From a virus, in the IMG/VR virus record IMGVR_UViG_3300024262_003092, positions 1 through 36,702 of that record: a stretch of DNA of 36,702 nucleotides. One strand, written 5' to 3'. How positions within the stretch are numbered: the first letter of the stretch is position 1; every line of letters starts with the position of its first letter. The position numbers and the translations under genes are program-made. Of the stretch, positions 1 through 36,702 are shown in pieces. Below the pieces are notes generated by a model. The model did no database searches, was not told the DNA's origin, and saw nothing but the letters and a program-made list of their open reading frames with translations.

Positions 1-22
1 TGGTTTTTTTTTGAAAACAATA

Positions 23-30
23 TATTTATT
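23..30 (+). promoter_or_regulatory. TATTTATT promoter-like octamer
   Basis: Variant of the TATTTATA motif seen before many genes here. It lies 37 nt before the ATG at 60, further than the usual 21-29 nt, with only A/T-rich sequence between. Promoter role is inferred from recurrence. Confidence 0.4.
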
Positions 31-59
31 ATAAAATAAATAAAATAAAATTAAAAATA

Positions 60-638
60 ATGTCAAAAAGATTTACAATCACCGAGAGTGAAAAAAACGC
101 AATCCGTGAACAACACGCGGGTGGAATAAAAGTTATGACCGAAAACTTTAACAAGTTGTTAAACTCAAAACTTGGTGATTCAAAACCGTTAGTCGAACAA
201 GGTAACACGCAATTATCATTATCTCAAGGATTAAAAGCAACCATTAACCGCGCAACTAAAGATTTAGAAGGTATAAAAACTATTTGTGATTTTTGTAAAG
301 GAAGACCCGATGTAAAGGCGCAATCTAACACATCACAATTAATTACAAAAGTAAATCAATTACTTAGTGGTATTGAAAGCCCTGTAAATTTAATGGGTGG
401 GGGTTCTGTAACTAAAGTTGCAGAGCTTATTAGTGCTCAAGTTAAAACACCTGAAGAAGCATGTGCATTAATTAAATTCTATCAAAATCAAAAAAGTTTA
501 GTTGGATTAGCGTTTGAAGGGGATGATGAGGATTTCTATGAAGCAATCCACGATGATTTGGTAACTAAGATGAACACAACAGGACCAGCAGAAAAATTAA
601 TAAACGCGATTAATGCTACTACATCAGGCGTAAAATAA
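60..638 (+). CDS. Leader-bearing phage protein of unknown function (candidate virion-internal protein)
   Basis: 192 aa, no recognised domain. The N-terminus carries a helical leader, TITESEKNAIREQ, ending in I-R-E-Q. A second possible processing site, LVEQ, follows near residue 47. The stretch between them (Q-H-A-G-G ... NFNKLLNSKLGDSKPLVEQ) aligns with the start of the 90-aa protein at 4532, so the two share a two-part leader but have different bodies. The body is mostly helical and contains KTPEEACALIKFY near residue 130, a module repeated in the broken gene just downstream. By analogy with T4 internal proteins the leader could direct the protein into the prohead and be cut off there; this is inference. 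The gene ends at a terminator hairpin. Confidence 0.75.
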   Translation: MSKRFTITESEKNAIREQHAGGIKVMTENFNKLLNSKLGDSKPLVEQGNTQLSLSQGLKATINRATKDLEGIKTICDFCKGRPDVKAQSNTSQLITKVNQLLSGIESPVNLMGGGSVTKVAELISAQVKTPEEACALIKFYQNQKSLVGLAFEGDDEDFYEAIHDDLVTKMNTTGPAEKLINAINATTSGVK

Positions 639-650
639 ATAATACATTAA

Positions 651-682
651 AACCCCCCATCCCTTAAAGGAGGGTTTTTTTT
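651..682 (+). terminator. Intrinsic terminator
   Basis: Imperfect hairpin (AACCC...GGGTT outside, TCC...GGA inside) followed by eight T residues, just after the gene ending at 638. Confidence 0.7.
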
Positions 683-689
683 ATGGAAG

Positions 690-986
690 ATTGGTATATT
701 TAATAGTAAACATAATATTAAAACCCCTGAAGAACTTTGCGATTTTGTTAAAAACTACGAAAAATATAGTCTTTCCGGTGAAAGTTTTTGTGACGCTGTG
801 AGTGGGGAGTTAAATCTAAAAGTCGATTCATCATTCTTCGGCAGGGTCCTCGCGTATCTTCTTTTCAAGCTGAAGTAATTTAACGATGATGGTTGGTGAA
901 CCGATGTACAAGGTTTTAAACTTAAAATAAACGACTCCTCTGAATATTATATCTTCGACAATGGTTTAGTTCATTACAACTCATAA
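690..986 (+). pseudogene. Broken phage gene with two in-frame stops, related to the gene at 60
   Basis: One frame reads as protein-like from 690 to the TAA at 984-986 but is interrupted by TAA at 876-878 and TGA at 897-899. The first part contains KTPEELCDFVKNY, which matches KTPEEACALIKFY in the intact protein at 60-638. The last part reads VQGFKLKINDSSEYYIF and ends in VHYNS. No in-frame ATG exists at its 5' end. Because two different stop codons occur, decay after duplication is more likely than recoding of one stop codon. It lies between two terminators. Confidence 0.6.
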
Positions 987-1010
987 ATAAAATTACTAAA
1001 TTAAAAGTTA

Positions 1011-1038
1011 AACCCCTACTTAGTTAGGGGTTTTTTTA
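1011..1038 (+). terminator. Intrinsic terminator
   Basis: Perfect 8-bp stem AACCCCTA / TAGGGGTT with loop CTTAGT, followed by a T run; it closes the pseudogene region. Confidence 0.8.
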
Positions 1039-1055
1039 TTGGTTAAGTTTACCTA

Positions 1056-1063
1056 TATTTATC
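1056..1063 (+). promoter_or_regulatory. TATTTATC promoter-like octamer
   Basis: One-base variant of TATTTATA, 23 nt before the ATG at 1079 and directly after a terminator, so the downstream small gene needs its own start signal. Confidence 0.5.
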
Positions 1064-1078
1064 TAAAACAAATATATT

Positions 1079-1261
1079 ATGAATCAACAACAGAAAGCAC
1101 AACTATACGACCAATATATGGGCGAGTATGACAGATTGGGTAATGAGATTGGATTAATCAAAATTAATAAATTCGATTTAACAAAGGAGGATACCGATAA
1201 GGTAAAATTATTGGAGGATAAGAAACGATACATAATGGGTAGAGTTAATTCTTTGGGGTAA
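1079..1261 (+). CDS. Small conserved phage protein, paralogue of the gene at 6350
   Basis: 60 aa, charged and probably helical, no known domain. It has the same length as the protein at 6350-6532 and more than half of its residues are identical: both begin MNQ, then KAQLYD, EYDR, GNEIG, and carry LTK.DTDK in the middle. No signal peptide or membrane segment. The two copies are about 5 kb apart in the same orientation, which points to duplication within this genome. The start is fixed by agreement with the paralogue and by the octamer 23 nt upstream. Function unknown. Confidence 0.75.
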   Translation: MNQQQKAQLYDQYMGEYDRLGNEIGLIKINKFDLTKEDTDKVKLLEDKKRYIMGRVNSLG

Positions 1262-1283
1262 TTGTATGTAAATACGTCGCTCT

Positions 1284-1339
1284 CCGGAACCGTCGTCTCA
1301 CTTCGTTCGTTTAAACCCCCCCGGCCCCCTTTTTTTTTA
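1284..1339. repeat. Dispersed GC-rich repeat, copy 1
   Basis: Contains TCCGGAACCG, then CTCACTTCGTTCGTTT, then C-rich CCCCCCCGGCCCCC and a T run. Related copies are at 2594-2643 and 4396-4430. The complementary strand is G-rich and encodes an incidental NERSE peptide in each copy. Function unknown. Confidence 0.6.
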
Positions 1340-1359
1340 TTCAAATAGGTAAAGAGATA

Positions 1360-1367
1360 TATTTATC
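1360..1367 (+). promoter_or_regulatory. TATTTATC promoter-like octamer
   Basis: 23 nt before the ATG at 1383, the same variant and spacing as the copy before 1079. Confidence 0.5.
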
Positions 1368-1382
1368 TATAAAACAAATAAT

Positions 1383-2438
1383 ATGAATCGAAGTTATAGT
1401 AAGATTAGACATATACAAGAATCTAATAAAATATTAGAAAACCGTTTAATGTCTGAAGTTGACAATGTTAATTGTTTAAAACAAAGTTGTATTAATGACT
1501 TGAAAAAACAATTAAACAATGTTCGAACTAGTCAAACATTCCGACATACTATAGACAAGATGTTATCCGGTATTAGGACGGAATTAAGTCCTGAATCTGA
1601 CCAATATAAAAAGGATAGTGACGTATTAAGAAAGTACTTAAATTATTCTGAGGAGAAGATTAAAGAGACCATGAACATTAAAATGGTTTATGATGAGAAT
1701 AGTGATTGGGTCCCGATAAATAAATTGAATACCAACTATAGTGATTTGTCTGTCCTGATTACCGATATTTTAATTGGTGAGGATTACTGTATTTGTGACC
1801 TACTTGACAACCTCAAAGATGGGGATATTTCATTTATGTTAGAGTTGAGAGATAAGATATTGGAAAATCCTGTTGTATATTATGAAAAATATTTGAAGGG
1901 TAAATTTGACGACTACGTTAAACGTAATAGAGAAAATACAAAAACAGGTATCGATAATGAATTATTTGCCATAAGTGAAATGGAGAAATTTGGATATGAT
2001 CTAATCTACATGGCATCGGAAGGTAGTCCTATCGATACTCTACTTGGTATAGACGCCATTATGTCCAAAGATGGTGAGATTTATAAAATCCAAGTAAAAA
2101 CTGTAAATAATTTAAAGGTAGTTGAGGAAACCACATGTGATAAAAAATATCCTGAAATTCGAAAGGGTAAGAAAAAAGGTGGTGTGGAGGTTTATTCTTA
2201 TCATGGGGTAATTGGTGTCAAGGAAAATAATATTGATTATTTAATATTAGTTGGTAAAGAAATGCAAAGTGGAGGTCAGGGAATGGTGGTATTAAGAAAG
2301 TACCAACCAATTACAGTAACTTTAAAACCTCTGGAGTGTTTTGATATTCCAATCAATAAATTCCCCAAACCAAAAGGGTTATCATTTATTGACCACGAAT
2401 CAATAGTACACAAAACACCTAACCTTAATTCTATTTAA
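1383..2438 (+). CDS. PD-(D/E)XK nuclease-like protein with N-terminal leader
   Basis: 351 aa. The first residues, SKIRHIQESNKILEN, resemble the leaders of neighbouring genes with possible cleavage after IQE or ILE. Residues 30-180 are helical and unrecognised. The C-terminal half has the layout of a PD-(D/E)XK nuclease: an acidic helix (GIDNELFAISEME, E193), then GIDAI with D224, a short hairpin turn at KDGE, and YKIQVKT with Q237 and K239. A Q in place of E in the E-x-K motif is known in this superfamily. No catalytic activity can be proved by eye, and the leader suggests a packaged rather than a replicative enzyme. The gene has its own octamer upstream and is followed by a dispersed repeat. 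Confidence 0.6.
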   Translation: MNRSYSKIRHIQESNKILENRLMSEVDNVNCLKQSCINDLKKQLNNVRTSQTFRHTIDKMLSGIRTELSPESDQYKKDSDVLRKYLNYSEEKIKETMNIKMVYDENSDWVPINKLNTNYSDLSVLITDILIGEDYCICDLLDNLKDGDISFMLELRDKILENPVVYYEKYLKGKFDDYVKRNRENTKTGIDNELFAISEMEKFGYDLIYMASEGSPIDTLLGIDAIMSKDGEIYKIQVKTVNNLKVVEETTCDKKYPEIRKGKKKGGVEVYSYHGVIGVKENNIDYLILVGKEMQSGGQGMVVLRKYQPITVTLKPLECFDIPINKFPKPKGLSFIDHESIVHKTPNLNSI

Positions 2439-2593
2439 CTCTAAATATGGTAATAAGATAGTTAATAAAGATTTTTAAGTGCTGTGGGTTTTCCATATTG
2501 GTTTGGTATTGCAATAGGTTCATCACATATATCATGGAATCAATCCATCTCAGACGTTCAGACTCATAGAAATATGAGGGGTTTTTTTGACCG

Positions 2594-2643
2594 TCCGGAA
2601 CCGGAACCTCACTTCGTTCGTTGAAATCCCCCGGCCCCCCTTT
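2594..2643. repeat. Dispersed GC-rich repeat, copy 2
   Basis: Shares TCCGGAACCG, CTCACTTCGTTCGTT and CCCCCGGCCCCCC with copy 1. The 255-nt gap it sits in (2439-2693) has no convincing gene. Confidence 0.6.
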
Positions 2644-2693
2644 ATTTCCGGATTCCATTTGGTAAGACGAGTTTAATTTATTATATTTGTTGT

Positions 2694-3032
2694 ATGGAGT
2701 ATACTCGAGAAAATTTAAAGAAATTATCATTGGTTGAGATTAAACAAATCTGTAAGGATTATTATCTTCCCCATATAGGAACAAAAACAACATTAATTAA
2801 TAATATTTTAAATTTTATTAAAAAGGGTGATAAGGTTATTATCAGTTTACCAACAAATTATAAACCACCTACCGGTAAAAAAGTTATCGGAATTATTATG
2901 GGGGACCATGAAAAAAGGATTCAGTTAGGTAAATTAATGGAAAAGAATAAAGTTAAAATCCTGTATTACTCTATTGGTGTTCACTATTATCAAGTAGATA
3001 AAGATTTTGAATTCACTAAATTAAATGATTGA
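2694..3032 (+). CDS. SAP-domain protein
   Basis: 112 aa. Residues 7-43 fit the SAP helix-turn-helix motif, a small DNA-binding fold: LKKLSLVEIKQICKDY, then HIGTKTTLINNIL, with the conserved L-x-x-h-C spacing and the G-x-K-x-x-L-I turn. The rest (KVIISLPTN, then KKVIGIIMGDHEKR) looks like a small beta-rich domain that I do not recognise. No signal peptide. The next gene overlaps or nearly abuts, so the two are probably co-transcribed. DNA binding is inferred from the family; target unknown. Confidence 0.6.
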   Translation: MEYTRENLKKLSLVEIKQICKDYYLPHIGTKTTLINNILNFIKKGDKVIISLPTNYKPPTGKKVIGIIMGDHEKRIQLGKLMEKNKVKILYYSIGVHYYQVDKDFEFTKLND

Positions 3033-3052
3033 TAACTCAATATAAAAATTAT

Positions 3053-3250
3053 ATGTCAAACTGTAAAGAATGTCCTTGGGTTGTTAGAAACAAACACAAC
3101 GATAATATTATAAATTTTTCTAAAGGAATGAGTAAACCCCACAACTGTCATATGGTTAATGGTGGTAAGGACCTTTGGAATGTTAATGAGTCTACTATAT
3201 GTGGTGGTCGAAAGAAATATGAGAATATTTATGATAAAAAAACAAATTAA
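3053..3250 (+). CDS. Small CxxCPW zinc-binding protein (DUF6283-like)
   Basis: 65 aa from the ATG at 3053. A TTG at 3029, overlapping the previous stop by 4 nt, would add eight residues. The protein contains CKECPW at its start, HNCH in the middle and TICGG near the end. This Cys/His pattern resembles the small phage and bacterial CxxCPW proteins grouped as DUF6283, from memory and not checked. It probably binds a metal. The start is uncertain, but in the related family the CPW motif lies very close to the N-terminus, which favours 3053. Confidence 0.55.
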   Translation: MSNCKECPWVVRNKHNDNIINFSKGMSKPHNCHMVNGGKDLWNVNESTICGGRKKYENIYDKKTN

Positions 3251-3382
3251 TTTTGCTTTGGACGGAGTTTAAGTTCTCCTAACAATTAACACTTTATTTC
3301 TAACCAATAATATTTATATTTTATTGGTACATCCGTGGGTTTTGACACATAACCGTATATTTGCTTATCAAATCGTATCAAA

Positions 3383-3502
3383 ATGAACAACGATGTATAT
3401 AATTCCAATCTGAATATTGATTGGGAACTAATCAATTTATTAAGTGAAATCGACCGTTTTGATACAAATTGGACGGCCATTGAACCATTTATAGTTCGAT
3501 AA
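3383..3502 (+). pseudogene. Possible stub of a Fic-family protein N-terminus
   Basis: 39-codon reading frame with ATG and TAA. It contains NIDWELINLLSEIDRF followed by DTNWTAIE, which recalls the region just before the catalytic domain of some Fic/AMPylase proteins in Bacteroidota. The frame ends 14 nt before the tRNA gene, and nothing of the catalytic HPFxxGNG domain is present. If the resemblance holds, this is a truncated remnant; otherwise it is a 39-aa protein of unknown function. Confidence 0.4.
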
Positions 3503-3516
3503 AATAGATTGTTAAC

Positions 3517-3590
3517 GGACTTTTAGCTCAGTTGGTTAGAGCCCCGGTCTCATAAACCGTAGGTCGATGGTTCGAATCCATCAAGGTCCA
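3517..3590 (+). tRNA. tRNA with anticodon CAU (Met or lysidine-type Ile)
   Basis: The cloverleaf folds: acceptor GGACTTT (3517-3523) with AAGGTCC (3583-3589), D stem GCTC/GAGC, anticodon loop CTCATAA (3549-3555) with CAT at 3551-3553, and T arm GATGG-TTCGAAT-CCATC. The outermost anticodon-stem pair (C3544-T3560) is mismatched. The discriminator is A3590 and CCA is not encoded. A paired G1-C72 argues against an initiator tRNA; elongator Met and Ile2 cannot be separated by eye. Confidence 0.92.
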
Positions 3591-3592
3591 CA

Positions 3593-3604
3593 AGTGAGTT
3601 CTTT
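3593..3604 (+). repeat. Left arm of a 12-bp inverted repeat
   Basis: AGTGAGTTCTTT directly after the tRNA. Its exact reverse complement is at 3984-3995, after the coiled-coil gene. Allowing two mismatches the arms extend to 17 nt. Confidence 0.7.
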
Positions 3605-3634
3605 GACATAAAAATAAAATTAAAATTAGAAATT

Positions 3635-3970
3635 ATGGAAATAATATCATTTATTTTAGGTGTATGTGCTGTCATTGTATTAGTAATGATTGTGGGTACG
3701 TTTGTGAATTATATGTCAACTAAGTCCTTAAAAGAGGAAATAAACCAACTGAATCGAGTAATCGAAAATCAGTATAACGAATCAGAAAAGGTTCGAAAAG
3801 AACTCACAGATTATATGGATGATCTACATAAACAAAGTGAGAGTAATATGAACAATGTCTACCGTCATATTGATAGTAGAGTAGACAAAACTATAAATAA
3901 TATAGACGAACATGTCTCAGAGATTTATAGACAATTAGATAAAACCAATAATTCCGTAATTAACGGATAA
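3635..3970 (+). CDS. Membrane-anchored coiled-coil protein
   Basis: 111 aa. Residues 4-26 (IISFILGVCAVIVLVMIVGTFV) form one membrane helix with little before it, so the rest is probably cytoplasmic or periplasmic, depending on orientation. Residues 30-105 are polar with heptad-like hydrophobic spacing (LKEEINQLNRVIENQ, VDKTINNIDEHVSEIYRQL), typical of a coiled coil. No lipobox. The layout is compatible with a spanin-like or immunity-type membrane protein, but no family is recognised. The gene lies alone between the tRNA and a terminator, framed by an inverted repeat. Confidence 0.65.
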   Translation: MEIISFILGVCAVIVLVMIVGTFVNYMSTKSLKEEINQLNRVIENQYNESEKVRKELTDYMDDLHKQSESNMNNVYRHIDSRVDKTINNIDEHVSEIYRQLDKTNNSVING

Positions 3971-3983
3971 TAAATAAACCGTT

Positions 3984-3995
3984 AAAGAACTCACT
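3984..3995 (+). repeat. Right arm of the 12-bp inverted repeat
   Basis: AAAGAACTCACT, exact reverse complement of 3593-3604; it lies between the coiled-coil gene and its terminator. Confidence 0.7.
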
Positions 3996-3997
3996 TA

Positions 3998-4026
3998 TAA
4001 CCCCTTCAGAAATGTTGGGGTTTTTT
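3998..4026 (+). terminator. Intrinsic terminator
   Basis: Stem AACCCC / GGGGTT with a 12-nt loop and a following T run; it also lies just past the stop of the converging minus-strand gene. Confidence 0.7.
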
Positions 4027-4237
4027 ATTTTAGAAAGTCCTCTATTTGAGATTGTGATGGGTATCCGGTTTCTTTACTACAATCTTCACAATATGTTTTC
4101 ATCACACTTGTCCCATTCTCGAACTTTACTATTAAATTTTTGTGATTACAGGTTTTCTGTAATGTTTCTTTCTCTTTGTTTAACTCTTTTATTTGAACGT
4201 TAAGAGTTTCTATTTTTTGTTTCTTATTATTTTCCAT
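4025..4237 (-). CDS. Small coiled-coil / zinc-ribbon protein
   Basis: 70 aa when started at the ATG ending at 4237. Residues 5-30 (KQKIETLNVQIKELNKEKETL) are coiled-coil-like. After that, TCNHKN and TYCEDC give a C-x-H ... C-x-x-C metal site, followed by SKETGYPSQS. The open frame continues upstream to 4459, but that part crosses a dispersed GC-rich repeat and gives a low-complexity peptide, so I chose the internal start. Function unknown. Confidence 0.6.
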   Translation of the reverse strand: MENNKKQKIETLNVQIKELNKEKETLQKTCNHKNLIVKFENGTSVMKTYCEDCSKETGYPSQSQIEDFLK

Positions 4238-4395
4238 AAAGTACTTTTTTATTACGCTAATTATATTAAATAGGTATTCATCGTATTGATAAATATGTAT
4301 ACCCAACTCATTATCCAGATAACCACCTTTATGAGGGTTGTGTGGGGGGTTTATAATGTAAATTCTACCATAATTACACATTTTTGTAATTATTT

Positions 4396-4430
4396 TCTCA
4401 CTCCGTTCGTTAAAAAAACCCCCAACCCCT
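4396..4430. repeat. Dispersed repeat, copy 3 (diverged)
   Basis: CTCACTCCGTTCGTT followed by AAAAAAACCCCCAACCCC. It shares the CGTTCGTT core and the C-rich tail with copies 1 and 2 but not the CCGGAACCG part. The tail pairs with GGTGTTGGG at 4437-4446 to form a hairpin. The rest of the 4238-4531 gap has no gene I can support. Confidence 0.5.
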
Positions 4431-4507
4431 TTATAGTGGTGTTGGGTATTAATTATCAATATTAAGTAATGTAATTTAAATATTCAATGTTTTTTCGTTT
4501 TATCTTA

Positions 4508-4515
4508 TATTTATA
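4508..4515 (+). promoter_or_regulatory. TATTTATA promoter-like octamer
   Basis: Exact octamer 24 nt before the ATG at 4532. The match to the usual spacing supports that start over the in-frame start further upstream at 4487. Confidence 0.55.
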
Positions 4516-4531
4516 TGTAAACAATTTTATT

Positions 4532-4804
4532 ATGAAAAATTTATTAAATGATATTAATCAAGACGTTAAGACGTCGATTTTAAAACAATATGGTGGAGGG
4601 ATGAGAATAAGAAATAATAATTTCTTAAAATTCTTAAATAAAAAACGTGGAAATGTTAATCCTTTAATTATCGAAAATGAAGAAACGATAAACGAAGAAA
4701 AAGAATCTATTACGATTACTCCTGAACAAATGAAAATGTTACATGATGAAGGTGAATGTGACTGTGGTGAAATAACACTTAAATTCCCATCGTATAAAAA
4801 ATAA
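4532..4804 (+). CDS. Small leader-bearing protein with CxC motif
   Basis: 90 aa. The first 40 residues repeat the leader layout of the protein at 60: a helix (QDVKTSILKQ), then YGGG, then NNFLKFLNKKRGNVNPLI. Several possible [IL]-x-E sites follow (IIEN, INEE). The remainder is short and acidic, with SITITPEQMKMLHDEGECDCGEI. Because the leader occupies almost half the protein, any mature product would be only about 40-50 aa. Function unknown. A strong terminator follows. Confidence 0.65.
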   Translation: MKNLLNDINQDVKTSILKQYGGGMRIRNNNFLKFLNKKRGNVNPLIIENEETINEEKESITITPEQMKMLHDEGECDCGEITLKFPSYKK

Positions 4805-4821
4805 AAAAAATATCTTAAATT

Positions 4822-4857
4822 AAAAAATCCCTTCGTTAATTCGTTGGGATTTTTTTG
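4822..4857 (+). terminator. Intrinsic terminator
   Basis: Perfect 8-bp stem AAAATCCC / GGGATTTT with a long loop, followed by a T run. Confidence 0.75.
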
Positions 4858-4990
4858 TTTATATTGTTGTGTCGTAAACCCCACCCATCTTTGGAGGTTG
4901 GGTCTTGCTCGCCAAATTGGCGGGCGACTGGCGATCAAGGAATTGTTAATCGTAAAACACAGTTCTAGCTCGCCAAGATGGTGATTATGT

Positions 4991-5266
4991 GGCCCTGAGG
5001 ATAGACGTGAGTTTTTTGAGAGTGAGGTCGATAAGTATGGGTTATACGATTTTGATATTAACAGTTGGACTTTGTGTACGTACTACGGTGAATATGCCGG
5101 TTACGATTATATGTACCACTTAAAAATGGCGGAAAACCCCAACCGTGAACTTAATGATCTGTTTGGTGATAATTGGGTAACTGTCATTAAGGATTGGTTT
5201 GAGGAGATTACCGGTTTGGAGGTTCGTGAAATGGTCGTTAATGACGAGTTACTACGTTTTGATTAA
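4991..5266 (+). pseudogene. 5'-truncated duplicate of the gene at 5937
   Basis: The open frame runs from a stop at 4982-4984 to the TAA at 5264-5266, with no ATG before residues needed for the match; the only usable early start is TTG at 5072. The frame aligns with the protein at 5937-6287: GPEDRREFFESEVDKYGLYDF against GPELYDFHREEVRRYGSFDF, then NDLFGDNWVTVIKDWFE against TNLFGNLWIPIFKEWFE, then GLEVREM against GLEVTEM. The first ~25 residues of the intact copy are missing. Sequence before the break (4885-4990) has palindromic GCTCGCCAA...TTGGCGGGC elements and no gene. A shortened protein from TTG 5072 (64 aa) remains possible. Confidence 0.65.
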
Positions 5267-5272
5267 CAATGT

Positions 5273-5353
5273 ATGATATTACTTAAAATATTCGGAATAC
5301 TTATCGCATTCTATATATTGGCGAATCGATTATTTCATTGGATGGATAAATAA
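5273..5353 (+). CDS. 26-aa single-membrane-segment peptide
   Basis: ATG at 5273, TAA at 5351-5353. The peptide is one hydrophobic helix (ILLKIFGILIAFYILANRLF) with a short polar end WMDK. It lies 6 nt after the truncated duplicate gene. No known family; it could be a small toxin-like or holin-accessory peptide, or not be expressed. Confidence 0.35.
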   Translation: MILLKIFGILIAFYILANRLFHWMDK

Positions 5354-5420
5354 TTGTTGGTATAATTCCTTTAACGAATCAAGAATAACGACCGAAAGTT
5401 AATTTTTTAGAGAAATCATA

Positions 5421-5428
5421 TATTTATT
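5421..5428 (+). promoter_or_regulatory. TATTTATT promoter-like octamer
   Basis: 26 nt before the ATG at 5447, in the context CATATATTTATTATAAAAT, very like the one at 23-30. Confidence 0.5.
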
Positions 5429-5446
5429 ATAAAATATCTATTTAAT

Positions 5447-5764
5447 ATGAAAAAAAATATAAAAATAACTGAATCCGCTTTAAATAGAATCATTAAACGA
5501 GTTATTAAGGAACAATATTCGGACGAAGGTCAATTAGACGTAAACGAATTGGCTAAGAAGATAGTTTTATCTAAAAAGTATTCTGAAATAGTTGACGAAA
5601 TACTACCTAATGATTATAATAATGAGTTCGAATTTAGAGAAAACTTCATATCTAATTTGTTAGACGAATATTACGATGAGGAATATTATGATGATTTATA
5701 TAATGTGGTTGAAACGGAATATGGTAACATTATTTTAGATTTATACGGTAGTTCAGGAGAATAA
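5447..5764 (+). CDS. Acidic protein with canonical leader
   Basis: 105 aa. The N-terminal 23 residues are a clear leader: KITESALNRIIKRVIKEQ, an amphipathic basic helix ending I-K-E-Q. It resembles the leaders at 26142 and 32345 (RLTES/N-DL...RVISE). The remainder is strongly acidic and helical (VDEILPNDYNNEFEF, LDEYYDEEYYDDLYN) with no Cys and no membrane segment. An acidic body behind a basic removable leader is reminiscent of phage head-core or internal proteins; this is inference. A weak hairpin with a T run follows at about 5786-5812. Confidence 0.7.
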   Translation: MKKNIKITESALNRIIKRVIKEQYSDEGQLDVNELAKKIVLSKKYSEIVDEILPNDYNNEFEFRENFISNLLDEYYDEEYYDDLYNVVETEYGNIILDLYGSSGE

Positions 5765-5835
5765 TAACTTTTAAATAATAAAAAAAACCCCTTCGTTACC
5801 GTTGAGGTTTTTTATTAGGTGAGTCTATGACCTTC

Positions 5836-5876
5836 GAATCCCATCCCATCAGCTTTGCTGTGGGTGGGTAGTTCAC
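5836..5876 (+). repeat. Orphan IS605-type end hairpin, copy 1
   Basis: GAAT, then the long stem CCCATCCCATCAGC - TTT - GCTGTGGGTGGG with two T bulges, then TAGTTCAC. The flanks match the right end of the intact IS605 element (TAGTTCAC on its tnpB strand), but the stem sequence differs and no transposase is attached. Confidence 0.65.
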
Positions 5877-5936
5877 TTGAACAAATTCTTCCTTACGTCC
5901 AATAAGGATATAATAAAAATACAGATATTTAATAAT

Positions 5937-6287
5937 ATGAATGTTAAATTACCAAAAGAAAGTCTTATCAAAATAATTACCACATATTTGGATAGAGAGG
6001 TTGAACCTGATTATTCTTGGGGACCTGAACTTTATGACTTTCACAGAGAGGAGGTTAGAAGATATGGTTCATTCGATTTTCAGATAAATGATAAAGTTTC
6101 ATATTCTTTAGGGGGAGAAAACCGATTTGAATGTCAATATTGTCTTTATATTGAAGATCACCTTTCCGACCAATTAACAAATCTATTCGGCAATTTATGG
6201 ATTCCGATATTTAAAGAATGGTTTGAGATGGGTTCCGGACTTGAAGTTACTGAGATGAGTGTTTTTAATAAGTTAATTGAATTTTAA
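5937..6287 (+). CDS. Small alpha/beta phage protein (LFG-W family), intact copy
   Basis: 116 aa from the ATG at 5937; a TTG at 5877 would extend it into the repeat hairpin and is unlikely. N-terminal helix PKESLIKIITTYLDRE, then a beta-rich middle with CQYCLY, then a C-terminal part LTNLFGNLWIPIFKEWFEMGSGLEVTEMSV. The C-terminal pattern L-F-G ... helix ... G-L-x-V recurs in a loose group of ~100-150 aa proteins in this window (9186, 9503 and the truncated copy at 4991). No catalytic motif is seen. Confidence 0.65.
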   Translation: MNVKLPKESLIKIITTYLDREVEPDYSWGPELYDFHREEVRRYGSFDFQINDKVSYSLGGENRFECQYCLYIEDHLSDQLTNLFGNLWIPIFKEWFEMGSGLEVTEMSVFNKLIEF

Positions 6288-6320
6288 TTTATTAATTAAT
6301 ATGATTGTCTTATTGAAAAA

Positions 6321-6328
6321 TATTTACT
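6321..6328 (+). promoter_or_regulatory. TATTTACT promoter-like octamer
   Basis: Two-base variant, 29 nt before the ATG at 6350. Weaker match than the others. Confidence 0.35.
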
Positions 6329-6349
6329 ATACTTAAAAAAACAAACAAA

Positions 6350-6532
6350 ATGAATCAAGCAGAAAAAGCACAATTGTATGATAGATATATGTCTGAGTAT
6401 GATAGAATAGGGAATGAAATTGGCATAATCAAAATGAATAATTTTGAATTAACTAAAGTAGATACTGATAAAATTAGATTATTTGAGCAGAGATTATCTA
6501 TCATTAGAACACAAGTCGAAAATTTAAATTAA
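6350..6532 (+). CDS. Small conserved phage protein, paralogue of the gene at 1079
   Basis: 60 aa; MNQAEKAQLYDRYMSEYDR, then GNEIGIIKMN and LTKVDTDK. Same length and same motif order as the protein at 1079, with most substitutions conservative (I/L, K/R, D/E), so both copies appear to be under selection. The next gene starts 14 nt downstream, suggesting co-transcription. Function unknown. Confidence 0.75.
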   Translation: MNQAEKAQLYDRYMSEYDRIGNEIGIIKMNNFELTKVDTDKIRLFEQRLSIIRTQVENLN

Positions 6533-6546
6533 GTGAAGAACTAAAT

Positions 6547-6804
6547 ATGATGAAATCATTGTTACTACATGAGAGTGGTGTAATTATATCGAAACAAACA
6601 AACCCTCGACAAATGGATGATGGTGAAAAATCAAAACTATTGGCGAATCGTATAAATAAAGAAATGATTAAAATAGATGAGTCAATGTCGTATAAAGTTT
6701 TCGCATCGTCGGTTGGTCAAATATTAAGAAATGAATACGGTAGACATTTATTTAAACAATTTATGGAAGTTTTGAGTGATGATATTGGTTTTAATGAGGA
6801 ATAA
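6547..6804 (+). CDS. Hypothetical phage protein
   Basis: 85 aa from the first of two adjacent ATG codons. The start MMKSLLLHESGVIISKQ is leader-like but lacks a clear x-E-Q site. The rest is helical and mixed-charge (GEKSKLLANRINKEMIKIDESM, LFKQFMEVLSDDIGF). No domain recognised. It follows the 60-aa paralogue closely and is probably in the same transcript. Confidence 0.55.
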   Translation: MMKSLLLHESGVIISKQTNPRQMDDGEKSKLLANRINKEMIKIDESMSYKVFASSVGQILRNEYGRHLFKQFMEVLSDDIGFNEE

Positions 6805-6874
6805 TTAAACTAATAGATTATAAATATATTGTATGGTATTGGAACCGAGTCGGACATTAAACAAAAACCTGTGG

Positions 6875-6886
6875 AGGTATATACCT
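6875..6886. repeat. 12-bp perfect palindrome
   Basis: AGGTATATACCT, 25 nt before the ATG at 6911; could be an operator for the downstream membrane-protein gene. Confidence 0.35.
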
Positions 6887-6910
6887 TAATATTAAATTAA
6901 ATATAAAATT

Positions 6911-7237
6911 ATGAGCGACGGAAAAACAGAAGCAATGAGAGGTACTTACTTTCACTATACCTACGGTAGTACTCCACCTTCTATAGATTACAACACTAAC
7001 GGAGTAGAACACGTAACAACTAACGGAGTAGAACACGTAACAACTAACCAATGGCAAGAACCTCATATAGAGTTTCTACATAAACATACCCCCGATCCAA
7101 AATGGCATAAAATTGTTTCATTCATTAAATCAGGATTTAGAATAGTAGGTTATTGTTTTATTCCTTTTAGTTTGGTAACAGCAACTATTATTCTTATATT
7201 GAGTGAGATAATAGGAATTGTAGAAGAAATGGTATGA
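6911..7237 (+). CDS. Membrane protein with 8-aa tandem repeat
   Basis: 108 aa. The N-terminal half is polar and contains TNGVEHVT twice in tandem, followed by TNQWQEPHIEF. The repeat is near-exact at DNA level (24-bp unit, 6995-7042). Residues 78-102 (VGYCFIPFSLVTATIILILSEIIGI) form a membrane helix close to the C-terminus, so the protein is probably tail-anchored. Its stop codon overlaps the ATG of the next small frame by 4 nt (ATGA). Function unknown; the tandem unit may vary between isolates. Confidence 0.6.
   Translation: MSDGKTEAMRGTYFHYTYGSTPPSIDYNTNGVEHVTTNGVEHVTTNQWQEPHIEFLHKHTPDPKWHKIVSFIKSGFRIVGYCFIPFSLVTATIILILSEIIGIVEEMV
6995..7042 (+). repeat. 24-bp tandem repeat, two units
   Basis: The unit starts ACTAACGGAGTAGAAC and occurs at 6995-7018 and 7019-7042, with a partial third unit (ACTAAC). 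It keeps frame inside the membrane-protein gene, so copy-number change would add or remove eight residues. Confidence 0.85.
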
Positions 7238-7341
7238 AGAAAAAGACTAAATACGTTGAATCGGATTATTATGTGGATATAAATGAAAATGGAGCGTTGT
7301 GGTTACGCAAGTCAATGAAACAGGAATCTCACGAATCTTAG
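7234..7341 (+). CDS. Short frame whose tail derives from an IS605-type end
   Basis: 35 codons, starting in the ATGA overlap with the previous gene. The first 22 residues (KKKTKYVESDYYVDINENGA) look like ordinary phage sequence. The last ones, LRKSMKQESHES, recall the tail that TnpB proteins acquire where their gene runs into the right-end hairpin, and the TAG at 7339-7341 lies in the hairpin loop. This is probably a phage gene truncated or fused by an IS end; expression uncertain. Confidence 0.4.
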   Translation: MKKKTKYVESDYYVDINENGALWLRKSMKQESHES

Positions 7342-7357
7342 TTCGTGAGTAGTTCAC
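7323..7357 (+). repeat. Orphan IS605-type end hairpin, copy 2
   Basis: GGAAT, then the perfect stem CTCACGAA - TCTTAG - TTCGTGAG, then TAGTTCAC. Same orientation and same TAGTTCACTTGA tail as copy 1, different stem. Confidence 0.75.
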
Positions 7358-7902
7358 TTGACTTTAATAACATATTTAATAGGTCTACGAAATCCCTCAT
7401 ATTGTTCATTACTATTACCATATAAAACACCATCAACTAAAGCTAACGCATGACCCTTAACGATTATAACATATCGACCATCAGGGTGTTGTTCCATAAA
7501 TGACTTAACAGTATATCCTGTAAGTTTTTTATATTTGGGGTTAACCAATGTTTTACCCTTAATATAAGAAGTTTTATATTGCGGACTAAACCCCATAAGT
7601 GAAGTTCGTTTTCCATTCTTAATCGAACCAATCACACTGTTAAGGTGTATTAACGTAAAAGTCCCTTTCCTGTCTTCTCGTTTAAATTTAGATTTAACCC
7701 AAGAGTGAGCGGTTTTGTACGGTATGTCAAACGCCACTTTAAAAGCTCTGACCACACAATCGTTAGTTTCATTTTTAGCAATATCACAAACACCCCTAAC
7801 CATTTTAGAACTATCACAGAAAAAATCTTGCTTAATCATCTTAACGGTATTGGTACCCCAATCCGTATTAGTTGTTTTAGTTGTTAATATCTCTCTTTTC
7901 AT
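7354..7902 (-). CDS. Papain-like cysteine protease candidate
   Basis: 182 aa. The motif ETNDCVVRAFKVAFDIPY places C49 at the start of a helix, and PDGRYVIIVKGHALALVDGVLYG places H151 in a beta strand followed by D157. This Cys-helix ... GH-x-x-A-x-x-D-G pattern is common in small phage and bacterial papain-fold proteins. There is no signal peptide. Met1 to Met22 is a low-information stretch, so translation might start at Met22 (MIKQDFFCD). The gene end overlaps the tail of hairpin copy 2. Substrate unknown; assignment is from motif pattern only. Confidence 0.55.
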   Translation of the reverse strand: MKREILTTKTTNTDWGTNTVKMIKQDFFCDSSKMVRGVCDIAKNETNDCVVRAFKVAFDIPYKTAHSWVKSKFKREDRKGTFTLIHLNSVIGSIKNGKRTSLMGFSPQYKTSYIKGKTLVNPKYKKLTGYTVKSFMEQHPDGRYVIIVKGHALALVDGVLYGNSNEQYEGFRRPIKYVIKVK

Positions 7903-7932
7903 ATTACAAAGGTAATAAAAAAAAACGTAAAT

Positions 7933-7967
7933 AAAAAATCCCCCACGTTATAAAATAAAGTGAGGGA
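7933..7967 (-). terminator. Intrinsic terminator for the minus-strand gene at 8100
   Basis: On the minus strand, TCCCTCAC pairs with GTGGGGGA and is followed by TTTTTTATTT. The 130 nt between it and the gene end holds nothing else I can identify. Confidence 0.7.
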
Positions 7968-8099
7968 CTCAAATTTAGTCGTTATAGTGGTTTAAGATAA
8001 AAACATTTTAGATTCTGCTTTCCTACGAGTTTTTAATATTTATTAACAATTAATTTTTTTCCTCTTGAAGACACACACCAATTCTCACATCCTCCGACA

Positions 8100-8657
8100 T
8101 TACATAAATATCTCTAAATCGTATACGTCACTAAGTTTTTTTTGATTGTAGAAAATATCTTTTGCAATGTCTTCAGCTCGAGTTTTATCGATAGAGTCCG
8201 GTAATTCGTAGAAATCACACTCTATCCTAATATAGATTCCCTCGGATTCTGACCCATAAAAATAATATTTGAGGTCTTGTAATTCATTAATCGGTACCTC
8301 AAACTCGTCAGATATATCATATCGTAATTCTTTAGTCATTTTTTCCAGTATACCATCGATAGACCTATGTTTAACGTAATCGTAAAAGACTACAACATCA
8401 TTTGTCTTTAGACCTAATATCGCTAAACCATACTCTAAAGTGTCATCTATTGAGTATAACGAATCTTCATATTCAGGGTTATAGTCGTTACCTACCGGCA
8501 TAAACTTTTCTAAGTCAACAAAAATTTTTATTTCTATATGTTCATCTCTAGAGAACATACCTCCCCGATTAGTGGGTTCTACAAGAAAATGTACCCCTAA
8601 AGGTCCAAATATCGCCTTTTCTAAAACTTTTTTAACTACATCTAAATTAATATCCAT
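8100..8657 (-). CDS. Hypothetical acidic alpha/beta protein
   Basis: 185 aa, start MDINLDVVKKVLEKAIF. Alternating beta strands (HIEIKIFVDL, GIYIRIECDFYEL) and helices, acidic overall, without Cys motifs or membrane segments. It resembles in style, not clearly in sequence, the small alpha/beta proteins encoded divergently from 8737. An octamer (TATTTATA on the minus strand, 8661-8668) lies unusually close to the ATG, so the mRNA leader would be very short. Confidence 0.6.
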   Translation of the reverse strand: MDINLDVVKKVLEKAIFGPLGVHFLVEPTNRGGMFSRDEHIEIKIFVDLEKFMPVGNDYNPEYEDSLYSIDDTLEYGLAILGLKTNDVVVFYDYVKHRSIDGILEKMTKELRYDISDEFEVPINELQDLKYYFYGSESEGIYIRIECDFYELPDSIDKTRAEDIAKDIFYNQKKLSDVYDLEIFM

Positions 8658-8660
8658 AGT

Positions 8661-8668
8661 TATAAATA
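8661..8668 (-). promoter_or_regulatory. TATTTATA promoter-like octamer (minus)
   Basis: Exact octamer on the minus strand, only 11 nt before the ATG at 8657; if it is the promoter core the transcript is nearly leaderless. Confidence 0.35.
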
Positions 8669-8712
8669 CTATATTTATGATTATATTTGATGTTAATTAA
8701 CGTAATTACGAG

Positions 8713-8720
8713 TATTTATA
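8713..8720 (+). promoter_or_regulatory. TATTTATA promoter-like octamer
   Basis: Exact octamer 24 nt before the ATG at 8737, the first gene of a tight operon with no other octamer before 11158. Confidence 0.55.
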
Positions 8721-8736
8721 ATAAATAAAATTTAAA

Positions 8737-9186
8737 ATGGATAAACTAACCAAAGACCAAACAAAAGGAATTGATTTAATCGTGAAAGCGGTAATGAAAA
8801 AATACCCTTTTATTAAAGGTGGTGAGTTAAGTAATGATTATGAGAAGTTTGATTCGATATTGTATATTGATTTAAATATTGATTTATTCCAATTAGTTGA
8901 AGAAAATGGTCATAAATTATACAACGGATGGGTTCTAGAATATGAGAAGTATGGTCCATCTGTCTTAAGATCATCTACGTTGTCCGGTTTTATTTATAGG
9001 GACGAAATAGCCTATGGACCTGACGAGATATTCCAGTTTTATTATTATTTGACTACTAAAATAAAAGACGATTTAAATAAAATGTATGAATTTTTACCTG
9101 ATAATATGAAGGTAGAATATAAAACATTATTAATCAAAAAATCTTATGTCAGCGTTTACGTTGGTGAATATAAACAATATAAGTAA
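8737..9186 (+). CDS. Hypothetical operon protein 1
   Basis: 149 aa: helix KDQTKGIDLIVKAVMKKYPFI, then strands (DSILYIDLNIDLF), a helix (FQFYYYLTTKIKDDLNKMYEFL) and C-terminal strands (MKVEYKTLLIKKSYVSVYV). The order helix - beta - helix - beta is shared with the following two small proteins, suggesting a common fold. The stop overlaps the next ATG by one base (TAATG), so translation is coupled. Confidence 0.65.
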   Translation: MDKLTKDQTKGIDLIVKAVMKKYPFIKGGELSNDYEKFDSILYIDLNIDLFQLVEENGHKLYNGWVLEYEKYGPSVLRSSTLSGFIYRDEIAYGPDEIFQFYYYLTTKIKDDLNKMYEFLPDNMKVEYKTLLIKKSYVSVYVGEYKQYK

Positions 9187-9500
9187 TGAAATATATATTA
9201 AATGAAAGTCAATTATACAATACGATAGAGTCGTATTTAAAATCTAACTACCCTAACATAAATAGAGTTGAGATTAGTGGTAAGTTTATTGGTGGTTGGA
9301 ACGATAAATCGGGATTTGAAAAAAGAGAGATACCTTATATTCGTATCGTATTTGAACCTAACACCGTAAAGGAAGGTTACAAAAATAGAATGGAATTTAA
9401 ATATGGAATTCAGGAAGAAGTGAAAAATTTATTTGGTATCGAACCCGCCGGAGTAGATATTAATTTTTATGAAATTAAAATAACAGAAGAAAAATTTTAA
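9186..9500 (+). CDS. Hypothetical operon protein 2 with leader-like start
   Basis: 104 aa. Begins MKYILNESQLYNTIESYLK, a leader-like helix containing ILNES. The body has VEISGKFIG, then PYIRIVFEP, and a C-terminal IQEEVKNLFGIEPAGVDINFYEIKI. The L-F-G-I ... V-x-I ending matches the pattern in the proteins at 5937 and 9503. No catalytic residues are recognised. Confidence 0.65.
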   Translation: MKYILNESQLYNTIESYLKSNYPNINRVEISGKFIGGWNDKSGFEKREIPYIRIVFEPNTVKEGYKNRMEFKYGIQEEVKNLFGIEPAGVDINFYEIKITEEKF

Positions 9501-9502
9501 AT

Positions 9503-9814
9503 ATGGAAGTGTTAGTTAACAAAAAACAATATGGTAAATTTTTATCTATTGCTCAGGGTTTATTAGATAATCTTAAGTTTGATGAGGTATCAAATATAAA
9601 AATTTTACCACCTGACCACTTATCTAATGAAATTAATGTTGACACACCACTCGAGGGTTTTTCTCAACCAGTTGTTGTAATATATTTCCCGGTGGATAAG
9701 GATAATCAGTATCTAACATCTAGACAGGAAGATATTATGAATGAGATATGGTTAGAATTACATAATATAATGGGTCTTACCGTAGAATTACATTCTAAAA
9801 TGGTGGTTAAATGA
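9503..9814 (+). CDS. Hypothetical operon protein 3
   Basis: 103 aa; starts 3 nt after the previous stop. VNKKQYGKFLSIAQGLLDNL is the N-terminal helix, then PVVVIYFPVDKD, and the ending is IMNEIWLELHNIMGLTVELHSKMVV. The spacing of helix, strand and final G-L-x-V strand follows its neighbours. The last 4 nt overlap the next start (ATGA). Confidence 0.65.
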   Translation: MEVLVNKKQYGKFLSIAQGLLDNLKFDEVSNIKILPPDHLSNEINVDTPLEGFSQPVVVIYFPVDKDNQYLTSRQEDIMNEIWLELHNIMGLTVELHSKMVVK

Positions 9815-10077
9815 TATTAACCGAAGTTGAAATACTGAACGATGTACTCAACTCTAAGGTGATGTTTAACAAATACCCACAAATTCAGCTCTTTAAAGTT
9901 GTGAATGGTCGAAAGGGATATATTATTTTTACTAAATACAGTAGTGACAAATATGTTGTGACTCAAACTGAGTCTAATGAATTAAAAAATTCAATTATGG
10001 ATACTTTATTAGTATGTTCCGTAGACTTTAACCCAAACACCTTATTTTTTAGAAGGACTTTTAATAGATATAGATAA
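9811..10077 (+). CDS. Hypothetical operon protein 4
   Basis: 88 aa, shortest of the four operon proteins; ILTEVEILNDVLN, then QLFKVVNGRKGYIIFTKYS and NPNTLFFRRTFNRYR. The beta-rich middle fits the same general fold but it lacks the L-F-G signature. Starts in a 4-nt overlap with the previous gene and ends directly before the nuclease gene. Confidence 0.6.
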   Translation: MILTEVEILNDVLNSKVMFNKYPQIQLFKVVNGRKGYIIFTKYSSDKYVVTQTESNELKNSIMDTLLVCSVDFNPNTLFFRRTFNRYR

Positions 10078-10674
10078 ATGAAATACTTGATTAATTTATT
10101 AATAATATTATTATGCTCACAATCGTTATTTGGTCAAACCAATACGGTGGTGACTGACACCATTCATACAGATTTATTTGATGTAGTTTATTCTGAAAAA
10201 TTACAACAACCTTTATGGTTAAGATATAAAATATTATGTCCTTTAGGTGAATCATCTAGAAATGGGTTAGATTTTCGTAAGGTTGATAGTGTTAAAACTT
10301 CGGATAACGATGATTATATCGATAATGTGTGGGATAAAGGTCATTTAGCTCCGGCATCGGCGTTTAATTGTGACCGAGAAACACTTAAAAAAACATTTAC
10401 ATATTTAAATTGTGTCCTACAACATCAAGGTCTTAATAGAGGTCCATGGAAAGAGTTAGAACGTTTTGAGGTAGGACTATCGAAAATATTTAATAATGTG
10501 GTAGTGGAGATTACAGTGTGTTTTGAGGGTGATTTGAAGATTGTTAATGGTGGGGCTACGGTACCCTCAGGATTTAAAAAAATTATAAAATTTGACAATA
10601 AGGAAATTATATTTTATTTTCCTAATAATGACGTTTCCGGTAAAGATTGGGGACATTTTAAAATAAAGAATTAA
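10078..10674 (+). CDS. Secreted DNA/RNA non-specific endonuclease (beta-beta-alpha-Me fold)
   Basis: 198 aa. Residues 1-19 (KYLINLLIILLCSQSLFGQ) are a signal peptide with likely cleavage around G19/Q20. The active-site motif DKGHLAPAS has D87 and the general-base H89, matching the DRGH motif of the NUC1/EndA family. Downstream, N111, N120 and the W-x-x-L-E at 124-127 match the metal-binding helix (N ... N ... W ... E). The family cuts DNA and RNA with one bound Mg2+. It is the fifth gene of the operon starting at 8737 with zero spacing, so a non-secreted family and an exported nuclease are co-expressed. It could serve in degrading host or competitor nucleic acid outside the cytoplasm, or scavenging nucleotides. 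Confidence 0.88.
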   Translation: MKYLINLLIILLCSQSLFGQTNTVVTDTIHTDLFDVVYSEKLQQPLWLRYKILCPLGESSRNGLDFRKVDSVKTSDNDDYIDNVWDKGHLAPASAFNCDRETLKKTFTYLNCVLQHQGLNRGPWKELERFEVGLSKIFNNVVVEITVCFEGDLKIVNGGATVPSGFKKIIKFDNKEIIFYFPNNDVSGKDWGHFKIKN

Positions 10675-10679
10675 ATTAT

Positions 10680-11096
10680 ATGGGGGCTGAAGATTATAGT
10701 AAAATGACATTGATAAGTACTCACCCAGTTAAAAGAGGGGATTTAGGATTCCACGGAAACCTATTTGGTGGGAAATGTCTAAGCTGGATTGATGCTGCCG
10801 GCGCCGCTTTAGCCACGCAAATAGCCGACACACCTCGTATGGTTACTGTGCTAATTGATGAGTGTTTGTTTAAGAAACCTGCAAGAGAAGGACATCTACT
10901 AAAAATATACGGAATGGTCGACACTATTGGTAGGACGTCGGTCACCTTAAAGTTAGAAGCGAGGGCCCATAACGTTTATTCTGGTAAACAATCTATTATA
11001 CTGTCTACGAATATAAAGTTCGTTAGGATTGATGAAAACAACGAAGCGTTACCAATTTCACAAAAGGTAAGAGATAAATACAACAAATCCAAATAG
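10680..11096 (+). CDS. Acyl-CoA thioesterase, hotdog fold (YciA/BACH-like)
   Basis: 138 aa, usual size for a single-hotdog YciA-type enzyme. The signature HGNLFGGKCLSWIDAAGAA (from residue 25) includes N27 and the catalytic-type D38, and the second conserved stretch is GRTSVTLKLEARAHNVYSG. The family hydrolyses acyl-CoA thioesters. The gene starts 5 nt after the nuclease stop and ends the operon; a possible weak hairpin (GGTTG...CAACC) lies at about 11095-11130. A metabolic enzyme of this type is unusual for a phage and was probably taken from a host. Confidence 0.88.
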   Translation: MGAEDYSKMTLISTHPVKRGDLGFHGNLFGGKCLSWIDAAGAALATQIADTPRMVTVLIDECLFKKPAREGHLLKIYGMVDTIGRTSVTLKLEARAHNVYSGKQSIILSTNIKFVRIDENNEALPISQKVRDKYNKSK

Positions 11097-11157
11097 GTTG
11101 TAGGGGGTATAAATAAGTGACTCCAACCATTATTTTGTCTTTTTTAATAAAATCAGA

Positions 11158-11165
11158 TATTTATA
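11158..11165 (+). promoter_or_regulatory. TATTTATA promoter-like octamer
   Basis: Exact octamer 21 nt before the ATG at 11179. Confidence 0.55.
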
Positions 11166-11178
11166 TTAAAAAACTATT

Positions 11179-11382
11179 ATGGGAAAATTAAAAAATTTAT
11201 TTAACGGAATAAAAAGTTGGTTATCATCTAACGGTATTGTGGGGATATTAGGTCTTGTTTTAGGTTTAATATTATGGTCGTTTGGGTATAAAATATTTGC
11301 GGGATTCTCATTTGGGGTTTTCGCAATTAGAAATTGGGATATGTTAGTTAATTTGATATCTAAAAAAATAAACAAAAAATAA
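11179..11382 (+). CDS. Small two-helix membrane protein
   Basis: 67 aa. Basic N-terminus, then GIVGILGLVLGLILWSFGY and IFAGFSFGVFAIRNWDML, two hydrophobic segments separated by a short turn with K, and a basic C-terminus KKINKK. It lies 11 nt before a holin-like gene, so the pair may form a lysis cassette (holin plus partner), but no family is recognised. Confidence 0.6.
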   Translation: MGKLKNLFNGIKSWLSSNGIVGILGLVLGLILWSFGYKIFAGFSFGVFAIRNWDMLVNLISKKINKK

Positions 11383-11393
11383 AATAATATAAG

Positions 11394-11561
11394 ATGAAAA
11401 AAGAACAAATAATAGGTATTATTAGACACGTACTAACCTTTGTTGGTGGTATAGTAGTTGCCAAAGGTTTCGCTGACGAGACAATTATTATGGGACTAAT
11501 CGGTGGGGTTATAACACTTGTCGGTGGTATATGGTCGATAGTTTCTAAAATTAAAAATTGA
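11394..11561 (+). CDS. Holin-like protein (Pam3-gp28 type)
   Basis: 55 aa. RHVLTFVGGIVVAKGFADE, then MGLIGGVITLVGGIWSIVSK: two hydrophobic helices rich in Gly, joined by a short acidic turn. This matches the Pam3-gp28-like holin pattern (R-H-x-L-T-x-x-G-G ... G-x-x-x-x-x-x-x-x-x-W-S-x-x-S-K) as I know it. Holins form pores in the inner membrane that let the endolysin reach the wall; the candidate endolysin is far away at 28099. Second gene of a two-gene unit that ends at a large palindrome. Confidence 0.75.
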   Translation: MKKEQIIGIIRHVLTFVGGIVVAKGFADETIIMGLIGGVITLVGGIWSIVSKIKN

Positions 11562-11566
11562 AATAG

Positions 11567-11614
11567 AATATTCATAAAAAAAACCCCTTAATAGGGGTTT
11601 TTTTTATGAATATT
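11567..11614. terminator. Bidirectional terminator, 48-nt palindrome
   Basis: Perfect 22-bp arms (11567-11588 and 11593-11614) around the loop TAAT. The core is AAAAACCCCT / AGGGGTTTTT, giving a T run in both directions. It serves the holin unit from the left and the protease gene from the right. Confidence 0.9.
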
Positions 11615-11615
11615 A

Positions 11616-12356
11616 TTAATTTCGTTTCAACACTTCTTTTTTATAGTAGTTATCAAAACCTTTCATCATTTCCGTGATTGTTGGGTTAGTTTCGGTACCA
11701 ATTACCTTATCCACTAAACCAAATTCCTTAGCCTCATCAGAGTTAAACCATTTGTCATTACGTGACAATTCGTAAACCTCATCAAAACTTTTACCTGAGT
11801 TCTCAGCTAATATTTTAAATAACATATAGTTATATTTTTCAGCCTCCTTTTGGTTAATTCTTGTTTCTTGAATATTACCCTGACTTCCGTGACTAACCAT
11901 GTGAGTCATAACTTTAGAGAATATTAGTGAAGAACGTTTACCTTTTGTACCTGAAGATAATAGTATGGAACCCATAGATGCGCACATACCAACATTAGTA
12001 GTACCTACGTCAGACTTAACATAGTTCATAGTATCTCTAATTCCAAGACCTGAAAGTACACTACCTCCCGGAGTGTCCAAATAAAGATTAATATCTTGAG
12101 TGTCGGTGGTATCTAAGAACATTAGTTGTGCTTGGATTATAGAAGCCATTTTACTATTTACATCACTTGAGACCCATATTATCCTATCCATCATTAATCT
12201 TGAGAAAATGTCGAGTTGTGTTGCTCTCATTTCTCTCTCCTCCAATATATAAGGTGTCATTGACCCGGTGACTAACTTACCGTATTGGTCCATTTCTAAT
12301 GATGAAACTCTATGGTCACTCATTGCGTATTTTTGAAATTCTTTTCCGTAATTCAT
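11616..12356 (-). CDS. ClpP-like serine protease
   Basis: 246 aa. Peptidase S14 hallmarks are present: LYLDTPGGSV, the nucleophile in GMCASMGSILLSSGTKGKR (S127), H152 in KVMTHMVSHG, and D201 in SRNDKWFNSDEAKEFGLVDKV. Compared with host ClpP (about 195-210 aa) it has an extra ~35 residues at the N-terminus (MNYGKEFQKYAMSDHR...), where ClpP normally contacts ClpX/ClpA. ClpP forms a barrel-shaped protease fed by an AAA+ unfoldase; no Clp ATPase is in this window, so it would use a host or distant partner, or act as a prohead-type protease. Transcribed alone, ending 2 nt after the palindromic terminator. Confidence 0.93.
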   Translation of the reverse strand: MNYGKEFQKYAMSDHRVSSLEMDQYGKLVTGSMTPYILEEREMRATQLDIFSRLMMDRIIWVSSDVNSKMASIIQAQLMFLDTTDTQDINLYLDTPGGSVLSGLGIRDTMNYVKSDVGTTNVGMCASMGSILLSSGTKGKRSSLIFSKVMTHMVSHGSQGNIQETRINQKEAEKYNYMLFKILAENSGKSFDEVYELSRNDKWFNSDEAKEFGLVDKVIGTETNPTITEMMKGFDNYYKKEVLKRN

Positions 12357-12485
12357 ATCTTATTTTTATATGTTTATTGATTTAAATACAAATGTAAGAT
12401 AAATAAAACTAAGTAACAAGTATAAAATAGGTTGATTTACTTGAAAGTTTTCAATATACTTACTTATATCAAATAAAAATATAAA

Positions 12486-12683
12486 ATGAGTAAAATGAGT
12501 AAATGGTTTATCAGAGAGAAGAAAGGTAAAATAAGTAATAAAGATTTATTTCTTATCCCAACTATAAAGGTATGGTACAATAAAAGGACGTTTTTAGAAA
12601 CGGGGGTTCATACTCCGGCGTTAGGGGTAAAATTTCACTTATTCGTATTTGAATTCTCAATAGCGTTCCAAAAAGGGTACTAA
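12486..12683 (+). CDS. Hypothetical protein
   Basis: 65 aa; two start codons in frame (12486 and 12495). Basic and aromatic-rich (KWFIREKKGK, IKVWYNKRTF, GVKFHLFVFEFSIAFQKGY) with a probable C-terminal beta hairpin. One base separates it from the next gene, so the two form a transcript. No family recognised. Confidence 0.5.
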   Translation: MSKMSKWFIREKKGKISNKDLFLIPTIKVWYNKRTFLETGVHTPALGVKFHLFVFEFSIAFQKGY

Positions 12684-12684
12684 T

Positions 12685-13104
12685 ATGTCAGATAAAAAAC
12701 CTGATTTAGTTGTATGGTCCAAAGAAAAAGGATATTATTCTAAGAGTTTAGAATACCCAACTAGTTTAGGTTCTGCCGTGTTTGAGGTCCCTAACGTCCC
12801 ATTGTTTAGAGAAAAATCATCTAAAAAAATGATGGATACCTTTAACCAAGAAAAAAATGAGATTGTTGACCAAGTTAAAAAACTATATGAACAGTATAAC
12901 GACTCCATTATGGTTTGGGAATCAAAATTTAATTTTGAACCTATAGTTGGAAAATCATATTTTTTATATAACTTTGGCAACAAAGATACATTATCTTTAA
13001 TTTCTCCGGAAGAATGGGATAAGATTGAAGGTTTTGTTGGGGAGTTTAAGTTAAATAGCGAAAACAAATGGTTAAGAATAAACGAAAGGAAAATAAGTGG
13101 TTAA
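12685..13104 (+). CDS. DUF2452-like protein
   Basis: 139 aa. KKPDLVVWS at the start, YPTSLGSAVFEVPNV, then a helical middle, then FNFEPIVGKSYFLYNFGNK, LSLISPEEWDKI and FVGEFKLNSENKWLRI. The F-x-P ... Y-x-L-Y ... LSLISPEEW ... F ... L ... W order is what I remember for the DUF2452 family, which is common in Flavobacteriia and has no known function. No signal peptide or membrane segment. Suggests gene flow with a flavobacterial host. Confidence 0.7.
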   Translation: MSDKKPDLVVWSKEKGYYSKSLEYPTSLGSAVFEVPNVPLFREKSSKKMMDTFNQEKNEIVDQVKKLYEQYNDSIMVWESKFNFEPIVGKSYFLYNFGNKDTLSLISPEEWDKIEGFVGEFKLNSENKWLRINERKISG

Positions 13105-13123
13105 CACATATAAATAAAAAATT

Positions 13124-13438
13124 ATGAAAGATAAAATAGTTGAAAGACTTCTTGAGTTGGAACAAATATCCATCCGAAATGCGGATGTCATTATTAATAA
13201 TGGTGAAAGAAAAGTTTTAATAATTGAAGGATTAAAGAATGACGGGTTTATTACGATACACGAGACGATTGTTCTTTTAAAGGAGAAAAATGAGTTCGTA
13301 TTACCGTTTGGAACGCCTAATGATACTCAGTATCCTCCGGTGATTCGAAAATATACTGATTGGACATATGACCCACATAGACCGGGACAACCAAGATGGG
13401 AAGTGACGTGTAGTAACAATTTAAATCATAAAACTTAG
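13124..13438 (+). CDS. Hypothetical protein
   Basis: 104 aa; 19 nt after the previous gene. DKIVERLLELEQISIRNAD, then a beta-rich stretch ERKVLIIEG, FITIHETIVLLK, and a Pro/Trp-rich end YTDWTYDPHRPGQPRWEVTC. Nothing in it matches a family I know. The next gene follows within 5 nt. Confidence 0.55.
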   Translation: MKDKIVERLLELEQISIRNADVIINNGERKVLIIEGLKNDGFITIHETIVLLKEKNEFVLPFGTPNDTQYPPVIRKYTDWTYDPHRPGQPRWEVTCSNNLNHKT

Positions 13439-13443
13439 TTAAA

Positions 13444-13743
13444 ATGAGTCTTAAAAAAATACAAAAGGAGTTTAGGGATACCTCAACAAAAGAATTAATA
13501 TCCGCTGTTTTTGAGAATTTTCTATTTGGGTTTCTTGGGGCAATCCTAATAGTCTTCATATCGGAACGGGTAGATATTTTAGTCCTTCTTGGTTATATGG
13601 TTTATTATTTCTTTTTAGGGAGGGTGGTTAGTAGACCTAAATATGTAACAAGTTTAGGTAAGTTTATAATATTTCCAGCCCCAACAGCTTTAGGGGCATT
13701 TACAGGGTATAAATTGGCATATATGTTATCCTCTTTTTTTTAA
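13444..13743 (+). CDS. Membrane protein
   Basis: 99 aa with three hydrophobic segments: FLFGFLGAILIVFISE, ILVLLGYMVYYFFLG and IFPAPTALGAFTGYKLAYML. The N-terminus is charged (LKKIQKEFRDTSTKEL). No catalytic motif. Last gene of the unit 12486-13743. Confidence 0.6.
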   Translation: MSLKKIQKEFRDTSTKELISAVFENFLFGFLGAILIVFISERVDILVLLGYMVYYFFLGRVVSRPKYVTSLGKFIIFPAPTALGAFTGYKLAYMLSSFF

Positions 13744-13845
13744 AGTGGTATTTATATTTTAAACAAGTGAAAAAAAATAATGGTTTAACTTTCCATTTCA
13801 AAAATAAAGTTATATTTTTATACTTAAATAACAAAAAACAAAATT

Positions 13846-14271
13846 ATGTTAAAAACAAAACAAGGTGATACCGTAAAGGTAAATTACACAGGTAAATTAG
13901 AAGATGGTACAATCTTCGACACATCGTTAACTGAAGGTAGAGGTCCTATCGAAGCGAAATTAGGGGAAGGTCAACTAATTAAAGGTTTTGAAAACGCTTT
14001 ATACGACATGGTTGAAGGGGAAAAGAAATCGGTTGAGATTTCTCCTGAAGATGCTTACGGAGAGGTTAAAGATTTCATGATTAGTGAAATACCATTAAAT
14101 CAACTACCGGAAGGAGTTAAAGTTGGTGAAATGTTACAGGGCCAAGGACCTCAAGGTCCCGTCAATGTTAAAGTTTCTGAACTTAAAGAATATGTTGCTA
14201 TAGTAGATGCCAACCACCCATTAGCGGGCAAAAAACTTATATTTGATTTAGAGTTAGTCGGGATTAATTAA
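13846..14271 (+). CDS. FKBP-type peptidyl-prolyl isomerase, SlyD-like
   Basis: 141 aa. Starts with KQGDTVKVNYTGKLEDGTIFDTS, a classic FKBP opening, then GEGQLIKGFENALYDMVEGEKK, the core of the FKBP site. Residues ~70-120 (EDAYGEVKDFMISEIPLNQLP ... GPVNVKVSELKEYVAIVDANHPLAGKKL) form the inserted flap typical of SlyD, and DANHPLAGK is the usual SlyD return to the FKBP fold. It lacks the His-rich metal tail of E. coli SlyD. It speeds proline isomerisation and can act as a chaperone, which fits with DnaK and ClpP in the same region. A strong terminator follows. Confidence 0.92.
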   Translation: MLKTKQGDTVKVNYTGKLEDGTIFDTSLTEGRGPIEAKLGEGQLIKGFENALYDMVEGEKKSVEISPEDAYGEVKDFMISEIPLNQLPEGVKVGEMLQGQGPQGPVNVKVSELKEYVAIVDANHPLAGKKLIFDLELVGIN

Positions 14272-14308
14272 ATAAAAAAGGAGATTTATTTGGATTTCCT
14301 TTTTTATT
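14271..14308 (+). terminator. Intrinsic terminator of the isomerase gene
   Basis: Perfect 12-bp arms AATAAAAAAGGA / TCCTTTTTTATT with a 14-nt loop. It starts at the last base of the stop codon. Confidence 0.8.
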
Positions 14309-14331
14309 TTCTATATGGAATTATATTAATG

Positions 14332-14367
14332 TCACCCCAAACAAAAGTTGTTTTTAGTTTGGGGTGA
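14332..14367 (+). other. Stable hairpin before a promoter-like octamer
   Basis: Perfect 11-bp stem TCACCCCAAAC / GTTTGGGGTGA with a 14-nt loop, immediately followed by TATTTATT (14368-14375). A 22-codon frame (14400-14468, starting MTNEEYNVHR) is the only reading frame before the gene at 14515 and may not be real. The hairpin could be a second terminator or a regulator site. Confidence 0.5.
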
Positions 14368-14514
14368 TATTTATTATGGTGGATTAAAAACCATTTATTA
14401 TGACTAACGAAGAATATAATGTACATAGATTGGGAGTTTTCTTGAACTTCATGGTTAAAGTCCAATAAAATCTTGGTAAGAACAATTTGTAAATACAGAA
14501 GTAATTAAACCATA

Positions 14515-15417
14515 ATGAACCTACAAGAACATAAAAGAAAAGTATTAAGGGAAGAGGTAGAATTAAATCCATTAGAATATTTAGGAATGCCGGAAATTTC
14601 AAAAATTGAAATTGGGACTATTAATAATGTTATAATTAATGGAGATTTATATCAATTTAAAACTCAAGATGGTTTAATTAGTGGTGTAATGATTTCACCT
14701 ACAGAATTTAGAATAGAGGGAATATCGGCCAATGATGTGGGTAAAGGTCAAGGTTCAAAAATGTTTGAATCTTTAATTTCATATTTAAAATCAAAAGGTG
14801 TTACAACTTTAACAACTGAGTCGGCAGGTGAAGGTGCTGTTAAAATGCACAATAAAGCTGTTGACAAAGGATTGCTAATGAAAGTAAAAGAAGATGGTAG
14901 ATTTGCAACATTTACGATTAATAATACAAAACTAGATCCTACAGATACTAAATCTGATAAAGAAAAAAGAAGACAAGAATCTTTATTAAATCCAACTGAA
15001 AGGGTTTATGATTATGAAAAAGGAAGAGATACAGTTCCTGAAAGATTACCATTTGATATTGATAAATTGGTTAATTCGGGGATTGTTTTTGTTACACCCG
15101 CAATTAATGGTAACCCAAATTCAAAAAATTATAAAAAATGGATGAGAAACCCTCACACTCATTTAATAAGTTTATATAATGTAGAACATTCAAATGAAGA
15201 TGGGTGGATTCGAAAAGCCATCACTAAAGGATCATCCACAGAAGGGTGGAAAGATAATTTTGTTAATAAATTATATGACGGCAAATACAATCAAATACTT
15301 TGGAGTTTAGAAAAACTTGGTATAAACCCTACGGATATGTTAATTGATACGAACTTACAAGAGAACATAAGAAGAATATTGAGGGATGAGTTGGGACCAT
15401 GGTCCAAGGTTACTTAG
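14515..15417 (+). CDS. Leader-bearing GNAT acetyltransferase-like protein
   Basis: 300 aa. The first 14 residues, NLQEHKRKVLREE, form a leader ending L-R-E-E. Residues ~60-140 fit a GNAT fold: beta strands (GLISGVMISPTEFRIEGISA), the acetyl-CoA loop VGKGQGSKMFESLISYLKSKG, and TLTTESAGEGAVKMHNKAVDKGLL. Residues 160-275 are unrecognised (FDIDKLVNSGIVFVTP ... WMRNPHTHLISLYN). The end, TNLQENIRRILRDELG, looks like the leader of another gene, so the C-terminus is probably an accidental fusion with the broken gene that follows. If packaged, it could acetylate a host target on infection; that is speculation. Confidence 0.7.
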   Translation: MNLQEHKRKVLREEVELNPLEYLGMPEISKIEIGTINNVIINGDLYQFKTQDGLISGVMISPTEFRIEGISANDVGKGQGSKMFESLISYLKSKGVTTLTTESAGEGAVKMHNKAVDKGLLMKVKEDGRFATFTINNTKLDPTDTKSDKEKRRQESLLNPTERVYDYEKGRDTVPERLPFDIDKLVNSGIVFVTPAINGNPNSKNYKKWMRNPHTHLISLYNVEHSNEDGWIRKAITKGSSTEGWKDNFVNKLYDGKYNQILWSLEKLGINPTDMLIDTNLQENIRRILRDELGPWSKVT

Positions 15418-15575
15418 AAGAGTTCCTATGGAGAAGTTAGAGAAGTCTTTTGGTCACGCATTAAAACAATCAACAATAAAGTATTATAGATATATAGATA
15501 TATTAAATGATGATTACAGATTACATTTTTTTACAAAGGAAGTTGTAGAATTATTACAGTCGATTGTAATAACTA
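15337..15575 (+). pseudogene. Frameshifted, 3'-truncated leader gene
   Basis: A leader (MLIDTNLQENIRRILRDELG) lies in the frame of the preceding gene, but the continuation GPRLLRRVPMEKLEKSFGHA and KYYRYIDILNDDYRL lies in the +1 frame. A shift near 15400 would join them. Protein-like sequence ends at about 15575, where the frame runs into the antisense of the glycosyltransferase gene. This looks like an old phage gene interrupted by the arrival of the glycan operon. Confidence 0.5.
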
Positions 15576-16120
15576 ATTGGTTGATTCCAAATACCACATT
15601 TCTTTCCGTAGAATTCGAATACCAAATTCCAAAAAAGAAAATCTTTATGGTTAACACCTGGTATATGTTCTTTAGGCCATTTACAATCAACTAAACAAGA
15701 ATGGTGAGATATAACATTACCCGTATCAATTCTACCATAGACAGGTTTACTTGCAATAAGTCTTAACTTACCATCTTTATCAATCTGTTCACCAATTAAC
15801 ATACCTCTAAAATTATGTTCAACACATTCCAAATATTTCATATACATATTTTCATGAAAAATAGTATCGTCATCTAGAAAACAAAAATACCCGTCTTTTA
15901 TCTTACTTAATATGTTGTTTCTTTTTGAGGTTGTGTCACTATCCTCACAATCCACAGGATAAATTTTAATTTGACTATTATTTTTTAAAAATGGTAAATT
16001 AGGTAATTCTCTTTTAGTTGAATAAGATATATGCCAAATTATATCGTCATTTATGGGTATTGAATTATAAACTTGTTCTAATAAATTAAAACGATAAAGT
16101 GGTGTAACTATATGTAACAT
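15554..16120 (-). CDS. Family 2-like glycosyltransferase
   Basis: 188 aa, short for the family (usually 230 or more). HIVTPLYRFNLLEQVYNSI is a GT-A nucleotide-binding start, and FCFLDDDTIFHENMY carries the D-D-D metal/nucleotide-sugar site (near residue 92). The acceptor part has SHHSCLVDCKWP and a final YNQ/YYNRL. It would transfer a sugar from an NDP-sugar in the cytoplasm. Last gene of the four-gene minus operon; its ATG overlaps the aminotransferase stop by one base. The 3' end meets the broken leader gene. Confidence 0.75.
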   Translation of the reverse strand: MLHIVTPLYRFNLLEQVYNSIPINDDIIWHISYSTKRELPNLPFLKNNSQIKIYPVDCEDSDTTSKRNNILSKIKDGYFCFLDDDTIFHENMYMKYLECVEHNFRGMLIGEQIDKDGKLRLIASKPVYGRIDTGNVISHHSCLVDCKWPKEHIPGVNHKDFLFWNLVFEFYGKKCGIWNQPISYYNRL

Positions 16121-17226
16121 TATTTTATTAATTTTTTTATGTTGTCACATACATAGTTTATATCGTCATCAGATAAATTTTGATGTAAAGGTATGTTTAG
16201 ACCTGTTTTATTTAATTTTTCTGAATTATATAACTTAATATTTGTGTTATAAATTGGGTTTAAATGTAGTGGGTGATATCTCAAAGTCGTATATATACCA
16301 AGATCAAATAAATTTTTAGCAACCTCATTTCTTATATTATCGTCCATTTGTATAAAATAAGTGAAATATGAATGAGTCTCGTTTTTATTACAATCAACAG
16401 GTGTTATTAAATTCACATTTTTAAAACTTTCTTGATAATAATCCCATATTTCTTTTCTCCTGTTTTGATTTAAATGTAAGTTTTTTAGTTGAGTTAACGC
16501 TAATGACCCCTCAATATCGGAAGGTAGCATTTTAACATTTGGGTTAGTTATGTTATATTCCCACCAAATTTTATTTGGATATTTTTGTACATTATTAAAC
16601 CCTGAAAATCCAATACCACAATACCTCATTTGTAATGATTTTTCTGATAATTCTTTATTCTTAAAATATATCCCACCACCTTCACCAACGGCAATGTTTT
16701 TAACGGAATCAAAACTCCATATACCAACATCACCAAATGTTCCACAATATTTGTTATCTATTTTAGAATCAACGGCATGTGCGGTATCTTCTATGACGGG
16801 ATATCCTAATTGAATAATTGGGTTAATATCCACGGGTAAACCAGCATAATGAACAACCATTATTGCTGATGTGTTATTAGTTATTTTTTCTTTTATTAAA
16901 TTAATTGTTACGTTTTGTGTAAATAAATCAACATCGCAAAAAACAGGAATTAAATCATTTAATAAAATTGATTGTGCACAACTAACCCAAGTAAATGACG
17001 GTAGAATAACTTCAGAACCTTTAGGAAGATTTAAATTTTTTAACGCCAAATACAATGCGTTAGACCCGGAATCCACCATTAAAAAATTATCAACATTTAA
17101 TCTTTTTTTAAAATCATATTCAAAATTTTTAACGTTAGACCCAATTCCTGTCCAATTATTTTTTAAACAATCAACTACCCCTTCAATATCTTCTTGAGTA
17201 TATTTAGAACCAAAAACTGAAATCAT
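16120..17226 (-). CDS. DegT/DnrJ/EryC1/StrS-family sugar aminotransferase
   Basis: 368 aa, normal length. Shows the fold-type I PLP features: DSGSNALYLALKNL (phosphate loop), EDTAHAVDSK (PLP-contacting D), and SFDSVKNIAVGEGGGIYF with the Schiff-base Lys just before NIAVGEGG. The C-terminal signature YTTLRYHPLHLNPIY is also typical. The family transaminates keto-sugar nucleotides to amino sugars for surface glycans. It overlaps the acyltransferase gene upstream by 4 nt, so an amino group made here could be acylated by that enzyme. Confidence 0.92.
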   Translation of the reverse strand: MISVFGSKYTQEDIEGVVDCLKNNWTGIGSNVKNFEYDFKKRLNVDNFLMVDSGSNALYLALKNLNLPKGSEVILPSFTWVSCAQSILLNDLIPVFCDVDLFTQNVTINLIKEKITNNTSAIMVVHYAGLPVDINPIIQLGYPVIEDTAHAVDSKIDNKYCGTFGDVGIWSFDSVKNIAVGEGGGIYFKNKELSEKSLQMRYCGIGFSGFNNVQKYPNKIWWEYNITNPNVKMLPSDIEGSLALTQLKNLHLNQNRRKEIWDYYQESFKNVNLITPVDCNKNETHSYFTYFIQMDDNIRNEVAKNLFDLGIYTTLRYHPLHLNPIYNTNIKLYNSEKLNKTGLNIPLHQNLSDDDINYVCDNIKKLIK

Positions 17227-17870
17227 ATATTATTATTTTCTCTAATTATTTTACAAGGGTTTCCGTATACAACAACATTATCGGGAATGTCTTTAGTAAC
17301 TAATGAACCAGCACCGATTATGGTATTATCACCTATCTTAACACCATCAATTATATTCGCACCAATTCCTATTTGACAACCTTCACCAATTATAACATTG
17401 CCAGCAATATTAACACCAGGATTTATTGTTGTGTATTCACCAATTACGGTATGATGACCAATACTAACATTTCTATTAATAAATACAAAATCACCAATCT
17501 TTGTGTGACCAGCAATACTTACCAAAGTATTAATGACTATTCCGTTACCTAATTTAACTGTATTAGAGATATCAGAGTTATCCGATATTAGGTTAACCAA
17601 AAGAGTGTCTTTATTTACCTCAAATATATTACTAACTATTTTTCTTATTTTAGGTTTAACAACTCCCAAAGTTACCATTTTGTTACTGATATCCACATCA
17701 TTGGTGATTTCAATGTTAAACTTGGGGTGACAGTATTTTTTATTAGGTATTAGATTTAAATTATTAATTATATCAATATCTGGGTAGATTTCTTGAGAAT
17801 CTAAAATATCAAGTATCATTGTTAACGTACCCTCACTAAGTCCAAGTATTGTTAATTTTTCTATTTCCAT
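17223..17870 (-). CDS. NeuD/PglD-like sugar acyltransferase
   Basis: 215 aa. N-terminal Rossmann-like part (KLTILGLSEGTLTMILDIL), then a left-handed beta-helix of hexapeptide repeats from about residue 105: VIINTLVSIAGHTKIGDFVF, then NRNVSIGHHTVIGEYTTINP and IGIGANIIDGVKIGDNTIIG. H-x at SIGHH is the usual catalytic His region. NeuD/PglD enzymes N- or O-acetylate amino sugars such as sialic acid or bacillosamine precursors. The start overlaps the end of the BKACE gene by 35 nt. Confidence 0.9.
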   Translation of the reverse strand: MEIEKLTILGLSEGTLTMILDILDSQEIYPDIDIINNLNLIPNKKYCHPKFNIEITNDVDISNKMVTLGVVKPKIRKIVSNIFEVNKDTLLVNLISDNSDISNTVKLGNGIVINTLVSIAGHTKIGDFVFINRNVSIGHHTVIGEYTTINPGVNIAGNVIIGEGCQIGIGANIIDGVKIGDNTIIGAGSLVTKDIPDNVVVYGNPCKIIRENNNI

Positions 17871-18672
17871 AACCCAAGTTTTTAAAATCTAATGGTGATA
17901 AAACACCCAAACCCATTTCGTCCATTATCTTACGAATTCTTTGTAATAATTTAATATTAGTTGTTTTAACTTTATTTGTAAAGTATAAATTATCCTCCAA
18001 TCCAATTCTAATTCCGTCAGCGTATAATAAACCTAACAGATTAGATGGCAATTGTTCTTTACCTATACCACCCAAACATAATAAACTATTATTAGGTTTA
18101 TTCTGAATAATTGAATTGAGTGATGCAACATCTGATTGTGCGTTATACATATTACCCAAAATAACATTAATGTAGTGAGGATCCTTTAAGATACCTTTTT
18201 TAATCAAATAGTTAGTGTAGTTTAACATTCCAGAATCAAAACATTCGATCTCAGGAGTAACACCATATTGATCCATTTTTTCAATTAATTTTAAAATAGT
18301 ATCGGGAGAATTAATTGATTCACCAGTCGGGAAATTTAATGAGGACATGGTCAATGATCCCATATCGGGAAGTAATTCTAAGACCTCCGTCCTTCTATCA
18401 ATATTTGGTTCGAATCTACCTGTTAATGAAACACATATGGTTAAATTAGGACAATGTTTCCTAATACCTTCAATTATTGGTTTATAGTAATTTTTATCGC
18501 TACTATTCTTTAATGTCTCAGGGTTTCTAGAATGAATATGAGTAAGAGTTATGCCATACTCATATGCCTCATGAACCTCTTCAATTATTTCAGATGGTAA
18601 TAACGGAGCAAAAGAATTGTCTCTTGTTGTTTGTGTACCTGTTGGGGTAAAGTTAATTATTTTATTTGACAT
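17836..18672 (-). CDS. BKACE family beta-keto acid cleavage enzyme (DUF849)
   Basis: 278 aa. The family's zinc site is visible as THIHSRNP (H46 and H48), and the conserved late motifs are CLGGIG and GIRIGLEDNLYF. Further matches are NFTPTGTQTTRDN at the start and VTPEIECFDSGML in the middle. Known BKACE enzymes (e.g. 3-keto-5-aminohexanoate cleavage, Kce) condense a beta-keto acid with acetyl-CoA. Here it is the first gene of a glycan operon, so the substrate may be a keto intermediate for an unusual acyl group on a sugar. That coupling is inferred from context. Confidence 0.85.
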   Translation of the reverse strand: MSNKIINFTPTGTQTTRDNSFAPLLPSEIIEEVHEAYEYGITLTHIHSRNPETLKNSSDKNYYKPIIEGIRKHCPNLTICVSLTGRFEPNIDRRTEVLELLPDMGSLTMSSLNFPTGESINSPDTILKLIEKMDQYGVTPEIECFDSGMLNYTNYLIKKGILKDPHYINVILGNMYNAQSDVASLNSIIQNKPNNSLLCLGGIGKEQLPSNLLGLLYADGIRIGLEDNLYFTNKVKTTNIKLLQRIRKIMDEMGLGVLSPLDFKNLGYGNRKINNTWT

Positions 18673-18707
18673 AATACTTTCTTAAATATAATCATTATAA
18701 TTTAATT

Positions 18708-18743
18708 GTGAACTATCCAACCACTAAAGATGGTTGGGATTCT
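18708..18743 (-). repeat. IS605-type end hairpin, copy 3 (with deleted tnpB)
   Basis: Read on +: GTGAACTA, then the stem CCAACCA - CTAAAG - ATGGTTGG and GGATTC. Almost the same stem as the right end of the intact element at 30580. Confidence 0.8.
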
Positions 18744-18836
18744 TAAATTTAAATCTTGATTAATGTATCCACATTTGTTACAACTCTTGCTAGAAGGGAA
18801 GTATCTATCTATATGTATAATTTCTTTATAACGGTG
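18708..18836 (-). pseudogene. tnpB remnant with internal deletion
   Basis: On the minus strand the sequence reads IHIDRYFPSSKSCNKCGYIN then QDLNLRI. This matches VKIDRFFPSSKTCSNCGWIN and QDLNLSI of the intact TnpB. It then jumps directly to the right-end hairpin, skipping the second zinc-knuckle pair, the RuvC-III motif and the tail. Upstream homology begins near 18830. Only about 40 codons remain, so no nuclease can be made, but the end hairpin is kept, as in non-autonomous IS derivatives. Confidence 0.85.
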
Positions 18837-18846
18837 GGCAAGGTGA

Positions 18847-19125
18847 TTACGACTTCAAATCAATAGATGATGAAATAACATATGGTTCAGTGAATACTAT
18901 ACATTTTAAAGATTCTTCAATTATTAAATGTAACCCATGTGGGTAATTATCAATAGTGTCGTCTAATCGATTAACTAATAAAGTACAATCAATTATAAAT
19001 TTAGATGCGTTAGTTGAATATGTAAAATGGTTCACTTTAATTTCAGAACCTTCACCATATAAATGTGTTACATCACTTTTAAAAGCGATGTTAATTATGT
19101 CCCCTAAAACTAAGTCATATATCAT
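18847..19125 (-). CDS. Hypothetical beta-rich protein
   Basis: 92 aa: YDLVLGDIINIAFKSDVTHL, VNHFTYSTNASKFIIDCTLL, then GLHLIIEESLKCIVFTEPYVI. Alternating hydrophobic strands without membrane segments or metal motifs. It may be a fragment, because its 3' end borders the tnpB remnant. Nothing else is seen between it and the hairpin at 19190. Confidence 0.5.
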   Translation of the reverse strand: MIYDLVLGDIINIAFKSDVTHLYGEGSEIKVNHFTYSTNASKFIIDCTLLVNRLDDTIDNYPHGLHLIIEESLKCIVFTEPYVISSSIDLKS

Positions 19126-19189
19126 ACCCTAATTATAGTCAAAAAAAACAATTTGAAAAGTTTGGAAATATAATTTTTTGAACGGAGCG

Positions 19190-19229
19190 TAAAACCCATT
19201 CATCGCTTTTTAGTGTATGGGTAGTTCAC
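19190..19229 (+). repeat. Orphan IS605-type end hairpin, copy 4
   Basis: Stem CCCATTCA / TGTATGGG with one bulge and a longer loop containing CTTTTTAG, then TAGTTCAC. The most diverged copy; the 205-nt gap around it has no gene. Confidence 0.55.
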
Positions 19230-19280
19230 ATCTTTTTTAAGAGGATATCCATGATTAGGAAAATCGAATTAAATTTCGTA

Positions 19281-19288
19281 TATTTATA
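19281..19288 (+). promoter_or_regulatory. TATTTATA promoter-like octamer
   Basis: Exact octamer, 50 nt before the ATG at 19331, so a longer leader than usual. Confidence 0.4.
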
Positions 19289-19330
19289 AAATACAAAATT
19301 AAATTAAAAACACAAAAAATTAGTAAAGTT

Positions 19331-20419
19331 ATGAAAAAATTTATATTACTCCTAATATCTATATTTATAGTAGGAAACGCAACAACACAAACCACAGAAA
19401 CCCTAATCACATCTGATTACATTGAAGTATATGATTGGATGGGTGCTTGGTGGTTTAATAATCCCACCACCGGGTATTTTTCAGATATATCAGCTACAGC
19501 ACCTTACAGCGCTGCGATATATGGGAGTGGTAATAATACATATGAACAGGATTGGTATACACTACCATCGGTAACTGTAGATCCAACCAAAGACCATGTT
19601 TTTAAAATGAGACTAGCTGCTCAAACTATATCATCTCCTTTAGCAGCTACAGCAGGTTTAGATGGTGGGGATTATATTACAGTACAATTAAGCCAGAATG
19701 GTGGGAGTTATGTTAGTGAACTAAGAGTGAGTGGGTTTTCAAATGCTACCTGGGATTATTCATCTAACGCAATAGCTACTAAAGTCGTTAATGGTAGTCT
19801 TACTACATTTAGCCCCATTAGTGGTGGAGATAGAAATTCATTAGGTGATGGTTATTCTTATATCGAATTAGTAATACCCGCAGGTCCAACTACTATAGCA
19901 ATTGATATTCAAGCTCGAGCTAATAGACCTGGTGAAGATTGGTGGATGGATAATTTTGAACTATTTGAAATTACTACGTTATTACCCATTGAATTACTTT
20001 ATTTTAATGCTACTCCTATTAATAACCAATACGTCCAATTAGAATGGGCTACTGCGACTGAAATCAATAATGATGGATTTGAAGTATTGAGAAGTACAGA
20101 TGGTGTTGATTTCGAATATATTGCTTGGATTTTAGGAAATGGTAATCAAACAGAAACTCATAAATATTATTATGAAGATTATTCAATCGAAACTGGGATA
20201 ACGTATTATTATAGACTAAAGCAAATCGACTACAATGGTCAGTATGAATATTTCTACATTAAATCTGTAAAATTATTAGAAGCATCAGGTGAAGTACTTT
20301 CAATTAAATATTATTCTTATTTAGGTGAAGAATTTGATACAAAACCAAACCTAAAAGATTATATAGAATGTACTATCTACCAGAATTTAATGGTGTGTAA
20401 AAAAATACAGTTAAATTGA
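19331..20419 (+). CDS. Secreted protein with degenerate T9SS-type C-terminus
   Basis: 362 aa. Signal peptide KKFILLLISIFIVGNATTQ. Residues 25-215 are a beta-sandwich-like domain ending NRPGEDWWMDNFELFEI, typical of extracellular carbohydrate-binding or adhesion modules. Then LLPIELLYFNATPINNQYVQ, LEWATATEINNDGFEVLRS and YYYRLKQIDYNGQYEY, the fibronectin-like stretch that usually precedes a type IX secretion signal in Bacteroidota. The last ~45 residues resemble a T9SS type A domain but lack its usual clean ending. The TGA stop is supplied by the repeat hairpin that begins there, so the C-terminus may have been altered by insertion. A host-like exported protein; role in the phage unknown. Confidence 0.75.
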   Translation: MKKFILLLISIFIVGNATTQTTETLITSDYIEVYDWMGAWWFNNPTTGYFSDISATAPYSAAIYGSGNNTYEQDWYTLPSVTVDPTKDHVFKMRLAAQTISSPLAATAGLDGGDYITVQLSQNGGSYVSELRVSGFSNATWDYSSNAIATKVVNGSLTTFSPISGGDRNSLGDGYSYIELVIPAGPTTIAIDIQARANRPGEDWWMDNFELFEITTLLPIELLYFNATPINNQYVQLEWATATEINNDGFEVLRSTDGVDFEYIAWILGNGNQTETHKYYYEDYSIETGITYYYRLKQIDYNGQYEYFYIKSVKLLEASGEVLSIKYYSYLGEEFDTKPNLKDYIECTIYQNLMVCKKIQLN

Positions 20420-20450
20420 ACTACCCACGAACTAAAGATTCGTGGGATTC
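20417..20450 (-). repeat. Orphan IS605-type end hairpin, copy 5
   Basis: Read on +: TGAACTAC, then the perfect stem CCCACGAA - CTAAAGA - TTCGTGGG, then ATTC. Its first three bases are the stop codon of the secreted-protein gene. Confidence 0.8.
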
Positions 20451-20534
20451 TGAAACATTGTTAATAACTTTTAGTCAAAAATTTTTTTCTTTGCGAAAAA
20501 TGTTTTATATTAGTACTATCAAAATAAAACAAAT

Positions 20535-20819
20535 ATGCAAATCGAACTCGTAAACTTTCAAACAGAATCTCAATCCGCCTTTCAAAAATTATCATCTAAG
20601 CTAACCGAAAGCGAAAGGAAATTCATTAAGGATAACTACGAAAAAACAAACGGTGGATTTTACGTTTTCTATTCGCATCGAATATACGGTTCTGGATTTG
20701 AAAATCTTCAAAAAATGATTGATGGTTTACTTCGTAAAGGAATCGGAACTTACTCTTCAGCATTAGGTCATTCAATACAACCACAACTATTCAATATCAT
20801 AATAAAAAACGGAAATTAG
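20535..20819 (+). CDS. Hypothetical protein
   Basis: 94 aa: ELVNFQTESQSAFQKLSSKL, TESERKFIKDNYEKTNGGFY, then SGFENLQKMIDGLLRKGIG. Mixed helix and strand, no signal peptide or known motif. No octamer upstream; TTTG and TATATTAG at 20489-20514 could be a host-type Bacteroidota promoter, with imperfect match. The next gene starts 8 nt after its stop. Confidence 0.55.
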   Translation: MQIELVNFQTESQSAFQKLSSKLTESERKFIKDNYEKTNGGFYVFYSHRIYGSGFENLQKMIDGLLRKGIGTYSSALGHSIQPQLFNIIIKNGN

Positions 20820-20827
20820 AAAAATCA

Positions 20828-21220
20828 ATGAAAAAAACAATACTATTATTAATAGCAATCCTATTTACATTAACAGTAAAATCTCAAGAATCATTTTCAA
20901 GAGCATATCTAAATGTGTTAATAAGTTATGAGAGTGATATTAGCTACTATGAAGGAGCAAATGCTTTTACTTTTAATGTAGATGGTAACTCAATTGTCTA
21001 CTATCCACATACAGGCTCGTCAGAGCGATTTATATATGTTAGTAATATCACCGAAGATACAGATAAGTATGGAGATGAATATCAAATGATAAAAACAATT
21101 GAAGTTAGTACCTCAGAGATTGTATACTTCCAATTATATAAAAACCAAGAATTTGGATTGAATATGATATATGAAGAGCCAATTCTGCTAGTACATTTTT
21201 ATAATAAAATTAAAAAATAA
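20828..21220 (+). CDS. Exported protein of unknown function
   Basis: 130 aa. Signal peptide KKTILLLIAILFTLTVKSQ with cleavage near S19/Q20. The mature part is beta-rich (AFTFNVDGNSIVYYPHTGSS, RFIYVSNITEDTDKYGDEYQ, IVYFQLYKNQEFGLNMIYEE) and acidic, in the style of small Bacteroidota periplasmic proteins. No lipobox. Probably host-derived cargo with its neighbours. Confidence 0.6.
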   Translation: MKKTILLLIAILFTLTVKSQESFSRAYLNVLISYESDISYYEGANAFTFNVDGNSIVYYPHTGSSERFIYVSNITEDTDKYGDEYQMIKTIEVSTSEIVYFQLYKNQEFGLNMIYEEPILLVHFYNKIKK

Positions 21221-21227
21221 ACGCAGT

Positions 21228-21440
21228 ATGAATTTAGCAAATGAAATATTACAAGCGTGCTTTGATGTACACGAAAAAGAAAAAACTCCGAAAGAAGCGC
21301 AAGAAGAAATATTGCGTTTATTGATTGTTGTAGGGGCTTTAGGCGAACATTTATGCCCTAAATGTGGCTCTGATAATATAGAACCGTCAGACAAAGATAA
21401 CGACAATGAGTGTAATTACTGTGGATGGATTTGGGCATAA
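21228..21440 (+). CDS. Small zinc-ribbon protein
   Basis: 70 aa. The N-terminal 40 residues are helical (NLANEILQACFDVHEKEKTP), and the C-terminus has CPKCGSDNIEPSDKD then CNYCGWIWA, a four-Cys zinc ribbon. Function unknown. It starts 7 nt after the exported-protein gene. Confidence 0.65.
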   Translation: MNLANEILQACFDVHEKEKTPKEAQEEILRLLIVVGALGEHLCPKCGSDNIEPSDKDNDNECNYCGWIWA

Positions 21441-21441
21441 T

Positions 21442-21480
21442 TGCCTACAACATGCGAGTAACAACAACGTCTAAAAAACT
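21442..21480 (+). repeat. Post-gene repeat, copy 1 (possible attC-like element)
   Basis: GCCTACAACATGCGAGTAAC, then AACAACGTCTAAAAAACTAA, directly after the zinc-ribbon gene. A similar stretch follows the gene ending at 21838. The 188-nt gap up to 21628 contains no other gene. Confidence 0.4.
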
Positions 21481-21628
21481 AAACAATGATTGAGATTAAA
21501 AAATTAAGCACTATATGGTAAATAAGAACTATACTAAAATTTACGATACTATAAGCGAATTTTTTAAGGATTAACGGTTTGGCTATGTGTAGTGCCCTTA
21601 AACTACACTTACTTAAAAATACAAGACA

Positions 21629-21838
21629 ATGAAACAAGGAACAGAAGTATCAGAAAGCACCGACAAGGCATTACATATAGCTGGTGTTGGCACACGTTTA
21701 TTTGGGGTTTATTCACCTGACGACAACCTTTTATCAGTTCATATAAGCGAAGAAGGTGCAGAAGAAAATAAGACTTCCTTTGAAAAGAACTACAAGATTG
21801 AAGGCTACTATGTTGACTATGTAATACTGCATTCTTAA
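21629..21838 (+). CDS. Hypothetical protein
   Basis: 69 aa: TEVSESTDKALHIAGVGTRL, then FGVYSPDDNLLSVHISEEGA and YYVDYVILHS. Small beta-rich acidic protein without metal motif or membrane segment. Followed after 3 nt by a post-gene repeat, in the same orientation as the genes around it. Confidence 0.5.
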   Translation: MKQGTEVSESTDKALHIAGVGTRLFGVYSPDDNLLSVHISEEGAEENKTSFEKNYKIEGYYVDYVILHS

Positions 21839-21841
21839 ATG

Positions 21842-21880
21842 TGTGCCAACGTGCGAGTATAATCAATGTCAATAACTAAT
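21842..21880 (+). repeat. Post-gene repeat, copy 2 (possible attC-like element)
   Basis: TGTGCCAACGTGCGAGTATA, then ATCAATGTCAATAACTAA; aligns with copy 1 over about 40 nt (GCGAGTA, CAA.GTC and AACTAA shared). Confidence 0.4.
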
Positions 21881-21895
21881 TAAAATAATATATAA

Positions 21896-22099
21896 ATGAA
21901 AGAGTACAAAATATCAAATAAGCAATGGAAGTTATACAATGTTATGCTTCTATTTTTTGAACCTACTATCTTTTGGGATTGGTCAGACTTTGGCTTAGTT
22001 CTAAAAGTTTATAAACAAAACAATATAGGTAGATATCATTTTGCAATCGATATACAAATTGCTTGGTTCGAGTTATGGTTACAATGTTGGAAAAAATAA
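21896..22099 (+). CDS. Hypothetical aromatic-rich protein
   Basis: 67 aa with many W, F and Y: YKISNKQWKLYNVMLLFFEP, then WDWSDFGLVLKVYKQ and FAIDIQIAWFELWLQCWKK. It could be a membrane-associated peptide, but no segment is long enough for a clear helix. Six nt before the PspC-like gene. Confidence 0.45.
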   Translation: MKEYKISNKQWKLYNVMLLFFEPTIFWDWSDFGLVLKVYKQNNIGRYHFAIDIQIAWFELWLQCWKK

Positions 22100-22105
22100 A
22101 AATCA

Positions 22106-22273
22106 ATGAATAAAAAACTAAATAGAGGAAATGGTTACATTGGTGGTGTATGCCAAGGATTAGGAGAATGGTCAGGAATTCCTTCAATATTATGGAGAAT
22201 TGCGTTCCTCTTTTTTATACCCGCCGCCTTTTGGATATACCTTGCATTGTGGATTTTACTTAAAAAACAATAA
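22106..22273 (+). CDS. PspC-domain membrane protein
   Basis: 55 aa. GYIGGVCQGLGEWSGIPSIL, then WRIAFLFFIPAAFWIYLALW. This is the PspC layout: G-G-V-C-x-G-L-G-x-W-x-G-I-P at the start, W-R-I, then one long membrane helix. PspC proteins sense inner-membrane stress together with PspB/PspA; here it is a stand-alone domain of the size common in Bacteroidota. It starts 6 nt after the previous stop. Confidence 0.85.
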   Translation: MNKKLNRGNGYIGGVCQGLGEWSGIPSILWRIAFLFFIPAAFWIYLALWILLKKQ

Positions 22274-22276
22274 AAT

Positions 22277-22900
22277 ATGAAATATAAATTAGAAATGTAT
22301 GGGTGGGAGGTTGAAGCGACTGGTCACTCACTAACGGACGAACAGGTTAAATCTATTCAAGGTTTAATGGAGACCAATAGTGTTGACGAACTATGGGAAA
22401 TTCGTCATGACATTGAAAATGAAGGTATTGTTGATGACCTTTATAATCCTGACCTATACCACGTAATACGTGGATTAGATAATGGTAGTCTTTGGTTCTT
22501 ACTTAAAAATGAGAAGGATGAAGAGGTTTTAAAGTTTGACCTATCAGATATGTCAGACATATATGAGGTATTAGGTGACGCTGCTGATGATATTCCATAT
22601 GAAGGTTATTTAGTGATACCGGGTGAGGGTGATAAGTCTGAGGTGGATAATATACTAGCGATATTTGATGAGAATAAAGGTGGTATTGCTGAGTATGAAT
22701 CATTCGAATCCGACGAGGTACCGACGGCCAAAGATTTCTGTTTACAAACCGGAGATATTGGAACACCTGAAGGTGATTGGGATTTTATATCAAAAGTATT
22801 TTTTAAGGGTAAAGAATTAGATGTTTACGACCACTTAGATAATCGTGGTAAATCATCAACTGTTGAAATTTACCGTAAAAATAGCCCAACAATAATATGA
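22277..22900 (+). CDS. Acidic hypothetical protein
   Basis: 207 aa, 3 nt after the PspC-like gene. KYKLEMYGWEVEATGHSLTD, a helical EQVKSIQGLMETN, then several strands (GSLWFLLKNEKDEEVLKFDL, GYLVIPGEGDKSEVDNILAI) and a late DFISKVFFKGKELDVYDHLD. Strongly acidic, no Cys motif or signal peptide. Family not recognised. Its stop overlaps the ATG of a truncated frame by 4 nt. Confidence 0.6.
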   Translation: MKYKLEMYGWEVEATGHSLTDEQVKSIQGLMETNSVDELWEIRHDIENEGIVDDLYNPDLYHVIRGLDNGSLWFLLKNEKDEEVLKFDLSDMSDIYEVLGDAADDIPYEGYLVIPGEGDKSEVDNILAIFDENKGGIAEYESFESDEVPTAKDFCLQTGDIGTPEGDWDFISKVFFKGKELDVYDHLDNRGKSSTVEIYRKNSPTII

Positions 22901-22938
22901 AAATTACATTTATATCAGACACGCATACATTACATAAA
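22897..22938 (+). pseudogene. Stub of a metallophosphoesterase gene
   Basis: The frame starts MKITFISDTHTLH, the typical N-terminus of calcineurin-like phosphoesterases, where D and H are the first metal ligands. It then runs into a terminator and antisense sequence. Only about 14 residues of homology remain, so this is a remnant left by a deletion whose other end is the terminator. Confidence 0.55.
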
Positions 22939-22970
22939 AAACCCTACCTTAATCGGTGGGGTTTTTTTCT
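22936..22970. terminator. Bidirectional terminator
   Basis: AAAAACCCTACC pairs with GGTGGGGTTTTTT around TTAATC; T runs on both strands serve the + genes and the minus gene at 22949, whose last codons overlap it. Confidence 0.8.
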
Positions 22971-23248
22971 TCAGTTAAAGTTATTTTTTTTTCTTTTTGT
23001 ATTTGATTAACCAAGTAACCTGATATCACGAATTCTAAAGTCGCCCACATAATGAAATCAGACATACTTAAAGATTCGTATTTTTTATGTAGAAAAAATA
23101 TCATTCCTATTTGTCCAATTAGGAATGCGACTCCGGACTCCACTCTTTTCTTAGAAAAGTAAGACTTCTCATTACTATATAATTTAACGATTTCTATTAT
23201 GAACCATTTAATGTTAATCTGACCAAAAAATTTAATGTTATTTGACAT
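22949..23248 (-). CDS. Phage membrane protein
   Basis: 99 aa. KFFGQINIKWFIIEIVKLYS, then KSYFSKKRVESGVAFLIGQI with GMIFFLHKKY, and DFIMWATLEFVISGYLVNQI. Two or three hydrophobic segments separated by a basic loop (YFSKKRVESG). I associate this pattern with conserved membrane proteins of large Bacteroidota phages, without a known role; a holin-like or superinfection function is possible. Confidence 0.6.
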   Translation of the reverse strand: MSNNIKFFGQINIKWFIIEIVKLYSNEKSYFSKKRVESGVAFLIGQIGMIFFLHKKYESLSMSDFIMWATLEFVISGYLVNQIQKEKKITLTEEKNPTD

Positions 23249-23262
23249 ATTGTATGTTTTAT

Positions 23263-23270
23263 TATAAATA
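23263..23270 (-). promoter_or_regulatory. TATTTATA promoter-like octamer (minus)
   Basis: Exact octamer on the minus strand 22 nt before the ATG at 23248, in a context (GGTATATTTATAATAAAAC) almost the same as before + genes. Confidence 0.55.
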
Positions 23271-23281
23271 TACCTTTAATT

Positions 23282-23315
23282 AAAAAAAGGGAGTGTAGCG
23301 ATACATCCCTTTTTA
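23282..23315. terminator. Bidirectional terminator
   Basis: AAAAGGGA-G-TGTA / TACA-TCCCTTTT stem with loop GCGA, one bulge and T or A runs on both sides. It separates the minus genes at 23248 and 23451. Confidence 0.8.
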
Positions 23316-23367
23316 ATTAGTTACCTTAACGGTAACGGTCCTAAATCCCCCTAAAAGGGGGGGGTTG

Positions 23368-23451
23368 TTATTTTGTTTGACATTCACAATTAGAGCAAGA
23401 ACACCCTTCTGTGAGACAATTTTCATTACAAGTACAATTTTTAGTGTTCAT
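23368..23451 (-). CDS. 27-aa Cys-rich, metallothionein-like peptide
   Basis: MNTKNCTCNENCLTEGCSCS then NCECQTK: seven Cys in 27 residues with C-x-C at three places. Cys clusters of this type bind Zn, Cd or Cu. It starts four bases downstream of the stop of the leader gene on the same strand, so it belongs to the same transcript. No known family of this exact length; a hairpin of C and G runs (23347-23364) follows it. Confidence 0.55.
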   Translation of the reverse strand: MNTKNCTCNENCLTEGCSCSNCECQTK

Positions 23452-23455
23452 AATA

Positions 23456-23947
23456 TTATTTTTCTTTAATTAAAACCTGACACCTCTTAAGATATTCTTT
23501 AGCTCTTGGGGTTGGGTCGGTATGTTTTAATACTTTTTCAATGTCTTTAACCAAATCTTCACCGTGTTCATTTTCACGATACAGTTCAATTACTTTATCC
23601 ATAGCTTTAAGACAATTTTTATTAGTTTCGTCAAAGTAGTTTCTACCTCTAAATTTATTTAAGTGGTTCATCAAATCGTAAGATAAGTGTTCACCACCGT
23701 CTTTAATATTTGGATGTAACCTTAATGTTTTTAATATATCTAAAGTATCAGTAATCCCATTAATACCGCCATTTCGTTTGTACAAATCAGAAGTGTAATT
23801 TTCATAATCTTTTGGAGGACCGACAATGTTATCTAACGATACTACATTAGTTGATGTACATCTTTCTTTCTTATTCGACGAGTTATCTTCCTTTAAAAGG
23901 TGATTAATAAGGTTATTAAACTTTTCTTCTTGTATTTTTATTTTCAT
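23456..23947 (-). CDS. Leader-bearing helical protein
   Basis: 163 aa. Leader KIKIQEEKFNNLINHLLKED ends L-L-K-E-D. The body, from about residue 25, has GPPKDYENYTSDLYKRNGGI, then ITDTLDILKTLRLHPNIKDG, NYFDETNKNCLKAMDKVIEL and PRAKEYLKRCQVLIKEK; all helical. No catalytic motif. Followed closely by the Cys-rich peptide gene. Confidence 0.65.
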   Translation of the reverse strand: MKIKIQEEKFNNLINHLLKEDNSSNKKERCTSTNVVSLDNIVGPPKDYENYTSDLYKRNGGINGITDTLDILKTLRLHPNIKDGGEHLSYDLMNHLNKFRGRNYFDETNKNCLKAMDKVIELYRENEHGEDLVKDIEKVLKHTDPTPRAKEYLKRCQVLIKEK

Positions 23948-23967
23948 AATGATAAATATTTGCTTAT

Positions 23968-23975
23968 TATAAATA
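23968..23975 (-). promoter_or_regulatory. TATTTATA promoter-like octamer (minus)
   Basis: Exact octamer on the minus strand 28 nt before the ATG at 23947. Confidence 0.5.
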
Positions 23976-24021
23976 CTACGGAAATATGAAATATTGATTC
24001 TTAATATATTTCATTTAAACG

Positions 24022-24050
24022 AAAAAATCCGGAACATTACATTCCGGATT
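24022..24050 (-). terminator. Intrinsic terminator of dnaK
   Basis: Perfect 9-bp stem AATCCGGAA / TTCCGGATT followed on the minus strand by TTTTTT; 7 nt after the dnaK stop. Confidence 0.85.
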
Positions 24051-24056
24051 AAAAAT

Positions 24057-25919
24057 TTAGTTAACTTCCTCAAATTCGACATCCGAAGAATCTATATCAA
24101 CTCCACCATCTTCGGATACATTTTCATACATCTTTTGACTGACCGATTGTAATTTGGTGTTCAGGTCGTCCATATACGTTTTAATATTCACCATCTCTTT
24201 TTTAGAGTGAAAATCTTTTAATTTTCCAATCAGACCATTTAATTCCTCTTTATCTTCTTCAGAAATCTTATCTCCCATATCTCCAATAGTTTTATTACTT
24301 TGGAAAATTAAGTTATCTGCCGAATTCAATGTCTCAATCTCTTCTTTCATCTTATTATCGGATTCGGAATTTTCTTCGGCCTCAGCTTTCATTCTTTCAA
24401 TCTCCTCTTTAGAAAGTCCTGATGAGGATTCGATACGAATTGATTGGGTTTTGTTAGTGCCTTTATCCACTGCCGATACGTTTATAATTCCGTTAGCGTC
24501 AATATTGAATATTACTTCGATTTGTGGAATACCCCTTTGAGATGGGGGTAAACCGTCTAAGTGGAAACGCCCAATCGTTTTGTTATCTTTCGACATCGTT
24601 CTTTCACCTTGTAGAATATGAATCTCTACACTCGGTTGATTATCAACGGCGGTTGAGAAAACCTGAGACTTTTTACTTGGTATTGTCGTATTAGAATCGA
24701 TTAACTTTGTAAATATCCCACCCATAGTTTCAATACCTAATGATAGTGGTGTTACGTCTAATAAGAGTACGTCATTAATATCCCCACTTAACACCCCACC
24801 TAATATAGCGGCACCTAAAGCAACTACTTCATCCGGATTAACACCCTTTGAAGGTTCCTTACCGAAGAAATCTTTAACTGCTTTTTGAATTGCTGGAATT
24901 CTTGTTGTACCACCAACTAAAATCACCTCATCAATTTCCCCAATTGTAAGGTTAGCCTTACTCATTGCGGTTTTACAAGGTTGTATTGTTCGTTTAATTA
25001 ATGAATCTGTTAATTGTTCGAATTTAGCCCTCGTTAACTTTGTGACTAAATGTTTAGGACCTGTTGAGTCAGCACTTAAGTAAGGTAGGTTAATATCAGT
25101 CTCAGAGGTCGATGAAAGTTCAATCTTAGCCCTTTCAGCGGAATCACGTAATCTTTGAATAACACCAGGATCGTTAGATAAATCAAACCCATTTTGGGAT
25201 TTGTATTCTGATTTTAAGAAGTCGACAATAACATTGTCAAAATCGTCACCACCTAAGTGACTATCACCGTCAGTCGATAGAACCTCAAAGACGCCATCAC
25301 CTAAATCTAGTATTGATACATCGTGAGTTCCACCACCACAGTCGAATACTGCGATAACCTTGTCACCACCTTTTTTATCCATCCCGTACGCTAATGCCGC
25401 TGCGGTTGGTTCGTTAACTATACGTCTAACGTTTAACCCTGCGATTTCACCAGCTTCTTTAGTTGCTTGTCTTTGAGAATCGTTGAAGTAGGCCGGAACT
25501 GTGATAACAGCTTCGGTAACACTTTCACCTAAGTATTCTTCAGCGGTTTTTTTCATTTTTTGAAGAATTATCGCTGAAATTTCCTGTGGGGAGTATTTTC
25601 TATCTGAAACATCCACCCTAGGTGAGTTATTATCCCCTTTAGAGATTTTATATGACATCTTACCAATTTCACTTTTTGATTCGTCGTAAGTCAAACCCAT
25701 AAATCTTTTAATTGAATAAATAGTTTTTTCCGGATTTGTAACAGACTGTCGTTTTGCCGGGTCACCAATTTTTCTTTCACCTTCGTTTTCAAGAAAGGCT
25801 ACTATCGATGGGGTGGTTCTTTTCCCCTCAGAGTTAGGTATTACGATAGGTTCTGAACCTTCCATAACTGACACACAAGAGTTAGTTGTCCCTAAATCAA
25901 TTCCAATAATTTTTCCCAT
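24057..25919 (-). CDS. dnaK: Hsp70 chaperone DnaK
   Basis: 620 aa, full length. Nucleotide-binding domain: [16 protein letters not shown] at the start, [50 protein letters not shown] and [11 protein letters not shown]. Linker and substrate-binding domain: [17 protein letters not shown], then [20 protein letters not shown]. The helical lid follows and the protein ends VEFEEVN, close to the usual EEV-D/K end. DnaK holds unfolded proteins in an ATP-driven cycle with DnaJ and GrpE, neither of which is encoded here, so host partners are expected. One difference is [12 protein letters not shown] instead of the usual VFDLGGGTFDVS. A chromosomal origin is possible but the neighbours are phage-like. 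Confidence 0.97.
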
Positions 25920-25939
25920 AATATTTCTAATTTTGTTAA

Positions 25940-25968
25940 AGTATATGTGTTTTATTTTAACACGTCAA
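25940..25968 (-). promoter_or_regulatory. Sigma70-type promoter of dnaK with inverted repeat
   Basis: On the minus strand, TTGACG (25963-25968) and TATACT (25940-25945) are spaced 17 bp. The spacer contains GTGTT - 7 nt - AACAC, a possible operator. The start codon lies 20 nt after the -10 box. Not the TATTTATA type used by neighbours. Confidence 0.5.
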
Positions 25969-25999
25969 GTATACTAACAAAATTATACCAAATAAGAAA

Positions 26000-26018
26000 A
26001 CCTGACATATAGTCAGGT
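26000..26018 (-). terminator. Hairpin terminator ahead of dnaK
   Basis: ACCTGAC / GTCAGGT with a 5-nt loop, followed on the minus strand by TTTTCTTATTT. It would stop transcription arriving from the cassette gene at 26142. Confidence 0.6.
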
Positions 26019-26095
26019 CCAATGAAAAAATACTGTCAAAAAGTCAAATTATGTGTTTGTGAATGATAATATGGTCAGTCCCAATTTATATCAAT

Positions 26096-26139
26096 CCACC
26101 GAAAACCCACAAATCTTTAGTTTGTGGGATGTAAGGTGG
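26096..26139 (-). repeat. Nested cassette-end hairpin, copy A
   Basis: Outer stem CCACC / GGTGG around inner CCCACAAA - TCTTTAG - TTTGTGGG. Directly after the stop of the minus cassette gene. Two further copies in the other orientation are at 27943 and 32741. Confidence 0.85.
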
Positions 26140-26141
26140 TT

Positions 26142-26648
26142 TTAACGATTTCTTGGGTTCATTGATACTCCATATATATCGTAAATCTTTTTCATTACCG
26201 ACAAAGATTTTTCTACTGAACCTGGAGTTGTTAAAAAACCTCCTCCATTTGTCGCCTCAATTGATGCGGAATAGTTTTTACCCCCATTTATTTCAATGTA
26301 TAATTTATTTCCTGTTCCTGTTATATCACACTTTACCCCATCAGCCTTTGGGAATGAATTTGGATTCAAAGGGTATAAATCCCAACTTAATGGGTTACCA
26401 ATTTTAACATGGGATCCGTATAAATCATTATATTCATTTAAATATTTCCCTAACATATTAGAGGTTAACTTAACACCATTCCCTGTTGAAGCCTTCCAAC
26501 CCATACCAAATGACGACATTTCAATAACCCCTTTTAAAAAGGTAAACAATCTTTTTTGTAATTCAAGTCCATCATTATTTTCTTCACTTATAACTCTTTT
26601 AACAATTCTAATTAAATCGTTTTCTGTTAATCTTACAATTTTTTTCAT
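26142..26648 (-). CDS. Cassette gene 1: leader-bearing protein
   Basis: 168 aa. Leader IVRLTENDLIRIVKRVISEE, almost the same as in cassette gene 3 at 32345 (RLTESDLVRLVNRVISEQ). The body is different: LQKRLFTFLKGVIEMSSFGM, then LSWDLYPLNPNSFPKADGVK, CDITGTGNKLYIEINGGKNY and SVEKSLSVMKKIYDIYGV. No domain recognised; moderately beta-rich. The ~30 bp before its ATG are identical to those before gene 3, and both end in the same nested hairpin. This argues for a cassette with exchanged body. Confidence 0.7.
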   Translation of the reverse strand: MKKIVRLTENDLIRIVKRVISEENNDGLELQKRLFTFLKGVIEMSSFGMGWKASTGNGVKLTSNMLGKYLNEYNDLYGSHVKIGNPLSWDLYPLNPNSFPKADGVKCDITGTGNKLYIEINGGKNYSASIEATNGGGFLTTPGSVEKSLSVMKKIYDIYGVSMNPRNR

Positions 26649-26662
26649 AATATATTTTTAAT

Positions 26663-26670
26663 TATAAATA
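26663..26670 (-). promoter_or_regulatory. TATTTATA promoter-like octamer (minus)
   Basis: Exact octamer 22 nt before the ATG of cassette gene 1, in the context GATGGATATTTATAATTAAA. Confidence 0.6.
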
Positions 26671-26720
26671 TCCATCAAAAACAAAAAAAATCGTTTTTTT
26701 TTTTTTGATGGATATTTATT
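26664..26720. repeat. Divergent cassette 5' flank
   Basis: Inverted arms around AAATCGTTTT carry ATAAATATCCATC on one side and GATGGATATTTAT on the other, so each diverging cassette gene has the same upstream sequence. A third copy precedes 32345. Confidence 0.75.
26713..26720 (+). promoter_or_regulatory. TATTTATT promoter-like octamer
   Basis: 26 nt before the ATG at 26739 and only 11 nt before the ATG at 26724; the spacing favours 26739 as start. Confidence 0.5.
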
Positions 26721-26738
26721 TGTATGGATAAGATATTA

Positions 26739-27914
26739 ATGAAAGAAGAATTAAATAGAATTAAAGAATTGATGGGTTTGATAAATGAGCAAAACAAATT
26801 TTATCTGGACCAAAAACAATTACAACTACCTTCAGATTACTTAGGTAAAGGTGGTGGTTTTGAGAGAGGTTTATATGGTGGAATGTCCTCTGAAAACTAT
26901 TATAAGTTATTGTCTGAAATACCAACAAGTGAAATTGAAAAAATAAGATTAATTTTCCCACAAGCAAAATGGGAAGAGTTTGCGTTAAAATTATTAAAAA
27001 CTTTAAAGGTGGTAACTGGTGTTTTTAATAATTTAAAAGATGCGATAAATTTTGTTGATAATTTAAAAGAAAAAAATGTTAAAGTCGATGAATTTGTTGT
27101 CGGTTCACATGGAAGTGTGGGAACTTTATTAACGACGCAAAATGGTAGTAGTTATTCTTTTAATACAAATTTTTTAAATAACTTTAAAGATATTCTCCAT
27201 CCAAATAGTAAAGTTTTTTTTACTGCGTGTAAGGGTGCTGATTATTTAGATACTTTAAAAGACGCTGCGGAAAAACTTAATATTGGTGTTTATGGTTCTG
27301 CAGGTATATACAATTATATAACTAATAATTCAGAAAAAGGATTTTATTGGTGTTCACCTCAAAAATTTGAGACCCCAAAAACAAAAGAAAAAATAAACCC
27401 AATAAGTTATAATGAAAAATATGGTTTAATTTATGTAAAATCACTATCGTCTAAGTCTATCTATGACCAAAGCCGTAAAACTAAAATAACAATTAATCGT
27501 GGCGTTTTTGACAATTCAGTTCATAAATTTGAATCTGAATTTGATAGTGGAGGGCAAACTGAGTATTTTCAACCATCCCAAATGAGAAACCAATTATTTT
27601 TAGAAACCGGTAGATTAGATATTAATTTCTGTATTAAATCTTATTTTGTTGATAATTACGGACATTCAAAAGAAAATAAATATAATCCATATGATAAAAA
27701 AAGGAAAGAATTAGAAAATGTTGGATTCATCGATAAATATGTAATAGACAAAATAAAATCAAATGAAATTATTGTTGAAGTTGATGTGGATGGTAAACTT
27801 ACTAATATTAAATCTTTACCATTAATACAAAAACCTATGAATATTACCAATGAATATTTATTGGATAATAATTTATGTAAAAAAGTTTCAAAATCACCAA
27901 TATCATGGATTTAA
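26739..27914 (+). CDS. Cassette gene 2: leader plus caspase-like (His/Cys dyad) peptidase candidate
   Basis: 391 aa from ATG 26739; ATG 26724 would add five residues. Leader KEELNRIKELMGLINEQ ends I-N-E-Q. After a ~90-aa linker, DEFVVGSHGSVGTLL and SKVFFTACKGADYLDTL give H and C at about residues 124 and 164, followed by NIGVYGSAGIYNYI. A strand ending in G-S-H-G and a later strand ending in T-A-C is the layout of clan CD peptidases (caspase, C80 and CHAT-like, DUF4347-like) as I know it. The last ~180 residues are unrecognised. The gene shares its flanks with cassette genes 1 and 3. A packaged protease acting on entry is an attractive but unproven reading. Confidence 0.6.
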   Translation: MKEELNRIKELMGLINEQNKFYLDQKQLQLPSDYLGKGGGFERGLYGGMSSENYYKLLSEIPTSEIEKIRLIFPQAKWEEFALKLLKTLKVVTGVFNNLKDAINFVDNLKEKNVKVDEFVVGSHGSVGTLLTTQNGSSYSFNTNFLNNFKDILHPNSKVFFTACKGADYLDTLKDAAEKLNIGVYGSAGIYNYITNNSEKGFYWCSPQKFETPKTKEKINPISYNEKYGLIYVKSLSSKSIYDQSRKTKITINRGVFDNSVHKFESEFDSGGQTEYFQPSQMRNQLFLETGRLDINFCIKSYFVDNYGHSKENKYNPYDKKRKELENVGFIDKYVIDKIKSNEIIVEVDVDGKLTNIKSLPLIQKPMNITNEYLLDNNLCKKVSKSPISWI

Positions 27915-27942
27915 TTTTTTTTTAAAAAGATAATAGTTAAAA

Positions 27943-27987
27943 CCACCTTTCATCCCACAAACTAAAGATTTGTGGGTTTTTCGGTGG
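27943..27987 (+). repeat. Nested cassette-end hairpin, copy B
   Basis: CCACC, then CCCACAAA - CTAAAGA - TTTGTGGG, then GGTGG; followed by ATTGATATAAAA as in copy C. Lies 29 nt after the stop of cassette gene 2. Confidence 0.85.
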
Positions 27988-28098
27988 ATTGATATAAAAA
28001 AACATATTTTATAAAAAAAATAAATATATATTTTTATATATGTTAAGATAATCCTTAGTTTTAATTAATAATCAAATACTTATAGTTAAACAAACACT

Positions 28099-29076
28099 AT
28101 GGGTAATGATATAATAAAAAAGGGTAGTAAGGGATTGATAGTATCTTATTGGCAAGAATTTTTAAAAAACTTACAATTATACAATTACAAAGTCGATGAA
28201 GATTTTGGTAATCTAACCCATAAATCAACAGTGGAATTCCAAATGGTTAACGGTTTAGTTCCTGACGGTATTGTGGGTAAAAATACGTGGGATAAAGCAT
28301 ATGAGTTAGGGATAATTACTACGGACGAAATGGAAGAACCAGTTGTACCAGAAGATTTTAATATAATAATAAATAAGTCACATATGTCAAAAAATGAATA
28401 TTATACGACAAATGAAGAAAAAGACTGGATTTTTATACACCATACCGCGGGATGGAATAACCCTTACGATACGATTAAACATTGGGGGAGCGATAGTAGA
28501 GGTAGAGTTGCAACAGAATTTGTAATAGGTGGTCAGAAAATAACAAATAACGATAACGAATTTGATGGGGTTACAGTACAATCATTTCCGGAAGGTGGAT
28601 ATGGTTGGCATTTAGGTATTGGTAACAATATAATGCATAGGGCTTCTGTTGGTATTGAGGTTAATAACTTTGGGTATTTAACTGAAGGTGGTTACTACAA
28701 AACAATTGATGGTAATAGAACATGGGTAAAGAAGACATATGGTAAGTTTTATACTTATGTTGGTACTGAGGCTCACCCAAGTCAAGTAGTCGAGTTAGAT
28801 GAGAAATTTAGGGGGTTTAAATACTGGCACAAGTACAGTGATAAACAAATTACGGAATTAGAAAAACTATTGAGGTATATTGGAGATAGAGATGGTATTG
28901 ATATAAGAAAGGGTTTACCTGAATTAGTAAGAGAAAAAGGTGCGAAAGCATTTGATGAATGTAGTGTATCGATGTGTACTAACACTAAAGGTCTATGGTC
29001 GCATACTAATTGTCTAACTACTAAATTTGATATGTTTCCACAACAAGAATTATTAGATATGCTAATTAGTTTGTAA
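28099..29076 (+). CDS. Endolysin: peptidoglycan-binding domain plus N-acetylmuramoyl-L-alanine amidase
   Basis: 325 aa. Residues 8-75 are a PG_binding_1 domain (KKGSKGLIVSYWQEFLKNLQ, then EFQMVNGLVPDGIVGKNTWD). From about 110, DWIFIHHTAGWNNPYDTIKH starts an Amidase_2 domain with a zinc His in IHHTAG; the second half has GIEVNNFGYL, and LWSHTNCLTTKFDMFPQ with the late His and F-D-x-F-P. Amidase_2 enzymes cut between MurNAc and L-Ala of the wall stem peptide. There is no signal peptide, so it depends on a holin, for which 11394 is the candidate. The 184 nt upstream hold cassette hairpin B and an A/T-rich stretch. Confidence 0.9.
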   Translation: MGNDIIKKGSKGLIVSYWQEFLKNLQLYNYKVDEDFGNLTHKSTVEFQMVNGLVPDGIVGKNTWDKAYELGIITTDEMEEPVVPEDFNIIINKSHMSKNEYYTTNEEKDWIFIHHTAGWNNPYDTIKHWGSDSRGRVATEFVIGGQKITNNDNEFDGVTVQSFPEGGYGWHLGIGNNIMHRASVGIEVNNFGYLTEGGYYKTIDGNRTWVKKTYGKFYTYVGTEAHPSQVVELDEKFRGFKYWHKYSDKQITELEKLLRYIGDRDGIDIRKGLPELVREKGAKAFDECSVSMCTNTKGLWSHTNCLTTKFDMFPQQELLDMLISL

Positions 29077-29089
29077 ATCTAAATCTTAA

Positions 29090-29097
29090 TATTTATT
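29090..29097 (+). promoter_or_regulatory. TATTTATT promoter-like octamer
   Basis: 24 nt before the ATG at 29114. Confidence 0.5.
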
Positions 29098-29113
29098 AAT
29101 AAAGATTAAACCA

Positions 29114-30043
29114 ATGAGATTAATAGAAGATAAGAAAGTATCCGATAATTTGGATTACCATTTAAAAAACCAAATATTTTTGACTGAAAACGTTTTCAGA
29201 CCAAATTCCAAAAAATTCTTCGACTTAATTTTTGAGGTTAGAGAACTATATAATAAAAATCTAATAAGGTTAAATGAAAAAGAATTAGAAATAATTGAAA
29301 GTGATTTTGGTAAAATAGTTAAATTAACCACGGGTGAAGAAATTTACTTAGAAGTACCGATGATTAATGAAGAAGCTTTTAGTTGGGATGGTACATACGC
29401 CAATGAAATTGACGAACAAGGTGCAGATACGTATTGGGCACACGATGAGGATAAAATAACTCTCCAAGATATTTTAGAACTTACAAAAGACATTAAAATT
29501 ATAAACTTACCCACTAAAAAACTGGCTAATATTGTCCTAAATTGGGATAATAATCCTGAGGAGATAGAAAGAATTAGTCAAGTAGAAGTTTCATCTCAAT
29601 ACCCTATTTTAATTATGGTAGATGAATGTGGTAAAATTAAATGGATATTAGACGGAAATCATAGAGCACAAAAAGCATTAAGGTCTAATTCAGAAACAAT
29701 ACCTGCCAAACTTATTAAACCATCTAATCTTAATTCTAAATCTAAAAGGATATTTGGTTTAACCGAAGATGAATATAAAGGTAAAGATGTTAGTTTAAAC
29801 AAACCTAAAACAGGGGGGCCTAAAAAGTGGTATGTTTACGTTAAGAACCCATCAACAGGTAAAATTAAAAAAGTTTCTTACGGTTCACCCGATATGAGTG
29901 CTAATTGGAACGATACCGGAGCTAGAAAGTCATTCGAGGCAAGACATCGGTGTGATAAGAAAAAAGATAAAACTAAAGCAGGTTATTGGGCGTGTAGAGC
30001 GCATAAAGATTTTGGTAAGAATGTTCCGGGAAGATTTTGGTAA
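29114..30043 (+). CDS. ParB-like protein with basic C-terminal module
   Basis: 309 aa. The start contains NQIFLTENVFRPNSKKFFDL, with possible cleavage after FLTE. Residues ~175-215 (QYPILIMVDECGKIKWILDG, NHRAQKALRSNSETIPAKLI) match the ParB/sulfiredoxin-like nuclease core, with the DGNHR signature. The last 75 residues are KKWYVYVKNPSTGKIKKVSY, then SFEARHRCDKKK and YWACRAH, a strongly basic module with conserved C and W seen in phage proteins (DUF5872-like, from memory). The combination suggests DNA binding or nicking inside the virion. Stop and next start overlap (TAATG). Confidence 0.7.
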   Translation: MRLIEDKKVSDNLDYHLKNQIFLTENVFRPNSKKFFDLIFEVRELYNKNLIRLNEKELEIIESDFGKIVKLTTGEEIYLEVPMINEEAFSWDGTYANEIDEQGADTYWAHDEDKITLQDILELTKDIKIINLPTKKLANIVLNWDNNPEEIERISQVEVSSQYPILIMVDECGKIKWILDGNHRAQKALRSNSETIPAKLIKPSNLNSKSKRIFGLTEDEYKGKDVSLNKPKTGGPKKWYVYVKNPSTGKIKKVSYGSPDMSANWNDTGARKSFEARHRCDKKKDKTKAGYWACRAHKDFGKNVPGRFW

Positions 30044-30582
30044 TGGACGATATAGAAATTTTAAAAAAGATTATTAATCGACAACTAAAAAAAATGAATA
30101 TTGAAGGTGTTGATAATTTGGAAATCGTAGATATTGAACGTAGAGATGGGTTTTTACCTAATAAAATTATGGTAGGTGTATCCCCGACGCTTAAATACTC
30201 TGAACGTAGAGTAGTATGGCCTCAAGTATATCATATGGTTATGGATACCGTAGAATCAATTGGTTTACATATTGATAAATGGGATGTAGTACCTGTTGCG
30301 GTTGAGAGTAAATCTGACAAACACCCATTTAACGAAACCGTAGTTGGTGAAAGTAGAATTAGAACATTTGATAAAGATGTGTTAACCGAAGAACTTGTTT
30401 GGCATAGAGATAGAGAAGACCGTTTAGTCGAAATTATAGATGGGAATGGTTGGGAACTCCAAATGGACAATCAATTACCGGTCAAAATGAATAATGGGGA
30501 TACGTTTATTATACCTGAAGGTGTTTATCATAGGGTTAAACGTGGTAATGATAAATTAGTTATTAAAATAACCAACTTGTGA
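30043..30582 (+). CDS. Small alpha/beta domain fused to a phage cupin
   Basis: 179 aa from the ATG at 30043. Residues 1-90 (DDIEILKKIINRQLKKMNIE, VVWPQVYHMVMDTVESIGLH) have the helix - strand - helix style of the small operon proteins at 8737-10077. Residues 100-179 are a cupin: EELVWHRDREDRLVEIIDGN, GWELQMDNQLP, then GDTFIIPEGVYHRVKRG. The H-x-D ... E ... G-W-x-x-Q-x-D ... H-R signature is frequent in T4-like phages. Metal binding by the two His and E/D is expected; enzymatic function unknown. The TGA stop belongs to the IS605 right-end repeat, as in the gene at 19331. Confidence 0.75.
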   Translation: MDDIEILKKIINRQLKKMNIEGVDNLEIVDIERRDGFLPNKIMVGVSPTLKYSERRVVWPQVYHMVMDTVESIGLHIDKWDVVPVAVESKSDKHPFNETVVGESRIRTFDKDVLTEELVWHRDREDRLVEIIDGNGWELQMDNQLPVKMNNGDTFIIPEGVYHRVKRGNDKLVIKITNL

Positions 30583-30609
30583 ACTACCCAACCACTAAAG
30601 ATGGTTGGG
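30580..30609 (-). repeat. IS605 right-end hairpin, copy 6
   Basis: Perfect 8-bp stem CCCAACCA / TGGTTGGG with loop CTAAAGA. Contains the tnpB stop codon, so the tnpB 3' end, the expected guide-RNA (omega/reRNA) scaffold and the IS end coincide here. Confidence 0.85.
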
Positions 30610-31780
30610 CTTCAGGAATCACAGACTCACCTAATGGCAACGCCTCCTCCTGTTTTTGTTTAATGTCCGATTCTATTCCATAACCAGACAATATGTTTAT
30701 TCCTTGTTTCAGGATGTTTTTACTTGCGTTTAAATCTCTATCGTGATGTTCATTACAAGAAGGACAAGTCCATTCTCTAATAGAAAGATTTAAATCTTGG
30801 TTTATCCACCCACAATTAGAACAAGTTTTACTAGATGGAAAAAATCTATCAATTTTAACGAATGATTTATCATTCCATCTTGATTTATACTCTAACATTG
30901 TGTAGAACATACCTAAACTAACATCAGATAATGATTGAGCCAATTTATGATTTTTCATCATATTCTTAACTGACAAATCTTCTACAGATATAATGTCGTG
31001 GTTTTTGACAATTTCTGTTGATACTTTATGTAAGTAATCTTTTCTGACATTTGTTATTTTTTCGTGAACTAAAGATAATTTAATTTTTTGTTTTTGTCTA
31101 CTATTACTATCTTTTTGTTTTTTAGATAGTTGTCTTTGTTCGTATTTTAGTTTTTTTAATTTAGATTTTAAAACTTTAATATTTTCATAAGTTTTTCCAT
31201 CTGAAAGTATCGCCAAATCTTTTATACCAGTATCAATACCAATACTTGAACCTGTTTTATCAAATGGTTTATGATTAACTTCACAAGTTATGCTAACATA
31301 ATATTTTCCTGTTGTTGATTTGGTTATTGTTGCAAATAATATTTCACCTTCTAATTCTCTATGTAATTTTATTTTAATCCCTTCTTTAAATTTAGGAATG
31401 ATTAACCGTTCATTATTAATTAAAACATTTTGTGGTATTTTGAAACTTTGCCTGTCATATTTTGATTTGAATCTTGGAAACTGATTTTGTTTATTAAAAA
31501 AGTTTTTATATGCCGAATCAAGATTTCTAATTGATGATTGTAATGATTGTGAATTAATTTCTTTTAACCAATCAAATCCTTCTTCTTTTTTTAAATCGGT
31601 TAGTGTTCTTGCGTTATCATAATAATTTAATGAAGTTTTTTCGTTTAAATATTTTTCTTTTCTTTCGTGAAGAAACCTATTAAACACAAATCTACAAGCG
31701 CCAAAATGTTTGGATAATAACTCCATTTGTTCTGATGTAGGTTCTATTCTAAACTTATATGATTTGTGAATAATCTTCAT
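30584..31780 (-). CDS. tnpB: TnpB, RNA-guided nuclease of IS605
   Basis: 398 aa, usual length. N-terminal KSYKFRIEPTSEQMELLSKH and FPRFKSKYDRQSFKIPQN (OrfB_IS605 domain), RuvC-I SIGIDTGIKDLAILSDGK (D183), RuvC-II ISVEDLSVKNM (E267), zinc ribbon C320-x-x-C323 ... C339-x-x-C342 in TCSNCGWINQDL and TCPSCNEHHDRDLNASKNI, with RuvC-III D347/D349. All catalytic residues are present, so it should be active. TnpB uses an RNA from the element's right end to cut the donor site, which keeps the IS from being lost. The C-terminus (SVIPEAQPSLVVG) is encoded by the right-end hairpin. Confidence 0.96.
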   Translation of the reverse strand: MKIIHKSYKFRIEPTSEQMELLSKHFGACRFVFNRFLHERKEKYLNEKTSLNYYDNARTLTDLKKEEGFDWLKEINSQSLQSSIRNLDSAYKNFFNKQNQFPRFKSKYDRQSFKIPQNVLINNERLIIPKFKEGIKIKLHRELEGEILFATITKSTTGKYYVSITCEVNHKPFDKTGSSIGIDTGIKDLAILSDGKTYENIKVLKSKLKKLKYEQRQLSKKQKDSNSRQKQKIKLSLVHEKITNVRKDYLHKVSTEIVKNHDIISVEDLSVKNMMKNHKLAQSLSDVSLGMFYTMLEYKSRWNDKSFVKIDRFFPSSKTCSNCGWINQDLNLSIREWTCPSCNEHHDRDLNASKNILKQGINILSGYGIESDIKQKQEEALPLGESVIPEAQPSLVVG

Positions 31781-31870
31781 ATATTATAAATATCTTGATT
31801 TCCTACAAAAGACAGAATTTTTGTAAAATGTTTGTATTCTGTGAAAACATATTTACAAAAATTCTTTATT

Positions 31871-32281
31871 ATGTCAAAAAAATCAAATTACATTACAACA
31901 AATCGTTCAAAACACTATCTGAAAATTCATTTAATATTTGTTTGTAAATATCGTAAACCTTTACTTATGGGTAATTTAAATGAAGATGTGAAAACTATAT
32001 TGGAAAATATTACAAATAATTCAGATTTTAGTATTGAGGTTATGGAATCAGATATTAATCACATTCATTTTTTAATTAGATATATTCCTCGTTTATCTGT
32101 TTCGTCAATTGTTCGTAAATTAAAACAAGAATCAACAAAACAAATTTGGTCTTTGTATTCTGATGTTTTAAGTCAAGAATTTTGGTTAGAAAAAACTTTT
32201 TGGTCTGATGGTTACTTTGCTTGTTCAATTGGTGAAGCATCACCAGATACAATCAGAGAATATATTTTAAATCAAGGTTAA
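31871..32281 (+). CDS. tnpA: TnpA, Y1 HUH transposase of IS605
   Basis: 136 aa from the ATG at 31871 (a start at 31832 would add 13 residues). The HUH motif is INHIHFLIR with H64 and H66, and the catalytic Tyr is Y131 in TIREYILNQG. Length and order fit IS200/IS605 TnpA, which cuts and rejoins single-stranded ends at hairpins. Given nine related hairpins in the window, this enzyme may also act on some of them in trans. Confidence 0.95.
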   Translation: MSKKSNYITTNRSKHYLKIHLIFVCKYRKPLLMGNLNEDVKTILENITNNSDFSIEVMESDINHIHFLIRYIPRLSVSSIVRKLKQESTKQIWSLYSDVLSQEFWLEKTFWSDGYFACSIGEASPDTIREYILNQG

Positions 32282-32295
32282 AAATATTTTTTAAA

Positions 32296-32344
32296 AAAAT
32301 CGTTTTTTTTTTTTTTGATGGATATTTATAATTAAAAATATATT
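32296..32344 (+). repeat. Cassette 5' flank, third copy
   Basis: AAAAAATCG, a T run, GATGGATATTTATAATTAAA and AATATATT up to the ATG. Matches the flank of cassette gene 1 through its start codon and leader. Confidence 0.8.
32323..32330 (+). promoter_or_regulatory. TATTTATA promoter-like octamer
   Basis: Exact octamer 22 nt before the ATG at 32345; same position as in cassette gene 1. Confidence 0.6.
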
Positions 32345-32731
32345 ATGAAAAAAATTGTAAGACTAACCGAATCTGATTTAGTAAGATTGGTTAATAGAGT
32401 TATAAGTGAACAATATGATGAAACTTTGAAAAAAGAACTCCAAAATATTGGTGGAAATTATCAACCCATTAAACTTTTTTCTGATAAAACCGAAAAAAAT
32501 TTGGTGGGTGTAACTTTTTTTGATGAGGTTTTTAAAAATGAGGATGGTTCAATTCATTTATATCCTGGTGAGATAAAATTTAGCCCAACATTAGGAAGTA
32601 AAAGTGGTTATAAAGTGCTTTTATTTAAATGTGGGACACAGGGATTATTAAGTAATGGTAATGGTAAAATATTATATAATAGCGAATTAGAAAATTACTT
32701 AAAAAGTAAAACTTGTGGTAAAAAAATCTAA
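32345..32731 (+). CDS. Cassette gene 3: leader-bearing protein
   Basis: 128 aa. Leader RLTESDLVRLVNRVISEQ ends I-S-E-Q. The body (NIGGNYQPIKLFSDKTEKNL, VGVTFFDEVFKNEDGSIHLY, KFSPTLGSKSGYKVLLFKCG) is beta-rich and unrelated to cassette gene 1 despite the shared leader and flanks. Function unknown. It sits between the IS605 left end and nested hairpin C. Confidence 0.7.
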   Translation: MKKIVRLTESDLVRLVNRVISEQYDETLKKELQNIGGNYQPIKLFSDKTEKNLVGVTFFDEVFKNEDGSIHLYPGEIKFSPTLGSKSGYKVLLFKCGTQGLLSNGNGKILYNSELENYLKSKTCGKKI

Positions 32732-32740
32732 AGTTAAAAA

Positions 32741-32785
32741 CCACCTTTAATCCCACAAACTAAAGATTTGTGGGTTTTTCGGTGG
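32741..32785 (+). repeat. Nested cassette-end hairpin, copy C
   Basis: Identical in both stems to copy B (CCACC / GGTGG; CCCACAAA - CTAAAGA - TTTGTGGG). The next gene's ATG follows the shared tail ATTGATATAAA directly. Confidence 0.85.
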
Positions 32786-32796
32786 ATTGATATAAA

Positions 32797-33165
32797 ATGA
32801 AAACTACTAAGTTGAATGACATAATGAATAGGTTCTTGGAAAACAGGGAATTTAAATATAAAGGACCTATATTACCCGGGGAATCCATACCAAATTCAGA
32901 CATAGATATTAAAATTAAGGTTGTTGGTACAAAAGAACTGATAGTTGTTGGGGAATATTATGATTATACGGTTATTGATATTGTCTTAGTCAGGTTTAAT
33001 GATAAGTTTAGTAGTATATTTTTCAATGAATCGTTTAAACCTACGAGTGAGATGTTGAGTAATTTCAGTATTTTTAGTTGGCGACTTGAGGATTATGTTA
33101 GGTCAATATTAAAACCATTCGATATGAAAGTGAAAATTAAGGTAAATAGTATAACATATTTGTAG
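32797..33165 (+). CDS. Small alpha/beta phage protein
   Basis: 122 aa: LNDIMNRFLENREFKYKGPI, then DIDIKIKVVGTKELIVVGEY, YDYTVIDIVLVRFND and a final WRLEDYVRSILKPFDMKVKI. The order helix - strands - helix - strand fits the loose family at 5937 and 8737-10077, including the hydrophobic strand pair after the last helix. The ATG begins immediately after the cassette hairpin, so its leader RNA may derive from it. Confidence 0.6.
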   Translation: MKTTKLNDIMNRFLENREFKYKGPILPGESIPNSDIDIKIKVVGTKELIVVGEYYDYTVIDIVLVRFNDKFSSIFFNESFKPTSEMLSNFSIFSWRLEDYVRSILKPFDMKVKIKVNSITYL

Positions 33166-33184
33166 AATAAGAATGAATTTTTAA

Positions 33185-33802
33185 CTATCGATTAGTATTA
33201 AATCTTTTAATAATCTTAGAAATTAAATCTCTAAGAACTATAGACGAAATTGTAATTAAACCGAATGATAATAACCTTTTAACTATTTCTTGAATGTCTG
33301 TGGGTTTCATATCATACAACATAGGTAAAATAGGGACAATAAACGAGTAAGCTAACATATTAGAAACCTTATTAAAGGTTATATTCATAGATTCGACAAA
33401 CTTTAAAAACGAATATTTTAATTCTTCAGTTTTCTTAAGTCCGGTAATGAAAATGTCAAATAAACCTCTTTCATTAATATGGGACATTAATTCTTTAACG
33501 GTAGATTTATTCTCTAAATATAATGTTGCCATAATACTTGTTAAAATTAAAGAAATGTCAATATCGGAAATCTCAACATTCCCTGATTTTATATATTCAT
33601 TGATTGGTACCATAAAACCACCAATACTTGCTCCCCAAGTTAACATAAATTCTAAGTTAATACCTGTGGTTTTAAAAGTTTCACCTATAATTTTTTTTGT
33701 GAATTTGTAATTTGACTTAACCACATCACCCATTTTAGATTTAATAGATTCTTTGATAAGGATTCTTTTTTGTTCCTCGGTTATTATAATATTAACATTC
33801 AT
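33185..33802 (-). CDS. Leader-bearing membrane protein
   Basis: 205 aa. Leader IIITEEQKRILIKESIKSKM with an I-K-E-S site. Hydrophobic stretches: LEFMLTWGASIGGFMVPINE, ISLILTSIMATLYLE, MLAYSFIVPILPMLYDM and LLSFGLITISSIVLRDL, so about four membrane helices. A leader on a membrane protein is odd for capsid targeting; a role in membrane contact during DNA ejection is one possibility. The octamer on its strand lies 34 nt before the ATG. Confidence 0.6.
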   Translation of the reverse strand: MNVNIIITEEQKRILIKESIKSKMGDVVKSNYKFTKKIIGETFKTTGINLEFMLTWGASIGGFMVPINEYIKSGNVEISDIDISLILTSIMATLYLENKSTVKELMSHINERGLFDIFITGLKKTEELKYSFLKFVESMNITFNKVSNMLAYSFIVPILPMLYDMKPTDIQEIVKRLLSFGLITISSIVLRDLISKIIKRFNTNR

Positions 33803-33824
33803 AATTTATTATTTATATTTGAAG

Positions 33825-33836
33825 TATTTATAAATA
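33825..33836. promoter_or_regulatory. Overlapping divergent octamers
   Basis: TATTTATA on + at 33825-33832 and on - at 33829-33836, sharing four bases. The + one is 23 nt before the ATG at 33848, the - one 34 nt before the ATG at 33802. One element may serve both genes. Confidence 0.5.
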
Positions 33837-33847
33837 AATATCATACT

Positions 33848-34471
33848 ATGTCAAAAGATAATAAAATAAGATCACCTATAAACCCTGATTTAAGTAAAGG
33901 AGATAGAATTAAATTAATTTCAATGTGGGATGAGTCATCCTTATCTTTAGGCAATGGTGGGTACGTAACTTCTAAACATAAGGTTTTCGGAGTTGTACAA
34001 TATAGTATTAAATGGGATAATGGTTCATCTCTACAACTTTTATCAGACTCCGACCATTGGATGTTCGAAGATGATTACAACGAAAAATTTAATAAAAAAA
34101 TAAATGAGTCGTTAGGACACAAAGAGGTTACAGATAGGTTAACCTCATTTCAAGAGTTTGATATGAGATACCTATTTTCTTACTTATTGAAGGTGAGGGA
34201 AAGTGGTATAGTTAATATGATGGGAGCCTCTGATTATTTATGGTTAGGTTCAGATCGGATACAACACGAATTTATATATAAAAATATCCCCGATGAAAAA
34301 TCATTTAATGAAGTGATTGAAATGGCCGATAGGTCACAGTCTGAAATGGTACAAGGGATAATGAGAGTTTTAGAAAAAGAGGGAAAAGAAATGGATGTTA
34401 CGACCATGAACAGATACTTAAAAAGGTATTCGAAAGATATATTACTAAATTATATGTACGTTATGTCATAA
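33848..34471 (+). CDS. Hypothetical protein with SH3-like N-terminus
   Basis: 207 aa from the ATG at 33848; a longer frame to 33770 would cross the promoter region. Residues 15-75 (SKGDRIKLISMWDESSLSLG, GVVQYSIKWDNGSSLQLL, DHWMFEDD) look like a small SH3/KOW-type beta barrel. Residues 85-207 are helical (FDMRYLFSYLLKVRESGIVN, YLWLGSDRIQHEFIYK, MNRYLKRYSKDILLNYMYVM) and contain KKINESLGHKEV. No catalytic motif. Confidence 0.6.
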   Translation: MSKDNKIRSPINPDLSKGDRIKLISMWDESSLSLGNGGYVTSKHKVFGVVQYSIKWDNGSSLQLLSDSDHWMFEDDYNEKFNKKINESLGHKEVTDRLTSFQEFDMRYLFSYLLKVRESGIVNMMGASDYLWLGSDRIQHEFIYKNIPDEKSFNEVIEMADRSQSEMVQGIMRVLEKEGKEMDVTTMNRYLKRYSKDILLNYMYVMS

Positions 34472-34477
34472 CGTACA

Positions 34478-34485
34478 TATTTATA
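34478..34485 (+). promoter_or_regulatory. TATTTATA promoter-like octamer
   Basis: Exact octamer 24 nt before the ATG at 34502. Confidence 0.55.
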
Positions 34486-34501
34486 AACAAAACAAAGAAC
34501 T

Positions 34502-34999
34502 ATGAACGCATATTTTTTCAATGTAACCAAAGAAGAGAGAGAAAACATCTTAGACAAACATAAAGAGATTTACGATGGATACGTAACTCAATACGCTAAA
34601 CCTGAAGAACAACCTTTATATGTTCAAGATTTCGCTAACGATAAAAAAGGTATTACTGTCAATGCTAATGGTGACGTAACAGAATATAAGAATGTCGGTA
34701 TTAATGAAATGGGTCATGATGGGAAATCGACAGGGTTATTCGATGACGAAGAACCTATTGACGAACAATTAGATATGATTGGTGACGGTCCATATGATTT
34801 GGAACACGGGACAGTTGAAGACGAAGATTTAGAAGAGTATTTTGAAGATAGCGAGGAAGGTAACCCATATAACCACATGGAAAACGGTGGGCTCTTCGAT
34901 GATTTTGATGAAGATTATGAAGATGAGGATAAAGTATTTGTTATTAAAAGTATTAACGAATCGTTAAAGATGTTTAATAGATTTACCAAATATAATTAA
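34502..34999 (+). CDS. Very acidic protein with GLFDD repeats
   Basis: 165 aa. N-terminal helix FNVTKEERENILDKHKEIYD, then a D/E-rich region with GLFDDEEPIDEQLDM and GLFDDFDEDYEDEDK, and a basic end INESLKMFNRFTKYN. I-D-E-Q repeats the x-E-Q site found in the leaders. Strong acidity with a basic tail is known for phage scaffold or core proteins, but no homology is claimed. The next gene begins 15 nt later. Confidence 0.6.
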   Translation: MNAYFFNVTKEERENILDKHKEIYDGYVTQYAKPEEQPLYVQDFANDKKGITVNANGDVTEYKNVGINEMGHDGKSTGLFDDEEPIDEQLDMIGDGPYDLEHGTVEDEDLEEYFEDSEEGNPYNHMENGGLFDDFDEDYEDEDKVFVIKSINESLKMFNRFTKYN

Positions 35000-35014
35000 T
35001 AAAAAAATATTAAA

Positions 35015-35329
35015 TTGGGAATACAAATAAGCGAACTTGTTTCATATTATATTAACGGTATCTCAAATACTTTAGACGTTTCGTTTAGAATTTTTGGAGA
35101 TGATGAGGAACATATTAGAATAGATGAAATATCATTGTCGGAGGTAGAAACTTTCGGTTATGAATTAAAAGATAAAATAGATATTGATTTATTTTACGAT
35201 TATGATGATGAAGAGAATGATTTATTTGGGGGTGATGAGGAAGAAATGAGTCAGTTCGAAATAAACTCATTTTTAAACCAATATTATTTAATATACCCGG
35301 ATTATTTACCAGATTCGGAATTATTTTAA
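35015..35329 (+). CDS. Acidic hypothetical protein, TTG start
   Basis: 104 aa starting at TTG 35015; no ATG is available in frame before the conserved-looking start IQISELVSYYINGISN. Beta-rich first half (TLDVSFRIFGDDEEHIRIDE, VETFGYELKDKIDIDLFYDY), then acidic DDEENDLFGGDEEEM and a helical end. Unknown function; possibly in one transcript with the acidic gene before it. Confidence 0.5.
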   Translation: MGIQISELVSYYINGISNTLDVSFRIFGDDEEHIRIDEISLSEVETFGYELKDKIDIDLFYDYDDEENDLFGGDEEEMSQFEINSFLNQYYLIYPDYLPDSELF

Positions 35330-35358
35330 TATTTAATCAAGTTTTTAAATAAAAAGAC

Positions 35359-35366
35359 TATTTATA
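35359..35366 (+). promoter_or_regulatory. TATTTATA promoter-like octamer
   Basis: Exact octamer 14 nt before the ATG at 35373, closer than usual. Confidence 0.4.
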
Positions 35367-35372
35367 AACAAT

Positions 35373-35612
35373 ATGAGAGTTGATGTTGACTATTTAATTT
35401 CACTAATGAATAAATTTACCTTTAATGGTAAAGGTGTTGATAATTCTGAACTCGGGGAACAGGATGGGGACACATCAGCGGGTCCGAGCTCTTACCCTAC
35501 AGTTACAAAATGGGTGACGGGTTTAAAAAGAGGACCTGCCAACCAAATTGGTAATACTAAATGGAAAGATAGTTATACTATAACTAGAGGAAAAAGTAAT
35601 ACATTATTATAA
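35373..35612 (+). CDS. Small leader-bearing structural-type peptide
   Basis: 79 aa. Leader VDVDYLISLMNKFTF up to NSELGEQDG (L-G-E-Q site). Cleavage there would release a ~50-aa basic peptide: GPSSYPTVTKWVTGLKRGPA, then NQIGNTKWKDSYTITRGKSN. The mature part is rich in G, P, K and T. I do not know its family by name, but its small size and composition fit a minor virion peptide. Confidence 0.6.
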   Translation: MRVDVDYLISLMNKFTFNGKGVDNSELGEQDGDTSAGPSSYPTVTKWVTGLKRGPANQIGNTKWKDSYTITRGKSNTLL

Positions 35613-35644
35613 AATAAAATATTAATATACAAAAAAGAAAAATT

Positions 35645-36658
35645 ATGTCAAAATACAATTTAAATGAAGGGAACGAATCTTTAAAAAAGATTCTATTACT
35701 AATGAAATATGATAACCGAAAGACTTTGACCGAAAATGTTGAGTTAATCGAAAAAAATAATTCTATCGTGGAATCATCGGTTAACGAACAAGCGGGTCAG
35801 AGGGTTAGGTCGGCTATCTACAACGCCGGAGTAGGTGCTGGAACTGGTGCCGTAATTGGGTCGATTGTTCCAGGGTTGGGTACTACAGTACCTACTGTAG
35901 TAGGTGCTCTTTATGGAATTATGAAAGGTTCAGGGACATCATATAATAAAATTAAAGAGTCTATTAATCAATATTGTATACCGGAATATACTGGTGAATC
36001 GACAATGTCGAAACAAGATTTAAATGGTATTGCCGACTCCATTTTCGATGCGGTGGACGGAATGGGTACTAAGGAAGACAAAATTAAATCGGCACTTCAA
36101 GGGTTAAGTGTTTTTCCTGATTTGTGTGAATTATCTAAAGTATATCTTAAAAGACATGGTGAAACATTAATAGATGCATTAGGTGATGACATATCTGAGG
36201 AAAGTGAATGGAAAAAATATGTATGGTTACCTATTTTAGACTTAATCGATAATACTCCGGAAGCTAAAGATAATGATGAGGTAATAGTACCAACACCCGA
36301 AGATGATAATGAAGAAATCGAGACAGAATCAAAATATAAAAAATGTACAGGAACGTATAAAATGTATTGTTATAATAAAGAAGTGATTGGTAAAGTTCAA
36401 ACGGGTTTAGGTGTTAAATCGGATGGTGCTTATGGTCCTATAACTCAGGCGGCCTTAGAAAAAGCGGGTTATAAGAACGGGTTTACAGACGCCGATGTAT
36501 CTAAGATAGTTAAAGGTGGAGGTTCAGAAGATGTCTCACCTAATGTTGTGATTAAGAAGGATTCAGATAAAGACTATAATGAAACGGTGATGGCTAATAC
36601 AAATAATCAAGACACCGTGGCAGGAATACTTAATGGTCAGTCTGATTCATTTAATTAA
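35645..36658 (+). CDS. Leader protein with glycine-zipper, annexin-like and peptidoglycan-binding parts
   Basis: 337 aa. A long leader (NESLKKILLLMKYDNRKTLT ... IVESSVNEQ) ends V-N-E-Q near residue 56. Then a Gly-rich hydrophobic segment (YNAGVGAGTGAVIGSIVPGL), typical of membrane-inserting glycine zippers. Residues ~120-200 contain IADSIFDAVDGMGTKEDKIK, the G-M-G-T-K-E-D core of an annexin repeat. After an acidic linker, VIGKVQTGLGVKSDGAYGPI is a PG_binding_1 domain (~270-310). The order suggests a packaged protein that meets the cell wall and membrane, such as an ejection protein; this is inference. Confidence 0.7.
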   Translation: MSKYNLNEGNESLKKILLLMKYDNRKTLTENVELIEKNNSIVESSVNEQAGQRVRSAIYNAGVGAGTGAVIGSIVPGLGTTVPTVVGALYGIMKGSGTSYNKIKESINQYCIPEYTGESTMSKQDLNGIADSIFDAVDGMGTKEDKIKSALQGLSVFPDLCELSKVYLKRHGETLIDALGDDISEESEWKKYVWLPILDLIDNTPEAKDNDEVIVPTPEDDNEEIETESKYKKCTGTYKMYCYNKEVIGKVQTGLGVKSDGAYGPITQAALEKAGYKNGFTDADVSKIVKGGGSEDVSPNVVIKKDSDKDYNETVMANTNNQDTVAGILNGQSDSFN

Positions 36659-36674
36659 AAAAAAATATAATATT

Positions 36675-36702
36675 ATGAACGAACAAAACGAACAAAAAAG
36701 TG
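36675..36702 (+). CDS. Start of next gene (partial)
   Basis: ATG at 36675 followed by NEQNEQKS to the window edge. N-E-Q at the very start echoes the processing sites of neighbours. Too short to say more. Confidence 0.4.

Follow-up and report, generated by a model that had tools for sequence, protein, structure and literature searches.

Transposons of the IS200/IS605 family are counted among the simplest mobile elements and are described as holding only genes for transposition and its regulation, without cargo. They insert beside short targets, e.g., TTGAT for ISDra2 and TTAC for IS608 (PMC8612924). In a gene drive of IS200/IS605 on plasmids, TnpB can bias the spread of the insertion sequence (IS) through a pool of genome copies (PMC11870625). 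The palindrome-associated transposable elements (PATEs) of Haloquadratum have IS605-type palindromic ends and lack a transposase (PMC3119063). In phage T4, capsid-targeting sequences (CTSs) send divergent internal proteins into the head. For IPI–IPIII and Alt, the CTS is cut after glutamate by gp21, and the content of these proteins varies between phages (PMC9026906).

The window, i.e., the whole 36,702-nucleotide stretch of viral DNA that was analyzed, contains an element that is like IS605, IS608, and ISDra2 in its Y1 TnpA, its TnpB, its subterminal hairpin ends, the absence of target duplication, and insertion beside a fixed short target, herein TTTAT. Unlike these three, it has a third, variable gene between tnpA and the left end (LE). 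No report of such a cargo slot was found in the literature on IS200/IS605 elements. The conserved ends surrounding dissimilar genes in the window quite probably belong to an IS200/IS605 transposon of large T4-like phages that gained a swappable cargo slot, with a cargo that is probably packed into the head. This lineage shows gene carriage and renewal in the family, and it would connect the traffic of phage effectors with transposons that encode the RNA-guided TnpB.

The transposon and the transposase-less pair

The features of the locus are the following:

26083-26145 (-), nested hairpin, LE copy A
26142..26648 (-), passenger A, 168 aa, with the leader of passenger C and a different body
26649..26723 (no strand), head-to-head fusion of two slot 5' junctions, ATAAATATCCATC...TCG...GATGGATATTTAT
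26724..27914 (+), passenger B, 396 aa, with an alternative start at 26739 in the same frame and a leader that ends RIKELMGLINEQ
27937-27999 (+), nested hairpin, LE copy B
30579..32796 (no strand), complete IS200/IS605-family element with passenger gene, 2218 bp by its alignment boundaries
30579..30613 (-), right end (RE) at the tnpB end, hairpin CCCAACC-ATCTTTAGT-GGTTGGG plus TAGTTCAC
30584..31780 (-), tnpB, 398 aa, with RuvC-type D/E/D motifs and a Zn ribbon
31871..32281 (+), tnpA, Y1 transposase, with the HUH motif HIH and the Tyr in REYILNQG
32282..32329 (+), constant 5' junction of the passenger slot, AAATATTTTTTAAAAAAATCG-T(14)-GATGGATATTTAT, with the promoter-like motif TATTTAT
32345..32410 (+), passenger leader MKKIVRLTESDLVRLVNRVISE, a predicted capsid-targeting propeptide with I-S-E at its end
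32411..32731 (+), passenger body C, the variable part, which is the remainder of a 128-aa protein
32737..32796 (+), nested hairpin C, the LE, which stops at the target ATAAA (TTTAT on the opposite strand)

The complete element is arranged in the order right-end hairpin, tnpB, tnpA, gene 32345, and LE. Its left boundary (30576-30579) is the common start of the alignments to L203, L204, L250/L251, and L259, and its right boundary (32796-32797) is the end of the alignments to L203, L204, L252, and L250; the sequence outside both boundaries differs between the aligned records. The RE, with a fold energy of -16.8 kcal/mol, is 100% identical between the window and both L203 and L204. At both ends, the hairpins are subterminal, instead of terminal inverted repeats. 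In a Pfam search, the tnpB product matched OrfB_IS605 (7.4e-29) and Cas12f1-like_TNB (3e-23), and it contains the motifs GIDTG, VEDL, and DRDLNAS as well as two CxxC. The tnpA product matched Y1_Tnp (1.8e-33) with the C-terminal Tyr present. ATAAA (TTTAT) borders the LE side of the insertions listed, the target being fixed and short. The empty site is a reconstruction made by joining the window flanks in silico, not a relative's sequence; herein the flanks rejoin without target duplication, and gene 30043 ends with ...ITNL-stop (TTA TAA) and is directly followed by the ATG of gene 32797.

Gene 32345 rides as a passenger on an IS200/IS605 transposon, in which it sits between tnpA and LE. The usual content of transposition genes alone does not describe this lineage, in which seven elements have a passenger slot. 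The element is kept within IS200/IS605 as a variant because the absence of a passenger is usual, not defining. The tnpB/tnpA pair directly upstream of gene 32345 and the TATTTAT within the flank were overlooked in the first-pass annotation.

The three nested hairpins A, B, and C, of ~62 nt each, are almost identical, and each folds into two nested stems (-18 to -19 kcal/mol, z -3.5 to -3.9). A degenerate pattern of the hairpin occurs at exactly these three sites of the window versus 0 expected in shuffles. LE A is 95% identical to LE C over 42 nt and 93-95% identical to the LEs of other elements. LE B is 91% identical to C over 76 nt and 95-97% identical to the LEs of L166, L180, and L186. The same LE closes IS200/IS605 elements in L109, L147, L148, L158, L166, L176, L178, L180, and L186. 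Hence, the nested hairpin is the left end of an IS200/IS605 transposon and not a free cassette end. The earlier readings as an intrinsic terminator and, later, as an RE derivative were rejected, as the tnpA-anchored loci show an LE. A strict nested-hairpin pattern gave 0 matches in the viral contigs, which is misleading because the loci found by the 23-nt hairpin core (57 matching stretches) do carry the nested form. A T5 stretch after the hairpin gives it a terminator-like look; the LE hairpin lies 3' of the passenger stop codon and probably serves as a terminator as well.

The first-pass annotation had described three genes with a shared upstream flank, two of them alike through start codon and leader, all closed by the same hairpin and with dissimilar bodies, and this description is borne out. 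Copies of GATGGATATTTAT are found at 26664-26676 (-), 26707-26719 (+), and 32317-32329 (+); genes 26142 and 32345 are 87% identical over 129 nt of flank and leader (26572-26700 versus 32293-32421); and bodies A, B, and C are not alike. Genes 26142 and 26724 are transposase-less versions of the slot element that form a head-to-head pair with their own LEs. Passenger B has the 5' junction and LE in common with the slot elements, together with a leader of a different class. The fusion between the two genes holds neither tnp genes nor an RE, and other elements align with this pair only in flank/leader and LE. Both copies are without RE, so that A and B themselves are at most putative mobile units. 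Together with L250 and L259, they are transposase-less derivatives comparable to PATEs, A and B having an LE only. PATEs, in the portion of their description available (PMC3119063), are too short for a transposase and have no cargo described, whereas the cargo gene is intact in L250, L259, A, and B.

Bodies A, B, and C have no Pfam, PHROG, or phage-record relatives, and for A and B none were found in the viral-contig scan either. Judged by eye, passenger B may contain an H...C pattern like that of caspases. Its single-sequence models are poor (pLDDT 35.8 for the whole protein and 63.6 for a fragment) and gave nothing in Foldseek at E<=0.001, so no fold is claimed.

The leader family

The leader is basic and widespread in large T4-like phages; its family comprises 148 distinct proteins with 120 unrelated body clusters. 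In 137 of the 148 (93%), the leader is closed by [ILV]xE, versus 1.3% in the background. TATTTAT lies upstream of 101/148 leader genes, with 9.4 expected, and is a general upstream motif of genes in phages carrying the leader, present in the slot flank too. Leader genes are like those of T4 IPI–IPIII and Alt in that a short N-terminal leader precedes divergent bodies, a likeness to the CTS at the level of layout. They differ in a longer leader (22 aa with an LTESDL core), a far larger gene set, the transport of some of them on a transposon, and in that packaging is predicted from sequence. As the leader is widespread and mostly ends in [ILV]-x-E, the T4-type prohead-protease motif, the passenger proteins probably enter the phage head and are injected from it.

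An unlikely, although still serious, alternative keeps the transposon as described and assigns the leader to another task, i.e., a membrane, folding, regulatory, or translation-start region of late genes. A basic leader is compatible with such roles, and its sequence was not found in the literature searched. Conservation, however, drops sharply past E22 with I/L/V at -2, as the gp21 rule has it; the major capsid protein gp23 of leader-bearing phages shares LINE|A at the corresponding N-terminal place; the leader-bearing phages encode gp21; and leader genes lie near the Peptidase_S77 (gp21) gene in two records (G058 and G023). S77 is present in 17/18 leader-bearing records of at least 137 kb. 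Among the controls, S77 occurs in 8/15 phages and the leader in 2/15, most S77 controls being without an exact leader-pattern match. This presence is weak support for a capsid-targeting leader since S77 is expected anyway in large T4-like phages. A tblastn search of the leader against named phages gave no match with a query that is perhaps too short. The window, a 36.7-kb fragment, contains neither gp21 nor gp23, and it is assigned to the T4-like phages by leaders, the promoter motif, and genes in common. If the leader does target capsids, its sequence could be used to trace candidate injected phage proteins, a very large group with hardly any annotation.

The passenger slot and the probable exchange of its bodies

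At ~100 TnpA-anchored loci, a recognizable end hairpin usually starts about 8-30 nt past the tnpA stop. In the clade of the window, the LE lies 317-1493 nt from tnpA, behind a fixed junction (AAATCAAGGTTAAAAATATTTTTT). This 0.3-1.5 kb slot is found in one TnpA clade only, which forms a single branch of the TnpA tree (SH-aLRT 97), and it is absent from 27/27 TnpA relatives of that tree for which a short LE distance was scored. The set is small and comprises seven elements, i.e., the window and six other viral sequences, and one further partial element. The identical junction follows tnpA in L166/L203, L173/L250, L176/L202, L178/L252, L180, and L186/L204. The seven have the same 5' junction and LE, and those that retain both transposase genes agree at 92-96% identity in the backbone, but the slot is occupied by six bodies that are not related to each other. 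L250 and L259 are nonautonomous, as most of tnpB and tnpA is gone and RE, junction, and passenger remain; L250/L251 has RE and LE without intact transposase genes, and the sequence of L259 is cut before its LE.

Between the window and L203/L204, identity amounts to 91-92% in tnpB, 93-94% in tnpA, 87% in the junction, 73-76% in the leader, and 43-47% in the body (no blastn match), and returns to 88-89% in the LE. The blastn segments between elements end at 32403-32423, which brackets the predicted cut after E22 (nt 32410), and resume at 32737. Body C has a 94% identical counterpart only in L202/L176; the remaining slot elements have unrelated bodies. These comparisons support an exchange of bodies between the same flanks in near-identical backbones, and on the 5' side the breakpoints at the leader end are as expected if shared leaders recombined. 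Other bodies between the same flanks were thus found in relatives, as the first-pass annotation had proposed to look for, rather than bodies always linked to their flanks. Its exchangeable cassette holds as to exchange, while the unit, for gene 32345, is the whole transposon (30579-32796); of its recombination routes, homologous exchange fits the 5' side, and nothing shows the hairpin itself mediating a swap.

Polymorphic toxins and integron cassettes combine a constant trafficking end with exchangeable effector parts and displaced remnants behind the new end. The slot element resembles them by analogy in its constant end, swappable part, and remnant. Unlike integron cassettes, it has no integrase or attC site, and its carrier is an IS200/IS605 element. 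An integron gene cassette was rejected, the hairpin being an IS end and no integrase being found among the Pfam/PHROG matches of ten proteins around the cassettes.

The remnant is seen in L203, where 29 codons past its own stop match the end of the L252 body at 90% identity and continue into the LE. It bears on a quite improbable reading without exchange inside the element, according to which each passenger was captured independently by insertion beside a leader gene and use of a distal LE. Many leader genes are available for capture, and LE copies without a nearby transposase exist that could serve as distal ends. Yet one and the same junction follows tnpA throughout, the internal LE is missing, the TnpA clade is single, and L203 retains the L252-type tail. 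A single capture followed by replacement is preferred because fewer events explain the junction, the clade, and the tail. Also very improbable are ordinary paralogous phage genes beside a coincidental IS, alike through gene duplication and operon architecture, each with its late promoter and with leader and intrinsic terminator in common, as the widespread TATTTAT and leader and the terminator-like hairpin with T5 might suggest. The hairpin, however, also closes IS200/IS605 elements without such a gene, seven elements from different sequences have an unchanged slot junction, and ordinary leader genes end in other terminators (e.g., L107, L118, and L080).

In the transposon with an exchangeable cargo slot, the one gene between tnpA and LE consists of the promoter-like motif, a leader of which the phage's leader genes were presumably the source, and an exchangeable body. 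Bodies would be swapped by recombination with the 5' crossover within the shared promoter/leader. Transposition of the element by TnpA would proceed through single-stranded DNA, with TTTAT sites as targets, and TnpB would favor the spread of the element among coinfecting genomes. The leader would target the cargo into the prohead, a gp21-type protease would cut after [I/L/V]-x-E, and the leader-free cargo would be injected into the next host. A phage-infected cell may herein be a genome pool comparable to that of TnpB plasmid drive, which is known from plasmids and without cargo, whereas the slot element has cargo and resides in phages. More tentatively, the element could act as a payload shuttle, in which the slot recruits bodies from head-packaged, injected phage proteins, TnpB drives the element into coinfecting genomes, and the cargo reaches the next host before gene expression begins. 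Two bodies have counterparts outside the slot. The body of L203 shares 45% identity with an ordinary leader gene of L118 that has an ordinary terminator, and the core of the L250 body matches ordinary phage genes of three 150-300 kb records at 67/57/50% identity.

The 3′ hairpin as a transposon end

The first-pass annotation described an upstream flank and a 3′ hairpin repeated at three genes of the window, two of which also have a leader in common; this is borne out by alignment. These genes, 26142(−), 26724(+), and 32345(+), are herein termed passengers A, B, and C. The promoter region and leader (a 22-residue N terminus ending in [ILV]xE) are common to A and C over 129 nt with 87% identity; B has the GATGGATATTTAT flank in common with the other two, but its leader differs. 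A nested hairpin of ~62 nt lies behind all three genes in almost identical copies; it is well folded in a folding test, with none found in shuffled sequences. The bodies, meaning the part behind the leader, are mutually unrelated, as had been claimed, and no relatives of them were found in Pfam, PHROGs, or phage records.

The 23-nt core of the hairpin is present in 57 viral stretches. In its nested context (CCACC...CGGTGGAnTTATATAAA), many copies terminate an IS200/IS605 element next to tnpA or, in tnpA-less copies, beyond tnpB; flanked by other sequence (GTGAACTA...GGGCTTC), the core forms right ends (RE) adjoining tnpB. Hence, the nested hairpin is assigned as the left end (LE). Just upstream of gene 32345 lie:

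30584–31780, minus strand, tnpB, intact, RuvC-type motifs present
31871–32281, plus strand, tnpA, intact, HUH motif present

Alignments of the window element to independent copies start at 30576–30579 and stop at 32796–32797, outside of which the sequences differ. Upon joining the window flanks (...ACC AAC TTA TAA AATGAAAAC), the protein and stop codon of gene 30043 are preserved, and gene 32797 starts directly after. On the grounds of these alignment ends and of the genes being intact after joining, the element is placed at 30579–32796, inserted at TTTAT (ATAAA on the plus strand), with gene 32345 inside.

A passenger slot with varying bodies

For relatives of the TnpA in the window, the surrounding loci were fetched from viral stretches (56) and from bacterial and archaeal genomes (80). 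The end hairpin, where recognizable, usually lies ~8–30 nt behind the tnpA stop; this spacing holds for Sphingobacterium and other bacteria as well as for many phages. Some remote or broken copies showed no end hairpin of that kind. Only in the window and in L202/L176, L203/L166, L204/L186, L252/L178, L180, and L250/L251 (L-numbers denote other stretches compared) is the LE 317–1493 nt from tnpA, with the passenger in between. L250 and L251 are the same element in two contigs and were scored as one. In all seven of these slot elements, AAATATTTTTT..AAAATCG-T(n)-GATGGATATTTAT follows tnpA (a single A/G substitution tolerated); L259 is an additional, partial copy. In the TnpA tree, the four complete slot copies form a single branch (SH-aLRT 97), and the slot is missing in 27 relatives with a scored short LE distance. 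The gene content of IS200/IS605 elements is described as transposition and its regulation only (PMC8612924), with no cargo gene, whereas the window lineage has a passenger slot between tnpA and LE; no such slot in IS200/IS605 was found in the open-access literature searched.

The seven slot elements contain six different bodies. That of passenger C recurs in L202 (94% identity), L259 contains a seventh, and A and B of the window are further ones; the largest slot body (476 aa, L250) has a leader of yet another type (MGNILISENDREYILGLYGIIRED). Of the exchangeable cassette proposed initially, exchange of the bodies is supported, but its 3′ hairpin is the left end of a transposon. Between the window and both L203 and L204, tnpB is 91–92% and tnpA 93–94% identical, compared with 87% for the junction, 73–76% for the leader, 43–47% for the body, and 88–89% for the LE. 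Blastn homology between elements stops at 32403–32423, spanning the codon for the final glutamate of the leader (32408–32410), and restarts at 32737. Behind the stop codon of the L203 passenger, 29 codons (L203:5785–5900) are 90% identical to the end of the L252 body, and this displaced tail joins the LE without a gap. This remnant is a trace of body replacement.

For the L203 body, a leader gene in L118 with a normal terminator and without an IS end gives 45% identity; for the L250 core, ordinary genes in three large phage records give 67, 57, and 50%, with differing leaders and C termini. The slot bodies appear to be derived from the ordinary phage gene pool, or are at least also present there. 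Across L340, L341, L342, and L250, the protein is modular: the N-terminal core is conserved, the leader class varies, and the C-terminal part is either peptidoglycan-binding-repeat-like (by eye) or, in L250, a domain that stands alone in L343.

In the most likely mechanism, TnpA would carry the element from one TTTAT site to another in phage genomes, and TnpB, which can aid IS spread on plasmids (PMC11870625), may likewise aid its spread among genomes within one cell. Transcription of the passenger would begin at its own promoter-like motif and probably terminate at the LE hairpin. The same phages have this leader on many genes of their chromosomes, so a crossover within it could replace the body; the 3′ side of the replacement may be illegitimate, as suggested by the L203 remnant.

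The leader and its probable role in head packaging

Searching viral contigs with a pattern of the leader's first 12 residues matched at least 120 stretches. Among the matches listed, 148 distinct leader proteins also conserve the later residues R-[IL]-V-K-R-V-I-x-E, which lay outside the search pattern and hence were not selected by it. In these 148 listed proteins, conservation stops after the E, [ILV]xE occurs at the leader end in 137 (versus 1.3% per position elsewhere), the bodies fall into 120 clusters, and TATTTAT precedes 101 of the genes (9.4 expected). No mention of the leader was found in the open-access literature searched.

The gp21-type protease family and gp23 each occur in 25 of 46 leader-bearing records, and both in all 11 records >190 kb; gp23 herein shows a conserved LINE|A near residue 60. 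Of the 18 leader-bearing records ≥137 kb, 17 contain Peptidase_S77 (gp21-type). Among 15 other large phages serving as control, eight contain S77 and two the exact leader pattern; hence, S77 by itself does not single out leader phages. In T4, short N-terminal capsid targeting propeptides send divergent internal proteins into the head and are cut by gp21, and they were suggested as a means of bringing various proteins into capsids (PMC9026906). The related SPN3US protease cleaves after A-x-E (PMC5694885). Given these precedents, the leader end motif, and the gp21/gp23 content of leader records, the best reading of the leader is that its cargo would be packed into the head and then injected.

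In two large phage records, S77 and a leader gene lie close together (G058, 267060–267536 and 267665; G023, 49857–50303 and 48689).

Transposase-less forms and surrounding genes

L250/L251 retain the RE with the tnpB end (142 nt), 168 nt of tnpA end and junction, the passenger, and the LE; in L259, whose stretch ends before any LE, the passenger and junction are retained along with the RE and tnpB end (120 nt). Passengers A and B lie head to head, with an LE on the outer side of each and a fused AT-rich double junction lacking an RE in between. The pair resembles transposase-less forms that have been rearranged. Relatives of IS200/IS605 elements that lack a transposase, PATEs, have been described (PMC3119063).

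Identical nested LEs with identical surroundings, lacking a transposase nearby, occur in two contig groups (L151, L152, L154, L162, L167, L174; and L168, L181, L184, L190), possibly further transposase-less insertions. Solitary RE-like hairpins (TGAACTA..CCCA..ACTAAAGAT..TGGG) without adjoining tnpB lie at 18697–18742 and 20405–20450, the latter overlapping the stop codon of gene 19331; both are probably remains of related elements. An older IS remnant at 6820–6877 matches the tnpB 3′ end (83%), inverted relative to 30643–30700.

The window has dnaK (L107), 29114, 30043, 33185, and later genes in common with L107 and L041/L094. In those stretches, the leader genes in between are either different ones (101 aa, 445 aa) or absent, and the place of the IS is taken in L107 by an unrelated gene. 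Host-like genes, named by eye, include dnaK (24057–25919), ClpP-like (11616–12356), FKBP-like (13846–14271), and thioesterase-like (10680–11096) genes and a sugar aminotransferase/acetyltransferase-like cluster (15554–18672); for several of them, the fetched loci contain homologues. The window also contains a tRNA-Met (3517–3591) and, in AT-rich surroundings, a 54-nt GC-rich repeat that occurs three times (TCACTTCGTTCGTT...CCCCC; 1283–1336, 2594–2647, and 4383–4436).

Follow-up and report, generated by a model that had tools for sequence, protein, structure and literature searches.

A predicted clan-CD-like peptidase with a capsid-type leader in an uncultured T4-like bacteriophage

T4-like phages load helper proteins into their heads, and the well studied cargo is a short list consisting of Alt and the internal proteins (IPs). 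Leaders of 10 - 20 residues target the IPs and Alt of T4 into the core, the protease gp21 cleaves behind sequences such as ITE and LTE (Alt), and IPI is an injected anti-restriction protein (PMC9026906). The T4 major capsid protein, gp23, loses a propeptide of 65 residues (PMC5694885). The polyvalent proteins of phages and conjugative elements resemble the protein described here in having enzyme domains, often peptidases, that are predicted to enter with the DNA, but they are large and multidomain, and clan CD is not among the four peptidase superfamilies listed for them (zincin, assemblin-like, DD and LonC; PMC5512222). Tce1 is a putative cysteine protease effector of the Pseudomonas aeruginosa H3-T6SS, the His186/Cys240 dyad of which was aligned with the protease domain of TcdB (PMC13323088).

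The DNA analyzed here (the window) is a complete IMG/VR entry of 36,702 bases. Its source phage is uncultured and T4-like, and the record is most likely a fragment of the phage genome. The window has no head genes, but its placement in a phage group is supported by Hsp70, FKBP and other stretches that it has in common with loci of that group. The Hsp70/DnaK gene (24057-25919) is full-length and has about 70% DNA identity in several related phage loci. A ClpP-like protein of the window was considered as a prohead protease, since it matches 'head maturation protease' PHROGs, but it is an ordinary ClpP by Pfam and was rejected. The window also contains an IS200/IS605-type pair (30584-32281), in which a TnpB-like protein (OrfB_IS605) and a Y1 transposase lie on opposite strands, and a cassette of adjoining DegT aminotransferase, hexapeptide transferase and BKACE genes (16120-18672, minus strand) that possibly serves sugar or surface modification.

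The peptidase-like gene is an open reading frame on the plus strand at 26724-27914, coding for 396 amino acids plus a stop. A preliminary description had the frame right but placed the start at 26739, which is the codon of the internal Met6 and an alternative start. The leader is followed by a linker, residues 23-68 (26790-26927), that has low model confidence (pLDDT is below 50 for residues 1-58 in the first of two models). Residues 69-215 (26928-27368) form the main part of the caspase-like domain in the AlphaFold2 model. Approximately residues 216-370 (27369-27833) are an insert, as judged from the alignment, and residues 371-396 (27834-27911) are the C-terminal part of the domain according to both alignment and model.

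The preliminary description had drawn attention to a GSHG motif followed, about 40 residues on, by TAC, each at the end of a predicted strand. Both motifs are present. GSHG comprises residues 127-130 (27102-27113), with H129 at 27108-27110, and TAC comprises residues 167-169 (27222-27230), with C169 at 27228-27230, exactly 40 residues after H129. In the second model, residues 128 and 166 are the last of their strands, so that each strand stops at a motif or just short of it. Conservation of the two residues, on which the proposal depended, is complete: His and Cys are invariant in 14 distinct proteins, as are the first and last Gly of GSHG and the Thr of TAC, the Ala being replaced in one homologue. 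The alignment consists of 15 viral reading frames, 14 of them distinct because L112 and L115 are identical, and the 14-row version gives the same invariant columns. There are only 12 such columns (G127, H129, G130, L151, V164, F166, T167, C169, G171, A172, L175 and C210), most of them falling in G-x-HG and V-x-FT-x-C-x-GA. The pair of motifs is thus more than a chance occurrence, since H129 and C169 are among so few invariant positions. C210 (27351-27353) is a further invariant cysteine, and C385 (27876-27878) is kept in nearly all members; each is within or beside a strand of the model. The short members of the family have a domain of about 198-216 residues, from which residues 216-370 are largely missing; approximately residues 69-215 and the C-terminal tail therefore make up the minimal domain. 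The dN/dS ratio among the three closest homologues is about 0.15-0.22, as calculated from their sequences, which indicates that they are under purifying selection.

Single-sequence searches with the peptidase in viral, genome, phage and plasmid collections gave no homologue. The family was reached by using P0001, the product of a leader-bearing neighbour gene (32345-32731, plus strand), as the query, and then profiles and one motif pattern. The P0001 search returned 78 viral loci, two of which have relatives of the peptidase. The 14 distinct members are found on records of 7 kb to 430 kb. The 13 besides the window protein are all viral, have identities down to about 22%, and all keep H129 and C169. 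No member was confirmed in the bacterial genomes searched, so the family is likely to be restricted to viruses at the sensitivity of that search. Three different queries found no member in isolated phages. A second reading frame in L091 (10740-12428), once grouped with the family, was missed by the family profile and has been excluded. Directly upstream of the caspase-like gene, L091 (7819-9321, the same as L084, 7963-9465) has a leader-bearing protein with a HEIQH zincin-type motif, possibly a second injected peptidase.

The leader with I-N-E-Q that was described earlier as capsid-type is also present. It comprises residues 1-22 (26724-26789, plus strand), with LINE at residues 19-22, and reads ...MGLINEQ at its end, INEQ being residues 20-23 (26781-26792). 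The predicted position of cutting by an S77 protease, placed by analogy, is between E22 (26787-26789) and Q23 (26790-26792). The assignment as a capsid leader is supported by S77 and gp23 in related records, the shared LINE end, the modular use of leaders and a shared upstream box. Of 18 related records, 14 encode S77, the gp21-type prohead protease, among them three further records above 80 kb that have the peptidase gene, and gp23 was found in 14 of 17; the S77 match in the 430 kb record that carries the peptidase gene is weak, and the records lacking S77 or gp23 are among the shorter ones, the window fragment included. The first 60 residues of gp23 in the related records, apparently its propeptide, end in LINE before Ala or Ser in all 12 cases, whereas the residue after the predicted cut in the leaders is mostly Gln.

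Leaders like this one are also found on many unrelated proteins, few of which are peptidases. A leader-like N-terminus was counted in 148 of 2547 reading frames compared to 9 of 3402 internal-Met controls, and the peptidase's own class, around RIK-x-x-MG, in 11 of 2363 N-termini compared to none of 4640 controls; the patterns were composed after the sequences had been viewed, and these counts are therefore an illustration and not a blind test. The last Glu of the main leader class is residue 22 in 101 of 129 cases, matching the peptidase leader. Within the window, leader-bearing genes include the divergent neighbour of the peptidase gene (26142-26648, minus strand; 168 amino acids), which has the main-class leader MKKIVRLTENDLIRIVKRVISEE, and a gene for 105 amino acids at 5447-5764 (plus strand) that fits the leader pattern. 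In L004, L005, L014, L073 and many other loci, swappable leaders (MKKIVRLTESDLxRIVKRVIxEQ and variants) are attached to dozens of proteins that have no relation to each other, at a density of several per 12 kb. Judging from these sequences, the leader set probably lists the proteins that uncultured T4-like phages load into their heads. The family member in L114 has no obvious N-terminal leader. A full-text literature search for the leader sequence found no matching paper.

The resemblance to T4 IPI-III and Alt consists in an N-terminal leader that is short and ends in [LI]-x-E, a gp21-type protease in related phages, and predicted packaging and injection. The leader sequences differ, however, no clan CD protein is among the cargo of T4, and packaging in the present phages is a prediction. 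On the sequence evidence, there is a good probability that the peptidase is packaged in the head.

A promoter-like box, GGATATTTAT, is found at 26710-26719 (plus strand), with TATTTAT 11 nucleotides ahead of the ATG. The same box precedes the divergent neighbour (26673-26664, minus strand) and P0001 (32320-32329, plus strand). The intergenic region between the two divergent leader genes, 26650-26723, is short and contains an inverted pair of boxes (ATAAATATCCATCA...TGATGGATATTTAT). Scored as TATTTAT within 60 nucleotides upstream of the start, the box is present ahead of 129 of 161 leader genes, compared to 33% of other reading frames of at least 100 amino acids and 9% of shuffled upstream regions. 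It precedes S77 in 11 of 11 cases, the scaffold gene in 7 of 7 and the portal gene in 2 of 2, and was found upstream of neither DNA polymerase (0 of 7) nor UvsX (0 of 5). The low counts for gp23 (1 of 9; the gene follows the scaffold gene) and terminase (1 of 7) are what would be expected of genes within operons. Four of the 14 family starts have the box. The phages compared are related, so that none of these counts are independent. Read on the opposite strand, TATTTATA gives the textbook T4 late box TATAAATA; use of the same sigma factor is not claimed. These T4-like phages may use the TATTTAT box as a late promoter. A different conserved element, AAGGTAAA...CCGACCTTAATTTCGGAAGC...ACACC, lies immediately 5' of the DNA polymerase start in L156-L162, and is possibly a hairpin serving as a translational operator.

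These observations suggest the following role for the protein. The gene would be transcribed late, together with the head genes, and the leader would dock the peptidase in the scaffold core of the prohead. The gp21-type (S77) protease would then cut after LINE, at E22, releasing residues 23-396 within the head. The peptidase would enter the host with the phage DNA by injection, and, as infection begins, its H129/C169 dyad would cleave a single host protein or a small number of them. Of these steps, late expression, entry into the head, cutting of the leader, injection and the host target are modelled on T4, and proteolysis is likewise a prediction; the fold, the conservation of the dyad, the modular leader, the presence of S77 and gp23 in relatives, the shared LINE and the shared box were computed. 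An injected head cargo peptidase acting on a host protein is the reading toward which the evidence inclines us, by a little.

The same packaged enzyme might instead trim the phage's scaffold or co-packaged proteins, either during head maturation or after ejection. The leader and the promoter-like box do group the peptidase with head genes, and the gene is near virion genes in some loci: it is about 3.4 kb from gp23 in L110, and in L112/L115 it is directly 3' of large genes that resemble virion genes when judged by eye. However, these phages already have S77, and the peptidase gene was found in only 6 of the 50 records searched, 4 of the 6 being listed because they carry it. It is thus an accessory gene, and as most related records lack it, head maturation does not depend on it. 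Across the family loci, conserved neighbour genes are limited to two small groups of three. According to a survey of jumbo phages, patchily distributed peptidases are those expected to aim at the host (PMC7824862), and this argument, together with the patchy distribution found here, favours a host target over head maturation. A phage substrate is therefore rather unlikely.

It is less likely still that the peptidase is made in the infected cell and remains unpackaged, with the leader being another kind of sorting signal or a propeptide that controls activity. Peptidases are commonly kept inactive by an N-terminal propeptide, but an inhibitory propeptide would not explain why very similar leaders occur on many unrelated proteins, most of which are not peptidases.

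The fold was predicted with AlphaFold2, first from 5 sequences (pLDDT 70) and then from 14 sequences for residues 69-396 (pLDDT 83.7, pTM 0.74). The second model has H129-G130 after the strand 121-128 and C169 after the parallel strand 158-166, with one helix between them. In a VIA-align comparison its top match is Tce1 (9qpe_G, Z 13.2, 153 residues aligned, rmsd 3.4), followed by SAVED-CHAT (8.6), a Bacteroides C11 peptidase (8.2 and 7.1), Raptor (6.7), and legumain, OaAEP1 and many caspases at Z 5.4-6.4; scores under 8 may be generic, but Tce1 is clear of the other matches, and the alignment extends over most of its domain. With the first model, the Z scores were 12.5 for Tce1, 7.4 for caspase-3 and 6.7 for a C80 domain. 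Thus the fold is predicted to be of the caspase type in both models, with clan-CD-like top matches, as the preliminary description had anticipated. Foldseek alone found no match below E 1e-3, its best PDB match being a C11 peptidase with a probability of 0.98. The generic Rossmann fold suggested by the first model and Foldseek alone was overturned by the VIA-align ranking and the deeper alignment. Among viral models, Foldseek places a protein of Myoviridae sp. ctWaE18, itself uncharacterised, second (probability 1.00) and an ascovirus caspase fifth, for which reason further phage proteins with a caspase-like fold may exist.

Sequence comparison is less informative. Pfam searches matched neither the window protein, at E up to 1, nor its core, at E up to 10, to any family, and five family members searched at E up to 10 matched no clan CD family (such as C14 caspase, C11, C80 or CHAT). 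No PHROG profile matches the window protein. A phmmer search of PDB sequences aligned coral caspase-3 at a sub-threshold E of 0.02-0.05, with SHG paired with THG and TACKG with QACQG; the top match, interaptin, was rejected, as neither motif aligns with a catalytic site. By its modelled structure the peptidase represents an unnamed clan-CD-like family, and a clan-CD-like fold with a dyad of the catalytic type is very probable.

Such a fold might serve something other than proteolysis, such as the binding of a partner or another Cys reaction, for example peptide ligation. The structural matches include Raptor, which has no known protease activity, and the peptide ligase OaAEP1, and C210 and C385 are conserved as well. 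The His and Cys with their flanking residues are, however, the most conserved part of the family, which makes a non-protease improbable, slightly more so than an unpackaged enzyme. A superficial likeness to clan CD in a protein of another α/β (Rossmann-like) fold might be suggested by the lack of Pfam, PHROG or significant PDB sequence matches and by the many Rossmann-type folds found by Foldseek at similar E-values. It is very improbable, because the top matches of both models are clan-CD-like, Tce1 scores well above the generic matches, and H and C are invariant.

Tce1 (PDB 9qpe) is the best structural match of both models, has a His/Cys dyad, and is delivered by a machine resembling a phage tail. 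The identity is nevertheless only about 11% over the aligned part. Tce1 is loaded in the Hcp ring, whereas the phage peptidase is predicted to be in the head behind a cleaved leader, and the protease activity of Tce1 is itself still putative. The predicted fold and the predicted positions of His and Cys are also those of caspases, legumain, clostripain-like C11, C80 and CHAT. Unlike these, the phage peptidase has no family profile match, and has a large insert between the last strands and a capsid leader.

The preliminary description had proposed counter-defence. Cleavage of a bacterial immune protein by a capsid-loaded peptidase, before phage genes are expressed, is a speculative form of counter-defence by proteolysis and rather doubtful; the role in the host might be any of several, with counter-defence among them. 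PADLOC, the library of which contains defence and not anti-defence proteins, gave no match for the window protein. Both clan CD peptidases and T4-type capsid-targeted cargo are known kinds. Caspases are not mentioned in two surveys of jumbo phages (one of them PMC7824862) or in the survey of polyvalent proteins (PMC5512222). The novelty is in the combination and in the peptidase family itself, both of which appear to be undescribed in the literature searched.

The leaders and their common box allow the probable head cargo of uncultured phages to be read from the sequence as a large catalogue, one item of which has a predicted caspase fold. Bacterial immunity employs clan CD proteases, such as CHAT in Craspase. 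If the phage injects a clan CD protease, it would be a direct counterpart of these bacterial immune proteases.
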